Below the pieces are notes generated by a model. The model saw nothing but the letters and a program-made list of their open reading frames with translations. It was not told the origin of the DNA and ran no database searches. DNA of 64,000 bases, taken from Sideroxydans sp. GTDB lineage: Bacteria; Pseudomonadota; Gammaproteobacteria; Burkholderiales; Gallionellaceae. Of the stretch, positions 1-64,000 are shown one piece after another. The translations under genes were made by a program, and so were the position numbers. Position 1 is the stretch's first letter, and every line of letters starts with the position of its first letter. The DNA is taken from contig JAQTTU010000011.1 of assembly GCA_028710605.1 (NCBI GenBank), positions 62,001 to 126,000 of the forward strand, written 5' to 3'.

Positions 1-1198
1 GTGCCAAATCTATCTGTTCGGCCTGCGCGCGGTCGCGCCGGTTGATCTGCATCACATCCTGCACGATGCGGTTCAAGCGCGACGTGTTATCCAGAATGAT
101 TTGCAGCAAACGCAATTTGGCCGGATCTTGCGCGGTCTCTTTCAACAACTCGGCGGCGTAGCTGATGGACGACAAGGGATTGCGCACTTCATGCGCGATG
201 TTCGCGGTCAGCCGCCCCAGTGCCGCCAGTTTGACCTGGCGCGCCTGCTCCTGCGCCCGCTGCATATCTTCCAGCACGACCACCGCACCCCAAAATCCCT
301 GGCGCTCTACAGACAAGAATCGCACGCGCGCCAGTTGTTTGGTCACCGGCAGGCGCAACACCTCGTGCCCCAACGCCTTGTTCTGCCGCCACGCGGCGTA
401 CATCGCCTCCAGCAAAGGCGAACACACGGCCAAACTCACTTGGGCGGATTTCGGAAAAACGTAACCGAGCAAGCGCTCCGCGCCCGGGTTGGATTGGCGC
501 ACCAGCCCGCGCTCGTCCACCACCAGCACGCCGTCCGGCATATCCTGAATCATCAGGCGGTTGGCTTCGGCCATGTTGGACAAATCCACGCCGCGCATGA
601 ACGCCAGCTTCTCGCTGGCCATGGCGTACTTGGACAAGGTATGCGCCAGCCAGGCCACGGCGAAATACGCCATGCACAGAATGCCCGCCTGCACGAACTG
701 CCCCGCAGACGCTTCCCGCACCAGCGCCGCATAGCTGTGTTCCAGCAGAATGGCGATGCTGGCCAGCGCCGCATACAGCAAAGTAATGCGGCCGCGACTG
801 ATCAACCCGGCGAAGGTCAGCGACACCAGCAGCAGCATGCCCAGATTGCTCTGGATACCGCCGCTGAAATAGATCAGCAGCGTGATGCAGGCAATATCGG
901 AAATCACCTGAAACGCGAGCTGCCATCCCGGACGCGGCTTGCGCAACATGACCGCCACCACCGAAACAACCGTCAGCGCGGAGTAGCCGACGCTGATCCA
1001 GAAGAAAGTGGTCTGCTCGCCGATATTCAGCGACAACGCCACCGAAAACAGCGTGGCCATAAACATCAGCAGCCCGCCGAGGATCAGCCGGTACAGATTA
1101 TAAAAACGCAGGGAACGCCAAAGACTTTCCGGCGAGAGCGGTTCTGCCGTCGGCAAAACGGGGAACAACCTGGTGAAGGGGGATGGATTATCCCGCAT
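1..1198 (-). CDS. pilS: PilS-like membrane sensor histidine kinase (3' part missing)
   Basis: Minus-strand frame open from an ATG at 1196-1198 and running off the left edge, so about 399 residues are seen and the ATPase domain is lost. The first ~180 residues hold about six hydrophobic helices, then a PAS-like segment (around residues 200-300) and the HisKA H-box ANIAHEVRNPLSS with the phospho-accepting His near residue 336. This order (six helices, PAS, HisKA) is that of PilS, which phosphorylates the sigma-54 activator PilR to control type IV pili. The partner pilR would lie outside the window. A generic NtrB-like kinase is the alternative. Confidence 0.85.
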   Translation of the reverse strand, partial: MRDNPSPFTRLFPVLPTAEPLSPESLWRSLRFYNLYRLILGGLLMFMATLFSVALSLNIGEQTTFFWISVGYSALTVVSVVAVMLRKPRPGWQLAFQVISDIACITLLIYFSGGIQSNLGMLLLVSLTFAGLISRGRITLLYAALASIAILLEHSYAALVREASAGQFVQAGILCMAYFAVAWLAHTLSKYAMASEKLAFMRGVDLSNMAEANRLMIQDMPDGVLVVDERGLVRQSNPGAERLLGYVFPKSAQVSLAVCSPLLEAMYAAWRQNKALGHEVLRLPVTKQLARVRFLSVERQGFWGAVVVLEDMQRAQEQARQVKLAALGRLTANIAHEVRNPLSSISYAAELLKETAQDPAKLRLLQIILDNTSRLNRIVQDVMQINRRDRAQAEQIDLA

Positions 1199-1203
1199 AA
1201 GAA

Positions 1204-1422
1204 TTATTTTGCCTGGTGCTCGCGGCGATGCGCATCGCTGCAATAGAAATTGCCTCCGGCAAGAATGCTCTCGCTCTTCGGCAAATGCACCCCGCAGCGC
1301 ACGCAACGCACCATGTCTTCACTGGCGGCAGCGACATCCTGTTTGGGCGGCTGCTTGCGGTAAGACCTGAGCAGCAGGTACACCACAATAATGACTGCCA
1401 GTATAAAAAATAAGCGGCTCAT
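1204..1422 (-). CDS. PP0621-family small membrane protein
   Basis: 72 residues. One N-terminal membrane helix (FFILAVIIVVYLLLR) is followed by a short cytoplasmic part with CVRCGVHLP and YCSDAHRREH, a Cys/His pattern typical of the PP0621 family and likely to bind one metal ion. The ATG at 1422 is preferred over an upstream in-frame start because GTGGAG lies about 8 bases before it. It sits 5 bases upstream of the pilS start on the same strand, an arrangement known from other betaproteobacteria. Function unknown. Confidence 0.75.
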   Translation of the reverse strand: MSRLFFILAVIIVVYLLLRSYRKQPPKQDVAAASEDMVRCVRCGVHLPKSESILAGGNFYCSDAHRREHQAK

Positions 1423-1537
1423 ACCAAAACTCCACAGAAATACGCGGGACACAGACGGATAAATTTCTCGAATTGATGATAGCACAACAGCCCGTCGCCA
1501 TCGGCTTCAGGGCGGATCGCTCCCGCCCCGCGACCGA

Positions 1538-1552
1538 TGGCACGGACATTGC
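1538..1552 (+). promoter_or_regulatory. sigma-54 promoter
   Basis: TGGCACGGACATTGC is an exact TGGCAC-N5-TTGC -24/-12 element. It lies 42 bases before the ATG at 1594. No TGT-N10-ACA NifA site was found within about 150 bases upstream. Confidence 0.75.
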
Positions 1553-1593
1553 TGAACTTCGGGCTCCCTCATTCATATACGACAAGGTGCCCC

Positions 1594-2151
1594 ATGCTAT
1601 TCGATGCTTACGAACAAAAAGGTCTGCTGTTCAACATGAACTTCAAGGAATCCGAAGGTAGTTTTGCCGGGTATCGCGGCGATCTGGTGCTGGAGCTGGG
1701 CGAAGTCGGCGACCTGCACGGCCACCGCAAGCCGCCCACCGCCACCATCAAGAACACCATCGTGCTGGCCGAGAACGACAAGATCAAACTGTACGTCGGC
1801 AGCCTCGACGAACTCGCGCTGCTGCCCAAGGTGCTGGACTACTACCAGGCCGATTTTGCGCCGGACGTGCGCATCATCCTGTTCGTGGTCAACATCAACA
1901 AGCCGTTGGTGATCGAAGTTGGCGGCTTGAGCATCGCCGCCATCGGCATGCAGGAAGGCCTGATCTGGAACGAGCTGATCGACATCGCCGCGCTGGACAA
2001 GGGCGACTTCAAAGGCCAGTCCGCCACTAAAAAGATCGTCACCGTTTACAAGGCGCTGTCCGACTACAAACCCAAAGGCGACAAGGTATCGTTCGACGAA
2101 GCGCTCACCCGCACCGTGGAACTCAAACGCGCGGGACGCGGGCCGGTATAA
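1594..2151 (+). CDS. Unknown cytoplasmic protein next to cowN
   Basis: 185 residues starting MLFDAYEQKG; an AAGGTG ribosome site precedes the ATG by about 5 bases, and the sigma-54 promoter at 1538 rules out the longer upstream start. No signal peptide or membrane helix. The sequence is acidic with alternating short strands and helices, and recurring hydrophobic stretches such as VRIILFVVNINKPLVIEV; there is no recognised domain, Cys cluster or nucleotide-binding loop. It is followed by a terminator-like hairpin and cowN. The promoter type and neighbour suggest a role in nitrogen-fixing cells; that is inference only. Confidence 0.8.
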   Translation: MLFDAYEQKGLLFNMNFKESEGSFAGYRGDLVLELGEVGDLHGHRKPPTATIKNTIVLAENDKIKLYVGSLDELALLPKVLDYYQADFAPDVRIILFVVNINKPLVIEVGGLSIAAIGMQEGLIWNELIDIAALDKGDFKGQSATKKIVTVYKALSDYKPKGDKVSFDEALTRTVELKRAGRGPV

Positions 2152-2163
2152 ATGTTGTCGCAC

Positions 2164-2201
2164 GCGCGGCCGATTGTTGCATCCGCGACAATCGGCCGCG
2201 C
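2164..2201 (+). terminator. Hairpin terminator-like structure
   Basis: A perfect 14-bp stem (GCGCGGCCGATTGT paired with ACAATCGGCCGCGC) with a 10-base loop, followed some 10 bases later by CTTTT. It follows the stop codon of the preceding gene by 12 bases. It may be an attenuator rather than a full stop, since cowN has no obvious promoter of its own. Confidence 0.6.
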
Positions 2202-2214
2202 ATTCGGCAACTTT

Positions 2215-2274
2215 TGTAGGTGCGAATTTATTCGCACGAATTGAGTGATATGTGCGAATAAATTCGCACCTACA
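2215..2274. repeat. Family A palindrome, copy 1
   Basis: About 60 bases: TGTAGGTGCGAATTTATTCGCAC, an unpaired centre of ~15 bases, then the reverse complement. Six copies occur in the window (also 11165, 24753, 31863, 33233, 57044). REP-like element. Confidence 0.9.
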
Positions 2275-2302
2275 AGCACCCAACCTACGCCTGCGATCAT
2301 TT

Positions 2303-2581
2303 ATGACTACGAGCAAAACCACCGACCGCTACATCAGCTTCGACGGCATAGACTGCAACGGCAACGCGCGCCGCGTGATGGAATTGATCGCACAATACCG
2401 GGATCCGTCCGACCCGTTCTGGGACTATTTCGCCGCCAAGCGCCAACCGCGCAGCGGCCCGCCGCCGGACGACTTGTTTCTGGTGCATTGCCACCTCAAC
2501 CAGATACGGGAATTGTTCGAAGAATGCGCCGACCAGCATGCGCTGGACTTGCTGTCGGCGTTGGAAGAAGAATGCTGCTGA
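2303..2581 (+). CDS. cowN: CowN, nitrogenase CO-protection protein
   Basis: 92 residues. CowN proteins sustain nitrogen fixation in the presence of carbon monoxide by protecting nitrogenase. The family hallmarks are visible: DRYISFDGIDCNGNARR near the start, FWDYFAAKR in the middle, DDLFLVHCHLNQIRELFEE, and the C-terminal EEECC. Length is normal for the family. The ATG at 2303 gives the conserved N-terminus; an upstream in-frame start would begin inside the palindromic repeat and is rejected. Probably co-expressed with the unknown gene before it. No own sigma-54 promoter was seen between the two genes. Confidence 0.9.
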   Translation: MTTSKTTDRYISFDGIDCNGNARRVMELIAQYRDPSDPFWDYFAAKRQPRSGPPPDDLFLVHCHLNQIRELFEECADQHALDLLSALEEECC

Positions 2582-2629
2582 AACCGGCGACTGCTTGTAG
2601 ATGCCCGTCTTTACTGGCTCGCCATCAAG

Positions 2630-3601
2630 TCACTCGGGGCTTTCGTCATCCCCGTTCACCGCTTTGCCGCGCTCGGCATCTATCGCGGGTTTGAGCCGCC
2701 CGGCTGCGTCGAGAAACTGATTGACGGGTTTATCGGCGCTCAGGCGCAGTGCCGGAGAATACAAATCGCTGATGTACAACTCATCGGCGAAAAGCCCGCT
2801 CTTCTGATAGTTGACCATCAACACCACGCCCGCCCCCAGCAACGCGACCAGCGCGGAAGCGAACGCGATGCGTTTCGGATGATTGGGGTTGATCGTGAGC
2901 AGATGGAAATACACCATGCCCGCCATGGCGGCGATCATCAACTGGCTGTCGAATTTCGTCAGAATTTCCAGCGACAGCGAATAGGCCGCCACGGAACAAA
3001 CCAGCGAAACCGCTTCTATCGCGATCAAACCGCAGGCAGCGATAAACAGATGGCGACCGAAGCGCGTTTGCCCGCCGAATAAACGGTTGGCCAACGTCCA
3101 GCCGCCCACCCACACCAGCGCTATCGCCAGCATGCCCACCAGCGCATTCACATAATGGATCGCCCCGGATTTCTCGGTGTCCTCGCCCCACGCGCTGACC
3201 AGCGTTAGCAGCACCATCAAGGCCAAGCCGGCCAGCGCGGGCGGCCAGCCTTCCCAGCCGTGGCTGGTGGTATCGCGCCTGGCATCGACCACGGCGAAGT
3301 CGGCGCTGCGCACGCGCAGATTGGTGTGCCCCAGCCGGAACACCGTGTCGCCGTCCAAGCTCAACTGATTGCGGCGGCGGCCTTTGAAAATCACCCCGTT
3401 CCTGCTGTCGAGATCGCGCACTTGCAGGCCGCCGTCCTCGCCGATCTCAACCAGCGCGTGCTGCGGCGAAGCATGCAAATCGTCCAGAATAAATTCGTTG
3501 TCGTAGCCGCGACCGATGCGGATAGGCAACGCCTCCACACGCTGGCGGTGGCGCACCTCGCCGTTGCGCGCCAACACTTCCACATAGAACGGCGCGTTCA
3601 T
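2630..3601 (-). CDS. FHA-domain membrane protein
   Basis: 323 residues. Residues ~20-95 form an FHA phosphothreonine-binding domain (IGRGYDNEFILDD, SPQHALVE, DLDSRNGV). After residue ~120 come five or six membrane helices and a short hydrophilic tail. The start overlaps the last four bases of the protease gene (ATGA), so the two are translationally coupled. The soluble FHA domain would face the cytoplasm and the protease partner the periplasm, suggesting a signalling or quality-control pair. Substrates unknown. Confidence 0.85.
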   Translation of the reverse strand: MNAPFYVEVLARNGEVRHRQRVEALPIRIGRGYDNEFILDDLHASPQHALVEIGEDGGLQVRDLDSRNGVIFKGRRRNQLSLDGDTVFRLGHTNLRVRSADFAVVDARRDTTSHGWEGWPPALAGLALMVLLTLVSAWGEDTEKSGAIHYVNALVGMLAIALVWVGGWTLANRLFGGQTRFGRHLFIAACGLIAIEAVSLVCSVAAYSLSLEILTKFDSQLMIAAMAGMVYFHLLTINPNHPKRIAFASALVALLGAGVVLMVNYQKSGLFADELYISDLYSPALRLSADKPVNQFLDAAGRLKPAIDAERGKAVNGDDESPE

Positions 3602-4899
3602 GGTTGCACCTCCTTCTCCAGCGATTCAAGGAAGATGCGCGCGATGCGCAAGCCGTTCGGATACGACACCCCGTTCGCCTCGACCCGGCTTTGCAGCGTC
3701 ATGCGGCTGGCATCGGTGCTCGCGGTGAGCAACGTAAAATCGTACAGCTCGGGGAATTTGCGGTAAGCGCGCATGCACAGCACCGCGCGCACGGGCAGCT
3801 TGCCGTTGCTCACAAACTGCTCGATGCATTGCGGCGCGGTCAAACGCAAATCCTTGTGCCATCCCACATTCTGGCTTTTGAACAGCTTGCTCGCCAACCC
3901 GGCAAAACGCCACGCCCCCAACTCGTCGCTTTGAATGCGCTTGTGCTGGATCGAAACATTCCCGGTCTCCAACTGCCCCGACACGAAAATCGCCGACTCC
4001 ATCGCGCAACTCACCTGATCCACGGCGTAAGTTTTGTCCGGCTTGTCATTCGACCAACCCCAACAGCGCACCTGATCCGACTCCCACACCGGCACCCGGT
4101 ACGGGTTCAATTCCTTGAAAGTCAGCGGCGTACCGCCCAGCTTGTCCACCATCGTCGTCTGGTGCGCCAGCAACTGCTGCCCGACGACCAACTTGAAATC
4201 CGCAGGCGGCGATTTTTGCGCGGCCACTTGCTTCAGCAGGTCGCGCACAAAACGCACCGGCACCAGAAAACTCACCAGCTCCCCGTCCGTGCGCTTGGAA
4301 ACATTCACCCCCGCCACGCGCCCCTCCACCGTCACATTCGGCCCGCCGCTCATGCCCGCATTGATCGCCCCGGTGAACATCAACTGATCGTAAAAACTGC
4401 GGCTCACAATCCCGTTATATGCCCCCTCCGAAATGGCGAAACCCAAGTCCAGCGGATTGCCCAGCGAATACAAATACTGCCCCTGCTTCAGTTGCGGCAA
4501 CGCCTCCGGCACTTTAAAAAACCCGCTGCCCTTGCGGTCGATGCGCACCACCGCCAGATCGTGCAGCACATCCACCGCCAGCAACTCCACCGCCCCGCGC
4601 CGGCCATCGGTATCGCGGTACTCGCCGACATAAGTCTCCGGCTCCAGCGCCACCTGCGACATCACGTGATAATTCGTCACCACCAGATCGCTGGTTCCCA
4701 CCATAAACCCCGACCCCACCGACGACTGCGTACGCCCGCTCTTCAACAACACCCGCACCTGCAACAAATCGCCCTTCGCCGCCGCGTACAACCGCTGCGC
4801 GGTAGAAGAAGGCGCGGGCAAACTCGCGGCATCATCGGCAGACTGCGCCAGCGCGGCGCTGCAAAACAACGACATCAGCAACAGGAAAATGGCTCTCAT
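3598..4899 (-). CDS. Exported trypsin-like serine protease
   Basis: 433 residues with a clear signal peptide (MRAIFLLLMSLFCSAALAQ). An S1/S1C-type protease domain covers about residues 45-215 with the triad His78 (TNYHVM), Asp114 (LHDLAVV) and Ser184 (GMSGGP). No PDZ domain follows; instead there is a ~200-residue C-terminal region of unknown fold with several Cys residues. This resembles the DegP fold only in the catalytic part. First gene of a two-gene operon with the FHA membrane protein. Confidence 0.85.
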   Translation of the reverse strand: MRAIFLLLMSLFCSAALAQSADDAASLPAPSSTAQRLYAAAKGDLLQVRVLLKSGRTQSSVGSGFMVGTSDLVVTNYHVMSQVALEPETYVGEYRDTDGRRGAVELLAVDVLHDLAVVRIDRKGSGFFKVPEALPQLKQGQYLYSLGNPLDLGFAISEGAYNGIVSRSFYDQLMFTGAINAGMSGGPNVTVEGRVAGVNVSKRTDGELVSFLVPVRFVRDLLKQVAAQKSPPADFKLVVGQQLLAHQTTMVDKLGGTPLTFKELNPYRVPVWESDQVRCWGWSNDKPDKTYAVDQVSCAMESAIFVSGQLETGNVSIQHKRIQSDELGAWRFAGLASKLFKSQNVGWHKDLRLTAPQCIEQFVSNGKLPVRAVLCMRAYRKFPELYDFTLLTASTDASRMTLQSRVEANGVSYPNGLRIARIFLESLEKEVQP

Positions 4900-4988
4900 G
4901 CGGGACTTTCAAATAATGGCGGGCGAGGGATTATAGACATCTGCGCGTTTAAATAGGGAAGCTCGGATTTGGAAAACAAACATCAGCG

Positions 4989-5095
4989 GAATGCCCGTCG
5001 ATAGGCGATCTGCACCATGCCATGCCTTGTAGATCGCCTATTGACGGGCGTTGCCGAGCAACTGGTTTATTCCCTCTCCCACCGGGGGAGCAACC
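4989..5095. repeat. Composite B+D repeat, left arm
   Basis: Family B (GATGCCCGTCAATAGGCGATCT type) as an inverted pair, joined to a family D core (CCCTCTCCCACCGGGGGAG). The reverse complement of 8108-8216 aligns along its whole length with few changes, so it forms ~100-bp inverted repeats with that segment, enclosing a 3.2-kb segment. Confidence 0.7.
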
Positions 5096-5105
5096 GTGTT
5101 CTAAG

Positions 5106-6056
5106 TCAAGCGGTTTTCGGATTCCACGGAGTGTTGTTTTTCAACATCGAATTCATAATGATTAACAGCTTTCTCATGCAAGCGACGATGACCACTTTAG
5201 GCGGTTTGCCCGCTTTCTTCAGGCGTTCAGCGAACGTCTTGATCGTATCGTTGCAACGCATCGCTGTTATTGCCGCCATGTACAAAACCGCCCGCACATC
5301 GGCGCGCCCACCCCAAATGAAGCGCTTTCCGCGATGCTTGCCGCTGTCGTTCGCCAGCGGGGCAACACCGGCCAATGCCGCGATCTCGCGGCGGTTCAAC
5401 GTCCCCAGTTCGGGGTATTTCGCCAGCATGGTCAGGGTTGTCACCGCCCCCACACCCGGAATTCCCCGCAACAAATCGTCCTTGGCGCGCCACGCATCCG
5501 ACCCGCGCAAGCGCTTGGACAGGTCGCTATCGGCTGCGGCAATCCGTTTATCCAGCCACGCAATGTGCTGCTTCAAACTTTTTTGCAGCGGTTTCGTGGC
5601 CGCCGTGCCGAGCCGGAGGGTTTCTTGAACCCGCATGTCAACCAACTGCCGCCGCCTGCTCACCATATCGTCCAAGGCGCGGGTGTCCGCATCCTTGAGC
5701 GGGCGGGCTTGCGGGCGAATGGCTTTGGCAAACGCCGCCAGTACGGCAGCATCCACCTAGTCCGTCTTGGCCAACTGGCCGGTGGCTTTGGCGAAGTCGC
5801 GGGCTTGGCGCGGGTTAATCACGGCGACGGGCAATCCTTTGCTGGCCAGCTCGGTCGCAATGCGCACTTCCAATCCGCCCGTGGCCTCCATCACGATCAA
5901 AGTCGGGGCAAGTTCTTTCAAGCGGCTGACAACTTGGCGAACTCCGGCCTCATCATAAGCGACGTGCAACGCCTGTACCGATGGCTCGATGCGCACGTCC
6001 AATGTGGATTTGGACACATCGATGCCGACAAATTTCTCCACTATCGTTTCGTTCAT
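5106..6056 (-). pseudogene. IS110-family transposase interrupted by an amber codon
   Basis: Two abutting open parts in the same frame: the N-terminal 100 residues (VGIDVSKSTLDV, EATGGLE, AKATGQLAKTD) and a C-terminal 216 residues (IPGVGAVTTLTMLAKYPELG, GGRADVRAVLYMA) divided by TAG at 5757-5759. The N-part is the DEDD RuvC-like domain, the C-part the IS116/IS110/IS902 domain with the usual Ser region (ANDSGKHRG). The stop falls just after the third acidic residue (KTD) and before the expected VDA, so a full enzyme needs read-through. The ATG at 6056 follows a GGATGG site. No sharp terminal repeats are seen, as normal for IS110 proper. Confidence 0.85.
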
Positions 6057-6099
6057 GGCACCCATCCTTGCAAAAATGCGGGCTTATTTGCCCAAGCAA

Positions 6100-6210
6100 C
6101 CGTTCGGGTTATCAGTGAAACACCGGCTCGACGCTCCTTGCTCTCCCACGGGCTTGGTGTCCCAAGGGTTAATCGAGCTGCCGAGCCGGGCGAGACTAAA
6201 TTAACTACCT
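6100..6210 (-). ncRNA. Candidate IS110 bridge RNA region
   Basis: Non-coding stretch upstream of the transposase start. It can fold into an outer 8-bp stem (6123-6130 with 6182-6189, CCGGCTCG/CGAGCCGG) enclosing a 5-bp hairpin (6153-6157 with 6162-6166, CTTGG/CCAAG). IS110-group elements are known to encode a bridge RNA in this position. Limits and loops were not defined; low confidence. Confidence 0.3.
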
Positions 6211-6291
6211 ACAGCAAATTCATGTCCAGCAAAACGAAACATACAAGGGTTAGGGTGGGGGAACGCTCTTCGATTGCCACTCATCTTTCTC

Positions 6292-6470
6292 CGTTCGTGC
6301 TGAGCATGTCGAAGCATGAGCGGATTTTTACAAATTCAAAACCTACCTCAGACCGTTCGTCCTGAGCCTGTCGAAGGATGGGCGAAGCCCGCTGGTTTTT
6401 TTGTAGATCAAAACCGACCCCGTTCGTGGTGAGCCCTTCGATACACTCAGGACAGGCTTGTCGAACCACA
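6292..6470. repeat. Family H repeats (CGTTCGTCCTGAGCCTGTCGAAGG type)
   Basis: Three tandem or inverted copies of a motif of the form CCGTTCG-CTGAGC-TGTCGAAG. Related copies occur near 7985-8050, 41428, 41853-41908 and 57505-57532. Confidence 0.75.
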
Positions 6471-6484
6471 AGTAGCTGCGAGCA

Positions 6485-6692
6485 CAGATTGCCGGGGGTT
6501 GCCCGGCGGCAAGTCACTTTTTCTTGCTTCGCCAAGAAAAAGTAACCAAAAAGAAGGCGACCCCGGTGCGCCGCCCACTTCGTGGGTACCCTGCGTTGCT
6601 CGACTGGTCAGGCGGCTGCGGAACTCGCTACGCTCAAACAGTCCTCGCCGAAATCCCCTGACCAGCCTGCGCTACTCGGCGGCGTACAGGGG
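6485..6692. repeat. Family I long inverted repeat, left copy
   Basis: About 208 bases matching the reverse complement of 7764-7972 with a few differences. Open frames inside it (KSLFLASPRKSNQKEGD type) are repeat-derived and not real genes. The pair encloses the cargo gene at 6774. Confidence 0.85.
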
Positions 6693-6773
6693 TTGGAAAG
6701 GCTAAAATTCAAAACACCGCTTGGGCACTTTGTGCCCAAGCTACTTAACTTATGAAGGATTGGGAGAATTCGA

Positions 6774-7463
6774 ATGAATTTTTTGCATCTCTTAACAATA
6801 ACAACATTGCTATTTGAAATACCCGCCGTAGCTCATTCCAGCGATGAATGTGATTCAAAAGATACTCTCAAGTCGCATGCTGGGCATTATTCAAGAAAGG
6901 CATTTTGGGAAAATCTACCCAAACTAAAAAATTGGCCTGTTACTTTGGAAAAATTTAATAGCTATGACTCAAGCGCAATCAATATTTCTGCAAATGGCGG
7001 TATCGCGTCTATTGATGGCTGGCATGAAATTGGCGCTGTCACATGCGTCCATTTTCAAGGTAAAGAGTTGTGGGCAAAGAATCCCTACGTTTCCACAAAT
7101 GCCTGGATAGGACCATTTATTCATGTTGGCATGGCCAATACCGATGACATCAGTTACTTCGACAGAATATTCGGCGAGGGCTGCTACACAAGCAACAAGC
7201 AAGAACGCTGGTGCTTCCAATCTGGCACCATCATTATTGATTCAGAACGTCATAGTGCCAAACTCGTACTCGATACATCTGAAATGCCAACCTATGGAAA
7301 TTCTCTCTCCATCGATAAAAAGGATGGGTTCTTGGTTTTCGTTCCAAGCAGTGATGGATGGAAAATATTTCAAGACACGTTCGTTTCGGCGGACGGGCAT
7401 AAAGACATTGATCCTGCTAATTCTTTACCTTGGCGAGTTCTCAAACGCTTGCATGAGAAGTGA
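6774..7463 (+). CDS. Unknown exported protein, cargo between inverted repeats
   Basis: 229 residues with a signal peptide-like start (MNFLHLLTITTLLFEIPAVAHS). No recognised domain; four to five Cys in the mature part (ECDSKD, VTCVHF, EGCYTS, RWCFQS) could form disulfides in the periplasm. Codon use is strongly AT-rich compared with all neighbours, which points to recent acquisition. It lies alone between the two family I inverted repeats. A GGGAG site lies about 9 bases before the ATG. Confidence 0.7.
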   Translation: MNFLHLLTITTLLFEIPAVAHSSDECDSKDTLKSHAGHYSRKAFWENLPKLKNWPVTLEKFNSYDSSAINISANGGIASIDGWHEIGAVTCVHFQGKELWAKNPYVSTNAWIGPFIHVGMANTDDISYFDRIFGEGCYTSNKQERWCFQSGTIIIDSERHSAKLVLDTSEMPTYGNSLSIDKKDGFLVFVPSSDGWKIFQDTFVSADGHKDIDPANSLPWRVLKRLHEK

Positions 7464-7763
7464 GCCAAGGGTGGGCGCGAAGTTCCTACCCTTGCTTTTG
7501 GTTTTTTACTTTTCTTTCCCATGTGTGCCGCCGAGTAGCCCGCGTAGGGCGCAATAACCAACGGGCATTGCGCCGTATGATTGAAAGCAAAATATCCGGC
7601 GCAATAAAGATTGTGCCCTACGAAAGCGAAACTGCTACCACCCTGCGTCCCTTCCGCATCAAACATTCCCTCCGCTTTGCTGGTGGGCGCGAAGCGCCCA
7701 CCAGCCACAAAAAGAAACGTGGGCACTTGCCCACACAAAACCGGATTTGATTTTGACTTTCCC

Positions 7764-7972
7764 TCCCCTGTACGCCGCCGAGTAGCGCAGGCTGGTCAGG
7801 GGATTTCGGCGAGGACTGTTTGAGCGTAGCGAGTTCCGCAGCCGCCTGACCAGCCGAGCAACGCAGGGAACCGCGCAGCGGCGGCGCACCGGGGTCGCCT
7901 TCTTTTTGGTTACTTTTTCTTGGCGAAGCAAGAAAAAGTGACTTGCCGCCGGGCAACCCCCGGCAATCTGTG
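7764..7972. repeat. Family I long inverted repeat, right copy
   Basis: Reverse-complement partner of 6485-6692; about 209 bases. Confidence 0.85.
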
Positions 7973-8107
7973 CGTTCAGCAACTTGTGGTTCGACAAGCT
8001 CAGGACGAACGGTCTGAGGTGGGCACGCTTCGACGAGCTCAGCACGAACGGCGGCGGCATTGATTTAGCAAGAAGAGAAAATACAACGAGTGTTCCCCCA
8101 CCCTAAC

Positions 8108-8216
8108 CCTCCCCCGGTGGGAGAGGGGACAAAACCGGTTGCTCCGCAACGCCCGTCAATCGGCGATCTGCATCATGCACTTCATGGAGATGCCCTATTG
8201 ACGGCCATCTCCATGA
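8108..8216. repeat. Composite D+B repeat, right arm
   Basis: Inverted partner of 4989-5095 containing family D and a family B pair in mirrored order. A weaker third composite copy lies at about 49369-49430. Confidence 0.7.
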
Positions 8217-8271
8217 GGTAGGTATTTCGGAAAGTCGCCCTTGCGTATCCGGCGACAAGACAGGCGCAGCT

Positions 8272-8541
8272 TTAATTCGTCCCGCTCAACTCATCACCCA
8301 GACACCCGATCGGCTCCCCCAACGTCCCCTCCGCATCGGTCTCAAACCGCACCAGAAAAATTTCTTCCTGCGGCATTTCCTCCACGTGCCCCACATTCAC
8401 CACCACGCCGCGCGCGCCGCTGGCGACGAGCAAGGCATCGGGCGCGAGGCCGGGGATGGCGCTGTCGCCGGTTTCTTCCAGTGCTTCGTTGAAGAGGTCT
8501 TGCGAGGCGAACACCATGTCGCCCATTTGAAATTTGCTCAT
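8272..8541 (-). CDS. nifZ: NifZ-type nitrogen fixation protein
   Basis: 89 residues from the ATG at 8541, which follows GAGGTG by 6 bases. The pattern MGDMVFA, PDALLVASGARGVVVNVGHVEE, EEIFLVRFE and EPIGCLGDEL is that of the NifZ family, which assists maturation of the MoFe protein P-cluster. No cysteine cluster and no membrane helix. It is the last gene of the nifE-nifN-nifX series, separated from the previous gene by two family D repeats. Confidence 0.75.
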   Translation of the reverse strand: MSKFQMGDMVFASQDLFNEALEETGDSAIPGLAPDALLVASGARGVVVNVGHVEEMPQEEIFLVRFETDAEGTLGEPIGCLGDELSGTN

Positions 8542-8584
8542 TAGCTTCACCTCACTCCAATTCTGTTTTGATTCTCGACTTGCA

Positions 8585-8757
8585 CCCTTCCCCCGCAGGC
8601 GGGGGAAGGGCTGGGGATGAGGGTCTTTGCGCTACAACCATATTACTTATTACTCACCTACCCTCACCCTAACCCTCTGATGAAACTACTAGCCATTCGA
8701 CTAGGCTGCAAAACCCGCAGCCAAGTCGCTGGTTATCCCGCCTGCGGGAGAGGGAAT
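8585..8757. repeat. Family D paired repeat with internal insertion
   Basis: Two inverted arms (CCCTTCCCCCGCAGGCGGGG and CCCGCCTGCGGGAGAGGG). The right arm is split at 8679-8736 by 58 foreign bases. Other paired copies: 11724, 27638, 54136. Confidence 0.8.
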
Positions 8758-9128
8758 CAAACCGAGGGAATCATTTTCACTTCGCAGCGCAGCGCTTCGT
8801 CGCGCCCCCAGGCGGTAATCATTTCCACGAACCAGCGCGGGTCGTGCGGGTGGGGGCAGAACAAATCGTATTCGGCGTAGAAGCTGCCGTCGCTGTTGAA
8901 CGTGATACTGCCGCAGCGTTCGCGGCGCGCGTTGCGCCACACGCCTTCGTAGCCGGGCAACTGGTTGCCGGGGTCGATGACGCGGCTGAAGCACACTGCT
9001 TGCAGTTCGATTTTCGGCGCGGCATTCGCTGCGAAATATTTTGCCGCGCCTTGTTGCAACGCCCGCACGATGCGCGCGGCCTGCGCTTCCAGTTCGACGG
9101 GCAGTGCAAACGGCACAGCGTTATTCAC
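8757..9128 (-). CDS. Small nif-operon protein of unknown function
   Basis: About 123 residues starting with GTG (VNNAVPFALPVELEAQ); the start overlaps the stop of the [2Fe-2S] ferredoxin gene, so the two are coupled. A second GTG at 9131 is an equal candidate. The C-terminal half (CGSITFNSDGSFYAEYDL, DPRWFVEMITAWGRDE) has the look of a conserved alpha/beta domain, and I recall similar short proteins in nif operons but cannot name the family. Cytoplasmic, no metal motif. Confidence 0.7.
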   Translation of the reverse strand: MNNAVPFALPVELEAQAARIVRALQQGAAKYFAANAAPKIELQAVCFSRVIDPGNQLPGYEGVWRNARRERCGSITFNSDGSFYAEYDLFCPHPHDPRWFVEMITAWGRDEALRCEVKMIPSV

Positions 9129-9448
9129 CACATGTCGGCGGGCGCTTTCAGACGATCCACCGGCGTACCGCCCAGCAAATGCTGGTCGAATATCTCGCCG
9201 ACATCGGCCTTGCTGACGTTGTTGTACAAAATGCCTTCGGGATAAACCAGGATGTTCGGCCCCATGCCGCACGGGCCGATGCAACTGCTCGGTGTCACCA
9301 TCACTTGCGCGAAGCACTGGCGCTGTTGCCACTGTTGCATGAATTCGTCCATCACCTCTCGGCAACCTTTTTGTCCGCACGAACCGCGCGGGTGACCGTC
9401 AGGTCGCTGCTGTGCGCAAACGAATACGTGTCTCGCTGGTTTGGCCAT
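9125..9448 (-). CDS. Thioredoxin-like [2Fe-2S] ferredoxin
   Basis: 107 residues. Cys11-x12-Cys24 and Cys56-x3-Cys60 (SSCIGPCGMGPN) match the thioredoxin-fold [2Fe-2S] ferredoxins, relatives of the Shethna protein I that occur beside nif genes. It could carry electrons to nitrogenase or protect it from oxygen; which of these is not shown by the sequence. The ATG at 9448 is three bases past the fdxB stop. Confidence 0.85.
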   Translation of the reverse strand: MAKPARHVFVCAQQRPDGHPRGSCGQKGCREVMDEFMQQWQQRQCFAQVMVTPSSCIGPCGMGPNILVYPEGILYNNVSKADVGEIFDQHLLGGTPVDRLKAPADMW

Positions 9449-9450
9449 CG

Positions 9451-9741
9451 TTAAGCTCCGACCGGCATCGGCTGATGCGTCTGGCATTGCTTGGGACACA
9501 CGCGTCCGCACGAACCGCAACCGATGCAATCCAGCACGTCGGCCAGCGTCATCACCATCGCGTTGTCTTCGTCCTCGTCGTAGTTCTCGTCGTCCTCGCC
9601 GCGTTCGACCAACTCGAACACTTTGCGCGGGCAGACTTTGTAGCAGCGGCCACAGCCGATGCAGTTGGCCTGATTCAGCGCGGTGATGAACTGCGGTATG
9701 TAAGGCGTGCCGCCTCGGGTAATGCCGGTGATATGTGACAT
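9451..9741 (-). CDS. fdxB: Ferredoxin III, nif-specific (FdxB)
   Basis: 96 residues starting MSHITGITRGGTPYIPQF, the typical FdxB N-terminus, with AAGGAAG upstream of the ATG at 9741. Two [4Fe-4S] motifs: CIGCGRCYKVC (Cys27/30/33/37) and CIGCGSCGRVC near the C-terminus, divided by an acidic insert (EDDENYDEDED). Electron carrier in the nitrogenase system. Confidence 0.9.
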   Translation of the reverse strand: MSHITGITRGGTPYIPQFITALNQANCIGCGRCYKVCPRKVFELVERGEDDENYDEDEDNAMVMTLADVLDCIGCGSCGRVCPKQCQTHQPMPVGA

Positions 9742-9755
9742 TTCGATTCTTCCTT

Positions 9756-9974
9756 TTAGTTCGATAGTGTTTTCTGTGCTGCGGAAAATTTTGCGTTCGC
9801 CTCTGCCCATGCCTGACACGCGTCATAAGTGGATTGGGCGATGCCGGGTATCTCGTGATAAGCGGCAGGCAAACGCTCTTCCACCAGATCATGCAACTGC
9901 CCCGCCCATTCGCTGGCGATGCGCTTGAGTTTTCTGACTTCCTTGTCGAGTGCTTTCAGTTCGTCTTCGGTCAT
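9756..9974 (-). CDS. CCE_0567-family (Rop-like) nif-associated protein
   Basis: 72 residues beginning MTEDELKALDKEVRKLKR. Entirely helical, probably a two-helix hairpin with a coiled-coil N-terminal half. It matches in length, start and genomic place the small Rop-like metalloproteins coded next to nifX and fdxB. An upstream in-frame start lies in a repeat and is rejected; a GGAG(A) site precedes 9974. Confidence 0.8.
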   Translation of the reverse strand: MTEDELKALDKEVRKLKRIASEWAGQLHDLVEERLPAAYHEIPGIAQSTYDACQAWAEANAKFSAAQKTLSN

Positions 9975-10211
9975 TGCTTTCTCCTGCGGAGAGGATTGAG
10001 GATTCGGGATTGAGGATTGAGCCAAACCCTGGCTTCTCCGGCCCTCCCTTTAATGAGCGTCAGCCAGGAGGAAGGATTCCTGCTTATCCCATCGCTGAGA
10101 GAGTGCTATGCCAGCGCCCCTTTGCCACTGGCTCGCCCCTGAACTGGGGCGGCACGGAGGAGGCAGGTTTTGCGTTTGACTCAATCCTCAATCCCGCACC
10201 TCAATCCCGAT
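9975..10211. repeat. Intergenic repeat of GGATTGAGGATT type
   Basis: Short tandem GGATTGAGGATT/CGGGATTGAGG units at 9990-10022 are mirrored by CAATCCTCAATCCCG at 10182-10210, making a ~220-base inverted structure inside the nif operon. No gene. Confidence 0.6.
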
Positions 10212-10673
10212 TTACATCCCCGCCACTTCCGGGTATTTGCCGATAATCTCCAGCGCCACCGATAACAATTTGTCGCCTTCATCCTTCATCTTGGACAGAC
10301 TTTCATAACCGTAGCGATGCACGTCGCGCAGCGTCTTGTCCATCACCACCAGCTTGCCCACGGTGATGATGATTCGACCGAAACCTTCATGGTTGATGTT
10401 GACGATGGGCGAAGCCATCAGGCCGCATTCCTTTTCGATCAGCGAAGAGATCGCGTTGTAAAACGCCTTGATGCGCGCAATCAAAATTTCATCGGGATCG
10501 CCGATGATGGGCATCTCGCGCCGCTGCTCTTTGGTTACCACGTAAGGCGCGAGAATCTTCTCCACCGTCCAGCCGTCGTAATTGCCGTAGCTGTCGATGG
10601 CGCGCATCTGCCTGACCATCTCCTGGATAAAATCGGTGGACAACAACGGGTCTGCTGCGAGTGTTTGATTCAT
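10212..10673 (-). CDS. NifX-associated nitrogen fixation protein (DUF269)
   Basis: 153 residues. Signature parts include FIQEMVRQMRAIDSYGNYDGW, EILIARIKAFYNAIS, INHEGFGRIIITVGKLVV and DVHRFGYESL-like DVHRYGYESL, all characteristic of the DUF269 proteins encoded directly after nifX. They are thought to help FeMo-cofactor assembly. Full length; the ATG at 10673 follows AAGGAGAATTTC. Confidence 0.9.
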   Translation of the reverse strand: MNQTLAADPLLSTDFIQEMVRQMRAIDSYGNYDGWTVEKILAPYVVTKEQRREMPIIGDPDEILIARIKAFYNAISSLIEKECGLMASPIVNINHEGFGRIIITVGKLVVMDKTLRDVHRYGYESLSKMKDEGDKLLSVALEIIGKYPEVAGM

Positions 10674-10700
10674 GAAATTCTCCTTCGGTTAATTGATCTT

Positions 10701-10748
10701 TGTAGGTCGGGCTTCAGCCCGACATGTCGGGTTAAAACCCGACCTACA
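10701..10748. repeat. Family G palindrome
   Basis: TGTAGGTCGGGCTTCAGCCC and its mirror; second copy at 39267-39313. Confidence 0.85.
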
Positions 10749-11145
10749 TTTTTTTCGCCGCCATACGCGGTACCCAGCCGGACAGCCGCCCCAGCAAAAA
10801 CCCCAACGCGATGCCCGCCACCGCGCCCAGCACCGCCGCCGCATCGCCCCAACCCGAGGCAACACCCGCGCCCACCAGCGCCAACACACTGGGCAACAGA
10901 TAGGCCAGCAAACCGGCCTTGAGCAGATCGCCTTCGCTCATGTTCAGTTGCAATTCGTCGCCCGCCTGCACCTTCGCATCGCACTGCACCGCAATCGTTT
11001 TGCGCGTGCCGGAAAAATATTTCCCCAAGCCGGAAATGCCGCAGGCCTCGCGCGACTGGCAACTGCCGCAGCCGGACTGCACGCTGGTCTCGACCAGCAC
11101 CGTGCCGTTGTTGGACGAAACCACGCGTGCGGTGGTCTCTATCAT
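10744..11145 (-). CDS. RseC/MucC-like membrane protein
   Basis: 133 residues. The soluble N-terminal half carries Cys26, Cys29 and Cys35 (SGCGSCQSREACG), followed by two membrane helices (about residues 80-125), the pattern of RseC/MucC proteins. In E. coli RseC belongs to the SoxR-reducing Rsx/Rnf system; with nif genes around it may serve an Rnf electron-transfer complex, but no rnf gene is in view. The ATG at 11145 is chosen because the longer frame reads through a family A palindrome. The last few bases overlap the family G repeat. Confidence 0.8.
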   Translation of the reverse strand: MIETTARVVSSNNGTVLVETSVQSGCGSCQSREACGISGLGKYFSGTRKTIAVQCDAKVQAGDELQLNMSEGDLLKAGLLAYLLPSVLALVGAGVASGWGDAAAVLGAVAGIALGFLLGRLSGWVPRMAAKKM

Positions 11146-11164
11146 TTTGCAAACCGCCCATTTA

Positions 11165-11222
11165 GTAGGTGCGAATTCATTCGCACGCGCAACGTGGAAT
11201 GTGCGAATGAATTCGCACCTAC
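11165..11222. repeat. Family A palindrome, copy 2
   Basis: GTAGGTGCGAATTCATTCGC and mirror; lies between nifX and the rseC-like gene. Confidence 0.9.
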
Positions 11223-11251
11223 AAAAGCTTTTCCTTTGACAATTTTCGGCA

Positions 11252-11665
11252 TCATTCCTGCCACTCCTCGTCCGCCGCAAAGTCCTTGCCGCCCGTTTGC
11301 TTCTTCAGATGTTTCGCCAGCCACACCGGCGGATCATTCAGCAGATTTTTTTGCAGCCCGCACAGCAATTCGTCGATGGGCGTGCCTTCATCCACACGCA
11401 TCGGCTGTATGCTTTTCGCCAGCAGTTGCTGGATCGCCGACGCGCCAACCGCGTTGCAATACACCGCCGCGCAATCGCCCAGCAGCGCGACCTTGGCGGC
11501 CAGCTTGCCGTCGTGGCCGTCCATCGCGGTCTCGATGAATTCCGCCACCTCGATCAAGCGCGTTTCGTGTTCGCCCACTTCGTAGATCGCAAACGCTTCC
11601 GCCGCGCCGAAATGCTGGTTCACCGCGCGCCGGTCGCTGGTGGCAAAGGCGATTTTTACCGTCAT
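11252..11665 (-). CDS. nifX: NifX, FeMo-cofactor precursor carrier
   Basis: 137 residues starting MTVKIAFATSDRRAVNQHFG, a classic NifX/NifB-C-type domain. It binds NifB-co and the VK-cluster and shuttles them in FeMo-co synthesis. Motifs YEVGEHETRLIEV, GDCAAVYCNAVGASA and C-terminal PPVWLAKHLKK are visible. The ATG at 11665 follows AGGAGAACGCC; a longer frame enters the family D repeat and is not used. Second gene after nifE-nifN. Confidence 0.92.
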   Translation of the reverse strand: MTVKIAFATSDRRAVNQHFGAAEAFAIYEVGEHETRLIEVAEFIETAMDGHDGKLAAKVALLGDCAAVYCNAVGASAIQQLLAKSIQPMRVDEGTPIDELLCGLQKNLLNDPPVWLAKHLKKQTGGKDFAADEEWQE

Positions 11666-11723
11666 GGCGTTCTCCTTAGTGTCGATCAGGCGCAAATGGC
11701 GCATGGCGAAACTCCGCGTTTTA

Positions 11724-11840
11724 CTCCCTTCTCCCGCAGGCGGGAGAAGGGCTGGGGATGAGGGACGTTGAGGTATCTCGTCATTGCGCGAGACCTCCGC
11801 GACCCTCACCCCAACCCTCTCCCGCCAGCGGGCGAGGGAG
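11724..11840. repeat. Family D paired repeat between nifX and nifN
   Basis: Inverted arms around CTCCCGCAGGCGGGAG and CTCTCCCGCCAGCGGGCGAG. The nifN reading frame ends inside it. Confidence 0.85.
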
Positions 11841-13259
11841 TTTGTTCGCAACATTTTTGCTGGTGCGCTGATAAATCGATACAAACGGCTCCGCCTCATG
11901 CTGTCCGTGCTGTTCCATCATCATGTTCGCCATGTCGAACAGCGCTTGGCGCGTGCCCTTGTAACCGACCCACAGGCGCTGGTAGCCGCCGATAAAATCG
12001 TATTGCGGGAATCCGGCGCGCAGCAGCGGGATGCCCAGGCGGCGCGCGGTCTGCACGGCGTGCGAGTTGCTGATGATGAATTGCGCGCCGTTGCGTTTGG
12101 CGGCGATCTCCAGATCTTCCAGATCGCCGATGGCGACTTGCTCTGCTTCGACATCGTTAAGAATGTTGGCGCGCGCGGGTGCGACAGCCGCCACCACGTC
12201 GCAGCCCATCTCCGTCACCAGCCGAGCCATGCCGTACAGCAGATCGGCATCGGCGGCGATGGCCACGCGCGCAAAGCCCAGCATGAAATGCGCATCCACC
12301 ATCGCGTCCTGCAACTGCGCGCGTTGGCGCTCGATCTTTTCCGGCACCGGCTTGCCGCTGATCTCGGCCAGCGTCGCCACAAAACTGTCCACCGCATCCA
12401 GCCCCATCAAACTGTCGAAACGGTAATCCGGCACGCCTGTTTGCTCTTTCAAATAGTCCGCCGCCTCGAACAGCGAATTGCCCAGCACCAGCGTGGCGAT
12501 GGATTCGCCCATGCTGGCGATGTCGCCCACCGGAGTGCCGCCCACCGTCACCGGACTGCTGTCCATCGCCGTGAGATGTCCGTCCAGCGAATCGCCCAGA
12601 TCGGGCAACACCAGCGGACGCAAACCGAACGCCTCGATCAATTCCTTGATGTGCTCGACATCGCCCGGCGTGAGCATGGACGCGGCCAGCACGTTGACTT
12701 GTTTTTTGCGTCGTCCCACATTGCTTTTCACGTTCGTCCCCTCTCCCGCAGGCGGGAGAGGGTTAGGGTGAGGGTCTTGTTGCGGCAGCAGCGTTTCCAA
12801 AATCGCCTTCACCGCCAACGCAAACCCGCTCTCCAGACAGCCGCTGAAGTCCGGCGCATTCACCGGCACGATGGGGATATGCGCAAACTCGGGATGCGCC
12901 GCATAAAACTCCTTCACCAGGCGCTTGATGTCCGTGCCCTGCGTTTCGGACAGGCTGGTGGTGGGCAAGCCGATCAACGCCGGATTGCTTTTTTCGCAAA
13001 TGGACTTCAGGCCGAGGATCACGTTCTCGTCCGCGCTCATCACCGTCGAGACCTGATCCATCGCCGTGGTCTGCAACGGGATAGGCTCGCGGAAATGGCG
13101 CACGAAAAACACCTTGCCGAATGCGGTGCAACCCTGCGAACCGTGCAGCATCGGGATCGCGCGGTTGATGCCGAGAAAAGCCAGCGACGCGCCCACCGGC
13201 TGACTGGCTTTGAGCGGATTCACCGCGAGTGCTTTGTTGCGTTTCAGGATTTCGGCCAT
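11781..13259 (-). CDS. nifN: NifN, FeMo-cofactor scaffold subunit
   Basis: 492 residues. NifN pairs with NifE to form the scaffold on which FeMo-co matures. Visible: [36 protein letters not shown], the [12 protein letters not shown] region, and [19 protein letters not shown] near the end. Two family D repeats are read in frame: one inserts about 15 residues ([13 protein letters not shown]) near residue 165, the other supplies the last ~15 residues and the stop codon. The core of the protein is otherwise full length, so it is probably functional. The ATG at 13259 gives the normal N-terminus. Confidence 0.95.
12736..12778. repeat. nifN: Family D repeat inside the nifN coding sequence
   Basis: CCCTCTCCCGCAGGCGGGAG followed by AGGGTTAGGGTGAGGGTCTT, read on the minus strand as [13 protein letters not shown] in frame. 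Confidence 0.9.
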
Positions 13260-13270
13260 GTCAGACTCCC

Positions 13271-13395
13271 GTCATTCCGGCGCAGGCCGGAATCCAGCAA
13301 AAACAAACAGCCCGCGTAGCGGACAAGCTCAAGGTTTTGATCCGCTTCGCGGAGGCATTTTTTTGGACTGGATTCCGGCCTGCGCCGGAATGACG
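13271..13395. repeat. Family F repeat, copy 1
   Basis: About 125 bases with ends GTCATTCCGGCGCAGGCCGG and its mirror. Copy 2 at 28555-28679. Confidence 0.9.
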
Positions 13396-13421
13396 GTCAA
13401 TAGGAAGATTCGTTCTCATCA

Positions 13422-14828
13422 TCACGCCCCCAACTCCACGCCCGGCACGCCCGGCTTCGCCCACGGCGCGGGCTTGCGCACCGCAGGCCACACGGGGCTG
13501 TGCATGGTCAGCGCCAGTTGCCGCGCCAGTTCGATCATGCCGCTGTAACCCTCATAACCAAACTCGCGCTCCTGGTTGATGTCGAGGAACGGGATGCGCG
13601 CCTTGAGTGCGGTGTACATGTTGCGTCCGCCCGCGATCAGGATGTCGGCCTGGTATTCCTTCACCGCGCCCAGCAATGCCTTGGGGCTGCCGTCGGTGAT
13701 CATGCGCGTCTTGTCGCCCATGATTTCGCGGATGCGCGCTTTGTCTTCTTCGGTGGATTTGTTGGTGCCGGTCGCCACCACTTCCAAGCCCAAGTCTTGC
13801 AGCGCAGACACAATCGACCACGATTTCACGCCACCGGTGTAGAGCAGCACGCGCTTGCCGCGCAGCTTGTCGCGCCACGGTTCGAGTGCCGCATTAATAG
13901 TGGCTTCTTCGCGCGCGATCAGCGCTTCGGTGCGCTCGGTGAGCGAGGGATCATTCAGCAGTTTGGCGAATTCGCGGAACGCCATCGAGGTGTCGGTCAC
14001 GCCGTAAAAGCTGCCCTCGAAATATGGTGTCTTGTAATCGGTTTGCAGCTTGCGCGCCACGTTGAGCAGCGCCTTGGCGCACACCACCATGTTGGCTTCG
14101 GCACGGTGCATGGTCTGCACTTCGCGGAAGCGTCCGTCGCCGGACAAGGTACAAAGAATGCGCAAGCCCAGCTCGTCGAACAGCGGCGCAACATTCCAGA
14201 ATTCGCCCGCGATGTTGTATTCGCCGATCAGGTTCACGTCGTGCACGGTGATGCCGGGGCGTTGCGCTTCGGGCGGCACCGGCAACGGTTCCGCCGTACC
14301 CACCACATGTTTGAACATGGCATCGCCCGCGATGCGGTTACCCAGGTTTTTGGTGCCGTAAAAACCGGCGCAATCCACCGGCACGCACGGCACGCCGAAT
14401 TTTTCTTCCGCCGCCTTGCACACCGCGCCGATGTCGTCGCCGATCAGCGCGGGCACGCAGGTGTTGTAAACAAACACCGCCGCAGGAGAATAGCCCTCCA
14501 CCGCCTGCTTGATCGCGTGATACAGGCGCTTCTCGCCGCGCCCCATGATGACATCCTGCTCGGTGAGGTCGGTGGTCATGCCGGTGCGGAACAACGTCGG
14601 CCCGGACGAGCGCGTGCCGCGCCCTTCCCACGAACTGCCCGCACAGGCAATCGGCCCGTGCACGATGTGCGCCACGTCGGCAATCGGCAACAGCGCAATC
14701 TGCGCCCCGTCGAACGAACACCCGCCCGCCGTCGCCCCCGGCTTGGGTCGCGCGCAGCCCGACTTCGACTTGGTGTTGTGCTCGCACGCCGGTTCATTCA
14801 ACAGCGCGGCAATGTCTTTGGCTTGCAT
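13422..14828 (-). CDS. nifE: NifE, FeMo-cofactor scaffold subunit
   Basis: 468 residues from the ATG at 14828 (a GTG at 14837 would add three). Partner of NifN. Motifs typical of Nif[66 protein letters not shown], and [17 protein letters not shown]. The cysteines equivalent to the MoFe P-cluster ligands (GC, AC, TC) are kept. First gene of the operon that reads to nifZ; a NifA site and sigma-54 promoter stand directly upstream. Confidence 0.95.
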
Positions 14829-14864
14829 GGCAATCACTCACGATTTATGGACACCCCCGTAATC

Positions 14865-14879
14865 GCAAATGGCGTGCCA
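14865..14879 (-). promoter_or_regulatory. sigma-54 promoter of nifE operon
   Basis: Minus-strand TGGCACGCCATTTGC, an exact -24/-12 element 36 bases before the nifE ATG. Confidence 0.9.
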
Positions 14880-14922
14880 AGGTGGGGGGCTTGATTTCAA
14901 TGGGTTTTGCGGAGGTGAACGT

Positions 14923-14938
14923 TGTAGCAAAGCCGACA
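14923..14938 (-). promoter_or_regulatory. NifA upstream activator site
   Basis: TGTAGCAAAGCCGACA on the plus strand, a TGT-N10-ACA site about 50 bases upstream of the sigma-54 element. Confidence 0.8.
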
Positions 14939-15175
14939 AGTCGAGCCGACACAACAAATCCGCCGGGTTGAAACAGCCGTTTTGAAGAATTGCAATAACC
15001 CCACTCCCTCTGCTAGCATGTAACCAGAAGTGCAATGTGGTCTTTATGGAGCTAGAGGCCGCATCTCGCCAGCAATGGCAGTTAGACGCTATCCCGCCAG
15101 AAGGGTGAATACACCCAATGGGACAAAAAGAAGAAGCATTGGTTTTTTACTGACAATTTTTCTCAGGGAGCGTCT

Positions 15176-17968
15176 ATGGCCTGGAACTTTCCTCGCCTGA
15201 CCCGTCGCACGTTGTTGAAGGCGACCGGGTTGGGAGTAGCTGGTTTAACCTTGCTGAAGCCAGCCAGCATGTTGATCGATTCAGCTTCTGCCGATTCCGG
15301 CGGCGCAACGGATACAGAAGGATGCACGTACAGCATCTGCAATTTCTGCTCTTCGCTGTGCAATCTGCGCGTCACCACGCAAACAAAGAACGGCATCAAG
15401 CGCATCGTCAAACTCGACGGCAATCCCAATTCCACACTCAATCGCGGCAAGCTGTGCGCGCGCGGGCAGGCCGGATTGCGCCAGACCTACGATACCGACC
15501 GCCTGAAAACGCCGCTGATCCGGGTGGAAGGCAGCAAGCGCGGCGAGATGAAATTCCGCTCGGCTTCATGGGAAGAGGCGTACGCCTACATTGCCAAAAA
15601 ACAAAAGGCCGCCAACATCCAGCCGTGGGAGTGGACCATGGTGGGCGGCTGGACTTCCTGCGTGTTCTATATGAACTGGGCGGTGCCTTTCGCGCTGACC
15701 AACGGCATTCCCAATATCATCGCTTCGCCCATGCAGGCCTGCGTCACCAACGGCCACCTCGGCACCGATTCGGTCACCGGCAACTTCAACATTCACGACG
15801 AAGTGTTGCCAGATTTCGACAATGCCAAGTACATCCTGTTTGTCGCCAACAACGCTTCCATCGGCAGCGTGTCCACCTGCCGCATGGTGCGTTTTGCCGC
15901 CGGTCGCAAAAATGGCGCGAAAGTCGTGGCCATTGATCCGCGCCTGTCCGAAACCGCCTCCAAGGCGGACGAATGGATTTCCATCCGCCCCGGCACCGAT
16001 CTGGATTTCCTGCTGGCCATGCTCAAGACCATGCTGGAAGAGGAACTCTACGATGCCGAATTCCTGCGCCAGCATTCCAACATGCCGTTCCTCACCTACC
16101 GCGACAGCAAGGGCCAATGGCAACTGGCGCTCGATGGCAAAGGCCATCCGCGCGTGGTGCAGGAACACAGTTCGGACATCCGCACCTTGCCTGCCTACAC
16201 CAACGACAACGGGCTGGATGTGAACGGACATAGCTGCTTCCCGGCGCTGCACGCACCCGCCGGATTGAAACTGGACGGCCACCCCGTGATGACCGTGCTG
16301 CAAGCGCAACTGGAAGAGATACGCGCCTGCACGCCGGAATGGGCGGAGAACACCACCGGCATTTCCGCCGTCACCATCCGCCGCATCGCGCGCGAGTTCG
16401 GCGGCGCGCGCCCCGCCATCATCGACCCCGGCTGGCACGGCGGACGCTACGGCAACATCATCATGATGCGCCGCGTTCAGGCGATGATTCAGGCGCTGAC
16501 CGGCGGCATCGACAAGCCCGGCGGCTGGATCATGAGCGGCGAGGTGCACAAGAAACAGGCGCACACCATCAAGTCGAAAAAGGAAGGCACGAATCTGGGC
16601 GCGCCGCTGACCAACATCGTCGGCCTGCCCTTCGCCAAGCTGGTGATCGACGTATTCTCCAACGGCAAGAATTTCGGCCACGGCAAGCCCGGCTGGTCGT
16701 GGGCGTTCACCGAGCAGGAACGCGCGGCGGGTCGCCCTTATGTCATGCTGCCGGTGCTGGCGGATGTGGGCTTCAAGGAATCGGTGGAGGGCACGCTCAA
16801 CTACAAGGGCGAGCCGTATCTCACCCGCGCCGTGTTGCTGAACGCCGCCAATCCGGTGCGCCATTACTATCCCGATTCGCGCTGGAAAGACATCCTGTCG
16901 CACAAGAACATGGAGCTGGTGATCGCCATCGACGTGTTGCCTTGCGACTCCACGGCGTATGCGGATGTAATCCTGCCCAACTCCACTTACCTTGAGCGCG
17001 GCGAACCCAACATCTACGCCAACGGAGTCAACCACGACCTGGCTCTGACCACGCGCTACCCGGCGATAGACCCGCTGTACGACACGCGCGAAACACCCGA
17101 CATCCTGTTGAAGATGACGGAAATCATCAGCGGCAAGCCCGAGGCGTTCATGGACACCATCGACAAGCTGACCGGGTTGAATGCCGCCTCGGTGAAGAAG
17201 AAGCTGGCGCAAAAGATCAAGGAAGGCGTGAAGAGCCCGTTCTCCGCCGCTTACCGCGATGTGGCATTTGAAGAAGCGGCCAAGGAGGCGGGCATCACCG
17301 TCAAGCAGCTCGATACGGCCTTGCAGGACAAGGGCGTTTACATGCTGGACACCAAGGACAGGCTGCTGGAGAAATATGCCATGCCGTGGAAACTGCCGAT
17401 GCCCAGCGGCAGCGGACGGGTGGAGTTTTACTCCAGCCTGTTCGACGGTCTGCGCGGTATGGGCGGGACTGCACCGCAGTTCAGCGTGCTCGCCACGCAT
17501 ATCCCGACGGTATGCCGCAGCGATGCCTCCGGCAGCTTGGCCGATGACGAGTTCTACTTCACTTATGGCAAAGCGCCCACCGTCTCGTATGCCTCCACCA
17601 ACAATAACAATCCGGTGCTGGCGGCTATCAACCTGTTCAAGAAGGACATCTACACCAATGTCTGGATACATCCGGCGCGCGCAGCCTTCCTCGGTATCGC
17701 AAATGGCGATGCGATCAGCATCACCAATTCCAGGAGCGGACAAACCGCGAACGGCCACGCCCACGTGACGCGGCTGATCCATCGTGAGGCGGTGTTCTTC
17801 TACTCCAGCTTCGGCGCGGAAAACCCCATGCTCACGCGCGCCGCCGGAATGGGCACGGCCACCAACAAGCTGGTGCCATACTCGGTCGAGCCGGTGACCG
17901 GCGGTTTCCGCACGCAGGAGTTCACTGTCCGCATCAAGAAAATTTCCGAGAAAGGAGTTGCGGCATGA
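15176..17968 (+). CDS. Tat-exported molybdopterin oxidoreductase, catalytic subunit
   Basis: 930 residues. Twin-arginine signal (LTRRTLLKATGLG, Arg10-Arg11). [4Fe-4S] site Cys55-x2-Cys58-x3-Cys62 and Cys94 (GKLCARG), then the DMSO-reductase-family fold; Cys189 (MQACVTNG) is the probable Mo ligand. It forms an operon with a four-cluster FeS protein and an NrfD anchor, the PsrABC/PhsABC/TtrABC/SoeABC architecture. The Tat signal places it in the periplasm, unlike cytoplasmic SoeA. Substrate is not proven; polysulfide, thiosulfate, tetrathionate or arsenic oxyanions are possible. The tusA-dsrE2 genes nearby favour sulfur. Start has a CAGGGAG ribosome site. Confidence 0.85.
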   Translation: MAWNFPRLTRRTLLKATGLGVAGLTLLKPASMLIDSASADSGGATDTEGCTYSICNFCSSLCNLRVTTQTKNGIKRIVKLDGNPNSTLNRGKLCARGQAGLRQTYDTDRLKTPLIRVEGSKRGEMKFRSASWEEAYAYIAKKQKAANIQPWEWTMVGGWTSCVFYMNWAVPFALTNGIPNIIASPMQACVTNGHLGTDSVTGNFNIHDEVLPDFDNAKYILFVANNASIGSVSTCRMVRFAAGRKNGAKVVAIDPRLSETASKADEWISIRPGTDLDFLLAMLKTMLEEELYDAEFLRQHSNMPFLTYRDSKGQWQLALDGKGHPRVVQEHSSDIRTLPAYTNDNGLDVNGHSCFPALHAPAGLKLDGHPVMTVLQAQLEEIRACTPEWAENTTGISAVTIRRIAREFGGARPAIIDPGWHGGRYGNIIMMRRVQAMIQALTGGIDKPGGWIMSGEVHKKQAHTIKSKKEGTNLGAPLTNIVGLPFAKLVIDVFSNGKNFGHGKPGWSWAFTEQERAAGRPYVMLPVLADVGFKESVEGTLNYKGEPYLTRAVLLNAANPVRHYYPDSRWKDILSHKNMELVIAIDVLPCDSTAYADVILPNSTYLERGEPNIYANGVNHDLALTTRYPAIDPLYDTRETPDILLKMTEIISGKPEAFMDTIDKLTGLNAASVKKKLAQKIKEGVKSPFSAAYRDVAFEEAAKEAGITVKQLDTALQDKGVYMLDTKDRLLEKYAMPWKLPMPSGSGRVEFYSSLFDGLRGMGGTAPQFSVLATHIPTVCRSDASGSLADDEFYFTYGKAPTVSYASTNNNNPVLAAINLFKKDIYTNVWIHPARAAFLGIANGDAISITNSRSGQTANGHAHVTRLIHREAVFFYSSFGAENPMLTRAAGMGTATNKLVPYSVEPVTGGFRTQEFTVRIKKISEKGVAA

Positions 17969-18576
17969 CTCATTACGCCATGGTCATTGACCTGAATACC
18001 TGCGTCGGCTGCAACGCCTGCATGGCCGCCTGCGCGATGGAAAACCAAACGCCGGTATGGAAGAACAAGTGGCGCACTTATGTGCCGGAAAAAGAAATCG
18101 GCAGCAACGAAATGGTGAGCCGGCGTTTCTTTCCGCACCTGTGCAACCACTGCGACAACCCGCCCTGCCTGACCGTGTGTCCGACCGGAGCCACCTACAA
18201 GCGCCCCGATGGCATCGTGATGATTAACCCCGAGTTGTGCATGGGCTGCCGCGCCTGCGCCATGGCCTGCCCTTACGACGCGCGCTATGAAGTCACTTAC
18301 GGCGACATCCGCGAGGGCAAGGAATTCTACGGCGAGCTGCAACGTACCAGCCCGAGCATGGACAAGTGTTCGTTCTGCGCGCACCGGGTGGACAAGGGCA
18401 TGAAGCCAGCCTGCGTGCAGACCTGCGTCGGCTCGGCGCGCCTGTTCGGCGATCTGGACAATTCGTCCGATCCGGTGGCGCAGATCGTGATGAGCGGCGC
18501 GGCGCAGCCGCTGATGGCGCACTTCGGCACGAGGCCGAACGTGTATTACATCGAAGACATGAAGCGGAAGGGATAA
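17965..18576 (+). CDS. 4Fe-4S ferredoxin subunit of the molybdoenzyme
   Basis: 203 residues, overlapping the catalytic gene by four bases (ATGA). Four [4Fe-4S] binding groups: CVGCNACMAAC, CNHCDNPPCLTVC, CMGCRACAMAC, and CSFCAHRVDKG/CVQTC, the PsrB/TtrB/NrfC pattern. No signal peptide, so it would be co-exported with the Tat-bearing subunit. It passes electrons between the catalytic subunit and the NrfD anchor. Confidence 0.9.
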   Translation: MTHYAMVIDLNTCVGCNACMAACAMENQTPVWKNKWRTYVPEKEIGSNEMVSRRFFPHLCNHCDNPPCLTVCPTGATYKRPDGIVMINPELCMGCRACAMACPYDARYEVTYGDIREGKEFYGELQRTSPSMDKCSFCAHRVDKGMKPACVQTCVGSARLFGDLDNSSDPVAQIVMSGAAQPLMAHFGTRPNVYYIEDMKRKG

Positions 18577-18579
18577 GCC

Positions 18580-19536
18580 ATGGACACTATGACCTATACG
18601 ACGCAAAGCTTGTGGACCTGGTGGATCGCCATGTACCTGTTCTTCGGCGGATTGGGTGCGGCAACGCTTTCGATCAGCTTCCTCACCGACATGTATTGCC
18701 GCCCGCATCCCAAGCTGGTGATGTGGGGCGCGCTGTCCGGCGTGGTGATGCTGGGCATCAGTTCGGCGGTATTGTTCGGCCACCTGCTGCACCACACGGC
18801 GGTGATCCACGTGCTCAACCCGCTGGTGCTGGTCTTCCAGCCGCATGCGTGGATCGCCTGGGGCACGCAGTTCATTCTGTGGATGATGGTGTGGGGCACG
18901 ATTTACGCGTTCCCCTATATGCGGGTAACGCCGCTGTTCGTGAACATGCCGCTGGTCGGCAAAATACTGCAAACGAAAATCGTGGTCTGGCTGTCCGATA
19001 CCTGCATGAAATACCGGCGCGTCGTCGGCTGGTTCGCCACCATCAACGGCATCGGCACTGCGGTTTATACCGGCCTGTTGCTGCAATCGTTTCCGGCGGT
19101 GGCGCTGTGGCACAACCCCGGCGTGCCGCTGCTGTTCACGGTGTCCGCTTTCTCCACCGCGTTCGCCTATCTGCTGGTCATCATGAACACCTTCATCCGC
19201 GACGAGACCGACCAGGATCTGCGCCACCGCTTCGAACTGTTTGACGTGATCCTCATCGCCACCGAACTGGTGATCCTGTTCTCCTTCTTCAACTTCACCC
19301 TGTCCGGCTCGGAATCGGGCTACCGCTCGGCGCAATTGCTGTGGCACGACATGGGCTGGCTGGTCGGCTTCATCGGCTTCGGTTTGCTGGTGCCGTTCCT
19401 GCTCGAACTGAAAGGCGTGATCCGGGGCTGGAGCGGACGCTTCCCCAGCGTGGCGGCGGGTGTGCTGGTGCTGATGGGCGGTTACATGCTGCGCCACTAT
19501 TTCATGTATGCCGGTGTTTATGCCTATCCATGGTAA
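18580..19536 (+). CDS. NrfD/PsrC-type membrane anchor
   Basis: 318 residues with eight or nine membrane helices. It is the quinone-reactive membrane subunit of PsrC/NrfD type and would exchange electrons between the quinone pool and the FeS subunit. Starts 3 bases after the FeS gene stop. No heme-ligand pattern is evident, as in other NrfD proteins. Closing gene of the three structural genes. Confidence 0.85.
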   Translation: MDTMTYTTQSLWTWWIAMYLFFGGLGAATLSISFLTDMYCRPHPKLVMWGALSGVVMLGISSAVLFGHLLHHTAVIHVLNPLVLVFQPHAWIAWGTQFILWMMVWGTIYAFPYMRVTPLFVNMPLVGKILQTKIVVWLSDTCMKYRRVVGWFATINGIGTAVYTGLLLQSFPAVALWHNPGVPLLFTVSAFSTAFAYLLVIMNTFIRDETDQDLRHRFELFDVILIATELVILFSFFNFTLSGSESGYRSAQLLWHDMGWLVGFIGFGLLVPFLLELKGVIRGWSGRFPSVAAGVLVLMGGYMLRHYFMYAGVYAYPW

Positions 19537-19561
19537 TGAAACATGAAACTGAAAACCCTTG

Positions 19562-19722
19562 CACCACTGAGACACAGAGAGCACAGAGAAAAACAAACTG
19601 TTGTGCTGAAAATTTGTGGCACCCTTCAATGACCAATTTTCTTTGGTTTAGCAGGCTGGGCAAAAATCCGCCTATCCCTGCTTACCTCACTCTGTGCCTC
19701 TGTGTCTCTGTGGTGAGGTTTT
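19562..19722. repeat. Family E long palindrome, copy 1
   Basis: Arms built from CACAGAG/CTCTGTG units separated by ~100 bases. The right edge (GTGAGG) provides the ribosome site of the next gene. Other copies: 26791, 41475, 43921, 45634. Confidence 0.85.
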
Positions 19723-19726
19723 GACT

Positions 19727-20239
19727 ATGAAAACATCGCCCGAAATCCTGCGCCTATTTTCCGGCTTGCTCGCCAGCCCCGGCATTGAATCGCTGGACGC
19801 GTTGCGCGAAATGGCCGCAGAGCATGTCTGGCTCGGAGAATCGGTCGCGGAACTGGAGCAAATGCCATTGGATGAATGGCAGGCCGAACACACGCGCCTG
19901 TTCATCTGCGGCCATCCGAAAACCGTCTGTCCGCCATTTGAGTCGGCTTTCCTCAGCAACACCATGTTCAGCGCAGCCAGCGACCAGCTCGCCGACCTGT
20001 ACCGCCGCGCCGGACTGCAAGCCGAAGAGTTGCCGCCGGACTATCTGGGCACACAACTGGAGTGCGCCGCGTATCTGAACGAACAGCCCTGCACTCGCAG
20101 CAGCGAATTATTGCTGGAATTGTGGCGGGAACACCTTGCCGCCTGGCTGCCCAAGTTCGGCTCTGCTTTGCAAAATGAAAGCCGCTTGCAGCTATATCGG
20201 CTGTACGGCCAGCAACTGGCGGAGTTGACCCTTGGCTGA
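19727..20239 (+). CDS. TorD/DmsD-family molybdoenzyme chaperone
   Basis: 170 residues starting MKTSPEILRLFSGLLASPG. Helical; it shows the family features of an acidic EHTRLFI region and CPPFES (PPFES resembles the PPY/CPP stretch of TorD chaperones). Such chaperones bind the Tat signal of the catalytic subunit and help cofactor insertion before export. The ribosome site GAGG is the end of the family E repeat. An upstream start inside the repeat is rejected. Confidence 0.8.
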   Translation: MKTSPEILRLFSGLLASPGIESLDALREMAAEHVWLGESVAELEQMPLDEWQAEHTRLFICGHPKTVCPPFESAFLSNTMFSAASDQLADLYRRAGLQAEELPPDYLGTQLECAAYLNEQPCTRSSELLLELWREHLAAWLPKFGSALQNESRLQLYRLYGQQLAELTLG

Positions 20240-20780
20240 TGGCTGGCAACTGGGGGAAGCGCACCGGGGCGACGACCAGACGGTGATCGCCGCCGTGCGC
20301 AGAAGCTTCGGCGAAATCTACACCCAATATTTTCGCAACGAATTTCTGGTCAACCACGACCTGCCCATCGAAGTCCGCGCCTTCCGCCGCAGCGACGGCT
20401 GGTGCGTGTTCCTGTTACTGACACCGTGGATGATGGCGCGCGTATTCCTGCCCGAACGCGATCCCGGCCTGCCCGTACCAAACGGCTGGAGCGCCGACGA
20501 GCGCGCCGCCGCGTCTTTCCTCGTGATCGGCCCGCAACTCGAATTCCCCCTGCTCGGCGAAACCCTGAAAGCGCACCTCAACTACCAGCCCGGACTCGGC
20601 CATTTCCTGCTGCAACCGCTGGTGCAATCCATGCAGCAATACGAATCCGCCAGCGCCGTATTTGCCGCATGGGACGAAGTCATCAAAAAGCGCGACCGGG
20701 TGATGGAAGAACAGAAACGCGAATGCGGCTGGCAAAAAGAAGTCTCGCGACGCGAGTTTTTCGGGTTTCTTCGCACCTAA
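20232..20780 (+). CDS. HybE-family chaperone-like protein
   Basis: 182 residues from a TTG overlapping the end of the TorD-like gene by 8 bases. Residues 30-150 match the HybE/HupJ family (LPIEVRAFRR-DGW, LLTPWMMARVFLP, FPLLGETLKAHLNYQPGLGHFLLQPLVQSM). Normally HybE helps NiFe-hydrogenase maturation, but no hydrogenase gene is in view; here it likely serves the molybdoenzyme. Unusual C-terminus SRREFFGFLRT looks like the start of a Tat signal. Confidence 0.75.
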   Translation: MADGWQLGEAHRGDDQTVIAAVRRSFGEIYTQYFRNEFLVNHDLPIEVRAFRRSDGWCVFLLLTPWMMARVFLPERDPGLPVPNGWSADERAAASFLVIGPQLEFPLLGETLKAHLNYQPGLGHFLLQPLVQSMQQYESASAVFAAWDEVIKKRDRVMEEQKRECGWQKEVSRREFFGFLRT

Positions 20781-20822
20781 CCTCTCGCAACAAGCGCGTA
20801 GCACATTTTCAAAACATCATGA

Positions 20823-20847
20823 AGATGCCCGTCAATAGGCGATCTAC
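20823..20847. repeat. Family B unit
   Basis: GATGCCCGTCAATAGGCGAT type single unit. Others: 22710, 24840, 37309, 40232, 49224, 50159, 51101, 54375. Confidence 0.8.
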
Positions 20848-20890
20848 AGCATCACAGGTCGTCCGCGCAGGGCGCGGACGACCACTCGAC

Positions 20891-21520
20891 TTAAACGAAC
20901 AAACAAATATCCGCGTCCTTCGCATTGGCCAGATAACTGGTAGCACCGATCCATTCCGAAATCTCGGGCATGAATTCTTCCTTGCGGTAGTTGAACAGGT
21001 CAACGGTCATCTGGCAGGCGACCAATTTGACACCGGACTCTACGCAGATTTCGCGCAGTTCCAGAATGCTCGGCACGCCCTTGGTCTTGGTGGTCTGTTC
21101 CATCATGGCGGTGGCGAAGCTTTCGAAGCCGGGCATGTTGCCGGCGACGAAGTTCGGCACGTTGATGTTCAAGTGTTGCAGCCAGTCCGGGCCGAAAGGC
21201 ATCTTCATCGGCATCGCCGGATTACCCAGCGGCGAGACCTTGATTTGCAGATCCTTCTTCAACAACTCCAGCCCGTAAAACGTGAAAAATACCGAGGCAT
21301 CCCAGCCCAGTGCGGCGGCGGTGGAGGCGAGGATGAACGGCGGGTAGGCCATATCCATGGTGCCTTTGGTGGCGATGATGGCGAGCGAAGGTGTTCTCGC
21401 TGCTTTGCGCTGGGCCAGTTTTTCGTCCAGTTTTTTATCCAGCCAGGCATCGAGGCTGGCCAGGTCGGTCGGCATGACACCGGTCTGCTTTTCCAGATGT
21501 TGCATTTCGGCGATATTCAT
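20891..21520 (-). CDS. dsrE2: DsrE2-like sulfur-transfer protein
   Basis: 209 residues starting MNIAEMQHLEKQTGVM. Helix-rich N-terminal ~50 residues, then a DsrE/DsrF fold: LAIIATKGTMDMAYPPFILASTAAALG and C-terminal LVACQMTVDLFNYRKEEFMPEI, with Cys in EICVESGVKLVACQMT. DsrE2 proteins carry persulfide sulfur along with TusA. Directly follows tusA (11-base gap) in one operon. A longer frame that runs through tusA is a shadow. Confidence 0.85.
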   Translation of the reverse strand: MNIAEMQHLEKQTGVMPTDLASLDAWLDKKLDEKLAQRKAARTPSLAIIATKGTMDMAYPPFILASTAAALGWDASVFFTFYGLELLKKDLQIKVSPLGNPAMPMKMPFGPDWLQHLNINVPNFVAGNMPGFESFATAMMEQTTKTKGVPSILELREICVESGVKLVACQMTVDLFNYRKEEFMPEISEWIGATSYLANAKDADICLFV

Positions 21521-21531
21521 GGCGATCTCCT

Positions 21532-21759
21532 TCAGGCTTTGCGAATGAAGAATTCGTAATCCTTGCCCTGCTGCTGCGAGGAGAGCAATTCGTTGCCGGT
21601 CTGCGAACAGAAGGAGCTGATGTCCTTGAGCGAGCCGGGATCGGTGGACAAGACTTTCAGAGTTTCGCCGGATTGCATGGCGACCAGCGATTTCTTGGTG
21701 CGCAAAATGGGCAGAGGGCAATTGAGTCCACGTGCGTCGAGGGTTTGTTTCGCTTCCAT
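21532..21759 (-). CDS. tusA: TusA-family sulfur carrier
   Basis: 75 residues. LDARGLNCPLPILRTKKSL contains the Cys-Pro-Leu-Pro motif; the cysteine carries a persulfide. First gene of tusA-dsrE2, which in sulfur oxidisers delivers sulfur inside the cytoplasm. The tetR-type operator is about 45 bases upstream, so it is probably repressed by the TetR regulator. Confidence 0.9.
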   Translation of the reverse strand: MEAKQTLDARGLNCPLPILRTKKSLVAMQSGETLKVLSTDPGSLKDISSFCSQTGNELLSSQQQGKDYEFFIRKA

Positions 21760-21801
21760 GGTGTTACTCCTTTCAAGTTAAGCGGCATCGCCGCACTAGA
21801 T

Positions 21802-21813
21802 GACCGGTCGGTC
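21802..21813. promoter_or_regulatory. Operator for the TetR regulator, tusA side
   Basis: GACCGGTCGGTC, identical to the sequence at 22597-22608 just upstream of the regulator gene. Flanks TAGA/ TCAAG are also shared. Confidence 0.75.
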
Positions 21814-21826
21814 AAGACTTGGGCCA

Positions 21827-21848
21827 CAAAAAACCCCGTTAAGGGGTG
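21827..21848 (-). terminator. Rho-independent terminator after tetR
   Basis: On the minus strand a hairpin ACCCC-TTAAC-GGGGT is followed by TTTTT. Confidence 0.75.
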
Positions 21849-21856
21849 TTCACAAA

Positions 21857-21965
21857 CCGGATTGTCCATTAGTCGTATATTCACTGTAGGAGCGAGCTTG
21901 CTCGCGAAAGCGCTTCGCGAGCAAGCTCGCTCCTACAAGAACTCTCGGCCTAATGAACTATCCGG
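21857..21965. repeat. Family C MITE-like element, copy 1
   Basis: Outer imperfect inverted ends (CCGGATTGTCCATTAG and mirror) and a strong inner palindrome TGTAGGAGCGAGCTTGCTCG. Inverted relative to copy 2 at 35843-35950. Confidence 0.8.
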
Positions 21966-21977
21966 GGTCAATTCAGC

Positions 21978-22592
21978 TCAGTGATTCAGTTCGATGCGCA
22001 AGGTCTTGATGGCCGGACCGAGGTGCAAGATCACTTTCGGATCATTGCGCGTTTTGGCCACCAGAATGATGCCTTCAAGGTAGGCCAGCATCGCCGTTGC
22101 CGTCGCCTCGGTGTCCATCGCAGCCAATGCGCCGGTTTGCACCGCTTCGTCCAGCGTGACGCGGAACTTGTCCATCGCCTTGTCGAAAATCGCATTCAGC
22201 TTGGCTCGCATCACGTCGTCGCGCGTGCTCATCTCCAGCGCCAGATTGCCGAACAAACAGCCCGGCATACGGCCTTCCATATCGGACGCAGCCAATTGCC
22301 AGTAATAGGCGGCATCTATCATGTAATCCAAACGCTCCACCGGCGGCAACTCCGGGTCGAAGGCTTCGGCCACGAAACCGTAAGCCCAGTCGTCGGCCAC
22401 GTTGTCAATGACTGCCATCGCCAGTTCACGCTTGGACGGAAAGAAATGATAGAAGCTGCCCTTCTGCACTTTGGCGCGGTCACAAATTTCCTGAATGCCC
22501 ACATCGGAGTAGCTGCGCCCATGAAACATTTCGCGGGCGGTCATCAGGATGCGGGTGCGGGTGTCGGTGTCGGGAGTCATGCCGAGCATCAT
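21978..22592 (-). CDS. TetR-family repressor
   Basis: About 204 residues (start 22592; ATG codons at 22589 and 22580 are alternatives). N-terminal helix-turn-helix: ILMTAREMFHGRSYSDVGIQEICDRAKVQKGSFYHFFPSKRELA. The C-terminal ligand domain is of TetR_C type. A palindromic operator GACCGGTCGGTC touches its own start and recurs before tusA, so it likely controls itself and tusA-dsrE2. Ligand unknown. Confidence 0.85.
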   Translation of the reverse strand: MMLGMTPDTDTRTRILMTAREMFHGRSYSDVGIQEICDRAKVQKGSFYHFFPSKRELAMAVIDNVADDWAYGFVAEAFDPELPPVERLDYMIDAAYYWQLAASDMEGRMPGCLFGNLALEMSTRDDVMRAKLNAIFDKAMDKFRVTLDEAVQTGALAAMDTEATATAMLAYLEGIILVAKTRNDPKVILHLGPAIKTLRIELNH

Positions 22593-22596
22593 ACTA

Positions 22597-22608
22597 GACC
22601 GGTCGGTC
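22597..22608. promoter_or_regulatory. Operator for the TetR regulator, own promoter
   Basis: GACCGGTCGGTC four bases upstream of the probable start codon. Confidence 0.75.
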
Positions 22609-22764
22609 AAGTCAAGCCCGCGCAGGACGCAATCACGATTGCGCCGGTTGTTTGATGTCCTGCACAAGGCGTTTGCGAGTGCCTATTCGCAAAACAATAC
22701 CTCGTGAAGATGCCCGTCAATAGGCGATCTACAGCCTATTGAATACGGCGCAAGCACCCGGCAC

Positions 22765-22851
22765 GTAGCCCGGATGCAGCGCAGCGTAATCCGGGGAGAT
22801 GCACCGCCGACAGTGTTTTCCCGGATTCCATTTCATTGCATCCGGGCTACG
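22765..22851. repeat. Family J palindrome
   Basis: GTAGCCCGGATGCAGCGCAG and mirror GCATCCGGGCTAC; REP type. Confidence 0.8.
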
Positions 22852-22863
22852 GTTGGGCGCGGT

Positions 22864-23829
22864 TTATACCGAATACGGCTGCGCCACCCACTCCTTAATC
22901 AACGCCGCCTCGGTATCCGGCAAATAGCTGAACCCGCCCTCCAGATCGCGCGCCACGGCGTAGGCGATTTTGGGCGGGGTGAGGGTGCTGGCGACGAGGT
23001 GGAAGTACCAGGCTGAGGGGTAGCCGGCGGCGCGGTCGAAGGCTTGCAGTTGGGCGAATAATTCCAGGCCGGCAAGTTCGATGTTCCACTGGAACGGTTT
23101 GAGTTCGCGCGCGCGGCGCGACACGAGGGCGAGCGAGGTGACGGGGTTGCGGTATCGGTCCTGGTGTTCGCGCAGGGCGGCGATCCAGTGGTCGCCGAAG
23201 TGGCCCCTGCTGGCGGCGCTGCTGTGCGTCCATTCTTTTAGCATGCGCGGCAGCTTGGCGCTTTGGCCTTCGCCCAGCGATACTTTGGCGATGCTTTGGC
23301 GCATGTCGAGCAGGCGGCGGAAGCGGTAGCGCGGCGCGCCCAGCGGTTGTGCGTCCAACTCGACCGGGGCGATGGGTTCGAGCAGTTCCTGCAAGTCTTC
23401 GGGCGGGTGGTCGCTGTCTATCAGTTGGCGATCCAGCACTTCCTGCAATTCTTCCACTTCCAGTTGCAGGAAATCCGCCGGAGCCTTGCCGTAGGCGGCG
23501 ACGAAATAATGCGTGCGTCCGGTGAAGCGCGACACTTGCAAGCCGCTGTCCTCATGGCGTTCCAGCAGCTCGTGCATGTCGCCGCCGCACTTTTTCAGTT
23601 CCGCCTTCGCCCACGCTTCGAGATTGTCGGCGACGCGCGATCCGTCCGCCGCGATCACGCCGCCGGGGCGATACCAGCCGCCGCGATTGAGCACATAACG
23701 GAAGGTGCAACCGTTGCAAACGCGGTTGGCGATCTCCAGCAAAGTGCTGTGGTGCGGGCGCGGCGCGATGGCTTCGATTTCCTTCGCCAGATTTTGTAGG
23801 GTGGTTTCGTCCGGCGTGTAAATACTCAT
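22864..23829 (-). CDS. Unknown nif-regulated protein, partner of the LRV protein
   Basis: 321 residues, no signal peptide. N-terminal half has Cys38 and Cys41 (RVCNGCTFRYVLNRGG), a Cys-x2-Cys pair that could join a metal centre, and FTGRTHYFVAAYGKAPADFLQLEVEELQEV. Overlaps the LRV gene by four bases, so both are made together from the NifA-controlled promoter at 24627. No family name is known to me; cytoplasmic. Confidence 0.8.
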   Translation of the reverse strand: MSIYTPDETTLQNLAKEIEAIAPRPHHSTLLEIANRVCNGCTFRYVLNRGGWYRPGGVIAADGSRVADNLEAWAKAELKKCGGDMHELLERHEDSGLQVSRFTGRTHYFVAAYGKAPADFLQLEVEELQEVLDRQLIDSDHPPEDLQELLEPIAPVELDAQPLGAPRYRFRRLLDMRQSIAKVSLGEGQSAKLPRMLKEWTHSSAASRGHFGDHWIAALREHQDRYRNPVTSLALVSRRARELKPFQWNIELAGLELFAQLQAFDRAAGYPSAWYFHLVASTLTPPKIAYAVARDLEGGFSYLPDTEAALIKEWVAQPYSV

Positions 23830-24590
23830 TTCTCTTCTCCTAAAAATTCATCCAGCCGCTGTCGCACCACAGCCCGCACATCCGGCTCGACATCGTCCAC
23901 CAGCTCAGCGATGGCTTCGACCGGCGCGCGCAGCACCGCTTCCCGCCGCACCAGCCAATCTTCATCCGCCAGCAATTTCATCGCGTCGTCCGGCAGCATG
24001 CGTGCGGCGATGATGCGGCGCACTTCCACATCGTCGTCTTTCATCAGCAGGCTCAAGGCAAACGGCGGTATGCGCCGCGCCACTTCCTTGCGCACTTCCC
24101 TGTCCGCGTCCTGTGCCATACCGCGCAAATGCCCGTGCGGCAAGCGCTTCGCCACTTGCAGGCGCACCAGATAATCCGCGTCGCCGATCAATTCGTGCAG
24201 CCGTTGCGGCGGCAAGCGGTTGGCCACCGTCATGCGCACTTCGCGGTCCGGGTCATGCAAATAGCCGTCCAGTTCGTCCATGGGCAAGCGGCTCACCAGC
24301 ACGCGGCGCACCACTTCATCCGCATCGCGCGGCATGCGGCGCAGCGCTTCCAGCGGCGCATAGCGCACGGCGATGGCGCGCCGTTCCCAGAAATCATCGG
24401 CCAGATAACCCTCGGCCAGTTGCGGATGGCGCCGCAAAAAGCGGTCGATCTGCCGCCCGCTCTGCGCCATCAAACACACATCGCCCGGCGCGCATTTTTC
24501 CTGCGCCAGCAGCGCGCGATGCGGACACGTTGCGCAATTGGCAAGCATGACCTCGGTCAACGGCGACGCATCGGAGCGGCGTTGCGGCAT
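23826..24590 (-). CDS. 4Fe-4S leucine-rich-repeat-variant (LRV) protein
   Basis: 254 residues. Cys19, Cys22, Cys33 and Cys39 (NCATCPHRALLAQEKC-APGDVC) form the 4Fe-4S site of the LRV protein known from Azotobacter vinelandii. The rest is a chain of ~24-residue repeats of the form DADxxVRxxVAxRLP (about eight, residues 60-245). Cytoplasmic; function unknown in the family although nif-linked. First gene of a two-gene operon behind a sigma-54 promoter. Confidence 0.9.
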   Translation of the reverse strand: MPQRRSDASPLTEVMLANCATCPHRALLAQEKCAPGDVCLMAQSGRQIDRFLRRHPQLAEGYLADDFWERRAIAVRYAPLEALRRMPRDADEVVRRVLVSRLPMDELDGYLHDPDREVRMTVANRLPPQRLHELIGDADYLVRLQVAKRLPHGHLRGMAQDADREVRKEVARRIPPFALSLLMKDDDVEVRRIIAARMLPDDAMKLLADEDWLVRREAVLRAPVEAIAELVDDVEPDVRAVVRQRLDEFLGEEK

Positions 24591-24626
24591 ATTGTTACCT
24601 TATTTCAATTCTCTGGATGAATACCA

Positions 24627-24641
24627 GCAACCAGCGTGCCA
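24627..24641 (-). promoter_or_regulatory. sigma-54 promoter of LRV operon
   Basis: Minus-strand TGGCACGCTGGTTGC; exact -24/-12 element 36 bases before the ATG. Confidence 0.9.
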
Positions 24642-24714
24642 GTAGGGACGGCATGGCGTAAAGCCTGTAACGGCGCGGAATTTGGAGTTAGGGAAGGATT
24701 TGTGAAGAAGGATT

Positions 24715-24730
24715 TGTAGCGATTGCGACA
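24715..24730 (-). promoter_or_regulatory. NifA upstream activator site
   Basis: TGTAGCGATTGCGACA, about 75 bases upstream of the sigma-54 element. Confidence 0.8.
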
Positions 24731-24752
24731 ATGCATTGGGGGGCGCTGTGTT

Positions 24753-24810
24753 GTAGGTGCGAATTTATTCGCACGAATTATGAACAACGTGCGAATGAAT
24801 TCGCACCCAC
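24753..24810. repeat. Family A palindrome, copy 3
   Basis: GTAGGTGCGAATTTATTCGC with mirror ending CACCCAC. Between the LRV promoter region and modD. Confidence 0.9.
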
Positions 24811-24882
24811 ACGGGCGGAATGCAATTTGCATACCTCATGGAGATGCCCGTCAATAGGCGTTCTACAAGGCATGCACTATCG

Positions 24883-25716
24883 TCAGTCGCGAATAAATGT
24901 CACCCGCACATCCTTGGGCGGCGCGGTATAGGGTGCGGAGGTCACCAGCAAGTCGGCTCCCGCGCGCGCATAGGCGAACGCGTTGTCGGCACACACGCCC
25001 CCCGCCGCTGCCAGCACGACATGCAACCCGGCGTTGTTCAGCGCATTGCGGCAATCTGCAAGCGCCCCGGGTGAGAATTTTTCCAGTTGCAGCACGTCCG
25101 CACCGGCCCGCGCCCAAAGGATCGCTTCTTCGATATTGGCCACTTCCACCGCCAGCTTCTTTTCCGGTTCGGCGCGCTTGAACCTTGCCACGGTGCATGC
25201 CTGAGATTCGTCCAGATAGAGGCGGTGTTCGGCAAACAGCAGCAGCGATTCAGACAAGCCGAGCCGGTGCATGGTCGCACCTCCCGCGCGCACGGCTTTG
25301 ACCGACAGCGCCTTGGTGCCCGGCACATTTTTGCGCGTGCATGCCACGGCAACCGGTGCGGCAGCTTTCACGATGGCCGCCGTGGCGGTGCTGATACCGC
25401 TCGCCCATTCCACCAATACCTGAGCTGTTTTCCATGCCCGATGCAGCATCTGCGCATCCCCCCGCGCTTGCAGCAACAATTCGTCTTGGCTGACCGCCAG
25501 CCCGGACCGGACGGACATTTTGACTTCAGCGCCACACAACGCGAACAGGCGTGCCGCTTCTTCGATGGCGCACACCACCATGTCTTGTCGCGCGCAAAAT
25601 TCCAGACGCGCGGGGCGTTGTCCGATGCCGGAAGTTTCAGTGGTGAGGTCGCCACACGGCACATCGTCGCGCAGCAAACGGGAAAGCTCTTCATCGCTTA
25701 AGGCCAAATAGCTCAT
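24883..25716 (-). CDS. modD: ModD, molybdenum-operon protein
   Basis: 277 residues. Related to quinolinate phosphoribosyltransferase (NadC): LLRDDVPCGDLTTE at the N-terminus, ACTRKNVPGTKALSVKAVRAGGATMHR with the conserved His/Arg, and LAAAGGVCADNAFAYARAGADLLVTSAPY. ModD proteins lie at the end of mod operons; their exact reaction is unsettled. Overlaps modC by four bases. Confidence 0.88.
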   Translation of the reverse strand: MSYLALSDEELSRLLRDDVPCGDLTTETSGIGQRPARLEFCARQDMVVCAIEEAARLFALCGAEVKMSVRSGLAVSQDELLLQARGDAQMLHRAWKTAQVLVEWASGISTATAAIVKAAAPVAVACTRKNVPGTKALSVKAVRAGGATMHRLGLSESLLLFAEHRLYLDESQACTVARFKRAEPEKKLAVEVANIEEAILWARAGADVLQLEKFSPGALADCRNALNNAGLHVVLAAAGGVCADNAFAYARAGADLLVTSAPYTAPPKDVRVTFIRD

Positions 25717-26786
25717 GCCATCAGCGCCACGCTCTTCACTTGCGCACAGACGAACATGCCTTCAGTCAGTCCGAGCTGGTCGCGCGAGCGGCGGGTGATG
25801 CGCGACAGCAGCGTGTGCGCGTCGCCGACTTGCAGGCGCAGCATGACTTTGTGCGGGCCTTCGTCGCGGATTTCCGCGATGCGCGCATTCAAAATATTGT
25901 TGATGCTCGACCCTTGCGGCGGCTGGGTGGCGATACTCACGTCGCGCGCCAGCACTCTTGCCCGCACGCGCGTGCCGAACGGCTGCTCCACTTTGCCCAC
26001 CCACAATTGCCCGCCGGGGAAATCCAACCGCGTGAGGTGATAGGTTTCGTCCTGCTGCGCCACGCTCGCTTCGAGCACCGCGCCCGCGTCGTCAAAATGC
26101 GCCAGCGGCAGATCGAGGCGCGCCAGCGTTTCGTGCAATGCGCCGCTGGCGATGACGCGGCCTTTTTCCAGCAGCACCAGATGGTCGGCCAGCCGCGCCA
26201 CCTCGTCCAGCGCGTGGCTGACGTACAGCACCGGGATGTTCAGTTCGCGGTGCAGTCGTTCCAGATAAGGAAGTATCTCCTGCTTGCTGGTGCTGTCCAG
26301 CGCGGACAGCGGTTCGTCCATCAGCAGGATGCGCGGACTGGTGAGCAGCGCGCGACCGATGGCCACGCGCTGGCGTTCGCCGCCGGACAATTTCGCCGGA
26401 TCGCCGCGCTCGATGAGTCGGCCCAAGCCCAGCCATTCCACCACCTGTTCCAGCGGCACCTTGCGCTCGGCGGGCGGCGTGCGCTTCAAGCCGTATTCCA
26501 GATTGGCGCGCACCGACAAGTGCGGGAACAGGCTGGCTTCCTGGAACACATAACCGAGCGGTCGCTGGTGCACTGGCAGGAACGTCTTTTCGTCCTGCCA
26601 GGTTGCGCCGTTCACCTGCAACGTGCCGCGCGCTTTTTCCAGTCCGGCGATGCAACGCAGCAACGTGGTCTTGCCCGAACCGGACGGACCGAACAGCGCG
26701 GTGACACCGACGGAAGGCGCGGTGAAAGAGGCATCGAGGGCGAAGGTGTCGAGTTGCATCTGGAATTGGGCGGAAATTTCAGACAT
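25713..26786 (-). CDS. modC: ModC, molybdate ABC transporter ATPase
   Basis: 357 residues. Walker A GPSGSGKT at residues 33-40, ABC signature LSGGERQ around 133-139, Walker B ILLMDEP around 153-159, and a C-terminal Mop/TOBE domain (SSINNILNARIAEI) that binds molybdate. The ATG at 26786 has GGAGG upstream, and this site is the edge of the family E repeat; a longer start lies inside the repeat. Acts with ModB at the inner membrane. Confidence 0.93.
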   Translation of the reverse strand: MSEISAQFQMQLDTFALDASFTAPSVGVTALFGPSGSGKTTLLRCIAGLEKARGTLQVNGATWQDEKTFLPVHQRPLGYVFQEASLFPHLSVRANLEYGLKRTPPAERKVPLEQVVEWLGLGRLIERGDPAKLSGGERQRVAIGRALLTSPRILLMDEPLSALDSTSKQEILPYLERLHRELNIPVLYVSHALDEVARLADHLVLLEKGRVIASGALHETLARLDLPLAHFDDAGAVLEASVAQQDETYHLTRLDFPGGQLWVGKVEQPFGTRVRARVLARDVSIATQPPQGSSINNILNARIAEIRDEGPHKVMLRLQVGDAHTLLSRITRRSRDQLGLTEGMFVCAQVKSVALMA

Positions 26787-26790
26787 ACAA

Positions 26791-26906
26791 AACCTCCACC
26801 ACAGAGACACAGAGACACAGAGAAAACCGAACCGAGAAAACCAAATCAATTTGACTTTGCTTTTGACTTTCTCTGTGTCTCTGTGTCTCTGTGGTGAATG
26901 GTTTTT
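26791..26906. repeat. Family E long palindrome, copy 2
   Basis: CACAGAG arms between modB and modC; supplies the modC ribosome site (TGGTGGAGG). Confidence 0.85.
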
Positions 26907-26912
26907 GTATCT

Positions 26913-27599
26913 TCATTGCGTCACCCTCCACGACTTGCCGCCCGCCAGATACAACCCCAGCAGCACCACGAACGAGAACAGCACCATGCCGCCCGCCAGC
27001 CAGTGCGCCGCGCCGTATTCGATGGCTTCGACGTGGTTGTAGATGGCGACCGAGAGCACGCGCGTTTCGCCCTGAATGTTGCCGCCCAGCATCAGCACCA
27101 CGCCGAATTCGCCGACGGTGTGGGCGAAGGCGAGGATGGTTGCGGTGAGGAAGCCGGGGCGCGCCAGCGGCAGCGCCACGCTGAAAAACCTATCCCACGC
27201 ATTCGCGCGCAAAGTGGCCGCCACTTCCAGCGGGCGCTTGCCCATCGCCTCGAACGCGTTCTGGATCGGCTGCACCGCGAACGGCATGGAGAACAGCACC
27301 GAGCCGACCACCAGCCCGACAAAGGTGAACGGCAGCGTGCCGAGGTGCAACGCCGTGGTGAGTTTACCCACCAGCCCGTGCGGCCCCAGCAGCAACAGCA
27401 AGTAGAAACCCAGCACCGACGGCGGCAACACCAGCGGCAACGCCACCACCGCCGCCACCGGCCCCCGATACCATTTTTTGCTGTGCGCCAACCACCACGC
27501 CAGCGGCGTGACGATGAGCAGCAACAACACAGTGGTCACGCTGGCCAGCTTGAGCGTGAGCCAGACGGCTTGCAGGTCGGCGGGGTCGAGGGGGGGCAT
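26913..27599 (-). CDS. modB: ModB, molybdate ABC transporter permease
   Basis: 228 residues with about five membrane helices. The permease-ATPase contact loop [23 protein letters not shown] is typical of ModB. Encodes the membrane channel for molybdate. Second transport gene after modA, separated by a family D repeat. Confidence 0.93.
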
Positions 27600-27637
27600 G
27601 GTGTTTTCATTTCAATGGTTTCATTCTGGCTACCAGC

Positions 27638-27751
27638 TCCCTTCTCCCGCAGGCGGGAGAAGGGCTGGGGATGAGGGTCTTGGGGTAATCATATATTTAT
27701 TTATACGCAGCAACCCTCACCCCAACCCTCTCCCGCCTGCGGGAGAGGGAG
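27638..27751. repeat. Family D paired repeat between modA and modB
   Basis: CTTCTCCCGCAGGCGGGAGA and mirrored CTCTCCCGCCTGCGGGAGAG arms about 55 bases apart. Confidence 0.85.
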
Positions 27752-27759
27752 CAAATTCA

Positions 27760-28515
27760 TCACGGCATCTCATACCCGAAACTGCGGATGATCGCCGCCG
27801 CTTTGTCGCCCTTCAGGTATTGCAGGAATGCCTTGGCCGCCGCCTGATCTTTCGCGGCAGTCAGCATCACGGCGTTCTGCTTGATCGGGTTGTACATGTG
27901 CGCCGGCACGAGCCACCACGAGCCTTCGCTGACCTTGCCGTCCTTGGTGATCTGCGACAGCGCGACGAAGGCCATTTCGGCATTGCCGGAGGAGGCGAAC
28001 TGGTAAGTCTGGGCGATGCTTTCGCCGGTCACCAGCTTGCTTTGCACCACGTTCCACAAGCCCATTTCATCCAGCGTTTCTTTGGCCGCCAGCCCGTAAG
28101 GCGCGAGCTTGGGATCGGCGTAGGCCAGCTTGTTGTAATTGCCTTTGCGCAACACCGCGCCCTTGTCGTCCACGAATCCCGGCTGCGCACTCCACAGCAC
28201 CAGCTTGCCCAGCGCATACACGAAACGCGTGCTTTCGACCGCCAAGCCTTCCTCTCCCAACAGCTTGGGATTCTTTTCATCCGCCGCGAGGAATACGTCG
28301 AACGGCGCGCCCTGCTTGATCTGCGCGGTGAACTTGCCGCTGGAACCGAAGCTGAGCTTCACCGTGTTGCCCGTGTCTTTCTGGAACAACTCGGCAATCT
28401 GCTGCATAGGCGCGGTGAAATTTGCCGCCACCGCCGCGTTCACTTCTCCGGCATTAGCCACTTGCGCCACCGCTGCCAACAGCACACCCAACAAACTCAA
28501 CTTGATCGCCTTCAT
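27760..28515 (-). CDS. modA: ModA, periplasmic molybdate-binding protein
   Basis: 251 residues with signal peptide (cut after VANA). VNAAVAANFTAPMQQIAELFQKDTGNTVKLSFGSSGKF is a ModA hallmark; ligand loops around Ser (GSSGK), YGLAAKETL and C-terminal IIRSFGYEMP. Delivers molybdate to ModBC. First transport gene after modE. Confidence 0.93.
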   Translation of the reverse strand: MKAIKLSLLGVLLAAVAQVANAGEVNAAVAANFTAPMQQIAELFQKDTGNTVKLSFGSSGKFTAQIKQGAPFDVFLAADEKNPKLLGEEGLAVESTRFVYALGKLVLWSAQPGFVDDKGAVLRKGNYNKLAYADPKLAPYGLAAKETLDEMGLWNVVQSKLVTGESIAQTYQFASSGNAEMAFVALSQITKDGKVSEGSWWLVPAHMYNPIKQNAVMLTAAKDQAAAKAFLQYLKGDKAAAIIRSFGYEMP

Positions 28516-28554
28516 TTCAACTTCTCCTTTTGATAACTAAAAATTTTCAGATTT

Positions 28555-28679
28555 CGTCATTCCGGCGCAGGCCGGAATCCAGCAAAAACAAACATCCCGC
28601 GAAGCGGACAAAACCCGATGTCGTCCCGCTTCGCGGGGGTTTTAAATCATCTGGATTCCGGCCTGCGCCGGAATGACGG
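28555..28679. repeat. Family F repeat, copy 2
   Basis: Ends CGTCATTCCGGCGCAGGCCG and mirror; 125 bases between modE and modA. Confidence 0.9.
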
Positions 28680-28683
28680 GTAT

Positions 28684-29490
28684 TTACGCATTCACCGCCA
28701 AAATCACGTGCGATGCCTTGATCAGCGCACATGCCTTTACACCTTCTTTCAAACCCAACGACTTCACGCTGTCGTTGGTGACAATCGCCACCACGGTCTT
28801 GCCGCCCGCCAGTTCGATGATGACTTCGCCGTTGACCGCGCCTTCGTTGCAGCGCACCACCGTGCCGTGCAGTTCGTTGCGCGCGCTGGTCTTGAAGCCG
28901 TCGGAAGTAGTCACGATCACCCACGGTGCTTTGATCAGCGCATACGCTTCCATGCCCACCTTCAAACCGAGATGCTCCACGCTTTCATTGGTGATGATCG
29001 CCGCCAGGCTCTGCCCGCTGCCGATGTCCAGCACCACTTCCGCGTTGATCGGTCCCGATTTGATGCTTTTGATCTTGCCCAGATACTGGTTGCGCGCACT
29101 CGTCTTCATATCGAATCTCCTTATCATGTGGTAATACTCATCGAAGTCTTGCATGATGCGGCCCAGCGACTTGAGAACCTGCTCGCGCTCCTGCTCCAGA
29201 CGGCGGTAAGCGCCCACCACGCGCCGACCGTACACCGTGAGCGTGGTGCCGCCGCCTTTCTGGCCGCCGGTCTTGCGCTCCACCAGCGGCTGGTCGGACA
29301 GGTTGTTGATCGCCTCCACCGCCTCCCACGCCGCCTTGTAGCTCATGCCCATCGCGCTGGCCGCCGCCGTGATCGAACCGGTCGCGTCGATGCGTTCCAG
29401 CAATTCCAGATGATCCCAGCGTCTGCCCTTGGCAATCTTCAGCTTGGGTAAAACACTCAGTTCTGTTTTCTCTGCCACCGCTTGCGCCAT
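28684..29490 (-). CDS. modE: ModE, molybdate-responsive regulator
   Basis: 268 residues from ATG at 29490. N-terminal winged helix-turn-helix (RRWDHLELLERIDATGSITAAASAMGMSYKAAWEAV), then two Mop domains (KTSARNQYLGKIKSIKSGPINAEV and KTSARNELHGTVVRCNEGAVNGEV) that bind molybdate. Represses Mo transport genes when Mo is plentiful. A longer open frame upstream lacks the usual N-terminus and is not used. A possible operator lies at 29503-29527 near its own start. Confidence 0.92.
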   Translation of the reverse strand: MAQAVAEKTELSVLPKLKIAKGRRWDHLELLERIDATGSITAAASAMGMSYKAAWEAVEAINNLSDQPLVERKTGGQKGGGTTLTVYGRRVVGAYRRLEQEREQVLKSLGRIMQDFDEYYHMIRRFDMKTSARNQYLGKIKSIKSGPINAEVVLDIGSGQSLAAIITNESVEHLGLKVGMEAYALIKAPWVIVTTSDGFKTSARNELHGTVVRCNEGAVNGEVIIELAGGKTVVAIVTNDSVKSLGLKEGVKACALIKASHVILAVNA

Positions 29491-29502
29491 GATGTCCTCA
29501 CT

Positions 29503-29527
29503 CGTTATAACCTTGCACCACCCAACG
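29503..29527. promoter_or_regulatory. Weak ModE-like box at modE
   Basis: CGTTATAACC with an AACG end 25 bases across. Resembles the CGTTATA-N-TAACG geometry of the E. coli ModE site but imperfect. Confidence 0.3.
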
Positions 29528-29636
29528 ATGAGCAAAAGCGATGCCACACAGCGCCTCGCCACCGCCCATCCCGCACCGCCATTTGCTTCCCGCCGATTTC
29601 CAGAATTCGCCGTGCCGCCCCGCAAAGCCCGCCGCT

Positions 29637-29652
29637 TGTAGCGTGTGCCACA
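29637..29652 (+). promoter_or_regulatory. NifA upstream activator site
   Basis: TGTAGCGTGTGCCACA, about 85 bases before the sigma-54 promoter at 29738. Confidence 0.8.
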
Positions 29653-29664
29653 TTTTGGCGCGTT

Positions 29665-29688
29665 CGTTACAACCTTCACGCTACAACG
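29665..29688. promoter_or_regulatory. Possible ModE operator
   Basis: CGTTACAACCTTCACGCTAC followed by AACG: 24 bases with CGTT and AACG ends, the same length as the E. coli modA operator (CGTTATAT-N8-ACATAACG). It lies between the NifA site and the sigma-54 promoter. Confidence 0.4.
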
Positions 29689-29737
29689 CTTTGGCGCTAT
29701 CTGCATGAAAGCCGCGCCCCGCCGCATTCATCCGCAC

Positions 29738-29752
29738 TGGCACGCCAATTGC
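29738..29752 (+). promoter_or_regulatory. sigma-54 promoter of TonB operon
   Basis: TGGCACGCCAATTGC; exact -24/-12 element 64 bases before the TonB receptor ATG. Confidence 0.88.
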
Positions 29753-29815
29753 AGAAACATGCTAGCGTTATGCACCAGAACACATAACGAAACCATTATC
29801 CCATAGGAGCGACAA

Positions 29816-31789
29816 ATGAACAAAAACCGGACGACAAAACCGCTGTGGCTGGCTTGTATGCTGGCTTTGACCACTTCTGCCACGGCGGAAACCTTCAATC
29901 TGGGCGAAGTCACGGTGACCGCCCCCCGTTCGCAAGTGGGCGAAATCGGCGAAGAGCAGACAGCTTCCGCCGTTACCCGCAAAGAGATCAAGCAATTCAA
30001 CCGCGACAATGTCGGCGACGCGCTGAATCTGCTTTCCGGGGTCACGCTGACCAACAGCGGCATGCGCAACGAGAAGATGGTGTTCGTGCGCGGCTTCGAC
30101 GCGCGCCAGGTGCCGCTGTTCATCGACGGCATCCCGGTTTATGTGCCGTATGACGGCTATCTGGATTTGAACCGTTTCACCACCGCCGATCTGGCCACCA
30201 TTCAGGTGTCCAAGGGTTTCAGTTCGGTCGCTTTCGGGCCGAATACGCTGGGCGGCGCGATCAATCTAATTTCGCGCAAACCGACATCCAAATTCGAGGG
30301 CGACGCGTCGCTGGGTTTCGCTTCCGGCAAAGAAAAGCAAATGCAGGCGAATGTCGGCAGCAATCAGGGGCTGTGGTACGTGCAGGGCGGTGTCTCGTAT
30401 TTGCAAAGCGACAACTACCCGCTTTCCTCCAACTTCACGCCGACCGCCACCGAAGATGGCGGCGCGCGCAACAACTCCTATCGCAAAGACGACAAGATTT
30501 CGCTCAAGCTCGGCTTGACTCCCAACTCGGGCGACGAATACGCATTGAGCTTCTACAAACAAAACGGCGAAAAAGGGCAACCGCCATCCGTCGGTACGGG
30601 AGTGAAATACTGGAAATGGCCGAAGTGGGATAAACAAAGCCTGTATTTCGTGTCCAGAATCGCGCTGGGCGAAAAGGAAACGCTTAAGGCGCGGCTGTAT
30701 TGGGACAAGTTCGACAACGGCCTGGACATCTACACCAACGATACCTATACGACCATCGCCAACCCCGTGGCCGACCGCAGCACTTACGACGACAGCACGC
30801 GCGGCGGTTCGGTCGAACTGGGCAGCACGCGCTTGCCGGGTCAGGAAATCAAATTCGTCGCCCACTACAAGGTGGACAAACATATCGCCCGCGACGGTGC
30901 ATCAACCGTCACCGAATCGTTCCGCGACACGCTTTCCTCCTACGCCGCCGAAGATAATATCTGGGTCAATCCGGCGCTGATGCTTTCGCTGGGCATCACC
31001 CGTCACACCCTGACTCCGCAGGAAGTTTACAAATCCGGCAGCCCGTTCACATTGCCCGATGCAAAATCGGCCACCGACGGACAAGCCGGACTGTTTTACG
31101 ACTACAGCAGCGCCGCCCGCCTTTACGCCACACTCGCGCAGAAATCGCGTCTGCCGACACTGAAAGACCGCTACTCGGCCCGGTTCTCCACTTACATCGA
31201 AAACACCGCGCTGCGCCCGGAGCAGTCGGCCAATTACGAAATCGGCTATCAGGGCAAGCTGTGGCATGAGGCCAAAGCGGAAGCGGCGGTGTTCTACAGC
31301 GACATCACCGACAAGATACAAACGGCATACCAGACCGGCTCGACTTCCTGCACCGCGAGCAGCAAATGCCAGATGCAAAACATCGGCAACGTGCAAGCAT
31401 CCGGCATCGAGCTGGGGCTGAACAGCCCGCTGGCGGCCTGGCTGGAACTGGGCGGCAACTTCACCTATACCCGCCTGAAAAATGTCAGCGATCCGGCCAC
31501 CCAGCTGACCGGCGTGCCGCGCCAAAAACTGACCGCACACGCCCTGCTCAAACCCGCCGAGACGCTGGACCTGATCGCCTTCGCCGAAGCCAACAGCCGC
31601 CGCTGGGCATCCAACACCGTCGAACTGGCCGGGTTCACCACGCTGAATTTGAAAGCGGTTTACCGCATCACCAACACCGTTTCGACCGAAGCGGGTGTCA
31701 ATAACTTATCCGACAAAAACTACGCACTGGCCGACGGCTACCCCAGCGCCGGGCGCACGTATTTCGCCAACGCGATGATGAAGTTTTAG
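29816..31789 (+). CDS. TonB-dependent outer-membrane receptor
   Basis: 657 residues. Signal peptide (cut after ATA/ETF), plug domain from about residue 30 (EVTVTAPRS, GDALNLLSGVTLTNSG, FVRGFDARQVPLFIDGIPV, GFSSVAFGPNTLGGAINLISRKP), then a beta-barrel ending in Phe (ANAMMKF). Ribosome site AGGAG. The NifA-type control region and position beside modE suggest uptake of a Mo or Fe chelate. First of four genes (receptor, binding protein, di-heme protein, porin). Ligand not shown by sequence. Confidence 0.9.
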   Translation: MNKNRTTKPLWLACMLALTTSATAETFNLGEVTVTAPRSQVGEIGEEQTASAVTRKEIKQFNRDNVGDALNLLSGVTLTNSGMRNEKMVFVRGFDARQVPLFIDGIPVYVPYDGYLDLNRFTTADLATIQVSKGFSSVAFGPNTLGGAINLISRKPTSKFEGDASLGFASGKEKQMQANVGSNQGLWYVQGGVSYLQSDNYPLSSNFTPTATEDGGARNNSYRKDDKISLKLGLTPNSGDEYALSFYKQNGEKGQPPSVGTGVKYWKWPKWDKQSLYFVSRIALGEKETLKARLYWDKFDNGLDIYTNDTYTTIANPVADRSTYDDSTRGGSVELGSTRLPGQEIKFVAHYKVDKHIARDGASTVTESFRDTLSSYAAEDNIWVNPALMLSLGITRHTLTPQEVYKSGSPFTLPDAKSATDGQAGLFYDYSSAARLYATLAQKSRLPTLKDRYSARFSTYIENTALRPEQSANYEIGYQGKLWHEAKAEAAVFYSDITDKIQTAYQTGSTSCTASSKCQMQNIGNVQASGIELGLNSPLAAWLELGGNFTYTRLKNVSDPATQLTGVPRQKLTAHALLKPAETLDLIAFAEANSRRWASNTVELAGFTTLNLKAVYRITNTVSTEAGVNNLSDKNYALADGYPSAGRTYFANAMMKF

Positions 31790-31799
31790 GAGAGCTGAC

Positions 31800-33197
31800 A
31801 TGACGAATTTGATAAAAGCATGCGATGGCGTTTCGTTCAATTTATGGAACGGAATCACTTGTGTAGGTGCGAATTCATTCGCACGATTCACGAGCGATGT
31901 GCGAATAAATTCGCACCTACAAAGACTTCCTCGTGCCCTCTTTGCCGCCTGTTTGCTGCTGATTTCCTCACTGGCCAGCGCCACCGAGAAGGTGGTGGTG
32001 CTGACCAGCTACCCGCAGGAAGTCATCACGCCGTTCGAGGCGGCATTTGAACAAGCCTATCCGCAATACCGACTGGAAATCCTGTGGCGGCAATCGCGCG
32101 ATGCCATGAGCTTTCTGCACCAGAAGCACAGTCCGGTGGATGTCTATTGGACTCCGGCACAACGCAATTTCGCCGTGCTGGCCAAGGAAGGCGCGCTGCG
32201 CAAACTGGACATCGACTTGCGCGGTTTGCCGAAGAAGATCGGCGGTTTTCAAATCTCCGATGCCGACGGCTATTACGTCGCCAGCGAAACGGCGGGTTAC
32301 GGCATGGCTTACCACCCCGCCGAATTGAAACGGCTAGGCCTGCCCGTGCCAAGCGATTGGCAAACGCTGACCGCCCCCGCGTTCAGCGGCCACGTGGTGA
32401 TGCCCATCCCGTCCAAAGTTGGTTTCGCACCGATGCTGGTGGACACCCTGCTACAGGGTTACGGTTGGGAGCAAGGTTGGAACGTGTTGGTGCAAGTGGC
32501 TGCCAATTCAACGCTGGCCGCTGCCGGATCAACTTTCATTTCGGACGACGTGGGCAGCGGGCGCGCGGCGGTGGGCATGACCATGGATTTCTTCGCCATC
32601 TCGGCCATTGCCAACGGCAAACCCCTGCGTTTCACCTACCCGAAAAAAGTCGGATATTCACCCGCGCACATCGGCATCTTCAACGAAGCGACCAACCTCG
32701 AAGGCGCGCGCGCCTTCGCCAACTTCGTGTTGTCGAAGCAGGGACAAAAGCTGCTGTTCCATCCCGACATCCGCAAACTGCCGGTGCGCCCCGCCGTGTA
32801 TGCCAACAAACCGCATGGCTATTTCGACCCGTTCGCCGCCGCAAAAAAAGCTTCCTACGACTACGACGTGAGCTCCGGTTTGCTGCGGCAGGAAGTGGTC
32901 GGAGCCATGTTCGACGCGCTGATCACGCGCCATCAGGCGGAACTGAAAACGATGTGGCAAACGATCCATCAAGCCGAACAGAAATCGCCCAAGGACGCAC
33001 GCTTGCAGGAAGCGCGGAGGCACGCCAACTGGCTGCCGCTGACGGCGGCGCAAGCCAACGATTCAGCGCTGCAACAAACCTTCATCAAACGCGACAACCG
33101 CACCGCAGCGTTGGAACAGCAATGGGATGCAGACATCGCCCAACACTATGCGCAAGCCACGCAGATTGCGCGGGAAATATTGGGAGCGAAACCATGA
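31800..33197 (+). CDS. Periplasmic solute-binding protein with repeat-derived N-terminus
   Basis: 465 residues, 10 bases after the receptor gene. The binding-protein fold starts after residue ~60 (EKVVVLTSYPQEVITPFEAAFEQAYP, PVDVYWTPAQRNFAV, DDVGSGRAAVGMTMDF); the last ~130 residues are an extra helical region. It resembles Fe(III)/thiamine-type ABC binding proteins, but no permease or ATPase is nearby. A family A palindrome is read in frame between the ATG and the hydrophobic signal stretch (ALFAACLLLISSLASA), so the n-region is unusually long. A GTG inside the repeat could be the true start. Ligand likely a metal or chelate (inferred). Confidence 0.82.
   Translation: MTNLIKACDGVSFNLWNGITCVGANSFARFTSDVRINSHLQRLPRALFAACLLLISSLASATEKVVVLTSYPQEVITPFEAAFEQAYPQYRLEILWRQSRDAMSFLHQKHSPVDVYWTPAQRNFAVLAKEGALRKLDIDLRGLPKKIGGFQISDADGYYVASETAGYGMAYHPAELKRLGLPVPSDWQTLTAPAFSGHVVMPIPSKVGFAPMLVDTLLQGYGWEQGWNVLVQVAANSTLAAAGSTFISDDVGSGRAAVGMTMDFFAISAIANGKPLRFTYPKKVGYSPAHIGIFNEATNLEGARAFANFVLSKQGQKLLFHPDIRKLPVRPAVYANKPHGYFDPFAAAKKASYDYDVSSGLLRQEVVGAMFDALITRHQAELKTMWQTIHQAEQKSPKDARLQEARRHANWLPLTAAQANDSALQQTFIKRDNRTAALEQQWDADIAQHYAQATQIAREILGAKP
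31863..31920. repeat. Family A palindrome, copy 4, inside a coding sequence
   Basis: GTAGGTGCGAATTCATTCGC and mirror, read as VGANSFAR...RINSHLQ. Confidence 0.92.
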
Positions 33198-34639
33198 AAC
33201 CTGAAACAAATTTACAGCAAGGAACTTCCCTTGTAGGTGCGAATTCATTCGCACGATTGTCACGTCATGTGCGAATGAATTCGCACCTACAAAAACCGCC
33301 ATTGTTGTTTTTACTGTTGTGTGCAGCGACCTTCGCCCAGCTAACCTTCGCCGACGAAGCCGCCATCACCACCGACAACGCCACACGCGAAGCCTACACG
33401 CAGCCCATCCCGGCGCTGCCCGAAGCCGACCGCCCGCAATTCCTCAAAGGGCGCGGATTGGTGCGGCAAGTGTGGGTGATTCCGCCCAGCGAGAACCGCG
33501 AGATCGCCGGGCTCGGGCCGTTGTACAACCGCATCTCGTGCATCGCTTGTCACGCCGCCAACGGGCGCGGCTTCGCGCCAGCCACGCCGCAGGAACCCAT
33601 GCGTTCCATGCTGGTGCGGCTGAGTGTGCCGGGCACGGATGCGCACGGCGGGCCGCTGCCGCATTCGGCTTACGGCGGACAGTTGAACGAAAACGGCGTG
33701 CCCGGCGTAGCGGGCGAAGGCCGCGCAGAAGTGCGCTACACCGAACATGCGGTGAAGCTCAACGGCGGCGAGAAAATCAGGCTGCGCGAGCCGCACATCA
33801 CCTTCGTCGATCTGGCTTACGGCGACTTTCCGCCAGACATGCTGACCTCGCCGCGCATCGCCCCTCCTCTCTACGGGCTGGGCTTGCTGCAAGCCGTGGC
33901 GGAAGCGGACATCGTGGCGCTGGCCGATGCGCCCAAACCGCAAGGCATCAAGGGCAAAGTCAACCGCGTGTGGGATGAGGCGCAACAAAAGACAGTGTTG
34001 GGGCGCTTTGGATTGAAAGCCAACCAGCCCAATCTGCGCCAGCAAATCGCCGGGGCATATCTGGGCGACATGGGCATCACCTCGCCGCTGTTCACGCAAG
34101 AAAACTGCATGCTGGCGCAGGACGCTTGCCGCAAATCGCCTTCCGCCGGAACGCCGGAGTTGAACAAGGCGCAACTGGATGCGTCCGAGTTTTATCACCT
34201 GGCCTTGGCCGCGCCGCGTCAGCGCGATGCGGACAACAAGCTAGTGCAACGCGGAGCAAAGTTGTTCGAGCAAGCGCAATGCAGCGCCTGCCACGTGCCG
34301 CAACTGAGGACCGGCGACTTCGCCGCGCTGCCCGCCTTGTCGCAGCAAACCATCCATCCCTACACCGACCTGCTGCTGCACGACATGGGCGAAGCGCTGG
34401 CCGACCACCGACCTGACTATCTCGCCACGGGCCGCGAATGGCGCACGCCGCCGCTATGGGGCATCGGCCTCGCACAAAAAGTCGAACCGCGCGCCGGTTT
34501 CCTGCACGACGGACGCGCCAGAACTTTGCTGGAAGCGGTGTTGTGGCATGACGGCGAAGGAGCGGCGGCGGCACAAGCCGTCAAAGCCATGCCGCGCAAA
34601 GACAGGACAGCTTTGCTCGTATTCCTGGAATCTCTGTGA
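33194..34639 (+). CDS. Di-heme oxidoreductase (DUF1111) exported protein
   Basis: 481 residues, overlapping the preceding gene by four bases (ATGA). Two c-type heme motifs CIACH (NRISCIACHAANGRGF) and CSACH (QCSACHVPQL) place it in the di-heme oxidoreductase/putative peroxidase family; C-terminal residues FLHDGRARTLLEAVLWHDGEG are typical. Family A repeat is read in frame near the N-terminus; an ATG inside the repeat would give a compact signal peptide MNSHLQKPPLLFLLLCAA. Could reduce or oxidise the imported metal complex; inference only. Confidence 0.85.
   Translation: MKPETNLQQGTSLVGANSFARLSRHVRMNSHLQKPPLLFLLLCAATFAQLTFADEAAITTDNATREAYTQPIPALPEADRPQFLKGRGLVRQVWVIPPSENREIAGLGPLYNRISCIACHAANGRGFAPATPQEPMRSMLVRLSVPGTDAHGGPLPHSAYGGQLNENGVPGVAGEGRAEVRYTEHAVKLNGGEKIRLREPHITFVDLAYGDFPPDMLTSPRIAPPLYGLGLLQAVAEADIVALADAPKPQGIKGKVNRVWDEAQQKTVLGRFGLKANQPNLRQQIAGAYLGDMGITSPLFTQENCMLAQDACRKSPSAGTPELNKAQLDASEFYHLALAAPRQRDADNKLVQRGAKLFEQAQCSACHVPQLRTGDFAALPALSQQTIHPYTDLLLHDMGEALADHRPDYLATGREWRTPPLWGIGLAQKVEPRAGFLHDGRARTLLEAVLWHDGEGAAAAQAVKAMPRKDRTALLVFLESL
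33233..33290. repeat. Family A palindrome, copy 5, inside a coding sequence
   Basis: GTAGGTGCGAATTCATTCGC and mirror, read as VGANSFAR...RMNSHLQ. Confidence 0.92.
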
Positions 34640-34710
34640 AAGGAACGCGATCACCCATTCAAGTCCGGCCTGAATTCACATTAATTTTTTTCAACAAAAA
34701 GGAGTTTCAA

Positions 34711-35835
34711 ATGTTTAAAACCCGTTTCAATTATTTCATCGCCGCCTCTTTCTTTGCCGCCGCTCCCGCGCTGGCCGACACGGCCAACGTCTCCATCTAC
34801 GGCGTGGCGGACGTGTCTTACGATTCTTTCAAAACCGGCAACAGCACCGCCGGCATCCAGGGCACGACCATCAACAAAGTTTCGAGCAACGCTTCGCGTA
34901 TCGGCTTTAAAGGCGCGGAAGAGATGGGCGCGGGGTTCACTGCGAACTGGCAGATCGAGTCGCTGGTGGCACTGGACAATGCGGGCGGCACGTTTGCCAC
35001 GCGCAACAGCTTTGCCGCCGTGACCAACAAAAGTTACGGCACGCTGTTGCTGGGTCGCTACGACACGCCGTTCAAGATCATCACGCGCAAGCTGGACAAC
35101 TTTGCCGACAGCATCGCCGATAACCGCAGCCTGTTCGGCACGGTGAGCGGCGTGTCGGCGAGCAAATCTTTTGTCACCAAGCAGCCCGATGTGCTGTCAT
35201 ACACCTCGCCGAATTTCGACGGCTTCGTGGCTTCGATCGCGCGCGTGAATCTGGCTGAAACCACGGTCATCAAAGCCTCGGACAAAACCGCCAGCGCGAC
35301 TTCGCTCTCCGCCGCCTACGACAACGGCACGCTGTACGGCGCATTGGGCTACGAGCTGCACAAGCTCGACACGGTGCGCGTGGGCGGCGAGGAAAAGGCG
35401 TGGAATGTTGCGCTGGCCTACAAGGTGGAAGATTACGCACTGGCGCTGGCGTATGAAAAAACCGGCGATACGCTGGGCGGCGCGGCGGCACCGACCGCCT
35501 GTGCGGCGCTGGCGGCGGGCGCGGATTGCATGGGGCACAGCGCGCTGTATGTCACCGGCAAATATCTGTTCGATGCCAACGCGCTCAAGATCGCCTACAC
35601 CAGAACCGGCAATCTGGGCGCTGCCGCCAACACCGGCGCAACCCAGCTCTCGCTCGGCTACGACCACCGCACCAGCAAACGCACCACGCTGTACGTGCTC
35701 TATACCAAACTGAGCAACGACAGCAATGCCAACTACGGACTGGGCAACGCTTCGTTCGCCTCCGCCGCCACCGCCTCCATCGGCGCGGGAGCCGATCCTT
35801 CCGCATTGAGCCTGGGCATGAAGCACGTGTTCTGA
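34711..35835 (+). CDS. Outer-membrane porin
   Basis: 374 residues. Signal peptide to ALA/DTANV, then the general Gram-negative porin pattern (NVSIYGVADVSYD, SRIGFKGAEEMGAGFTANWQIES, GTLLLGRYDTPFK) ending MKHVF with the terminal Phe. ATG at 34711 with AAGGAG upstream. Forms the end of the TonB operon, 71 bases after the di-heme gene; may have its own expression. Trimeric 16-strand porin expected. Substrate unknown, possibly molybdate or other anions. Confidence 0.88.
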   Translation: MFKTRFNYFIAASFFAAAPALADTANVSIYGVADVSYDSFKTGNSTAGIQGTTINKVSSNASRIGFKGAEEMGAGFTANWQIESLVALDNAGGTFATRNSFAAVTNKSYGTLLLGRYDTPFKIITRKLDNFADSIADNRSLFGTVSGVSASKSFVTKQPDVLSYTSPNFDGFVASIARVNLAETTVIKASDKTASATSLSAAYDNGTLYGALGYELHKLDTVRVGGEEKAWNVALAYKVEDYALALAYEKTGDTLGGAAAPTACAALAAGADCMGHSALYVTGKYLFDANALKIAYTRTGNLGAAANTGATQLSLGYDHRTSKRTTLYVLYTKLSNDSNANYGLGNASFASAATASIGAGADPSALSLGMKHVF

Positions 35836-35842
35836 TTTATCT

Positions 35843-35950
35843 CGGATAGTTCATTAGGCCGAGCGTGCTTGCAGGAGCGAGCCAGATCGCGAAAGCACTT
35901 CGCGAGCAAGCTCGCTCCTACTGTGAAAATACGGCTAATGGATAATCCGG
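35843..35950. repeat. Family C MITE-like element, copy 2
   Basis: CGGATAGTTCATTAGGCCG at one end, CGGCTAATGGATAATCCGG at the other, strong inner palindrome. Also an inner palindrome alone at 40611-40664. Confidence 0.8.
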
Positions 35951-35969
35951 GTTTATTTCAGGCGGCAAA

Positions 35970-35999
35970 ACAAAACGGGCACCGAAGTGCCCGTTTTGT
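35970..35999. terminator. Bidirectional terminator
   Basis: Stem ACAAAACGGGCAC, loop CGAA, stem GTGCCCGTTTTGT between the convergent porin and modA2 genes; T/A-rich edges on both strands. Confidence 0.85.
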
Positions 36000-36015
36000 C
36001 CGCGCCCTCACAACC

Positions 36016-36780
36016 TCACGGTATCTCGTAGCCGAACCCGCGCATCACCGCCCGCGCTTTCGCGCTCTTCAAAAAATCCAGAAGCGCCTTCGCCGCCGCC
36101 TTGTCTTTCGCCTTACTCAACAGCACCGCGCTCTGCCGGATAGGCTTGTGCATCTCGGGCGGCACTATCCACGATGAACCGGAAGTCAGCTTGCCGGCGC
36201 GCATCACCTGCGCCAGCGCGATGAACGCCAGATCGGCCTTCTCGCTCGCCGCCAGTTGGTAAGTCTCGATCACGCTTTCGCCCTTGCTCAGTTTTTCCTG
36301 AATCGCATTCCACATCGTCAGCTTGGTCAGCGTCTCTTTCGCCGCCACACCGTAAGGCGAATAGCGCGGATTGGCGATGGCCAGCGCGCTGAAATTTCCC
36401 TTGTTCAACACCGACGCTTTCTCATCCACCAGCCCCGGCTGCGCGCCCCACAACACCAGCCGCCCCGTGGCATACACAAAGCGCGAACCGCCCACCGCAA
36501 AACCATCCAGCATCAATTGCTTCGGCATCTCCTCGTCGGCGGAAAGGAACACATCGAACGCCGCACCGCTCCTGATTTGCGCATATAACTTGCCGCTCGC
36601 CCCCGGCGTGACTTTCAGCGTGTGCCCGCTCTCCTTCTGGAACAACACAGCGATGCGCTCCAACGGCGCGACGAAATCCGCCGCCACCGCCACACTCACC
36701 TCGGCCGCATTGACCGGCGAACTCAGCAGTCCGCACAACGTTAAGACCGCAACAGCAAAACTACGCAAAGAAATTGGCAT
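36016..36780 (-). CDS. modA: Second ModA-like molybdate-binding protein
   Basis: 254 residues with signal peptide (cut after VNA). Clearly ModA-related (VSVAVAADFVAPLERIAVLFQKESGH, YGVAAKETLTKL, ends MRGFGYEIP) but distant from the operon ModA. Transcribed alone. AGGAG before ATG 36780; a TTG at 36786 is not needed. No permease next to it, so it may use ModBC or a different oxyanion such as tungstate. Function thus tentative. Confidence 0.85.
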   Translation of the reverse strand: MPISLRSFAVAVLTLCGLLSSPVNAAEVSVAVAADFVAPLERIAVLFQKESGHTLKVTPGASGKLYAQIRSGAAFDVFLSADEEMPKQLMLDGFAVGGSRFVYATGRLVLWGAQPGLVDEKASVLNKGNFSALAIANPRYSPYGVAAKETLTKLTMWNAIQEKLSKGESVIETYQLAASEKADLAFIALAQVMRAGKLTSGSSWIVPPEMHKPIRQSAVLLSKAKDKAAAKALLDFLKSAKARAVMRGFGYEIP

Positions 36781-36961
36781 CCTCAACTCCTGACTCGAAT
36801 GGGGGCAATGATAGCAAGCATGAGGAAGCGCTGCGAAAAGTATCTAGGCGAATATCCACAATGACCGCCAATAGGGGAGCGGGTACGGTACAACCTGAAC
36901 AACACCAGATCGGCAACGCTTTGCCCCTAAGTCTTCCCCTAAAATTGAGGAGTTCTCTACC

Positions 36962-37276
36962 ATGTTTGAAAAAATGAAAGGCATCGGTTCGCAAGTGGCC
37001 AGCAAGGCGGGCGATGCCGTCGAGGGCGTGTCTGCTTCCGTCAAGGAAGGGGTCGGTTCGTTGGCGCAAACTGCAACCAACATGAGCAACTCGCTCAATG
37101 AAAAAGCCGTGCGCGCTTCAACCGCGCAGATGTGCAGCATTCTCGAAATCGCGATGGACGAACTGAAAAGCAGGCCTTTGTCGGCGCAGCCAGTCACGCT
37201 CAAGACAACGGTAAATATCGGGATCGCGGCGCTCGAAATGGAAATTCATTTGCCGCCAACCGCGCATGAGAATTAA
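36962..37276 (+). CDS. Unknown small soluble protein
   Basis: 104 residues, TTGAGGAG before the ATG. N-terminal amphipathic helix region (VASKAGDAVEGVSASVKEGVGSLAQ) like stress/LEA-type coils, then a helix and TTVNIGIAALEMEIHLPP. No known family. Alone on the plus strand between modA2 and a small minus-strand gene. Confidence 0.6.
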   Translation: MFEKMKGIGSQVASKAGDAVEGVSASVKEGVGSLAQTATNMSNSLNEKAVRASTAQMCSILEIAMDELKSRPLSAQPVTLKTTVNIGIAALEMEIHLPPTAHEN

Positions 37277-37308
37277 CGCGGCGACAATAGCAAGCAACCT
37301 CGCGAAGA

Positions 37309-37332
37309 TGCCCGTCAATAGGCGATCTACAA
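37309..37332. repeat. Family B unit
   Basis: GATGCCCGTCAATAGGCGAT single unit. Confidence 0.8.
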
Positions 37333-37340
37333 GCAGCCTC

Positions 37341-37562
37341 TCATTCGCCCATGCCGTCCGACATATCAATCAGGCAGAGGTCCTGCATCAGTTGCATGAC
37401 GACCACGCCCTGCTCGGGATCGCTGGTGTTGCCCAGTTCTGTCAGCGTTTGGAGGGCGTAGCCCATGTCGGTTGCCATGCGCCCCGCGTCGATTTCAACG
37501 CCGTGTTTTTTCGCGATTGTTTTTAGTTTGCCGATCAACTTCGCTGTGTCTGGATGGAGCAT
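37341..37562 (-). CDS. Small helical protein, paralogue A
   Basis: 73 residues from ATG 37562. MLHPDTAKLIGKLKTIAKKHGVEID; clearly homologous to the 74-residue protein at 39900-40124 (shared KLxGKLKxxAKKxGVxID, MxxDxxYA, LxxxLxLxxM). All-helix, cytoplasmic. Family not recognised. The longer frame upstream crosses the promoter of the divergent lipoprotein and is rejected. Confidence 0.7.
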   Translation of the reverse strand: MLHPDTAKLIGKLKTIAKKHGVEIDAGRMATDMGYALQTLTELGNTSDPEQGVVVMQLMQDLCLIDMSDGMGE

Positions 37563-37694
37563 TTGCGTTACCTGTTCTGTCAAAATTATTCTTTTCAATC
37601 TTGCCACGGTTGGCAAAAACTTCAAAGCCGACCGTTTGCTCGCGCTGCATGCTGCGCCTATACTCGCCCCAACTATTTCAGAGGGAATGCTTTG

Positions 37695-38759
37695 ATGCTC
37701 AAGCACTTGTGCGTGGCGGTGGCGATATTGCTGGCCGGTTGCAAAGGCGACGGCAATGTGTGGCGGAACGCATCCGTGCCCGTCATCCAGCCCGGAGCCA
37801 CGGTGCAACTGCGCGTGGTGCAGGCGACCAACCCGCGTCTGGCGCGCATGTCGCCGCAGCAGATGCGCATCCTGCTGGCTTCCGCGCAAAAAACCGTGAA
37901 GGAAAATTTCGGGGTCAATGTCGAGTTCACCCAGGTTGACGAGACGGGCATCGAACGCTTGTTTGCGCTGATTCCGCCGCGCGTGCTGGCCGAGCGCAAG
38001 CAATCAATTTACGACTTCAAATCCGGCATCGGCGACAAACAAAAATTGGCCGCAGGCATCAACGCCACACTCACCGAACGCGGCACAAAACTGGAGCAGG
38101 GATACGGCTATGCCAAGCCGTATCTGCCGGAAGTGCCGCCACCCAAAACCCTGATGGAATTTTCGGAATTATTGTCGCGGGTGATGCTGGAACGGCTGGA
38201 CAACTGGCGCAGTGTCAAAGCCGCCGACGGCGCGCCGGTGCTCGATGCCTCGCCCTACAACGAGTGGATTTATTGGGACACGCTGGGCTACGGCAAGCTG
38301 CCCTACGAGCTGGTCATCACCAATCAATTGCTGGCGAGCGCGGAATATGTCGATGTGGATATTCACTCGGCCATTCGCGGCGGCGTGTCGGTGGGCACGA
38401 CGACCTACAGCCGCGACAGCAAATTCGGCGCGTACATTTTCTGGAGCACTTTTCCGTTTCTCGATAATTCGGAAAACACCGTGCAGATGCGCGGCGGCGA
38501 AACCTATTCCGCCGAGGAAGCGGCGCAGTTGTCCGGCACCTATCTGGCGCACGAGATCGGCCATTTGCTGTTCCAGTTCGGCCACCCGTTCGGCCAAAAA
38601 TCCTGCGTGATGAGTCCCGTAAGAATGCTGCGCTTCCGCGCCTGGTCGCGGCAAATCGACAGCGCGGCTTGTCCCATCGGCAGCCGCCCGGAAATGAGCG
38701 TGGGCGCAGTTCCGCCTATTTTCAACAGCAACTGGCTGCGCATGGCGGGCGAGCCGTGA
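37695..38759 (+). CDS. Lipoprotein with zinc-metalloprotease motif
   Basis: 354 residues. Lipobox LLAGC at residues ~13-17 makes it a lipoprotein. Near residue 285 the motif LAHEIGHLLFQFGHPFG has the HExxH zinc site and a further His seven residues after the second His; SCVMSP follows and may act as a Met-turn, so a metzincin-like fold is plausible although the spacing differs by one residue from HExxHxxGxxH. ATG 37695 has GAGGGA upstream. Overlaps the next gene by four bases. Substrate unknown. Confidence 0.75.
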   Translation: MLKHLCVAVAILLAGCKGDGNVWRNASVPVIQPGATVQLRVVQATNPRLARMSPQQMRILLASAQKTVKENFGVNVEFTQVDETGIERLFALIPPRVLAERKQSIYDFKSGIGDKQKLAAGINATLTERGTKLEQGYGYAKPYLPEVPPPKTLMEFSELLSRVMLERLDNWRSVKAADGAPVLDASPYNEWIYWDTLGYGKLPYELVITNQLLASAEYVDVDIHSAIRGGVSVGTTTYSRDSKFGAYIFWSTFPFLDNSENTVQMRGGETYSAEEAAQLSGTYLAHEIGHLLFQFGHPFGQKSCVMSPVRMLRFRAWSRQIDSAACPIGSRPEMSVGAVPPIFNSNWLRMAGEP

Positions 38760-39271
38760 ACCCGAACATCACCCCCATCGCCGTCCCCGCCTCCAGCGAC
38801 ATCAGCGCGCAATTGCGTGGCGCGGATTTCTTCGACTGTTATGAAATGCCGCTGGCGCATGCGGGTCGGTCGGCGCTGGAAATTTATCTGGAGGTAATCG
38901 GCAGGACTCCGGCGTGGATCGATTTTTTGATGGCGATGCGCAACCGCGTGGTGCGGCTGTTCGGTTTGAAAAATCTCGGCGCGCTGGGCGAGCTGAAAAA
39001 AACCAAGGCCGCGTCCGAGTATCGCGTCGGCGACCGCATCGGTATTTTTTCGCTGCTGTCGCTGGCCGACAACGAGATCATCATGGGCGACGCGGACAAA
39101 CATCTTGAAGTGAAAGTGTCGGTGTGCAAACTGGCCGTGGATGGCAAAGAGTCTATCGCCACCACCACGGTGGTGCACATCCACAATCTGCTGGGTCGCG
39201 TTTACATGTTCTTCGTAGTTCCGTTTCACCGGCGCATTGTTCCGGCGATGCTGGCGCGGGCGAGTTTGTAG
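38756..39271 (+). CDS. DUF2867-like protein
   Basis: 171 residues from a GTG overlapping the lipoprotein stop. Contains FFDCYEMPL, FLMAMRNRVVRLFGLKNLG, DRIGIFSLLSLADNEIIMGDADKHLEVKVSV and VVPFHRRIVPAMLARA, as in DUF2867 domains. The stop codon TAG is part of the family G repeat. Function unknown, cytoplasmic. Confidence 0.75.
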   Translation: MNPNITPIAVPASSDISAQLRGADFFDCYEMPLAHAGRSALEIYLEVIGRTPAWIDFLMAMRNRVVRLFGLKNLGALGELKKTKAASEYRVGDRIGIFSLLSLADNEIIMGDADKHLEVKVSVCKLAVDGKESIATTTVVHIHNLLGRVYMFFVVPFHRRIVPAMLARASL

Positions 39272-39313
39272 GTCGGGTTTCAACCCGACAGTCGGGCTAA
39301 AGCCCGACCTACA
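39267..39313. repeat. Family G palindrome, copy 2
   Basis: TGTAGGTCGGGTTTCAACCC and mirror; supplies the stop codon of the gene before. Confidence 0.85.
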
Positions 39314-39317
39314 AATT

Positions 39318-39821
39318 TCAGGCTGCGCGCAGTTTCTTCCAGCGCAATTCCGATTGGCGCAACATGTTTTCTATCGGTCTCGACAGCAGGCTGCGCGCTT
39401 CCAGATAGGAGGCTGAAGTTTCGCCCAGGAACAGCGCTTCCAGATAAGAGATGCGCAGCGCGTCCTGCAATTCGGCATCGGCACGGTCGTACAGATCAAT
39501 CATCATGAACAGATGGCCGCGCACGGTGACCCAATCGCGTTGTTTGATGGCGGCGTTGGTGGCCAGCTTCATCGCGCCGACTTCCAGGTGCACGCTGCCG
39601 AAATCGCTGTCTTCGATACGCGCCGCGACTTCCGGCAGATACAGAGTGACTTGCTTGAGAAAATCCGCGCGCCCGATCTGCGGCTGGTTCTGCTGATGCG
39701 CCACCATGCGCCGCAATGAAAGAAAAGTTTTGAAATCGAGCGCGGGTTCGAGTGCTTGCGCGATGCTGTCGAAAAGCGGAAGTTCGGGGCGTTGCGCCGT
39801 GTGCGGGATTAGCTGGTTCAT
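39318..39821 (-). CDS. Unknown nif-neighbourhood protein
   Basis: 167 residues from ATG 39821. All-helical (PLFDSIAQALEPALDFKTFLSLRRMVAHQQNQP, VTVRGHLFMMIDLYDRADAELQDALRISYLEALF). No motif for metal or nucleotide. Same strand and 79 bases downstream of the small paralogue B, so possibly in the extended nif operon. Family not named with confidence. Confidence 0.7.
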   Translation of the reverse strand: MNQLIPHTAQRPELPLFDSIAQALEPALDFKTFLSLRRMVAHQQNQPQIGRADFLKQVTLYLPEVAARIEDSDFGSVHLEVGAMKLATNAAIKQRDWVTVRGHLFMMIDLYDRADAELQDALRISYLEALFLGETSASYLEARSLLSRPIENMLRQSELRWKKLRAA

Positions 39822-39899
39822 GATCGTCGTTCCCTGAGTTGGAATGACGGGCAACATAACAGCCGTTCGTTACAAGTTGATGACCAGAATCAGAACCGC

Positions 39900-40124
39900 C
39901 TACACTTCCGTAAAATCCATCGTCATCTCCAGCAAGCCCAATTCATGCAACAGCTTGAGGGCAATGCTCACCAGTTCATGATCGTCCGAATTGCTGAATT
40001 CTTTCAGGATGCGCTCGGCGTATTTCGAATCTTCGCCCATTTTCGTCAGGTCGATATTCACCCCCGACTTTTTCGCCAAAATCTTTAACTTGCCTAGCAA
40101 CTTCATTGTTGCTGTGTCGAACAT
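39900..40124 (-). CDS. Small helical protein, paralogue B
   Basis: 74 residues: MFDTATMKLLGKLKILAKKSGVNID, homologue of 37341-37562. Same strand as DUF6129 gene and nifY upstream. Unknown role; two copies near nif genes suggests local duplication and divergence. Confidence 0.7.
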   Translation of the reverse strand: MFDTATMKLLGKLKILAKKSGVNIDLTKMGEDSKYAERILKEFSNSDDHELVSIALKLLHELGLLEMTMDFTEV

Positions 40125-40231
40125 GCCGCGAATCCTGTGCTGATAACCATGAGGCTGACATAGTTACACAATTTACACCAGATTTTAAGCACCCTTACGG
40201 GTTACATGGTTTTCAAAACACGCACCACCTC

Positions 40232-40252
40232 TTGTAGATGCCCTATTGACGG
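40232..40252. repeat. Family B unit
   Basis: TGTAGATGCCCTATTGACGG, inverted relative to most units. Confidence 0.7.
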
Positions 40253-40299
40253 AGGGTTCCAGCCAGTTGCCCACCCGGGATTATTTTTGCACCTGCAAA

Positions 40300-40572
40300 C
40301 TAATTCTCTTCCACGCATGCCAGCACCACGCCGATGGCATGCAGCGGATCGTCGGTCAGGCTCAGGCAGTGCTCGCTGCCACCGACCAGATACAGATTGA
40401 AGTTGCCGCGTTGCAGTGTCGGTGGCAAACGCGCGGGCATGTCGTCGTCGTTGCAAAAAGTGAAACGCAAATCCGGCCAAGTTTTTTTCAACGTGGCCAA
40501 CGCCTGTTCGTTCAACGCGCCGAGTGACGCGGCGCTGTTGGCGATTTTCTCCAGTGTTTCGGGGACGATCAT
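40300..40572 (-). CDS. DUF6129-like nif-associated protein
   Basis: 90 residues. MIVPETLEKIANSAASLGALNEQALATLKKTWPDLRFTFCNDDDM-PARLPP, then FNLYLVGGSEHCLSLTDDPLHAIGVVLACVEE; this matches what I recall of DUF6129, a short family found next to nif structural operons. Alpha/beta, cytoplasmic. Follows nifY with a family C palindrome between. Confidence 0.75.
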   Translation of the reverse strand: MIVPETLEKIANSAASLGALNEQALATLKKTWPDLRFTFCNDDDMPARLPPTLQRGNFNLYLVGGSEHCLSLTDDPLHAIGVVLACVEEN

Positions 40573-40610
40573 GGATGTTCCATCCAGAACGATGTGGAGC
40601 GAATGTTTTT

Positions 40611-40664
40611 TGTAGGAGCGAGCTTGCTCGCGAAAGCGCTTTCGCGAGCAAGCTCGCTCCTACA
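40611..40664. repeat. Family C inner palindrome only
   Basis: TGTAGGAGCGAGCTTGCTCG and mirror without the outer ends. Confidence 0.85.
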
Positions 40665-40686
40665 GGTCGAGTTGTTTTGAAAATAC

Positions 40687-41397
40687 CTATTCATCTTCCG
40701 TCTCGGCAAAACGGCTCAGCGATTTTGCTTCCACGCCGAGAATTTTCGCCAGCCAGGGCGGCGGCGCATCGAGCACGGCTTGCAGACGTTGCAGCGCGAT
40801 TTCCGCCTTGCCGCCTTCCGGTGCTTTCACCGGATGGATATTGGCGCGCACGGCTTTGGCCGCCGCCGGGCCGCCTATGGATTGCACGTAAACGATCTGG
40901 CAATCCTTGATGAGATTGGCGCGCGCGACATTTTTATCGTCGGCATCGTCGGTCAGGTTGGTAGCGCGGATGTCGATCAGGCGAATCTCGTCGCGCCCGA
41001 CCTGATAAACCAGGAAGCGCGGACACGAGCCGAAGTGACCGTCGAGATTGGCCTCGGTGTTGGACGCAACCGCCACACGCAAACTGCCGGGCATGTCGCC
41101 ATCGACATAAGCCACCGTCGGCGGCAGATTTTCCGCATCGTCGGTTTGCCCCCACAGCAGGCGCACCGCCAGCTTGATCGACGCGCCATCCACGTCCGGC
41201 TCGACCGTTTCTTCGCCGGAAAGAATCAGTTTGAGATCGGCCACGGTGATCCTGGCCAGTTTCTCTTCGTTGATGGGCAACCCGATCTTGTCGCCCATCT
41301 TCGCCGCAAACGCACCCGCGTTCACGTTGTCCAGCACGCGCGCGGCCTGCGCGATGCGCAGCGCGGCGGTTTTGGTGATGACGGTGGTGGATGTCAT
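40687..41397 (-). CDS. nifY: NifY/NafY-type cofactor-binding protein
   Basis: 236 residues. N-terminal ~95 residues helical (AALRIAQAARVLDNVNAGAFAA, the NafY/NifY N-domain), C-terminal ~130 a NifX-like domain (LRVAVASNTEANLDGHFGSCPRFLVYQVG, CQIVYVQSIGGPAAAKAV, PPPWLAKILG). Such proteins carry FeMo-co and stabilise apo-MoFe protein. It comes after nifHDKT and a ferredoxin as in A. vinelandii nifHDKTY. Confidence 0.88.
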   Translation of the reverse strand: MTSTTVITKTAALRIAQAARVLDNVNAGAFAAKMGDKIGLPINEEKLARITVADLKLILSGEETVEPDVDGASIKLAVRLLWGQTDDAENLPPTVAYVDGDMPGSLRVAVASNTEANLDGHFGSCPRFLVYQVGRDEIRLIDIRATNLTDDADDKNVARANLIKDCQIVYVQSIGGPAAAKAVRANIHPVKAPEGGKAEIALQRLQAVLDAPPPWLAKILGVEAKSLSRFAETEDE

Positions 41398-41427
41398 AGT
41401 TACCTCTGTTTTTGCGCCACGCTCAAT

Positions 41428-41451
41428 CCGTTCGGCCTGAGCTTGTCGAAG
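41428..41451. repeat. Family H unit
   Basis: CCGTTCGGCCTGAGCTTGTC type. Confidence 0.7.
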
Positions 41452-41474
41452 GCCATTAAACCGAAAACAATTCA

Positions 41475-41618
41475 GCCACAGAGATCACAGAGGACACAGA
41501 GAAAGACGATCCTTCTCTACATTTCACAGGTTCACCTTAAAGGCAAATCTCTCACGTATTACAACTGCATTGGTCTTCTCTGTGATCTCTGTGTTCTCTG
41601 TGGCTAAATGCTTTTTTT
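41475..41618. repeat. Family E long palindrome, copy 3
   Basis: CACAGAG arms between the ferredoxin gene and nifY. Confidence 0.85.
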
Positions 41619-41626
41619 TAAATCTG

Positions 41627-41827
41627 TTACGCCGCGATCTGCGTGATGCAACCTTTGATCGGGCAAATCTTTACGCATTGCGGCTTGTCGAATTCGCCTT
41701 CGCATTCGGTGCATTCGGCGGCGTTGATTTTGAACACGCCCTTTTTGCTGCTGATGGATGCCGTCGGGCATTCCGGTTCACAGTCACCGCAAGCGGTACA
41801 CAGTTCTGCACTGATCTTCATTGCCAT
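41627..41827 (-). CDS. 2[4Fe-4S] ferredoxin
   Basis: 66 residues. Cys10/13/16/20 ([11 protein letters not shown]) and Cys39/42/51/55 ([17 protein letters not shown]), the second with the longer loop typical of nif-type FdxN/Alvin-like ferredoxins. AAGGAG stands 7 bases before ATG 41827. Probably an electron donor for nitrogenase or for NifB chemistry. Between nifT and nifY. Confidence 0.9.
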
Positions 41828-41852
41828 GATGTTTCTCCTTTCATCGTTGAAC

Positions 41853-41908
41853 TCCGTTCGTGGTGAGCTTGTCGACTACCGACCCTTCGACAGGCTCAGG
41901 GCGAACGG
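41853..41908. repeat. Family H units
   Basis: Inverted pair CCGTTCGTGGTGAGCTTGTC / GACAGGCTCAGGGCGAACGG. Confidence 0.75.
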
Positions 41909-41921
41909 CACACTTAAATTG

Positions 41922-42146
41922 CTACTCTGCCGCATCCAGCCGCTTGGCGCGCAGCGAAATCGGCAGCTTCGCCGGTTTGCTTTGCGGGTCGATGTAATAC
42001 GTGCCGCCGTTGTTCAGCTTGATCTCGCCGCCCCATTTTTCCGGGCTGTCGAACTCCATCGAAACGATGTCGTCTTCAAGGTCGCGCTTGGGCAGGTAAA
42101 ACACGTACTCGGTCTTGCTGCCGCGCTGGATCATGATGTTGGCCAT
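41922..42146 (-). CDS. nifT: NifT (FixT/FixU)
   Basis: 74 residues starting MANIMIQRG; KDxYVFYLPKRDLEDDIVSMEFDSPEKWGG and NGGTYYIDP are NifT hallmarks. Small beta protein of uncertain role, always after nifK. ATG 42146 with GGAGC upstream. Confidence 0.92.
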   Translation of the reverse strand: MANIMIQRGSKTEYVFYLPKRDLEDDIVSMEFDSPEKWGGEIKLNNGGTYYIDPQSKPAKLPISLRAKRLDAAE

Positions 42147-42285
42147 TGCTGCTCCTTTCGTCGCCGAGAAGGGGGAAGAGTGAAGGGGGAAGGGTAACTG
42201 CGGTTTCGGTTTTACCCTTGAGCGCCGCAGGCGCGATCCCTTCCCCCTTCTCCCTTCCCTAACTTCCCTTCCCCCTTCTCGTGCG

Positions 42286-43854
42286 TTAACGCACGAGGTC
42301 GTGGTTGTAGTCGGTCGTGCCCATGCCGCGCGTCTCTTCATCCAGACGTTCCAACACCGCGTTGGTGATGGTGGTCAGCATCTGCATTGCCCCCTCATAA
42401 CCCAACGTAGTCGAACGATGCAGGTGGTGACGGTCGAAGATCGGGAAGCCGATACGGATCAGCGGCACTTCAAACTCTTTGCCCAGCGCCAGCGTGTCGC
42501 GCTGGATGAACTTGGCGTAGGAGTTGCCGATCATGAAGTCCGGTTTCTCGGTCAGCACCAGCGAACGGAAGTGCCACAAGTCGGCACCCGCGAACAACTG
42601 GGTGTTCTTGCCGTAGGGCGTTTCGTCCAGCATCTTCTGCATGGCTTTCTGCCACTTCTTGCTGCCGTTGTTGCACAGCACGTGCAGCGGCTCGATGCCC
42701 AGTTCGGTGAGGAACTTGGTCATGCCCATGACGAAGTCGGGATCGCCGTACAGGCTGATCTTCTTGCCGTGCAGCCAGGTGTGGCTGTCGGTCATCATGT
42801 CCACGAAGCGACCGCGTTCCTTGACCAGCGATGCGGGGATAGCCTTGCCGGTGAGTTCGGAAACCTTCATCAGGAATTCGTCGGTCCACTCCAGGCCCAT
42901 CGGGATGTTGATCTTCGGCGTATTGTGTTTCCAGGTGCCTTCGACATATTTGCGTGTCTTGTCCAGCGCCAGCGGTTGCAGCAACAACGTGTCGATGGCG
43001 TTGGGCGCATCTTTCACTTCGGCTTGCGTGGTGCCGCCCGCATACATGCGGAACTGGCCGTCAGCCGGGGTATCCAGCACTTCGGTCGGATCGCTCAGCA
43101 TGGTGTGCGCCACGCCCATCTCGTCCAGCATGCGATGAATCACGCGGTAGTTGCCGAGGTAAGTCTCGAAGCCGGGCACAATGTTGAGCTTGCCGTTGGA
43201 GCCGATCACTTTGCCTTCCATGCTATTGACGGTGAAGCAACGCATCACGCCTTCGAACATGCCGTCCCAACCGGTCACATGCGAACCCACGAACGACGGG
43301 GTGTGCGCGAACGGTACGGGAAACTCGTCGGGAATGTTGCCCGCTTTTTTGGTGTTCAAGATGAACGCGCTCAAGTCGTCGCCGATCACTTCCGCCATGC
43401 AGGTGGTCGAGACCGCGATCATTTCCGGCTTGTACAACGCGATGGCGTTTTCCAGACCGTCGATCATGTTCTTCTGACCGCCGAACACGGCTGCGTCTTC
43501 AGTCATCGAATCGGACACGCATGAGATAGGCTCGCGGAAATGACGGTTGAAGTAGGTACGGAAGTAAGCCACGCAACCTTGCGAACCGTGCACATACGGC
43601 ATGGTCTTTTCAAAACCCAGCGCGCACAGCACAGCGCCCAACGGTTGGCAGGCCTTGGCCGGATTCACGGTCAACGCTTCGCGCTTGAAATTCAGTTCGC
43701 GGTACTCCATCGTGGTGGTCCACTTGAAAGTTTCCTGAACCTTGGCCGCGTCGTAACCTTCTTCGAAATTGTCTTTCTTGTTGCCCAGCGATTCCTTGTA
43801 TTCGTCCTGACGGAACAATGGATAACAAGGTTTGATGTCATCAGCTTTTTGCAT
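42286..43854 (-). CDS. nifK: NifK, MoFe protein beta subunit
   Basis: 522 residues. P-cluster ligands in KACQPLGAV, GSQGCVAYF and STTCMAEVIGDD; further IPMGLEWTDEFLM and YGDPDFVMGMTKFLTELG. Dimerises with NifD to give the alpha2-beta2 dinitrogenase. Full length with the long N-terminal arm (residues 1-45) typical of Group I nitrogenases. Followed by nifT. Confidence 0.97.
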   Translation of the reverse strand: MQKADDIKPCYPLFRQDEYKESLGNKKDNFEEGYDAAKVQETFKWTTTMEYRELNFKREALTVNPAKACQPLGAVLCALGFEKTMPYVHGSQGCVAYFRTYFNRHFREPISCVSDSMTEDAAVFGGQKNMIDGLENAIALYKPEMIAVSTTCMAEVIGDDLSAFILNTKKAGNIPDEFPVPFAHTPSFVGSHVTGWDGMFEGVMRCFTVNSMEGKVIGSNGKLNIVPGFETYLGNYRVIHRMLDEMGVAHTMLSDPTEVLDTPADGQFRMYAGGTTQAEVKDAPNAIDTLLLQPLALDKTRKYVEGTWKHNTPKINIPMGLEWTDEFLMKVSELTGKAIPASLVKERGRFVDMMTDSHTWLHGKKISLYGDPDFVMGMTKFLTELGIEPLHVLCNNGSKKWQKAMQKMLDETPYGKNTQLFAGADLWHFRSLVLTEKPDFMIGNSYAKFIQRDTLALGKEFEVPLIRIGFPIFDRHHLHRSTTLGYEGAMQMLTTITNAVLERLDEETRGMGTTDYNHDLVR

Positions 43855-43920
43855 GTTTATCTCCTTGACCCGGGCCGCTAATCTGCGGACACGGGCATCG
43901 TTAAACCTAAATAAAAACTT

Positions 43921-44059
43921 TTTTTGCCACAGAGTTCACAGAGAACACAGAGAGAGATTTCCTTCCTCCACTTTCCGCTGCTTCATCCCAAAGCGAATCA
44001 CCTTCGCGTTACCGCCACTTGCTCTGTGATCTCTGTGAACTCTGTGGCAAATTGCTTTT
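43921..44059. repeat. Family E long palindrome, copy 4
   Basis: CACAGAG arms between nifD and nifK. Confidence 0.85.
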
Positions 44060-44065
44060 GCTTTT

Positions 44066-45541
44066 TTACGCAGCTTCCTTCTCAGCAACAGGTTCTTCCT
44101 TCTTCAACCACGGTGCAGTCATCTTGCTCCAGCACGGGTTGTTCAAGGTCATATCCATGTCGCGGGCGAAGATGGCGAAGCCGTCGTAGCCGTGGTACGG
44201 GCCGGAATAATCCCAGCTGTGCATCTGGCGGAAAGGCACGCCCATCTTCTGGAAGATGAACTTTTCCTTGATGCCGGAACCGACCAGATCAGGCTTGATG
44301 CGCTTCACAAATTCTTCGAACTCGAAGCCGGTCACGTCGTCGTAAATCAACGTGGCGTTGCCCATATCCTTGATGGTGCGGTCGTAGTCGTCGTTGTGGC
44401 CGAACTCGTAGCCTGTACCCACCACTTCCATGCCCAGATCTTCATAGGCACCGATCACGTGACGCGGACGCAAACCGCCGACGTACAACATGACTTTCTT
44501 GCCTTGCAGACGCGGTTTGTACTTGGCGATGATCTCGTCCATCATCGCTTGATACTTGGCGATGACGCGCTCTGCGCCTTCCTTGATCTTGTCGTCGAAA
44601 TGCGCGGCGATGGCACGCAGCGATTCGGCAACTTTGGTCGGGCCGAAGAAGTTGTATTCCATCCAGGGGATGCTGTATTTCTCTTCCATGTGGCGCGCGA
44701 TGTAGTTCATCGAACGGTAGCAGTGGATGAGGTTCATTTTCACGAACGGTGTCTTTTCCATTTCGGAGATGGTGCCGTCGCCGGACCATTGCGCCACCAC
44801 GCGCAGACCCATTTCTTCCAGCAGAATGCGTGAAGACCATGCGTCGCCGCCGATGTTGTAATCGCCGATCACCGCCACGTCGTAAGGCGTGCCTTCAAAT
44901 GCCTTGCCTTCGCGGCGCGGCAACACCCAATCGCGGATCGCGTCGTTGGCGATGTGGTGACCCAGCGATTGCGACACGCCACGGAAACCTTCGCAGCGCA
45001 CCGGCACCACCGGCTTGCCGGTTTCAGCGGTGGTCTTTTTTGCGACCGCTTCGATGTCGTCACCGATCAGGCCGATAGGACATTCGGACTGGATAGACAC
45101 GCCCTTGTTCAACGGGAACAGGGCTTCGATTTCGGTCATTACTTTGGCGAGTTTTTTGTCGCCGCCGAACACGATGTCTTTTTCCTGGAAGTCGGAAGTG
45201 AAGTTCATCGTGCCGAAAGAGTTCACGCCGGTCATGCCGACGTAGTAGTTACGGCGACCGGCGCGGGAATATTGTCCGCAGCCGACCGGGCCGTGTGAAA
45301 TATGGATCATGTCCTTGATCGGGCCCCACACCACGCCTTTGGAACCGGCGTAGGCGCAACCGCGAATGGTCATCACACCCGGCAACGATTTGCGGTTGGA
45401 GGTGATGCACTTCTTGGACTGTTCGATGGATTGATCGTTGACCGTCAAATGCTTCGCGCGGTCTTTCTTGGCTTTCTCTGGATAAACCTCAAGCACCTCT
45501 TGAATAAGGGCTTCGGTTTCTTCGCGTGTTAATGCAGACAT
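44066..45541 (-). CDS. nifD: NifD, MoFe protein alpha subunit
   Basis: 491 residues. Cys62, Cys88 and Cys154 bind the P-cluster; Cys274 ([10 protein letters not shown]) and the His in [12 protein letters not shown] (about 441) bind FeMo-co. All expected ligands are present. A family E repeat separates it from nifK and another from nifH. AAGGAGAATGAAATG context at the start. Confidence 0.97.
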
Positions 45542-45633
45542 TTCATTCTCCTTTAATGACCCACTAATATGTGGAGTCCATTAGGGGTTTGTCGTAGGCC
45601 GGGTTTTACTCCGACGATGCAAAGCAAATTCAA

Positions 45634-45776
45634 AAACTTTTTTAGCCACAGAGATCACAGAGGACACAGAGAAAGACAAAGCCCAAAACAGACAGGCTCT
45701 ACTTTTGAAACTCTGCTCGTGTAACTCCACCAGTTATCTCTGTGCTCTCTGTGTCCTCTGTGGCTAAATGTTTTTG
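45634..45776. repeat. Family E long palindrome, copy 5
   Basis: CACAGAG arms between nifH and nifD. Confidence 0.85.
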
Positions 45777-45780
45777 CCTT

Positions 45781-46680
<900 letters not shown>

Positions 46681-46730
46681 TCAGAATTTAAAGTGCGATT
46701 GAAAAAACTGTCGCTCGCACCCCATACATC

Positions 46731-46745
46731 GCAAGCACCGTGCCA
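46731..46745 (-). promoter_or_regulatory. sigma-54 promoter of nifH
   Basis: Minus-strand TGGCACGGTGCTTGC; exact -24/-12 element 68 bases before the ATG. Confidence 0.92.
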
Positions 46746-46774
46746 CCCCGCCCACACACACCCAAGCGACTGAA

Positions 46775-47689
46775 ATGAATACAGAAAATAATTCAGCGCA
46801 AAACCCATTGGCGGATGTGCAACACAACAAAACAAATGGCTTTGTAGCAGTGACGACAACAAAGCCGGACAACAACAGCCTCGCCCTGCCCCGCTCCGCG
46901 CGCCTGCCCATCAACCGCTGCAACCTGCCCGCCGACATCCTCGGCGGCCTCACCTTCCAGCACTCGCCCGTCGCGCTCGAACTCGACGGTGTCGCGCAAT
47001 TTCATCGCGGCCTGTTTGCATTTTTGGACAAGCTGGCCGATGCCAGCGAACGCGCAGAAGCCTTCACCATGCACATGAACGCCGCGTTCTATCTGGACGA
47101 CCCCGAGCAAGCAGGCTACACATCGCAAGCCACGCACAAGCGCCAGAAAGCCGACTACCTGCGCATGGTGCGCGGCTGGAGTTTTGATGCGGACGGACGC
47201 GAAGGCGCGGCACTGAAAGGCTGGGTGGAATCGCGCTTCGGCTTATTGCCAAGACACCACGCCGCCCCCATCCGCAACCTCTCCGGCGAAGCCTATCGCC
47301 GCTACCTGGAAATGCGCGCCAAAGCGCTGTACGGAACCAACGCGCTGGAATCGCAATTCGATTTGCTCTACACCTACTGCCAATACGAACTCGCAAGACA
47401 ACATCCCGGCGAGACCCACCTCACCCTGTATCGCGGCGTGAACCGCGTGGATGATTATGAAACGCTGACCTGCCTTGATGAAAAGCGGCGCGTGGTGTTG
47501 TTTAACAGCTTGAGTTCATTCACTGCGAATCGAGAACGGGCGGATGAGTTTGGCGACTATTTGCTGACAGCAAAAGTGCCGCTGGCGAAAGTATTTTGTT
47601 ATACGAGGTTGTTGCCGGGGATGTTGCAGGGGGAAGATGAGTTCACGGTGGTGGGCGGGTTGTATGAGGTTAGTATTGCGGCGTGGTGA
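46775..47689 (+). CDS. draT: DraT, dinitrogenase reductase ADP-ribosyltransferase
   Basis: 304 residues. DraT transfers ADP-ribose from NAD+ to Arg101 of NifH to switch nitrogenase off when ammonium is present or energy is low. Hallmarks: LPINRCNLPADILGGLTFQ, YLRMVRGWSFDADGREGAALKGWVESRFGLLPR, and the R-S-E features YRGVNR, SLSSFT and GEDEFTVVGG. The first ~40 residues are not conserved and the start is uncertain; they carry the NifA site for nifH. No draG was seen. Confidence 0.9.
   Translation: MNTENNSAQNPLADVQHNKTNGFVAVTTTKPDNNSLALPRSARLPINRCNLPADILGGLTFQHSPVALELDGVAQFHRGLFAFLDKLADASERAEAFTMHMNAAFYLDDPEQAGYTSQATHKRQKADYLRMVRGWSFDADGREGAALKGWVESRFGLLPRHHAAPIRNLSGEAYRRYLEMRAKALYGTNALESQFDLLYTYCQYELARQHPGETHLTLYRGVNRVDDYETLTCLDEKRRVVLFNSLSSFTANRERADEFGDYLLTAKVPLAKVFCYTRLLPGMLQGEDEFTVVGGLYEVSIAAW
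46843..46858 (-). promoter_or_regulatory. NifA upstream activator site inside draT
   Basis: TGTAGCAGTGACGACA about 100 bases upstream of the nifH sigma-54 promoter, within the draT 5' coding region. Confidence 0.78.
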
Positions 47690-47789
47690 ATTTGCCGTTT
47701 GCTCTGTATTTTCAAAAGCGCAGGAAAAATCGAGGATATTGTTTACCACCAACCGTCAACATGAGAAATATACTTGTCACTCTTCTTGC

Positions 47790-47814
47790 TTCAGGCGATC
47801 AGTGATCGCCTGAA
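47790..47814. terminator. Hairpin between convergent genes
   Basis: 12-bp stem TTCAGGCGATCA / TGATCGCCTGAA with a one-base centre. No clear U-run, so a terminator role is only likely. Confidence 0.55.
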
Positions 47815-47845
47815 TGAAAGTCGGTTAAAGAATCAACTTTTTTGT

Positions 47846-48904
47846 TCACTTGGCTGGCTGGTACCTCACTGCAAAAGAAGTGTATGAGCCGAGCGAATTA
47901 CTTGCCGTTGGAATGGAGCGGCTGCCTACCAGCGAAATCACATTGTTCACCTGAAATTCATAGCTTAAGACATATGTTCCGAAAGCTTTGGGAACCGGTG
48001 AAGTGAATGCCGTAGCATCAATATTGCCGTTGTCAACTATGTTGCTGTAAACACCAAACCCAACCGCCAAATGACCGTCTGGCTTGTTGCGTCCGCTGGC
48101 AATTTCTTGCATCGCCACGGTGGAGTTGAACAAGGTAAATTCAGAAGTAATACCTACGCCCAAATAGGCAGCACCGATTAAGTTGGTAGTTTTCGGATCC
48201 GCAACTGATGGAGCTTCAACGCCTTTCACTCCTAAATCGAAGCACAGCGAAGTAAACATCGCGTTTGGATCGCGATCATCTTTGTTCTTGATGTCAATAC
48301 CGGAAAATTCATATAGAGATGGGGTGAACTTGAGATTGATCAATCCTCCATGTTCATTGTTCAGCAGATCGTTGGTTAGGGTTGACTTATCAACTTGAGA
48401 AATTAACGTCTTGTGCAGCAACAAATACACAGGTATGAAACGATAGCTCGTGGTACCTTCTCCCTCGCACTCTGCTCCTCCCAGACTTAGCAAATATTTT
48501 TTATGGCCCTCTTCACAATTTGCTTTCCATAACAGCATGTTCATCTGATATGCGGCAAAGTCAATTGGTGTCCCGCCGCCAGTGACGGTCGAAACCGTAA
48601 TGGCGCCGGTTCCAGTTACAACACCGCTGGTATCTGCATCGGTAAGCATCTTTAACTTTGCAGCGGTCAGGTCTTCCTGAGCTTTGGCAACAACTGCTTG
48701 CGCATTTTGAATCTTACCCTGGTCTCCTGTACCCTCTGCTTCACCCAATGCTTTTTTCGCCGTTTCTAATTTTTCATTCGCTTTTTTGACTGCCTCTGTT
48801 TGGGTTTCGGAGTAATAAGAATTGATCCGCCCCAATAGGCCAGCATGCGCGGCTATTGGCAGTAAACCAGCAACCAATAGTAATACCCATAGTTTTTCTT
48901 TCAT
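47846..48904 (-). CDS. Unknown exported protein with coiled coil
   Basis: 352 residues with signal peptide (cut after AHA/G). Residues ~30-85 form a coiled coil (SETQTEAVKKANEKLETAKKALGEAEG); then a beta-rich domain that resembles an outer-membrane or surface domain but no family is named (FTPSLYEFSGIDIKNKDDRDPNAMF, VGFGVYSNIVDNGNID). Lower GC than the nif genes. Alone on the minus strand. Confidence 0.65.
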   Translation of the reverse strand: MKEKLWVLLLVAGLLPIAAHAGLLGRINSYYSETQTEAVKKANEKLETAKKALGEAEGTGDQGKIQNAQAVVAKAQEDLTAAKLKMLTDADTSGVVTGTGAITVSTVTGGGTPIDFAAYQMNMLLWKANCEEGHKKYLLSLGGAECEGEGTTSYRFIPVYLLLHKTLISQVDKSTLTNDLLNNEHGGLINLKFTPSLYEFSGIDIKNKDDRDPNAMFTSLCFDLGVKGVEAPSVADPKTTNLIGAAYLGVGITSEFTLFNSTVAMQEIASGRNKPDGHLAVGFGVYSNIVDNGNIDATAFTSPVPKAFGTYVLSYEFQVNNVISLVGSRSIPTASNSLGSYTSFAVRYQPAK

Positions 48905-49501
48905 GAGTTGCTCCCTGTCAGTTAATTACTTAAGTATCACTAGCTGTCATTTCTCAAAAGGCTGTTCATTCGAGATGGAAGAAGATGAGGGTTCTAAAAT
49001 CCCTTCATCCCCTCTCGGAGGGTCGGATGAATGATAATAAGAATGCCCGTTTAACGTCCTTAAGTCTAGCCAACCATCACGGGTAGAGTAGAGAACAGGC
49101 TACGCATTCCGTACATGCCGCACATGCCGGGAGCGATAAGGGGGCAGCGATAAGGCGATAAGGGGTCAGCGTCGCATTGATTTCACGTCAATTGAACGAG
49201 CACATAAATATTCGCACCGCCCGCAGATGCCCATCAATAGGCGATCTGCAACATGGATTTCGGGCGCGGGTTCAGGTCTAGACTTGTAGCAATCGTAAAA
49301 ACAACACATCAAACCCACCCCCCCCAACCTCCCCTTGTGCGAACATCCGCTGCGCGGATTGCCTGCTTACCCCGCTTCAGGGGAGGAGCAAGGCTGGCTG
49401 CTCCGCAATGCCCTTCATTTAGCGATCTAGGTTTTCCAATACCAACACCCTAAGCATCGTGATACACTTCTTTCAAAACGTATATCCACAAGGAGTTCAT
49501 C
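48905..49501. other. Intergenic zone without a supported gene
   Basis: Contains a short direct repeat of GCGATAAGG at about 49133-49165, a family B unit at 49224-49250 and a decayed composite D+B repeat at about 49369-49430. No coding evidence. Confidence 0.55.
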
Positions 49502-49744
49502 ATGCAAGTAGCCAAATGGGGAAATTCATTGGCGGTGCGGTTACCCGCCGTGCTGGTGCAGGCGCTGGATTTGAAGGAAGGCGATGAGATTTCTTTGCAC
49601 GCCGTCGATTCCAGAACCTTTGAGGTTTCCAAGAAGAAAGAAGTGAAGGAATTGCTGGCGCGCTTGCGCGAGTTTCGCGGACGTTTGCCTGCCGATTATC
49701 ACTTTGACCGGCTCGAAGCCAACGAGCGGACACCTGCCAAGTGA
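49502..49744 (+). CDS. AbrB/MazE-type antitoxin, copy 1
   Basis: 80 residues. Swapped-hairpin DNA-binding domain VAKWGNSLAVRLPAVLVQALDLKEGDEI, then a tail (LLARLREFRGRLPADYHFDRLEANE) that would block the PIN toxin. AAGGAG precedes the ATG. Overlaps the toxin start by four bases (GTGA). Autoregulation of the pair is expected. Confidence 0.88.
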   Translation: MQVAKWGNSLAVRLPAVLVQALDLKEGDEISLHAVDSRTFEVSKKKEVKELLARLREFRGRLPADYHFDRLEANERTPAK

Positions 49745-50136
49745 GCACGGTTTTTATCGACAGCGATGTGATTTTGTATTTACTGTCCGGCGATACCGCC
49801 AAAGCCGACCGTGCCGAAGCCATGCTGAACAAGGGCGGCATCATCAGCGTGCAGGTACTCAACGAAGTGACTTCCGTTTGCCAGCGCAAACTCAAAATGA
49901 GTTGGGAAGAGATTGATGCGGTGTTGCTGGCGGTGAAGGCCGCATGCGATGTTGTCCCGCTCACGGTCGAGTCGCATGACAAGGCAGTGCAAATTGCCAA
50001 GCGTTACCAACTTTCATTTTATGACGCGCACATTTGCGCGGCGGCAATTTTGGCCGGTGCAAAAACGTTGCTGTCCGAGGATATGCAAAGCGGGATGAAG
50101 ATTGACAGCTTGGTGGTCAAGAATCCATTTGCCTGA
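49741..50136 (+). CDS. PIN-domain (VapC-like) toxin, copy 1
   Basis: 131 residues from a GTG start. PIN acidic residues: Asp in FIDSDVILY, Glu in LNEVTS, and Asp in YDAHICAAA with SEDM at the end, which would form the Mg2+ site of an endoribonuclease. Identical in protein sequence to the second copy. Confidence 0.88.
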   Translation: MSTVFIDSDVILYLLSGDTAKADRAEAMLNKGGIISVQVLNEVTSVCQRKLKMSWEEIDAVLLAVKAACDVVPLTVESHDKAVQIAKRYQLSFYDAHICAAAILAGAKTLLSEDMQSGMKIDSLVVKNPFA

Positions 50137-50443
50137 TTGCCCGCGACCCAATATCCACGGCCATCTCCACGATGCGCATGATGCAGTTCGCCTATTGACG
50201 AGCATCTTCACGAGGTTTTGTTTTTAGGATCGTCAGCAGAACCGATGTTGTCTGAACGCCGGGGGCAGGTCTTGCATTACGACATCGCAAACCACCCCAC
50301 CTTGCAGAATCACGCGGACTTCGGGGTCAGGTCTTGCCTTTTGCCCCCCGTGTAACCGGGGGGGGCAGCACAGTTTGTAGATCCCAACACCCCAGGCATC
50401 GTGATACACTTCTTTCAAAACGTATATCCACAAGGAGTTCATC

Positions 50444-50686
50444 ATGCAAGTAGCCAAATGGGGAAATTCATTGGCGGTGCGGTTACCCGCCGTGCTGGTG
50501 CAGGCGCTGGATTTGAAGGAAGGCGATGAGATTTCTTTGCACGCCGTCGATTCCAGAACCTTTGAGGTTTCCAAGAAGAAAGAAGTGAAGGAATTGCTGG
50601 CGCGCTTGCGCGAGTTTCGCGGACGTTTGCCTGCCGATTATCACTTTGACCGGCTCGAAGCCAACGAGCGGACACCTGCCAAGTGA
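50444..50686 (+). CDS. AbrB/MazE-type antitoxin, copy 2
   Basis: 80 residues, identical to copy 1 including the ribosome site. Because both toxins and antitoxins are the same, one pair is redundant. The promoter segment (GCATCGTGATACACTTC) is duplicated as well, so both pairs can be transcribed. Confidence 0.88.
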   Translation: MQVAKWGNSLAVRLPAVLVQALDLKEGDEISLHAVDSRTFEVSKKKEVKELLARLREFRGRLPADYHFDRLEANERTPAK

Positions 50687-51078
50687 GCACGGTTTTTATC
50701 GACAGCGATGTGATTTTGTATTTACTGTCCGGCGATACCGCCAAAGCCGACCGTGCCGAAGCCATGCTGAACAAGGGCGGCATCATCAGCGTGCAGGTAC
50801 TCAACGAAGTGACTTCCGTTTGCCAGCGCAAACTCAAAATGAGTTGGGAAGAGATTGATGCGGTGTTGCTGGCGGTGAAGGCCGCATGCGATGTTGTCCC
50901 GCTCACGGTCGAGTCGCATGACAAGGCAGTGCAAATTGCCAAGCGTTACCAACTTTCATTTTATGACGCGCACATTTGCGCGGCGGCAATTTTGGCCGGT
51001 GCAAAAACGTTGCTGTCCGAGGATATGCAAAGCGGGATGAAGATTGACAGCTTGGTGGTCAAGAATCCATTTGCCTGA
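50683..51078 (+). CDS. PIN-domain (VapC-like) toxin, copy 2
   Basis: 131 residues from GTG, identical to copy 1. The absence of any change between the copies argues for a recent duplication or ongoing gene conversion. Confidence 0.88.
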   Translation: MSTVFIDSDVILYLLSGDTAKADRAEAMLNKGGIISVQVLNEVTSVCQRKLKMSWEEIDAVLLAVKAACDVVPLTVESHDKAVQIAKRYQLSFYDAHICAAAILAGAKTLLSEDMQSGMKIDSLVVKNPFA

Positions 51079-51251
51079 TTGCCCGCGACCCAATATCCAC
51101 GGCCATCTCCACGATGCGCATGATGCAGTTCGCCTATTGACGAGCATCTTCACGAGGTTTTGTTTTTAGGATCGTCAGCAGAACCGATGTTGTCTGAACG
51201 CCGGGGGCAGGTCTTGCATTACGACATCGCAAACCAACCCACCATGCTGAA

Positions 51252-51650
51252 TCACGGCGTAATCAATTTCACGCTCGGAAAATAATTTTGGTAGCGCCGC
51301 GCATCGCGCGTGAGCAGCGCGTAACCCTGTACGGCGGCGTGTGCGCCGATGAAGAAATCGGCCGGCACGTTGTTGGCTTTGCCGCCTTGCCGTTTGTATT
51401 GCGCGAAGGCTTTGCCTGCCAGAAACAAGGCGGGGCGCGGTATTTCAAGAACTGACAGGCCGAGATTGGTGATGGTTTTGTCCAGCGCTTCCACTTTGGA
51501 GAAGGTCAGCGACAGTTCGGCGTAGATGATGGGGTTGATCGCCAGCGGGTGAACTTGGGATTGCGCGCACAACTGGGCGATTGACCAGTCCGCCCATTCC
51601 GGGTCGTCTTCCAGCACGTCGATCAGCACGTTGGTATCGACGAGCAGCAT
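51252..51650 (-). CDS. vapC: PIN-domain (VapC) toxin, unrelated third module
   Basis: 132 residues. MLLVDTNVLIDVL (first Asp), NPIIYAELS (Glu), PADFFIGAHA and LLTRDARRY (Asp) are the VapC catalytic residues. Different subfamily from the duplicated toxins (VapC of type DTNVLID). Preceded by its AbrB-type antitoxin with a 3-base gap. Confidence 0.88.
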   Translation of the reverse strand: MLLVDTNVLIDVLEDDPEWADWSIAQLCAQSQVHPLAINPIIYAELSLTFSKVEALDKTITNLGLSVLEIPRPALFLAGKAFAQYKRQGGKANNVPADFFIGAHAAVQGYALLTRDARRYQNYFPSVKLITP

Positions 51651-51653
51651 TGC

Positions 51654-51890
51654 TTACTCGGCGCGCAACAGTGCCATCAATTCATCGGTACGCCATTTCA
51701 CATCCGCCTTGCCGCGCGCCGCATCGAAACGGTCCGGTTTGCGGCTGGCGCGTGCGCCGACTTTGTGGATGACGACATCGCCTTGCTGATTGACGGCGAA
51801 TTTCACCGAGCAGCCAGCCGCCATGTTGAGCGCGTCGCGTATCTGCTTGGGGATGGTGACTTGGCCTTTGCTGGTGAGTGTGGTGATCAT
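51654..51890 (-). CDS. vapB: AbrB-type antitoxin of third module
   Basis: 78 residues. TTLTSKGQVTIPKQIRDALNMAAG is a classic SpoVT-AbrB DNA-binding domain; the tail (RTDELMALLRAE) binds the toxin. Upstream palindrome at 51905-51933 is the likely operator for autoregulation. Confidence 0.88.
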   Translation of the reverse strand: MITTLTSKGQVTIPKQIRDALNMAAGCSVKFAVNQQGDVVIHKVGARASRKPDRFDAARGKADVKWRTDELMALLRAE

Positions 51891-51904
51891 GGTTTTCTCG
51901 CTTT

Positions 51905-51933
51905 GGTATTACGCATATTTTTATTGTAATACC
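51905..51933 (-). promoter_or_regulatory. Probable vapBC operator palindrome
   Basis: GGTATTAC, 13 bases, GTAATACC, 15 bases upstream of the vapB start. Confidence 0.75.
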
Positions 51934-52055
51934 GCGAGAATATGACCACAACAAAATCAAAAAATAACCCTTAAAGGTCGCAAGGGAATAAAATCTGAAA
52001 CGAATTACTCGACGACATCACTTTGTAACTTCAACCATTTATGAAGGACACTCCA

Positions 52056-53528
52056 ATGCGTGCGAACAATGAACCTCAGGTAGTTATTGACTGGAATGTG
52101 GGCGACTTTCACATTTATATCGATTGCGATTTTACCGTTGAGGAAGTACACGGGGTTGGAGTAGGAGACGCGCTCATCAAATGGGGTGATCTTGAGTTGC
52201 TGAAAGAAAAACTGGTCATCCTCCAATACTTGAACGATGAAATTATCCTGTCGGGCAACGCCAAGCTGTTTCACCATCCGAGCGTCTTTCAACTTGAAGG
52301 TTTGTTTCAGTTGAACACGACGAAATCGCATTTCGGAATAAATGGCGATGCGAAAGTTTCTCTTCTCGGATTCATTCTCGCCGGATGCACGCTGCATCTG
52401 GCAGAGAAACACGTCGCATTCAACGGAAAGCTATTTGGCAACGAAATCACGTTCATTGTTTCAAAAGAGCCGGATCTTCTTGTTGTGGGAAAAACAGTCA
52501 AAGATCAGTCCGATGCGGTACTGCTCATCAAGGATTTTTCTTCAATTACCAAAATCCAGAAGAATACTGGCCAGACGGATTTTAGCTTTACCTTTGCCGA
52601 ATTCATCGACCTCAAAGGACACTTCGATTACGGGTCGAATAACGCTCATGGCACGGTTGATATAAGTTTTTTGAAAAACAAACTCTTCACCGGCACGCTG
52701 GATGTCAAAGATAATATTTATGACATCCACGGCAATCTGGATGTGTTCCCCGCATCAACCGCAGCGACATCAATGCAGTTCAACATTCATCTCGATGGAA
52801 AATTCGACGATGCGGGACTTACTCTGGTTGGCAGCAACTCGGTTGGAATAATCGGATTGCTTAACTTGTTTACGAAAGCATCCATCAACAACGGCATGCC
52901 CGAACTGCAATCCAAAGTCACCGTGTTGGGAGCCGATTACATCGCCACATCGGGGCTATATCCGTACAACGGCAACATTGCCTTTTGCATGAGCTATGTC
53001 ACGCCGCCGGTTTATGTCTGGTTCATTACCTGGATGCAAATTATTCCCGCCATTACTTACTACTTCATGGTGTCGCCTGCGGGCTTGTACGGCCCATCAT
53101 TTTTCAAACCATCGGGATGGCCAGCAGCTGCCGATGCATTGCCGATTGCAGACGCTTCAACACAAGCAATACGCGTAAAGGAAGAAGAGCTTCCCACGCC
53201 GAAGCAGAGCATCGAACACATAATCCATTTGTTGGATGCAGCCATTGATGCGCCCTGCACCCTGACTCATCAGGCGGCACTGCTAACCACGCTAATCTAC
53301 CGGGCTGAATTTAACGCCGAAGCAGAACGGGCAATCAGCCTATTTAAAACGGAAGCGCTCGCGAAAATTGAAAATAATATTTTCAGCCAGCTTGCCCGCA
53401 ACGCTGCCGACCTGGCCGAAGTTGATGAGCTGATATTTCAAAAAATCAACGGCCGAACCACGGTAACCGCCAAATCGAAGCACAAGGTGCTGAAAACATT
53501 TGCCGATAATTTCTTCGGGATTTTTTAA
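52056..53528 (+). CDS. Large protein of unknown function
   Basis: 490 residues from an ATG that follows AAGGA by 7 bases; another ATG at 52041 would add five residues but has no ribosome site. First ~330 residues are rich in beta strands with a repeating pattern (FQLEGLFQLN, HFGINGDAKVSLLG, VAFNGKLFGNEI, LKGHFDYGSNNAHGTVDISF), like a beta-solenoid. A hydrophobic stretch near residue 330 (VYVWFITWMQIIPAITYYFMV) could cross a membrane; the last ~120 residues are helical. AT-richer than its surroundings. No family assigned. Confidence 0.65.
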   Translation: MRANNEPQVVIDWNVGDFHIYIDCDFTVEEVHGVGVGDALIKWGDLELLKEKLVILQYLNDEIILSGNAKLFHHPSVFQLEGLFQLNTTKSHFGINGDAKVSLLGFILAGCTLHLAEKHVAFNGKLFGNEITFIVSKEPDLLVVGKTVKDQSDAVLLIKDFSSITKIQKNTGQTDFSFTFAEFIDLKGHFDYGSNNAHGTVDISFLKNKLFTGTLDVKDNIYDIHGNLDVFPASTAATSMQFNIHLDGKFDDAGLTLVGSNSVGIIGLLNLFTKASINNGMPELQSKVTVLGADYIATSGLYPYNGNIAFCMSYVTPPVYVWFITWMQIIPAITYYFMVSPAGLYGPSFFKPSGWPAAADALPIADASTQAIRVKEEELPTPKQSIEHIIHLLDAAIDAPCTLTHQAALLTTLIYRAEFNAEAERAISLFKTEALAKIENNIFSQLARNAADLAEVDELIFQKINGRTTVTAKSKHKVLKTFADNFFGIF

Positions 53529-53581
53529 GAATGCGCCGGGGACTTGCATTGCGACATCGCCTGCCGCGCGGAGCCTGAGCC

Positions 53582-54115
53582 TTGTCTTCCATCCGCGCTT
53601 GCCCGCTTCCCGACGTTGCGCTGCTGAACACTTGTCTGGCGAATGGTGAATACACGGATTGCTTCGCGGCGGATGTGGCCGGTTCGATTTCACACGAACA
53701 ATTTGTGGCCGCGTTCTACACCACGTTTGTGTTCAAGCTGGAACGGGCGATCCTGAAGTGGGCGGTGGCGAAACCATCCACGGATGCTCAAGCCAAACAG
53801 TTGGCCGCAGGCGCAATCGACGAGTTCGCCGCGTGGCATGTCGAGCAGCGCTGCCCGGATCAATTGCTCATGTCGGATTTTCAATCGCGCACCCGTTCCT
53901 GGCTCATGGTCGCGCCCATTACCGTGGGCAACGTTGCGGGAACGCGTTTGTATTTCGGGTCAGCCGTTGTGCCGGTGACGAACCGCAAGACGGGCGAGAA
54001 GGAACTCGACCCGGTCTTCCGCGCCTTGCTGGGGTTTCACAAAATTTACTCGAAAGTTTTGTTGCGCGCTGCTGTGAACCGATTGAATTCCATTTCCAGA
54101 TCAAGAGTGGAATGA
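53582..54115 (+). CDS. Unknown protein
   Basis: 177 residues from a TTG (start uncertain). FVAAFYTTFVFKLERAILKWAV, WLMVAPITVGNVAGTRLYFGSAV and FRALLGFHKIYSKVLLRAAVNRL are its most structured parts and look like a small soluble alpha/beta domain. No named family. 53 bases after the previous gene, same strand. Confidence 0.55.
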   Translation: MSSIRACPLPDVALLNTCLANGEYTDCFAADVAGSISHEQFVAAFYTTFVFKLERAILKWAVAKPSTDAQAKQLAAGAIDEFAAWHVEQRCPDQLLMSDFQSRTRSWLMVAPITVGNVAGTRLYFGSAVVPVTNRKTGEKELDPVFRALLGFHKIYSKVLLRAAVNRLNSISRSRVE

Positions 54116-54541
54116 AATTGCAGCTGCTATCAGTTCCCTCTCCCGCAGGCGGGAGAGGGGTAGGGTGAGGGGCGTGGGGAGCAAGCCAGTTATATTGCAG
54201 CGCATAGACCCTCATCCCCAGCCCTTCCACCCGCAAGGGGTACGCCGGTGGGTGCCCCGCTGCTACGCAGCGACCCTTCCGCAGTCCCGCCTGCGGGAGA
54301 AGGGAGTAAATTCAAGTATTGAAATAGAAATGAACGAAGGACGGGCGCGCAGCTTCATAAGCCAGCTGCTGCCCGAAGATGCCTGTCAATAGGCGTTCTG
54401 CGACATGCACTTGATGTAGATGCCCGTGAATAGGGCGTTGGCGTGAAGGTGGACGATAAAAATTCGTCTCATCAGTCATCGCACCCAACGCCGCCGCGCC
54501 TTAATCCAAAGCTTGGCGCGGGGCGTATGCCAGCGTAATGC
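54116..54541. other. Intergenic zone of repeats
   Basis: Holds the family D pair (54136-54307) and family B pair (54375-54430); no gene. Confidence 0.65.
54136..54307. repeat. Family D paired repeat
   Basis: CCCTCTCCCGCAGGCGGGAG and distant arm CCCGCCTGCGGGAGAAGGGA, about 125 bases apart with an extra GGGGTACGCCGGTGGG insert. Confidence 0.75.
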
Positions 54542-55870
54542 TTACTGCACGACCCCGAGTTTTCTTGACCACCACGGGGTGATCGCCGGCAGCAAGGTCA
54601 GCGTCCAGATGACGACCCAGGCAGTCAGCGGCATGAGTTGGGTCATTTCCGGGAATTGCGCGACGGTGATAACGGCCAGCACCACCGGGATCACTCCCGT
54701 TTCCCGCACGACACTCATGAAGAGTTTGTCTTTCATGCTGAGGTTGGTGGGCAGCATGGACAACTGCACGGCCACGGGTCGGGCGACGAGGATGAAAGCG
54801 AGCGACACCAGCAGCCCGAGGACGGCGGTATCCCACAAATTTCCCAACGAGACGAAAGGCCCGACCATCATGAAAATGGTGGGCTTGGAGATACTCTCGA
54901 TTTTGACTTCCATGGTGTGCAGAGTCTTGTGGAAATATTCCTTGCCGTGGTTGTAGTTGGCGAGCAGTCCGGCGAGGAAGGCCGCCAGGAAGCCGTTGCC
55001 GTGGATCATTTGCGCCAGCAGGAAGGTGACCAGCGGAATGGCCAGCACCATCGCAAAATCGTAAGTGGTTTCGCCCACGTCGCGTTCGTGGTCGCGCGAT
55101 TTGTAAGTTTCATAACCGTACATTGCACCCCAGCCGATGACACCGGCAATGGCACCGAACAGGAATTGGCCGCCCAGATGCATCATGTTTTCGGCGCTGA
55201 ACAGACCGGAAACCAGCGTGCCCATCGAACCCAAAGCATTGCCCGCCATAATCATGGCGGCAATGGCCGCAACAAAGATAGCGCCCACCGCATCGTTGAT
55301 GGCGCTTTCCGCAACGGCCATGCTGGCGAGGCGTTTGTACTCTTTCTTGAAGACAATGCTTTTCAAGGTCGGGATCAATGCCGCCGGATCGGTGGAGCCG
55401 ATGATGGCCGCAAGCAATGCGGCAACTTTGCCGTCGAGACCCAGCGCCATCAGGATGGGGAACATGACGAAGAAGGTGATGAGATAACCCACCAGCGCGA
55501 TCATCACGGTGGGGAAGGCGATTTTCACAAAATCGCGCCGGTCAACTTCGTCGCCGCCGCCTTTCAGGATGATGGCCGCCAGCGAGGTACACACCACCAC
55601 CGCCAGCATGATTTCCGAGGCGATGGGTGCCAGCGCATCGTGCAAAACGATACCCACCAGAAGCTGCAAGGTGAAGCTGGGGAATACCGTGCCTTCGGAA
55701 TATTTGCTGCAAGCCCAGCCAAACACCAGGAACAATCCCAGACACCACAAGGAATTTGCAATGGCGGTCTCCGTGCCGCCGAGGTGAACTATGCGTTCGA
55801 GAATAGCAGGAGCAGCAAGATTCAACAGATAGGCTGCGACAAACAGGGCGGCAATTTTTATGTAGTTCAT
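54542..55870 (-). CDS. Sodium/proton antiporter (CPA family) 1
   Basis: 442 residues, 11-13 membrane helices. GSTDPAALIPTLKSIV and MAVAESAINDAVGAIF carry the acidic ion-site residues; MIHGNGFLAAFLAGLLANYNHG is the conserved C-terminal part. Moves cations in exchange for protons across the inner membrane. Two more antiporters are encoded within 6 kb. Confidence 0.85.
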   Translation of the reverse strand: MNYIKIAALFVAAYLLNLAAPAILERIVHLGGTETAIANSLWCLGLFLVFGWACSKYSEGTVFPSFTLQLLVGIVLHDALAPIASEIMLAVVVCTSLAAIILKGGGDEVDRRDFVKIAFPTVMIALVGYLITFFVMFPILMALGLDGKVAALLAAIIGSTDPAALIPTLKSIVFKKEYKRLASMAVAESAINDAVGAIFVAAIAAMIMAGNALGSMGTLVSGLFSAENMMHLGGQFLFGAIAGVIGWGAMYGYETYKSRDHERDVGETTYDFAMVLAIPLVTFLLAQMIHGNGFLAAFLAGLLANYNHGKEYFHKTLHTMEVKIESISKPTIFMMVGPFVSLGNLWDTAVLGLLVSLAFILVARPVAVQLSMLPTNLSMKDKLFMSVVRETGVIPVVLAVITVAQFPEMTQLMPLTAWVVIWTLTLLPAITPWWSRKLGVVQ

Positions 55871-56160
55871 GATTGGGTTGATCTTTGGCTTTCAAAAGCA
55901 ATGAGAAATAAAGGGCGGATTATTTGATAAGGGGGATAACTTGTCCACCCGTTTATTCGAAATTTAAGCGGGGCTGCACGCGACGTTGTCGCGCCTCTAC
56001 CCCCGCGCCCCTACCCCCGCACCCCAATGCGACAAGAATTTCCGCTTTGTCGCATTTGCTCCAACCGCCACCGCCCCGCAACCCGCGCCAATGCTGGATG
56101 TACGTTTTGGCGCGTTTATTGCCAATGCTTCTCTTGTCACCACCAAGAGGAGTCATCGCA
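55871..56160. other. Regulatory region of the SIR2-like gene
   Basis: No gene. Contains an inverted repeat TGCGACAA (56028-56035) / TTGTCGCA (56047-56054) and the sigma-54-like element at 56108. Confidence 0.5.
56108..56122 (+). promoter_or_regulatory. sigma-54-like promoter
   Basis: TGGCGCGTTTATTGC, one difference from TGGCAC-N5-TTGC; 39 bases before the ATG. No TGT-N10-ACA site was found upstream. Confidence 0.55.
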
Positions 56161-57018
56161 ATGAGCACTGCATTTGAAAATATCTTCAGCGGTCTGTCCG
56201 ACGGCAGCGTCGTGCCTTATCTGGGCGCGGGTGCGCTGGACGGCGTGATCTCGCCGGATACGGGCAAAGCCATTCCCGCCGACAGCGACAGCCTGATCAT
56301 CGCCATGAACAACGGCCAGCCGATGGCACCCAAGCTGATGTACGAATTTCCGCGTGCGGCGATGAATATGGAGTTGAAGCGCGGACGCTCGGCAGTGAAC
56401 AAATTCCTGGATGCGACTTACCGCGATACGCAGTGGAGTACGTCCGCGTTGCACCAGTGGCTGGCGCAACAAAAGTTGCCCTACATTATCGACGTGAACC
56501 GCGACACGCAATTGCAGAAGCAATACGCGACCACGCCGCACACGCTGATCGTCGGCATTGCGCGCCTGGCAGGCGGCTACCGCTTCCGCATTTTCAACTA
56601 CGACGGCACAAGTTATTCCGCCATCGAGCAGGAGGCGGCCGACACCAGCCTGCCCATCCTGTTCAAGCCGCTGGGCACGCCGCTGCCGGAATCGAACTAC
56701 ATCGCGTCGGATGCCGACTTCGTCGATTACATCACCGAGCTGATGGGCGGCTTCGCCATTCCCTCGTTCGTCAAACGCCTGCGCCAGAACAAACGCTATT
56801 TATTGCTGGGCATGCGCCTCAACCGCGACACCGACCGCATGGTGTTCTCCGACATCATGTTCGGCGCGGACAAGCCCGCAGGCTGGGCGCTGATCCCGCA
56901 TCCGACCGACAAGGAGAAACGCTATCTGGAGCGGCTCAACGTCGAGATCGTGAATGCGCATGTGGCGGATTTTTTGACGGCGGCGGAAAGCTGGAACGGC
57001 AGTCTGGCGGCGGCATGA
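56161..57018 (+). CDS. SIR2-like domain protein
   Basis: 285 residues starting MSTAFENIFSGLSDGSVVPYLGAGALDGV; the GAG near residue 23 and later Tyr/Asp residues resemble the Rossmann start of SIR2-family proteins but the catalytic His-type core is not seen, so NAD binding is only likely. AAGAGGAG precedes the ATG. Followed by a hemerythrin gene 94 bases later. Similar pairs occur by nif genes, as I recall; function unknown. Confidence 0.7.
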   Translation: MSTAFENIFSGLSDGSVVPYLGAGALDGVISPDTGKAIPADSDSLIIAMNNGQPMAPKLMYEFPRAAMNMELKRGRSAVNKFLDATYRDTQWSTSALHQWLAQQKLPYIIDVNRDTQLQKQYATTPHTLIVGIARLAGGYRFRIFNYDGTSYSAIEQEAADTSLPILFKPLGTPLPESNYIASDADFVDYITELMGGFAIPSFVKRLRQNKRYLLLGMRLNRDTDRMVFSDIMFGADKPAGWALIPHPTDKEKRYLERLNVEIVNAHVADFLTAAESWNGSLAAA

Positions 57019-57043
57019 ATCTAAAAAGCGCAGTTGCGGAGTT

Positions 57044-57102
57044 TGTAGGTGCGAATTTATTCGCACGCTCAACGTGTTATGTGCGAATAAATTCGCACCT
57101 AC
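57044..57102. repeat. Family A palindrome, copy 6
   Basis: GTAGGTGCGAATTTATTCGC and mirror between the SIR2-like and hemerythrin genes. Confidence 0.92.
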
Positions 57103-57112
57103 AGTGGATAGG

Positions 57113-57535
57113 ATGAATACTTCTCAAGTGAAGTGGGACGACGCGCGCCACACCCTGGGCATGAACGAGATGGACACCACTCACCGCGAATTCATCGCAC
57201 AAGTGGTCGCGTTAATCTCGGCCAGCGACGCACAATTCCCCGCACTATTTCAAACGCTGGCCGAGCACACTCGCGCGCATTTCGAAGCCGAGGGCAAGCT
57301 GATGCGCGACTCGCATTACAAGGGATTTTCCGAGCATGACAGCGAACACCAGCGCGTGCTGGGTGAATTGAAACTGCTCAGCCGCACTGTCCAGCGCGGA
57401 CAGTTTGCATCGGTGCGCGAGTATGTGCAGGAAGGATTGCCGAAGTGGTTCGATACGCATCTGGCGATGATGGACAGCGCGCTGGTGATGCATTTGAAAA
57501 ATCCCCTTCGACAGGCTCAGGGCGAACGGACATAA
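57113..57535 (+). CDS. Bacteriohemerythrin
   Basis: 140 residues. Di-iron site ligands visible: MDTTHREF, TRAHFEAEGKLM, HDSEHQRVLGE, FDTHLAMMD, i.e. the hemerythrin H...HxxxE...HxxxH...HxxxxD order. It binds O2 and may shield nitrogenase or sense oxygen. The last ~10 residues (RQAQGERT) come from a family H repeat read in frame. ATG at 57113 just after the family A repeat. Confidence 0.88.
   Translation: MNTSQVKWDDARHTLGMNEMDTTHREFIAQVVALISASDAQFPALFQTLAEHTRAHFEAEGKLMRDSHYKGFSEHDSEHQRVLGELKLLSRTVQRGQFASVREYVQEGLPKWFDTHLAMMDSALVMHLKNPLRQAQGERT
57505..57532. repeat. Family H unit overlapping hemerythrin C-terminus
   Basis: CCTTCGACAGGCTCAGGGCG read in frame. Confidence 0.75.
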
Positions 57536-57551
57536 GCGGCGCTTGTTTGGG

Positions 57552-58775
57552 TCATTCGGGTTTGTTTGATTTCGCCCCGTAGAACCATTTGAGCAGGAAC
57601 GGCGGCGACATGGTGGTGAGCGCGATGACGATAAGCAGGGCGGCGTACAGTTCGCCGTTGAGGATGCCCTGGCTGAAACCGAGTTGCGCGAAGATCAATC
57701 CCACCTCGCCGCGCGGGATCATCGACAGGCCAATCGCCATCTGATTGCGTCTCGATTCGCGGATACAAAATCCCGATATGAATTTGCCGAAGAAGGCGAT
57801 CAACAACAGCAATGCGGCCAGTTCCCAGATGAAGGCGGAACCCCAGTTGACCGCGTTCAGGTTGAGCGAAACGCCCACCATCACAAAGAACAACGGCGAG
57901 AAGGTGTGAATCAGCGGGCGCATCTGCTCTTCCAGCCGGTGCGCCAATTTCGGGCTGGGTTTGAACGCCAGCACCGCGCCCCTCCCCATCCACAGCCGGA
58001 AACCGAAATGCTGGCTAAACGCCAATCCGGCGGCAAAACCGCCCATAATTTCGGGCGCGCCGACCGCATGCGCCAGCCACGAGAACAGCAGGATCAACGA
58101 CAGCGCCATGGTCAACAGCAAGCCCGGCGTGGCGGCATGCTGGTCAAAATGGTCGATCAGCATCGAGGCCATCTTGGCCACCAGCGGCGACAGCACCATG
58201 AATAACAGAATGTACAGCCCGACCTCGCCCACCGCCCTGAAAGAGACTTCTTCTTCCACCGAGAACTGGAACATCAGCGCCAGCACCAGCACGCCGAGAA
58301 TGTCGTCCAGCACGGCCGCACCAATCACGATCTGCGCTTCATCCGAATGGCGTTTGCCCAGATCGTCCAGCACGCGCACGGTGATGCCGATGCTGGTGGC
58401 GGTGAGCGTGCCGCCGATGAACAGGGCGGTCAGTTCGGGCAGGCCGAACAGCCAGGTGCTGAGGCTGTAGCCCAGCACAAACGGCAAGCTGAACCCGATC
58501 AGGGCAACCACTACCGGCTTGCTGCCGGAACGCGCCAGGCGCGAAAGGTCGGTATCCATGCCGACCTCGAACAGCAGCAGGATGATGCCGATCTCGGCCA
58601 GCAGTTTCATGGTGGTGTCGGGCGTGACCCAACCCAGCAGCGAAGGACCGATCAACAGCCCGGCCAGCAATTCACCGATCACCGACGGCACGCCAAAACG
58701 CGCGACCGTCTCGGAAAGCAGGCGCGCCGCGATCAGGATAATGGCGAGAAAAAGAAAAAACTGATGCAGTTCCAT
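57552..58775 (-). CDS. KefB-type cation/proton antiporter 2
   Basis: 407 residues, ATG at 58775 (a GTG at 58778 is an alternative). CPA2 hallmarks: GTLTATSIGITVRVL, AVLDDILGVLVL (paired Asp), SRRNQMAIGLSMIPRGEVGLIFAQLG. About 12 membrane helices, no TrkA-N domain at the C-terminus. Potassium or sodium efflux is likely. Confidence 0.85.
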   Translation of the reverse strand: MELHQFFLFLAIILIAARLLSETVARFGVPSVIGELLAGLLIGPSLLGWVTPDTTMKLLAEIGIILLLFEVGMDTDLSRLARSGSKPVVVALIGFSLPFVLGYSLSTWLFGLPELTALFIGGTLTATSIGITVRVLDDLGKRHSDEAQIVIGAAVLDDILGVLVLALMFQFSVEEEVSFRAVGEVGLYILLFMVLSPLVAKMASMLIDHFDQHAATPGLLLTMALSLILLFSWLAHAVGAPEIMGGFAAGLAFSQHFGFRLWMGRGAVLAFKPSPKLAHRLEEQMRPLIHTFSPLFFVMVGVSLNLNAVNWGSAFIWELAALLLLIAFFGKFISGFCIRESRRNQMAIGLSMIPRGEVGLIFAQLGFSQGILNGELYAALLIVIALTTMSPPFLLKWFYGAKSNKPE

Positions 58776-58987
58776 CACGGCATCCGCAGCATGAAAGTGC
58801 CTCTATCTTAATGGCTCATTTCAAACCGGGCGCAATTTTCTGCTTTGATGCCGCAATGCAATTCGTGATCGTCGGTACGTGTGTCTCTCCTCATGGCACC
58901 CGGTTAAGAAAAAAAGCAGGCGAAATGAGCGTCTCCCCTGAAGCTATGCAAGCTTTCGCTCCTTCCCCTTCGAGGGGGAGGGAGTGA

Positions 58988-59275
58988 TCAATCAAACAAA
59001 TCCCGCCAAAATGAATGTTTGCCGCGATAGCCGTGACGGTCGTCGTGGTGTTTGTCGTGGTAGCCGTGGCCGCTGTTGTACGGCTGCGGCGCGGAATGAA
59101 CGGGCTGGCTCACATGCGGTGCTGCTGGCGGCAGTTCGCCCATGCTGCGCTCGATGATCTTGTCCAGCTCGCCCCTGTCCAGCCATACGCCACGGCATTG
59201 CGGGCAATAGTCGATCTCGATACCCATACGTTCTGTCATCAACAAATCGGTGGTGGTGCAAATAGGACATTTCAT
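58988..59275 (-). CDS. TFIIB-type zinc-ribbon protein
   Basis: 95 residues. MKCPICTTTDLLMTERMGIEIDYCPQCRGVWLDRGELDKIIE is the zf-TFIIB ribbon (two Cys-x2-Cys pairs). The tail is His-rich (HGYHDKHHDDRHGYRGKHSFW) and may bind additional metal. ATG at 59275 with AAGGAGACAAC upstream. Function unknown. Confidence 0.85.
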   Translation of the reverse strand: MKCPICTTTDLLMTERMGIEIDYCPQCRGVWLDRGELDKIIERSMGELPPAAPHVSQPVHSAPQPYNSGHGYHDKHHDDRHGYRGKHSFWRDLFD

Positions 59276-59316
59276 GTTGTCTCCTTTTGGGAAAAATAAA
59301 TTCTGCTGCGGGCAAA

Positions 59317-59589
59317 TCACCAATCGGATTTGGGTGCAGCTTTGCTGTCTGCCGTTTCAACGGGTTTGTTCGCCGGTTTTTCCTCGGCTTTGCTTCCTTC
59401 GCCGCGCATCTGCCTGAGCTGTTCCACCGTCTCGTTTCTTAACTCATCAATTTTTTTGACTGCGGTTTTGTTGGCTTCTGCGGCAACCTGATCCGCGAAT
59501 TTTTTCGCCTCGCTGGCGAGCTGCTCTCCGCAACCGGACAACAGCAGCAAGACCGCGAACGTACCCGTGATACCGGCGAAATTAGCCAT
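59317..59589 (-). CDS. Small lipoprotein
   Basis: 90 residues. Lipobox LLSGC at ~16-20, then an alanine/lysine-rich helix (EAKKFADQVAAEANKTAVKKIDELRNETVEQL) and an acidic/charged tail. No family. 41 bases upstream of the zinc-ribbon start on the same strand. Confidence 0.65.
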   Translation of the reverse strand: MANFAGITGTFAVLLLLSGCGEQLASEAKKFADQVAAEANKTAVKKIDELRNETVEQLRQMRGEGSKAEEKPANKPVETADSKAAPKSDW

Positions 59590-59713
59590 GATTGCTCCAG
59601 ATTTGGTGAAGTGAAAGGTGTCGGGAATTGTCGAGGCGACAAGGTAACGCGGCAGCCTTAAGCCGTGCTTAAGGCTGCCGGCGAGTTCGTTTATTCAGCG
59701 GAGCGGGTCTTGC

Positions 59714-60952
59714 TCATGGTGCAGGTGGCGCAGATTGCTTGCCCAATGCACTTCCATATAGCCGTTGAATTATCGGCAGCGGAAAGGCCATCACCAGCAT
59801 GGCTGTGAGTGCGATACTGACCAGCACCACCATGTAGGTGGTGTCGCGTATGGTTTCGCCGCCGGGCACGCCGTATTGCAGTGGCAATGCGGCCAGCACG
59901 GCAGCGGCCAACCCTTTGGGAGCCATCATTGAAGTAAAGGCGGCATCGCGCAGGCTATACGTTTCGCCGCGAAGCACCACACGGGTGAGTGCGAGACGCA
60001 TCGCCAATACCAGCATCACCATGGCAATAGCCACGAGCGCCAGACGCGCCTCGCCGAAATGAATGGAGATGCCGAGATAAACGAAAAAGTAGGTCTTGAG
60101 CAGAAACACCGCCTCACGATAAAACGCGATGTCCATCTCGCTCAACGGCACAATGTTGCGGTCTATGCTTTGCAGGCGGTTCAGACCGATTTTTTCAAAG
60201 TTGGTCAGCGTGATGCCCAGCGTCAAGGCGGCGATGGCACCGGAGAATCCAAGGAATTCGGTCGCGCCATAGACGATGAACACATAAGCCAGCGTGGATG
60301 AAATGGTGTTGGGGAAATCGCGGACTTTTCCCAGCACCATCAACCAGCCGATGCCACCGACCACTCCGATCACCGCCGCAAAGATCAGCGCGGACAACAC
60401 GCTGCCGAGGATTCTGCCCGGTGCTATGCCGCCTTGCGTGTAAATTTGCAGCAGCGCGAACACGCCGACGATACACAGCACATCAGTGAGCGCCGATTCC
60501 AGCACCAGCACGGTGGTGGGTTTCTCCGTCAATTGCAGCGCATTGACTATCGGGATAACCACGGCAGAGGATGTGCCGCCCAGTGTGACTCCGAGCATGG
60601 CAGCGGGGAGAAGTGTCAGGTCGAGCAGATAATAACCAAGCAGTGCGACGATGAGTGTGGTCAGCGCGAAGCACCAGAACGTGAGCACTCCGGCAGTGCC
60701 CAGCGACTTTCCCAGCACGCTCAGATTCAGCGAGGTGCCGCTTTCAAACAAAATCACCACCAGCGCGATGGTGGCGATGAGCGTGCCGAGCTTGCCGAAA
60801 TCCTCGGGCGTGACAACCCCCAACAGCGGCCCGATCAGAATGCCGATCAACATCAGCACCAGTACATCGGGAATACTGGTCTTGCGAAATTGCAGCGTCA
60901 GAAAATGCGCGAAGAACACCATCACGCCGATGATCAGGATGGTTGTGGACAT
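59714..60952 (-). CDS. Cation/proton antiporter (CPA1-like) 3
   Basis: 412 residues, about 12 membrane helices. GGTSSAVVIPIVNAL and LVLESALTDVLCIVGV hold the ion-site residues of NhaP/CPA-type exchangers; GLAAAVLAALPL is near the C-terminus. No cytoplasmic regulatory domain. Monovalent cation exchange is likely. Confidence 0.83.
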   Translation of the reverse strand: MSTTILIIGVMVFFAHFLTLQFRKTSIPDVLVLMLIGILIGPLLGVVTPEDFGKLGTLIATIALVVILFESGTSLNLSVLGKSLGTAGVLTFWCFALTTLIVALLGYYLLDLTLLPAAMLGVTLGGTSSAVVIPIVNALQLTEKPTTVLVLESALTDVLCIVGVFALLQIYTQGGIAPGRILGSVLSALIFAAVIGVVGGIGWLMVLGKVRDFPNTISSTLAYVFIVYGATEFLGFSGAIAALTLGITLTNFEKIGLNRLQSIDRNIVPLSEMDIAFYREAVFLLKTYFFVYLGISIHFGEARLALVAIAMVMLVLAMRLALTRVVLRGETYSLRDAAFTSMMAPKGLAAAVLAALPLQYGVPGGETIRDTTYMVVLVSIALTAMLVMAFPLPIIQRLYGSALGKQSAPPAP

Positions 60953-61093
60953 ATATTGCTCACTGGCTGGAAAGGCGGCGGATTATACATGCCGATTTTT
61001 TCGAGCCGGACGCTGCGGGAATCTGAATATTTTCCGGTGTTACAATCGGCCACTCCCTCTTGGCGTTTACGCGTCGCAACCAAGGAGAAGTAT

Positions 61094-61849
61094 ATGACTA
61101 AAAAAATGCGCGTCGGCCTCGCCGGCTATGGCAAAGCCGGCAAAGCGGTTGCCAATATATTGAGCAGCGATCCGCGTTTTGAATTGTGCTGGATTGCATG
61201 CCGCACAGCAGCCGAAAAACCGCAAACTCATCCCGGCACAAATATTCCCGTCATCGCTATTGAAGGCAATTCATACGCGGATTTATTCGAGCGCATGCCG
61301 GTCGATGCGCTGGTGGATTTTTCCTCCGCCCCCAGTATTCACGCTTACGGAGAAGAAGTGCGCAAACGCCACATCATGCTGGTCAGCGCAATCTCGGCGT
61401 ATTCGGAAGAAGACCTGCGCTATGCGCACGGCCTTGGGAAAGACACTCGCGTACTGTGTTCGCCCAACATCACCCTCGGCATCAACTTCCTCATTGTGGC
61501 GGCAAAATTGTTGCGCAAGATCGCGCCGTTTGCGGATGTGGAAATACTTGAACAGCATTTCAAAAATAAGGCGGAAGTCTCGGGCACGGCACGCAAGATC
61601 GCCGAGACGCTGGAGGTGGATGGCGAACGCATCACCTCATTGCGGCTGGGCGGCATCGTCGGCCACCACGAAGTGATCTTCGGCTTCCCGCACCAGACCG
61701 TACGCCTTACCCATGAATCCATCCGGCGCGAAGCGTTCGGTACGGGGGCGGCTTTTGCGCTGGCGCAATTGGCCGGATGTGAGAATGGCTTCTATACCTT
61801 CGACGATCTGCTGCTTCGCAAAATGAACTGCGACATGCCGGAAGCTTAA
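61094..61849 (+). CDS. Dihydrodipicolinate reductase-like protein
   Basis: 251 residues. N-terminal Rossmann motif GLAGYGKAGKAVANIL for NAD(P)H; VDFSSAPSIHAY, FKNKAEVSGTARKIA and GHHEVIFGFPHQTVRLTHESIRREAFGTGA match the DapB pattern. The catalytic His-His-Lys stretch is changed to EQHFKNKAEVSGTA, so it may be a DapB paralogue rather than the lysine pathway enzyme itself. AAGGAGAAG before the ATG. Confidence 0.8.
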   Translation: MTKKMRVGLAGYGKAGKAVANILSSDPRFELCWIACRTAAEKPQTHPGTNIPVIAIEGNSYADLFERMPVDALVDFSSAPSIHAYGEEVRKRHIMLVSAISAYSEEDLRYAHGLGKDTRVLCSPNITLGINFLIVAAKLLRKIAPFADVEILEQHFKNKAEVSGTARKIAETLEVDGERITSLRLGGIVGHHEVIFGFPHQTVRLTHESIRREAFGTGAAFALAQLAGCENGFYTFDDLLLRKMNCDMPEA

Positions 61850-61909
61850 CGGATCACATTTGCCCGCGCCAACGTCCGGCACAACAGAAAGCCCGCTGTT
61901 CAGGATATT

Positions 61910-62389
61910 TCACAAATCGGCCAACGGCTTATCGGCCATTTTGTCATCCCTGATTTTCAACTCCTCAATAACGCTTTCCAGCGATAAGTTGAGCGCCTCG
62001 ATTGCATGCGCCGACAGCGATGCCAAAGCCTCCGGCAGCACTCCCTCTGCCGGGCCGGGCGCTTTGGCGATCAATTGAGCCGCCTTTTCTGTTAACCGCA
62101 AACCCACGCGTCGCTGATCTTCCTTGCTGCGTTCCTTGATAATCAATTTTCGTTCCACCAGTTTTTCAACCAATTGACTGCAAGTGGATTGGTGAATTGA
62201 CAAGCGTTCAGCCAACTCGGATACGCCGATGCCCGGTGTATTGGCGGCCTCCTGCATTACCCACAACTGCGAACCGGAAACTCCACAAGTCTTCTCGACT
62301 TCCCTGAAGTGCTGGCGCACCGAGCCGTAAATGACCCGGAATTTTTTCAGCACCTGATGTGAAAGTTGTTTTTTGTCGCGACTGCTCAA
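61910..62389 (-). CDS. MarR-family regulator
   Basis: 159 residues from a TTG with GGGAG 7 bases upstream; another TTG at 62407 is possible. Winged helix-turn-helix: ANTPGIGVSELAERLSIHQSTCSQLVEKLVERKLI, then RSKEDQRRVGLRLTEKAAQLI. Targets unknown; the divergent lipoprotein is a candidate. Confidence 0.8.
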   Translation of the reverse strand: MSSRDKKQLSHQVLKKFRVIYGSVRQHFREVEKTCGVSGSQLWVMQEAANTPGIGVSELAERLSIHQSTCSQLVEKLVERKLIIKERSKEDQRRVGLRLTEKAAQLIAKAPGPAEGVLPEALASLSAHAIEALNLSLESVIEELKIRDDKMADKPLADL

Positions 62390-62521
62390 GTGATTTCTCC
62401 CGCGCAATTAAAGGCAATTATTTTCCCCGGGCGAATTATATAGGTTGCATTATATGTTTGCGTAAATTATATTTATATCAATGCAACTGCTTACCCCCCA
62501 CATTACATCAGGAGAACTTCG

Positions 62522-63109
62522 ATGAAAACATATCTGGCCTCAATGGTTTGCGCCTCGCTCGTGCTAACGGCATGCGTATCCGCACCCAATTCAACCGGCG
62601 CGCAAACGTCTTCGCCCGCAGCGACCGGCAGCACCATGCAAGCCGATGCGGGAGCGGCAACAGCGAATGTGTCTGCGGCAGGAGTTATCCACGAATCTGC
62701 GAACAAGGAGGCGGCAGCGGGCGTTACAAATAGGGCTTTTCCCGGCGTTGCGGCAGCACAGCAGAATAGATCATTGAGTGAAGGTGTCTATTTCGATTTC
62801 GATCAATTCGCGATCAAACCCGAATTTCGCGGACTCATCCGGCAGCAAGCCGAATATGTCAAATCGCATCCCGGCACTGTCGTTGTGCTGCAAGGATTTG
62901 CGGATGAACGCGGCAGCGCCGAATACAACCTCGCCCTGGGAAGCAAGCGAGCCGATAGCGTGCGCGAAACGCTCGAAATAATGGGAGTCCAGAGCGAGCG
63001 GATCAAGACCGTCAGTTTCGGCGAAGAAAAACCCAGGCTGACTTGCCATGAAGAAAAATGCTGGAAAGAAAACCGCCGCGTAGATTTCGTGGAAAAAGCG
63101 GCGGGCTGA
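62522..63109 (+). CDS. OmpA/Pal-like peptidoglycan-associated lipoprotein
   Basis: 195 residues. Lipobox LVLTAC at residues ~14-19; an alanine-rich linker; OmpA domain from ~85 (VYFDFDQFAIKPEFRGLIRQQAEYV, LQGFADERGSAEYNLALGSKRADSVRETL, GEEKPRL). Anchors the outer membrane to peptidoglycan. AGGAGAAC before the ATG. Not the tol-linked Pal as far as context shows. Confidence 0.85.
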   Translation: MKTYLASMVCASLVLTACVSAPNSTGAQTSSPAATGSTMQADAGAATANVSAAGVIHESANKEAAAGVTNRAFPGVAAAQQNRSLSEGVYFDFDQFAIKPEFRGLIRQQAEYVKSHPGTVVVLQGFADERGSAEYNLALGSKRADSVRETLEIMGVQSERIKTVSFGEEKPRLTCHEEKCWKENRRVDFVEKAAG

Positions 63110-64000
63110 TGAAATTGGAATCTTTGTTCCAATCCGGGGGCTGGCCTTCCCCGCGCGCGCACCGCAAGCGAACTATCGCACTGTTCGGGGAGGTGCTGAC
63201 AGATATATTCCCCGACCGCTCCGTGCTGGGCGGAGCGCCGTTCAACGTGGCCATGCATCTCAAGGCGTTCGCCCAGAAGCCGGTGATGATCAGCCGTCTG
63301 GGGAACGATGCGGCGGGCATTGAGGTGTTGCACACGATGTCGGAAATCAGGATGGAAACATTGGGTGTCCAGTGCGATAAAAGCCATCCGACGGGACAGG
63401 TGAAGGTACATATCCAGAACGGGGTCAACCGTTTTGAAATTCTTCCCCGGCAAGCTTACGATTTCATTCATCCGGCGGTGGCGCGCATGATCACGCTTTC
63501 CGTTCACCCGGAACTGGTCTATTTCGGCACCATGGCGCAACGCCACGAAACCTCCAGGCGCGCGCTGAGGGCAATCATGGGCAGTACCGGCGCACCGAGG
63601 TTTCTCGATGTCAATCTGCGCCCTCCCTGGTACGACGAAGCTACGCTCAAACAATCCTTGCAATACGCGGACATCGTCAAGCTGAACGCTGAAGAGCTGG
63701 GCATCCTGACCAAAATGTTCGAGCCGAAAGGCGGCAATACGCAGGAACAGGTATTGCACCTGATGAACCGATTCGATCTTGAACAAGTCGTGGTTACTTG
63801 CGGCGAACAGGGCGCGTGGCAGATGGACCGCGAAGGCAAAAAAGTCGAGGCCGCAGTATCTGCGCCGTCGGCCAATGCGGTGGACACCGTGGGCGCGGGC
63901 GACGGGTTTGCCGCCGTGTATATTCTGGGGTCGCTGATGCGCTGGAAGACCGCGTTGACGCTGGCGCGCGCCAACGCGTTTGCCGCCGCGATTTGCGGCA
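63109..64000 (+). CDS. PfkB-family sugar kinase (3' end missing)
   Basis: About 297 residues seen, open at the right edge. GEVLTDIFPDRSVLGGAPFNVAMHLKAFA at the N-terminus and the catalytic ANAVDTVGAGDGFAAVY near the end are PfkB hallmarks. The start overlaps the lipoprotein stop (TGATG). Fructokinase-like is the most likely role; substrate not determinable. Confidence 0.85.
   Translation, partial: MKLESLFQSGGWPSPRAHRKRTIALFGEVLTDIFPDRSVLGGAPFNVAMHLKAFAQKPVMISRLGNDAAGIEVLHTMSEIRMETLGVQCDKSHPTGQVKVHIQNGVNRFEILPRQAYDFIHPAVARMITLSVHPELVYFGTMAQRHETSRRALRAIMGSTGAPRFLDVNLRPPWYDEATLKQSLQYADIVKLNAEELGILTKMFEPKGGNTQEQVLHLMNRFDLEQVVVTCGEQGAWQMDREGKKVEAAVSAPSANAVDTVGAGDGFAAVYILGSLMRWKTALTLARANAFAAAICG

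Follow-up and report, generated by a model that had tools for sequence, protein, structure and literature searches.

A TonB receptor operon divergent from modEABCD in a Sideroxydans nif region, a candidate route for molybdenum across the outer membrane

Organization of the locus

The window analysed here is a stretch of 64,000 nucleotides from the genome of Sideroxydans sp. (contig JAQTTU010000011.1), a bacterium related to iron oxidisers. Four genes follow one another on its forward strand, as an earlier sequence-only reading had proposed and as domain matches over 29816-35835 confirm. The first gene (29816-31789) encodes a TonB-dependent outer-membrane receptor possessing both the plug and the barrel (Pfam Plug, 1.4e-20; TonB barrel, 1.4e-30). 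After a spacing of 10 bases comes the gene of a periplasmic solute-binding protein with an FbpA/AfuA-like fold (31800-33197; SBP_bac_6, 1.9e-18), which overlaps by 4 bases that of a di-haem oxidoreductase of the DHOR/DUF1111 family (33194-34639; PF06537, 5.8e-87; two CxxCH motifs). The fourth gene (34711-35835; Porin_4, 1.8e-38), coding for a member of the Gram-negative porin family, has 71 bases ahead of its ATG and a GTG at 34636 as an alternative start. Palindromic repeats are found within the 5′ ends of the binding-protein and DHOR genes. The operon contains neither an inner-membrane permease nor an ATPase, and the binding protein is thus without a permease of its own.

The operon is divergent from modEABCD, and the adjacency to this cluster pointed out earlier holds, the mod genes being supported by profile matches. 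On the reverse strand, modE (28684-29490; TIGR00637 and Mop) encodes a molybdate-responsive regulator made of an HTH and two Mop/TOBE domains; the TIGR00637 score, 91.9 bits, is below the cut-off of 98.5, and the Mop domain is above its own. It is followed on the same strand by modA (27760-28515; TIGR01256, 1.6e-74), modB (26913-27599; TIGR02141, 9.7e-69) and modC (25713-26849; TIGR02142, 8.9e-138), all three over their cut-offs, and by modD (24883-25716; TIGR01334, 4.1e-78), equally over its cut-off. The modC match begins at residue 24, and the true start of this gene is probably about 60 bases further in. A second, orphan modA (TIGR01256, 4.1e-59) lies on the reverse strand at 36016-36786. 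The surrounding nif region comprises nifN, nifE, nifK, nifD and nifH, supported by profile matches in the window.

Predicted control elements between modE and the receptor gene

All regulatory sites described here are consensus matches. A predicted NifA upstream activator site (UAS), TGT-N10-ACA (29637-29652), is flanked by two divergent predicted sigma-54 promoters. That of the TonB operon, TGGCACGCCAATTGCA (29738-29753, forward strand), which the sequence-only reading had called exact, indeed conforms to the strict consensus and lies 85 bases from the UAS; NifA sites customarily stand some 80-150 bases upstream of the -24/-12 site. The other promoter, TGGCATCGCTTTTGCT (29531-29546, reverse strand), faces modE and was recognized by eye in 8/8 sequences. 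Motif counts give these elements unequal weight. TGTN10ACA occurs 12 times in the window for 10.4 expected, and it was therefore rejected as stand-alone evidence, whereas TGGCAYN5TTGCW is matched four times for 0.24 expected, two of these matches being in the modE/receptor gap.

Three ModE-like boxes accompany these promoters. The central one (29665-29688), CGTT-N16-AACG in 7/8 close genomes and degenerate in G023, is that of the sequence-only reading. It is weak alone because it is a two-mismatch box: matches to CGTTATN12ATAACG with at most two mismatches are expected at 1.28 per window, and the two observed are both in the gap. It was rejected as the main operator, since the box CGTTATGCACCAGAACACATAACG (29766-29789), just 3′ of the predicted start site, is a better match and better placed. 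The latter is the sole exact occurrence of CGTTATN12ATAACG in the 3.36 Mb assembly and, at the sequence level, provides the operator within the promoter that is expected in a ModE regulon. A third box, CGTTATAACCTTGCACCACCCAACG (29503-29527), is located where transcription of the modE operon is predicted to start; in 9/9 aligned regions its CGTTAT and AACG halves are invariant, with a length of 24 or 25 bases. The exact box, the modE-start box and the sigma-54 site facing modE had been overlooked in the sequence-only reading.

The case for these predicted sites is carried by their conservation in Gallionellaceae. In the eight close genomes, a count that includes the source genome, the UAS, the strict sigma-54 site downstream of it and the start-site ModE-like box are each present in 8/8, and nifA is found in 9/9 close genomes. 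In an alignment of nine regions, G072 being excluded, invariant columns are mainly inside the predicted sites. Moreover, the triad formed by the receptor, the binding protein and DHOR is divergent from modE in all eight close genomes with flank. Among 14 triad-less relatives, a subset of such genomes picked for modE and, in 13/14, for nifD on the same contig, three have the porin alone behind the same control elements. Dual control by NifA and ModE and the link with molybdenum, put forward in the sequence-only reading, are thus supported by conservation, the binding of both regulators being predicted.

Distribution of the triad and association with ModE

A wider search found 38 loci, of which L095, a 31% partial match from Spirochaetales, was dropped. 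In the remaining 37 loci the binding protein-DHOR pair recurs, with a similar receptor in 33. They belong to 36 host genomes, as L076 and L080 share one; L080 was omitted from the ModE and nifD counts. A ModE gene is present in the source genome and a ModE-family match (1e-12) in 35/36 hosts, the curated cut-off of the family being passed by only 13/36. The ModE frame exceeds 240 residues in 27 of these hosts. In the other eight, namely five Methylobacillus genomes plus those carrying L074, L084 and L087, only a short frame of 118-160 residues is found, too short for the Mo-sensing Mop domains, so that molybdenum sensing is uncertain there. A nifD gene occurs in 20/36 hosts. The cluster is therefore not concentrated in genomes devoid of nif and mod genes, a distribution that would have spoken against the sequence-only reading.

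ModE-family matches are less frequent in relatives (144/299) than in the hosts. Within the relatives, of which 16 were taken as triad genomes, ModE accompanies the triad in 15/16 genomes versus 129/283 of the others (Fisher p 1.3e-4, kinship ignored). The association with nifD is about as strong (10/16 versus 48/283, p 1.2e-4), G033 being scored nifD-negative despite nifD fragments (found under the handle G318) and nifE. Ten other binding-protein matches were classed as non-triad in these tests; the five loci inspected among them are ordinary transporters with permease- and ATPase-like matches, and the remaining five were classed so by default. In the wide set, a modE- or Mop-like match lies near the triad in 18/37 loci. 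In Azoarcus sp. L1K30, modE, modABC, the triad and a modD-like gene are all co-directional.

Upstream boxes were surveyed leaving aside L058, L076, L077 and L095. With a box model built from eight Gallionellaceae sites and applied to loci other than the six Gallionellaceae ones, the locus-wide best site falls no more than 500 bases ahead of the operon in 13/28 loci, as compared with a mean of 1.6 and a maximum of 11 loci for 500 column-permuted models; 9/28 loci rank worse than 3, and the score of L090 is an artefact of Ns. Two yardsticks were then compared over 34 loci (27 others, six Gallionellaceae loci and the window; L090 excluded). The best site for the E. coli ModE operator is upstream in 15/27 of the others and in 6/7 Gallionellaceae, that is 21/34, versus 2/34 for the Fur consensus. 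In L073 and L085, the usual receptor has no box, and a second type of TonB receptor is directly behind the best box of the locus. Clustering of neighbours, restricted to clusters that recur in three or more loci outside Gallionellaceae, retrieved this second receptor type in four loci, together with the triad, mod genes, ABC ATPases, Methylobacillus synteny and two further clusters of three loci each. Overall, three receptor types are paired with one periplasmic pair.

Named isolates carrying the system include Methylobacillus, Methylobacter marinus, Derxia, Herbaspirillum autotrophicum and Azoarcus sp. L1K30. ModE-like boxes are also found upstream in carriers that have no nifD match (Methylobacillus, Burkholderiaceae bacterium PBA, H. 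autotrophicum and Rugamonas). Hence, of the idea of an uptake system serving nitrogenase, the link with molybdenum is retained and the restriction to nitrogenase is not; as 16/36 hosts have no nifD match at 1e-100, nitrogenase was rejected as the general purpose. Since the boxes also occur in non-diazotrophs, control by molybdenum would be general and the NifA switch would be an addition made in diazotrophs.

Properties of the receptor and of the periplasmic proteins

The predicted model of the binding protein (pLDDT 92.7) has the two-domain fold of the FbpA type (HitA, E 1.9e-15; AfuA 4r72, TM 0.68 over the query). In ferric-binding proteins, two adjacent tyrosines are iron ligands. The pair aligned with the Tyr-Tyr of Moraxella FbpA is Phe207-Phe208, invariant in 33/33 aligned binding proteins. 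Among its nearest structures are binders of sugar-phosphate, pyridoxal-phosphate and metal-citrate; the match to a 2-aminoethylphosphonate model is far below the cut-off. A search with the ModA profile TIGR01256 at E 0.001 matched both modA genes and gave no match to the binding protein, whose profile matches the molybdenum binding protein 4kd5 over 30 residues only (6.7e-5).

The sequence-only reading had suggested that the heme protein may release Mo or Fe from a chelate by reduction; its family, DHOR, is described as peroxidase-type. In it, both CxxCH motifs are invariant in 29/29 sequences and accompany the DHOR domain; fold searches returned weak matches only (5c2v, E 3.6e-5; 2c1u, E 3.8e-3; low TM). 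The best models for the receptor are heme and siderophore receptors, the listed rows all being below their cut-offs. NRPS condensation domains at 1e-20 are absent from 8/8 Gallionellaceae and present in 3/16 genomes overall; a home-made peptide chelator is thus not evident in Gallionellaceae.

Proposed mechanism and rival explanations

The gene set, its conservation, the predicted regulatory sites and the linkage to modE form the observed basis of the interpretation. The best reading is that the operon probably mediates TonB-dependent uptake of molybdenum (or tungsten) species, an undescribed scavenging route. From the same data, we consider it likely that the operon serves outer-membrane and periplasmic acquisition of molybdenum, activated by NifA and sigma-54, repressed by Mo-ModE and passing its cargo to ModABC. 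We infer the following working, from the binding of the two regulators and the sign of control to the cargo and its handover. During nitrogen fixation, NifA bound to the single site between the divergent sigma-54 promoters would turn on, with sigma-54, both modEABCD and the genes of the receptor, binding protein, DHOR and porin. Upon molybdenum sufficiency, Mo-loaded ModE would shut the operon off at its transcription start, a ModE-like box covering each of the two predicted starts. The receptor, energised by TonB, would bring a scarce form of molybdenum (or tungsten) through the outer membrane, probably complexed with an organic ligand, and the porin would offer additional passive entry. Either this complex or the ligand alone would then be held by the binding protein; the di-haem protein would act on the complex through a redox change of ligand or metal, and the freed molybdate would reach ModBC via ModA, of which there are two copies.

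Control by molybdenum would not establish molybdenum as the cargo, and other cargoes have to be weighed. Nitrogenase being iron-hungry, an iron uptake system may have been recruited to the nif region. The heme/siderophore-type receptor models, although below cut-offs, the ferric-binding fold and the occurrence of DUF1111 in Fur-regulated imelysin operons (PMC3143127, partial text) and Efe loci would agree with this idea. However, the scarcity of Fur-like sites as compared with ModE-like ones, the phenylalanines facing the Tyr-Tyr pair and a ModE tie that also holds in genomes without nifD make it quite unlikely, and iron, a candidate cargo in the sequence-only reading, is accordingly disfavoured. 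The operon may also import a substrate used alongside molybdenum enzymes, such as an organic acid or a phosphonate-like compound oxidised with DHOR. In some bacteria, Mo-responsive regulators govern genes of molybdenum enzymes too, and the nearest binders cited above would suit such a compound, the 2-aminoethylphosphonate match being far below cut-off. We hold this to be unlikely, because the boxes of the window are placed like repressor sites at predicted starts, as for a molybdenum-uptake gene, and because modABC, the orphan modA and modD cluster with the operon. Molybdenum might finally be a signal only, the triad importing tungstate or vanadate complexes or another metal chelate. ModE responds to tungstate as well, and three receptor types sharing one periplasmic pair suggest several chelates, but the nifD of the window is of the Mo type; this last idea appears very unlikely.

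Returning to molybdenum as the cargo, a broader proposal may be envisaged, tentatively and with less than even confidence. TonB-energised uptake of Mo chelates would occur across beta- and gammaproteobacteria, with or without nitrogenase; the ferric-binding-fold protein would hold the complex, the di-haem enzyme would free periplasmic molybdate through attack on the ligand or a change in the redox state of the metal, and the receptor would be swapped to suit the chelates.

Relation to known systems

As in the ModABC/ModE systems of E. coli and others, ModE-like boxes lie at the predicted start, and such a system is adjacent and divergent here. ModABC is an inner-membrane molybdate transporter, whereas the present operon, judging from its genes, belongs to the outer membrane and periplasm. 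In Rhodobacter capsulatus, morAB is activated by NifA and repressed by molybdenum via the ModE-like MopA/B, a control of a second Mo-related operon similar to that predicted here; MorABC, unlike the present operon, resembles ModABC, and mor deletion left nitrogenase unaffected (PMC6925177, partial text). Neither TonB nor outer membrane nor porin is mentioned in the main text of that article. The need to deliver molybdenum at the outer membrane is known from the H2-T6SS ModA-IcmP system of Pseudomonas aeruginosa (PMC8602904, partial text), for which the available part of the article names neither a TonB receptor nor an FbpA-fold protein for molybdenum. The IcmP operon PA4370-PA4373 also encodes a DUF1111/EfeB-type protein, of a heme protein family otherwise tied to iron (PMC3143127, partial text). 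As far as these partial sources go, that system relies on an imelysin and a secreted ModA and its operon is Fur-regulated, unlike the operon described here.

The TonB receptors that recognise metallophores or metals (iron, copper OprC, CntO) belong to the same outer-membrane receptor family; the present operon differs by its predicted ModE and NifA control, its permease-less binding protein and its di-haem DHOR. FbpA, AfuA, P5PA and MctA share the fold of the binding protein, which differs by Phe-Phe in place of Tyr-Tyr and by an operon devoid of permease and ATPase. Among the literature matches listed, no title or abstract opening names this gene set, in keeping with the earlier statement that no named system has these genes. 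In Azoarcus BH72, modE and modABC are reported to be induced (PMC8467165, partial text). TonB is absent from the main texts, as available, of the BH72 articles PMC8467165 and PMC3916325 and of PMC12727197; a word search for ModE in PMC5343134 gave the ordinary word only.

Concluding remarks

In certain environments molybdenum is limiting for nitrogen fixation, and binding to iron oxides should make it scarce. To our knowledge, how scarce molybdenum crosses the outer membrane is largely an open question. The conserved set of a receptor, a binding protein and a heme protein, probably controlled by ModE, would provide a concrete candidate for this step, with named isolates carrying the set.

Gene neighbourhood

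The assembly that holds the window comprises 3.36 Mb in 35 contigs. The sequence-only reading had correctly placed the operon, at 29637-35835, and its genes run in the order TonB receptor, binding protein, DHOR (the di-haem DUF1111 protein) and porin. It belongs to one neighbourhood composed of nifN, nifE, modDCBAE, the operon, a second modA, a NifX-like gene scoring just under its cut-off, nifK, nifD, nifH and a draT-like gene (PF07357 match). In the Sideroxydans ES-1 genome paper, mod genes are also noted beside nif (PMC3770913). The second modA is an orphan (36016-36786); several relatives also carry one near modE or near the triad formed by the receptor, binding protein and DHOR genes. Between nifE and the mod genes, a molybdopterin oxidoreductase (15176-17968) scores best, below cut-off, to thiosulfate reductase PhsA. 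The gene of an LRV-FeS protein (23826-24590) is preceded by a minus-strand sigma-54 site (24626-24641), found again in similar form in several relatives, with a TGT-N10-ACA motif 73 bases further upstream (24715-24730).

Control region and its conservation

The divergent gap is bounded by the starts of modE (29490) and of the receptor gene (29816). It contains, in this order, a ModE-like box near modE (29503-29527), a sigma-54 site facing modE (29531-29546), the putative NifA site TGT-N10-ACA (29637-29652), the central ModE-like box of the sequence-only reading (29665-29688), then a second sigma-54 site, oriented towards the receptor (29738-29753), and lastly a ModE-like box that matches exactly (29766-29789). 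If start sites are predicted to lie roughly 12 bases beyond each -12 element, both outer boxes would cover or touch them. The start-site box has its exact pattern at a single place in the whole assembly and, with one mismatch, at one more. A reversed control pattern gives 10 matches per strand at one mismatch or fewer, so that weight should be put on the exact match and the position of the box and not on pattern counts.

The binding protein is found at 72% identity or more in nine genomes, the window's own included, and its closest relatives mostly bear Sideroxydans, Sideroxyarcus, Gallionella or Gallionellaceae titles. In the ninth genome, G019, the locus is cut by the contig end; the triad is divergent from modE in all eight with enough flank. 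These eight, the window's genome among them, all have the NifA site and a strict sigma-54 promoter. The start-site box is likewise kept in 8/8, and the central box in 7/8. In an alignment of nine control regions (seven triad, two porin-only), invariant columns fall mainly within the predicted sites. nifD is present in eight of the nine genomes. The exception, the Sideroxydans MAG G021 (locus L043), gives no nifD or nifE match, through either loss or an assembly gap, and its contig stops a short way past the porin; it retains nifA and the NifA/sigma-54 sites. In the Rhodoferax MAG of locus L078, nifA was found, with no nifD match.

The porin follows the triad in four of the eight close genomes (G000, G015, G021, G077) and has no match in the stretches compared from the other four. 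Fourteen triad-less relatives were chosen, and the stretches fetched from them contain no match to the triad genes. In three of them (G025, G035, G069), the porin is directly behind a sigma-54 site and a start-site box, with the NifA site also visible by eye. Thus, the porin appears to belong to this control unit in its own right. The G077 porin has its own TGT-N10-ACA motif and its own ModE-like box (L064, 12741-12882).

Distribution and predicted control beyond Gallionellaceae

A scan of genome contigs returned 38 loci, one of them spurious. Among the remaining 37, a DHOR match adjoins the binding protein in 37/37, and a receptor resembling the window's is present in 33/37. Carriers include Methylobacillus, Methylobacter, Methylomonas, Methylicorpusculum, Derxia, Herbaspirillum autotrophicum, Rugamonas, Azoarcus, Rhodocyclaceae and one MAG labelled Verrucomicrobiaceae. 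In L060, from a MAG labelled Methylophilaceae, another binding protein-DHOR pair (4512-7147), more distantly related, lies just upstream of the triad.

A ModE-family match occurs in 35 of the 36 host genomes and is missing in G299, whose nifD places are those of G019, a 62% complete genome. The curated ModE cut-off is passed by 13/36 hosts and 33/299 relatives; the window's own modE falls below it. The case is weakened by eight of the 35 (the hosts of L067, L068, L069, L092, L093, L074, L084 and L087), whose sole match sits in a frame of just 118-160 residues, with room for the HTH part only. nifD is found in 20/36 hosts, in one of them in fragments only. Among relatives, shared ancestry being uncorrected, both genes are enriched alongside the triad: ModE is present in 15/16 triad genomes and 129/283 others, nifD in 10/16 and 48/283.

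A box model built from eight Gallionellaceae sites was applied to 28 other loci. In 13 of them, the highest-scoring site anywhere in the locus falls in the 500 bases preceding the operon; 500 permuted models gave a mean of 1.6 loci and a maximum of 11, none reaching 13, and random 500-base windows a mean of 0.8 and a maximum of 4. With the E. coli ModE operator as yardstick, a unique or near-unique best site is upstream in 15/27 other loci and 6/7 Gallionellaceae, and with a Fur consensus, the best site is upstream in 2/34. Boxes at locus rank 1 or 2 (eight-site model) occur in nifD-negative genomes of Methylobacillus (L068, L092, L093), Burkholderiaceae bacterium PBA (L081), Burkholderiales MAGs (L082, L088), Rugamonas (L089) and, at the low score of 4.7, Herbaspirillum autotrophicum (L087).

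No ModE-like box was seen before the operon in some loci, among them L060, L072 and L078. In L066 and L094, modABC is directly upstream in the same direction, so the operon may share the mod promoter. Loci L070, L073, L085 and L086 have nearby a second, larger TonB-receptor type (683-2962, 189-2613, 13810-17651 and 14437-17298, respectively). The genomes in which it accompanies the triad or the binding protein-DHOR pair are Derxia and two others. The best box of the locus precedes this receptor frame by 190 bases in L073 and by 62 bases in L085, where it is located between modE and the receptor. That this further type of receptor comes with boxes of its own adds weight to the molybdenum reading.

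Proteins and possible substrate

The binding-protein model (pLDDT 92.7) matches AfuA, P5PA, ferric-binding proteins and the metal-citrate protein MctA in structure; by NCBIfam, it is not ModA. The solved FbpA mutants Y195A and Y196A are also among its matches. In FbpA, a Tyr-Tyr pair holds iron. In a profile alignment, Phe207-Phe208, invariant in 33/33 aligned binding proteins, stand opposite the Tyr-Tyr of Moraxella FbpA. Both CxxCH motifs are present in 29/29 DHORs. The DHOR weakly resembles di-haem cytochrome c peroxidase and hydrazine synthase gamma in structure, and a peroxidase-like attack on the ligand would be at least as likely as reduction of molybdenum.

The receptor differs more between relatives than the binding protein does. 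Against the close genome G000, identity is 82%, 79% and 73% for the binding proteins from G023, G072 and G077, but only 47%, 34% and 47% for their receptors. The G023 and G077 receptors are of one other common type (71% identical), and that of G072 is of a third. A single periplasmic pair with differing receptors would fit the use of different chelates.

A palindromic element roughly 58 bases long, with GTAGGTGCGAATTCATTCGCAC arms, has six copies in the window (2216-2273, 11165-11222, 24753-24810, 31863-31920, 33233-33290, 57045-57102) and occupies at least about 40 places genome-wide (80 matches over both strands), a lower bound from 40 of 134 candidates scored. The binding-protein gene and the DHOR gene each have a copy in frame inside the 5′ end (31863-31920 and 33233-33290, respectively), which lengthens the signal peptide; the signal peptides of the relative L059 are, by eye, ordinary.

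Probable molybdenum uptake and the predicted NifA switch

Published reports describe related systems. In Rhodobacter capsulatus, the molybdenum-related Mor operon combines NifA activation with ModE-type repression, and deletion of morABC left nitrogenase unaffected (PMC6925177), which calls for caution with the present operon. In Pseudomonas aeruginosa, molybdenum is delivered through IcmP, a protein of the outer membrane, together with a ModA that is secreted (PMC8602904). The Fur-regulated IcmP operon contains a DUF1111-type protein (PMC3143127) and, its regulation notwithstanding, gives a second hint of DUF1111 near molybdenum uptake. The gene set is unnamed in the titles and abstract openings of the matches listed, from a search with subscription journals mostly outside it.

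The operon is real and conserved, and molybdenum very probably controls it. The best explanation, and probably the right one, is that it takes up a molybdenum species. Chelate uptake with heme-assisted release, the bolder version, is proposed only tentatively. The NifA switch looks like an addition made by diazotrophs.
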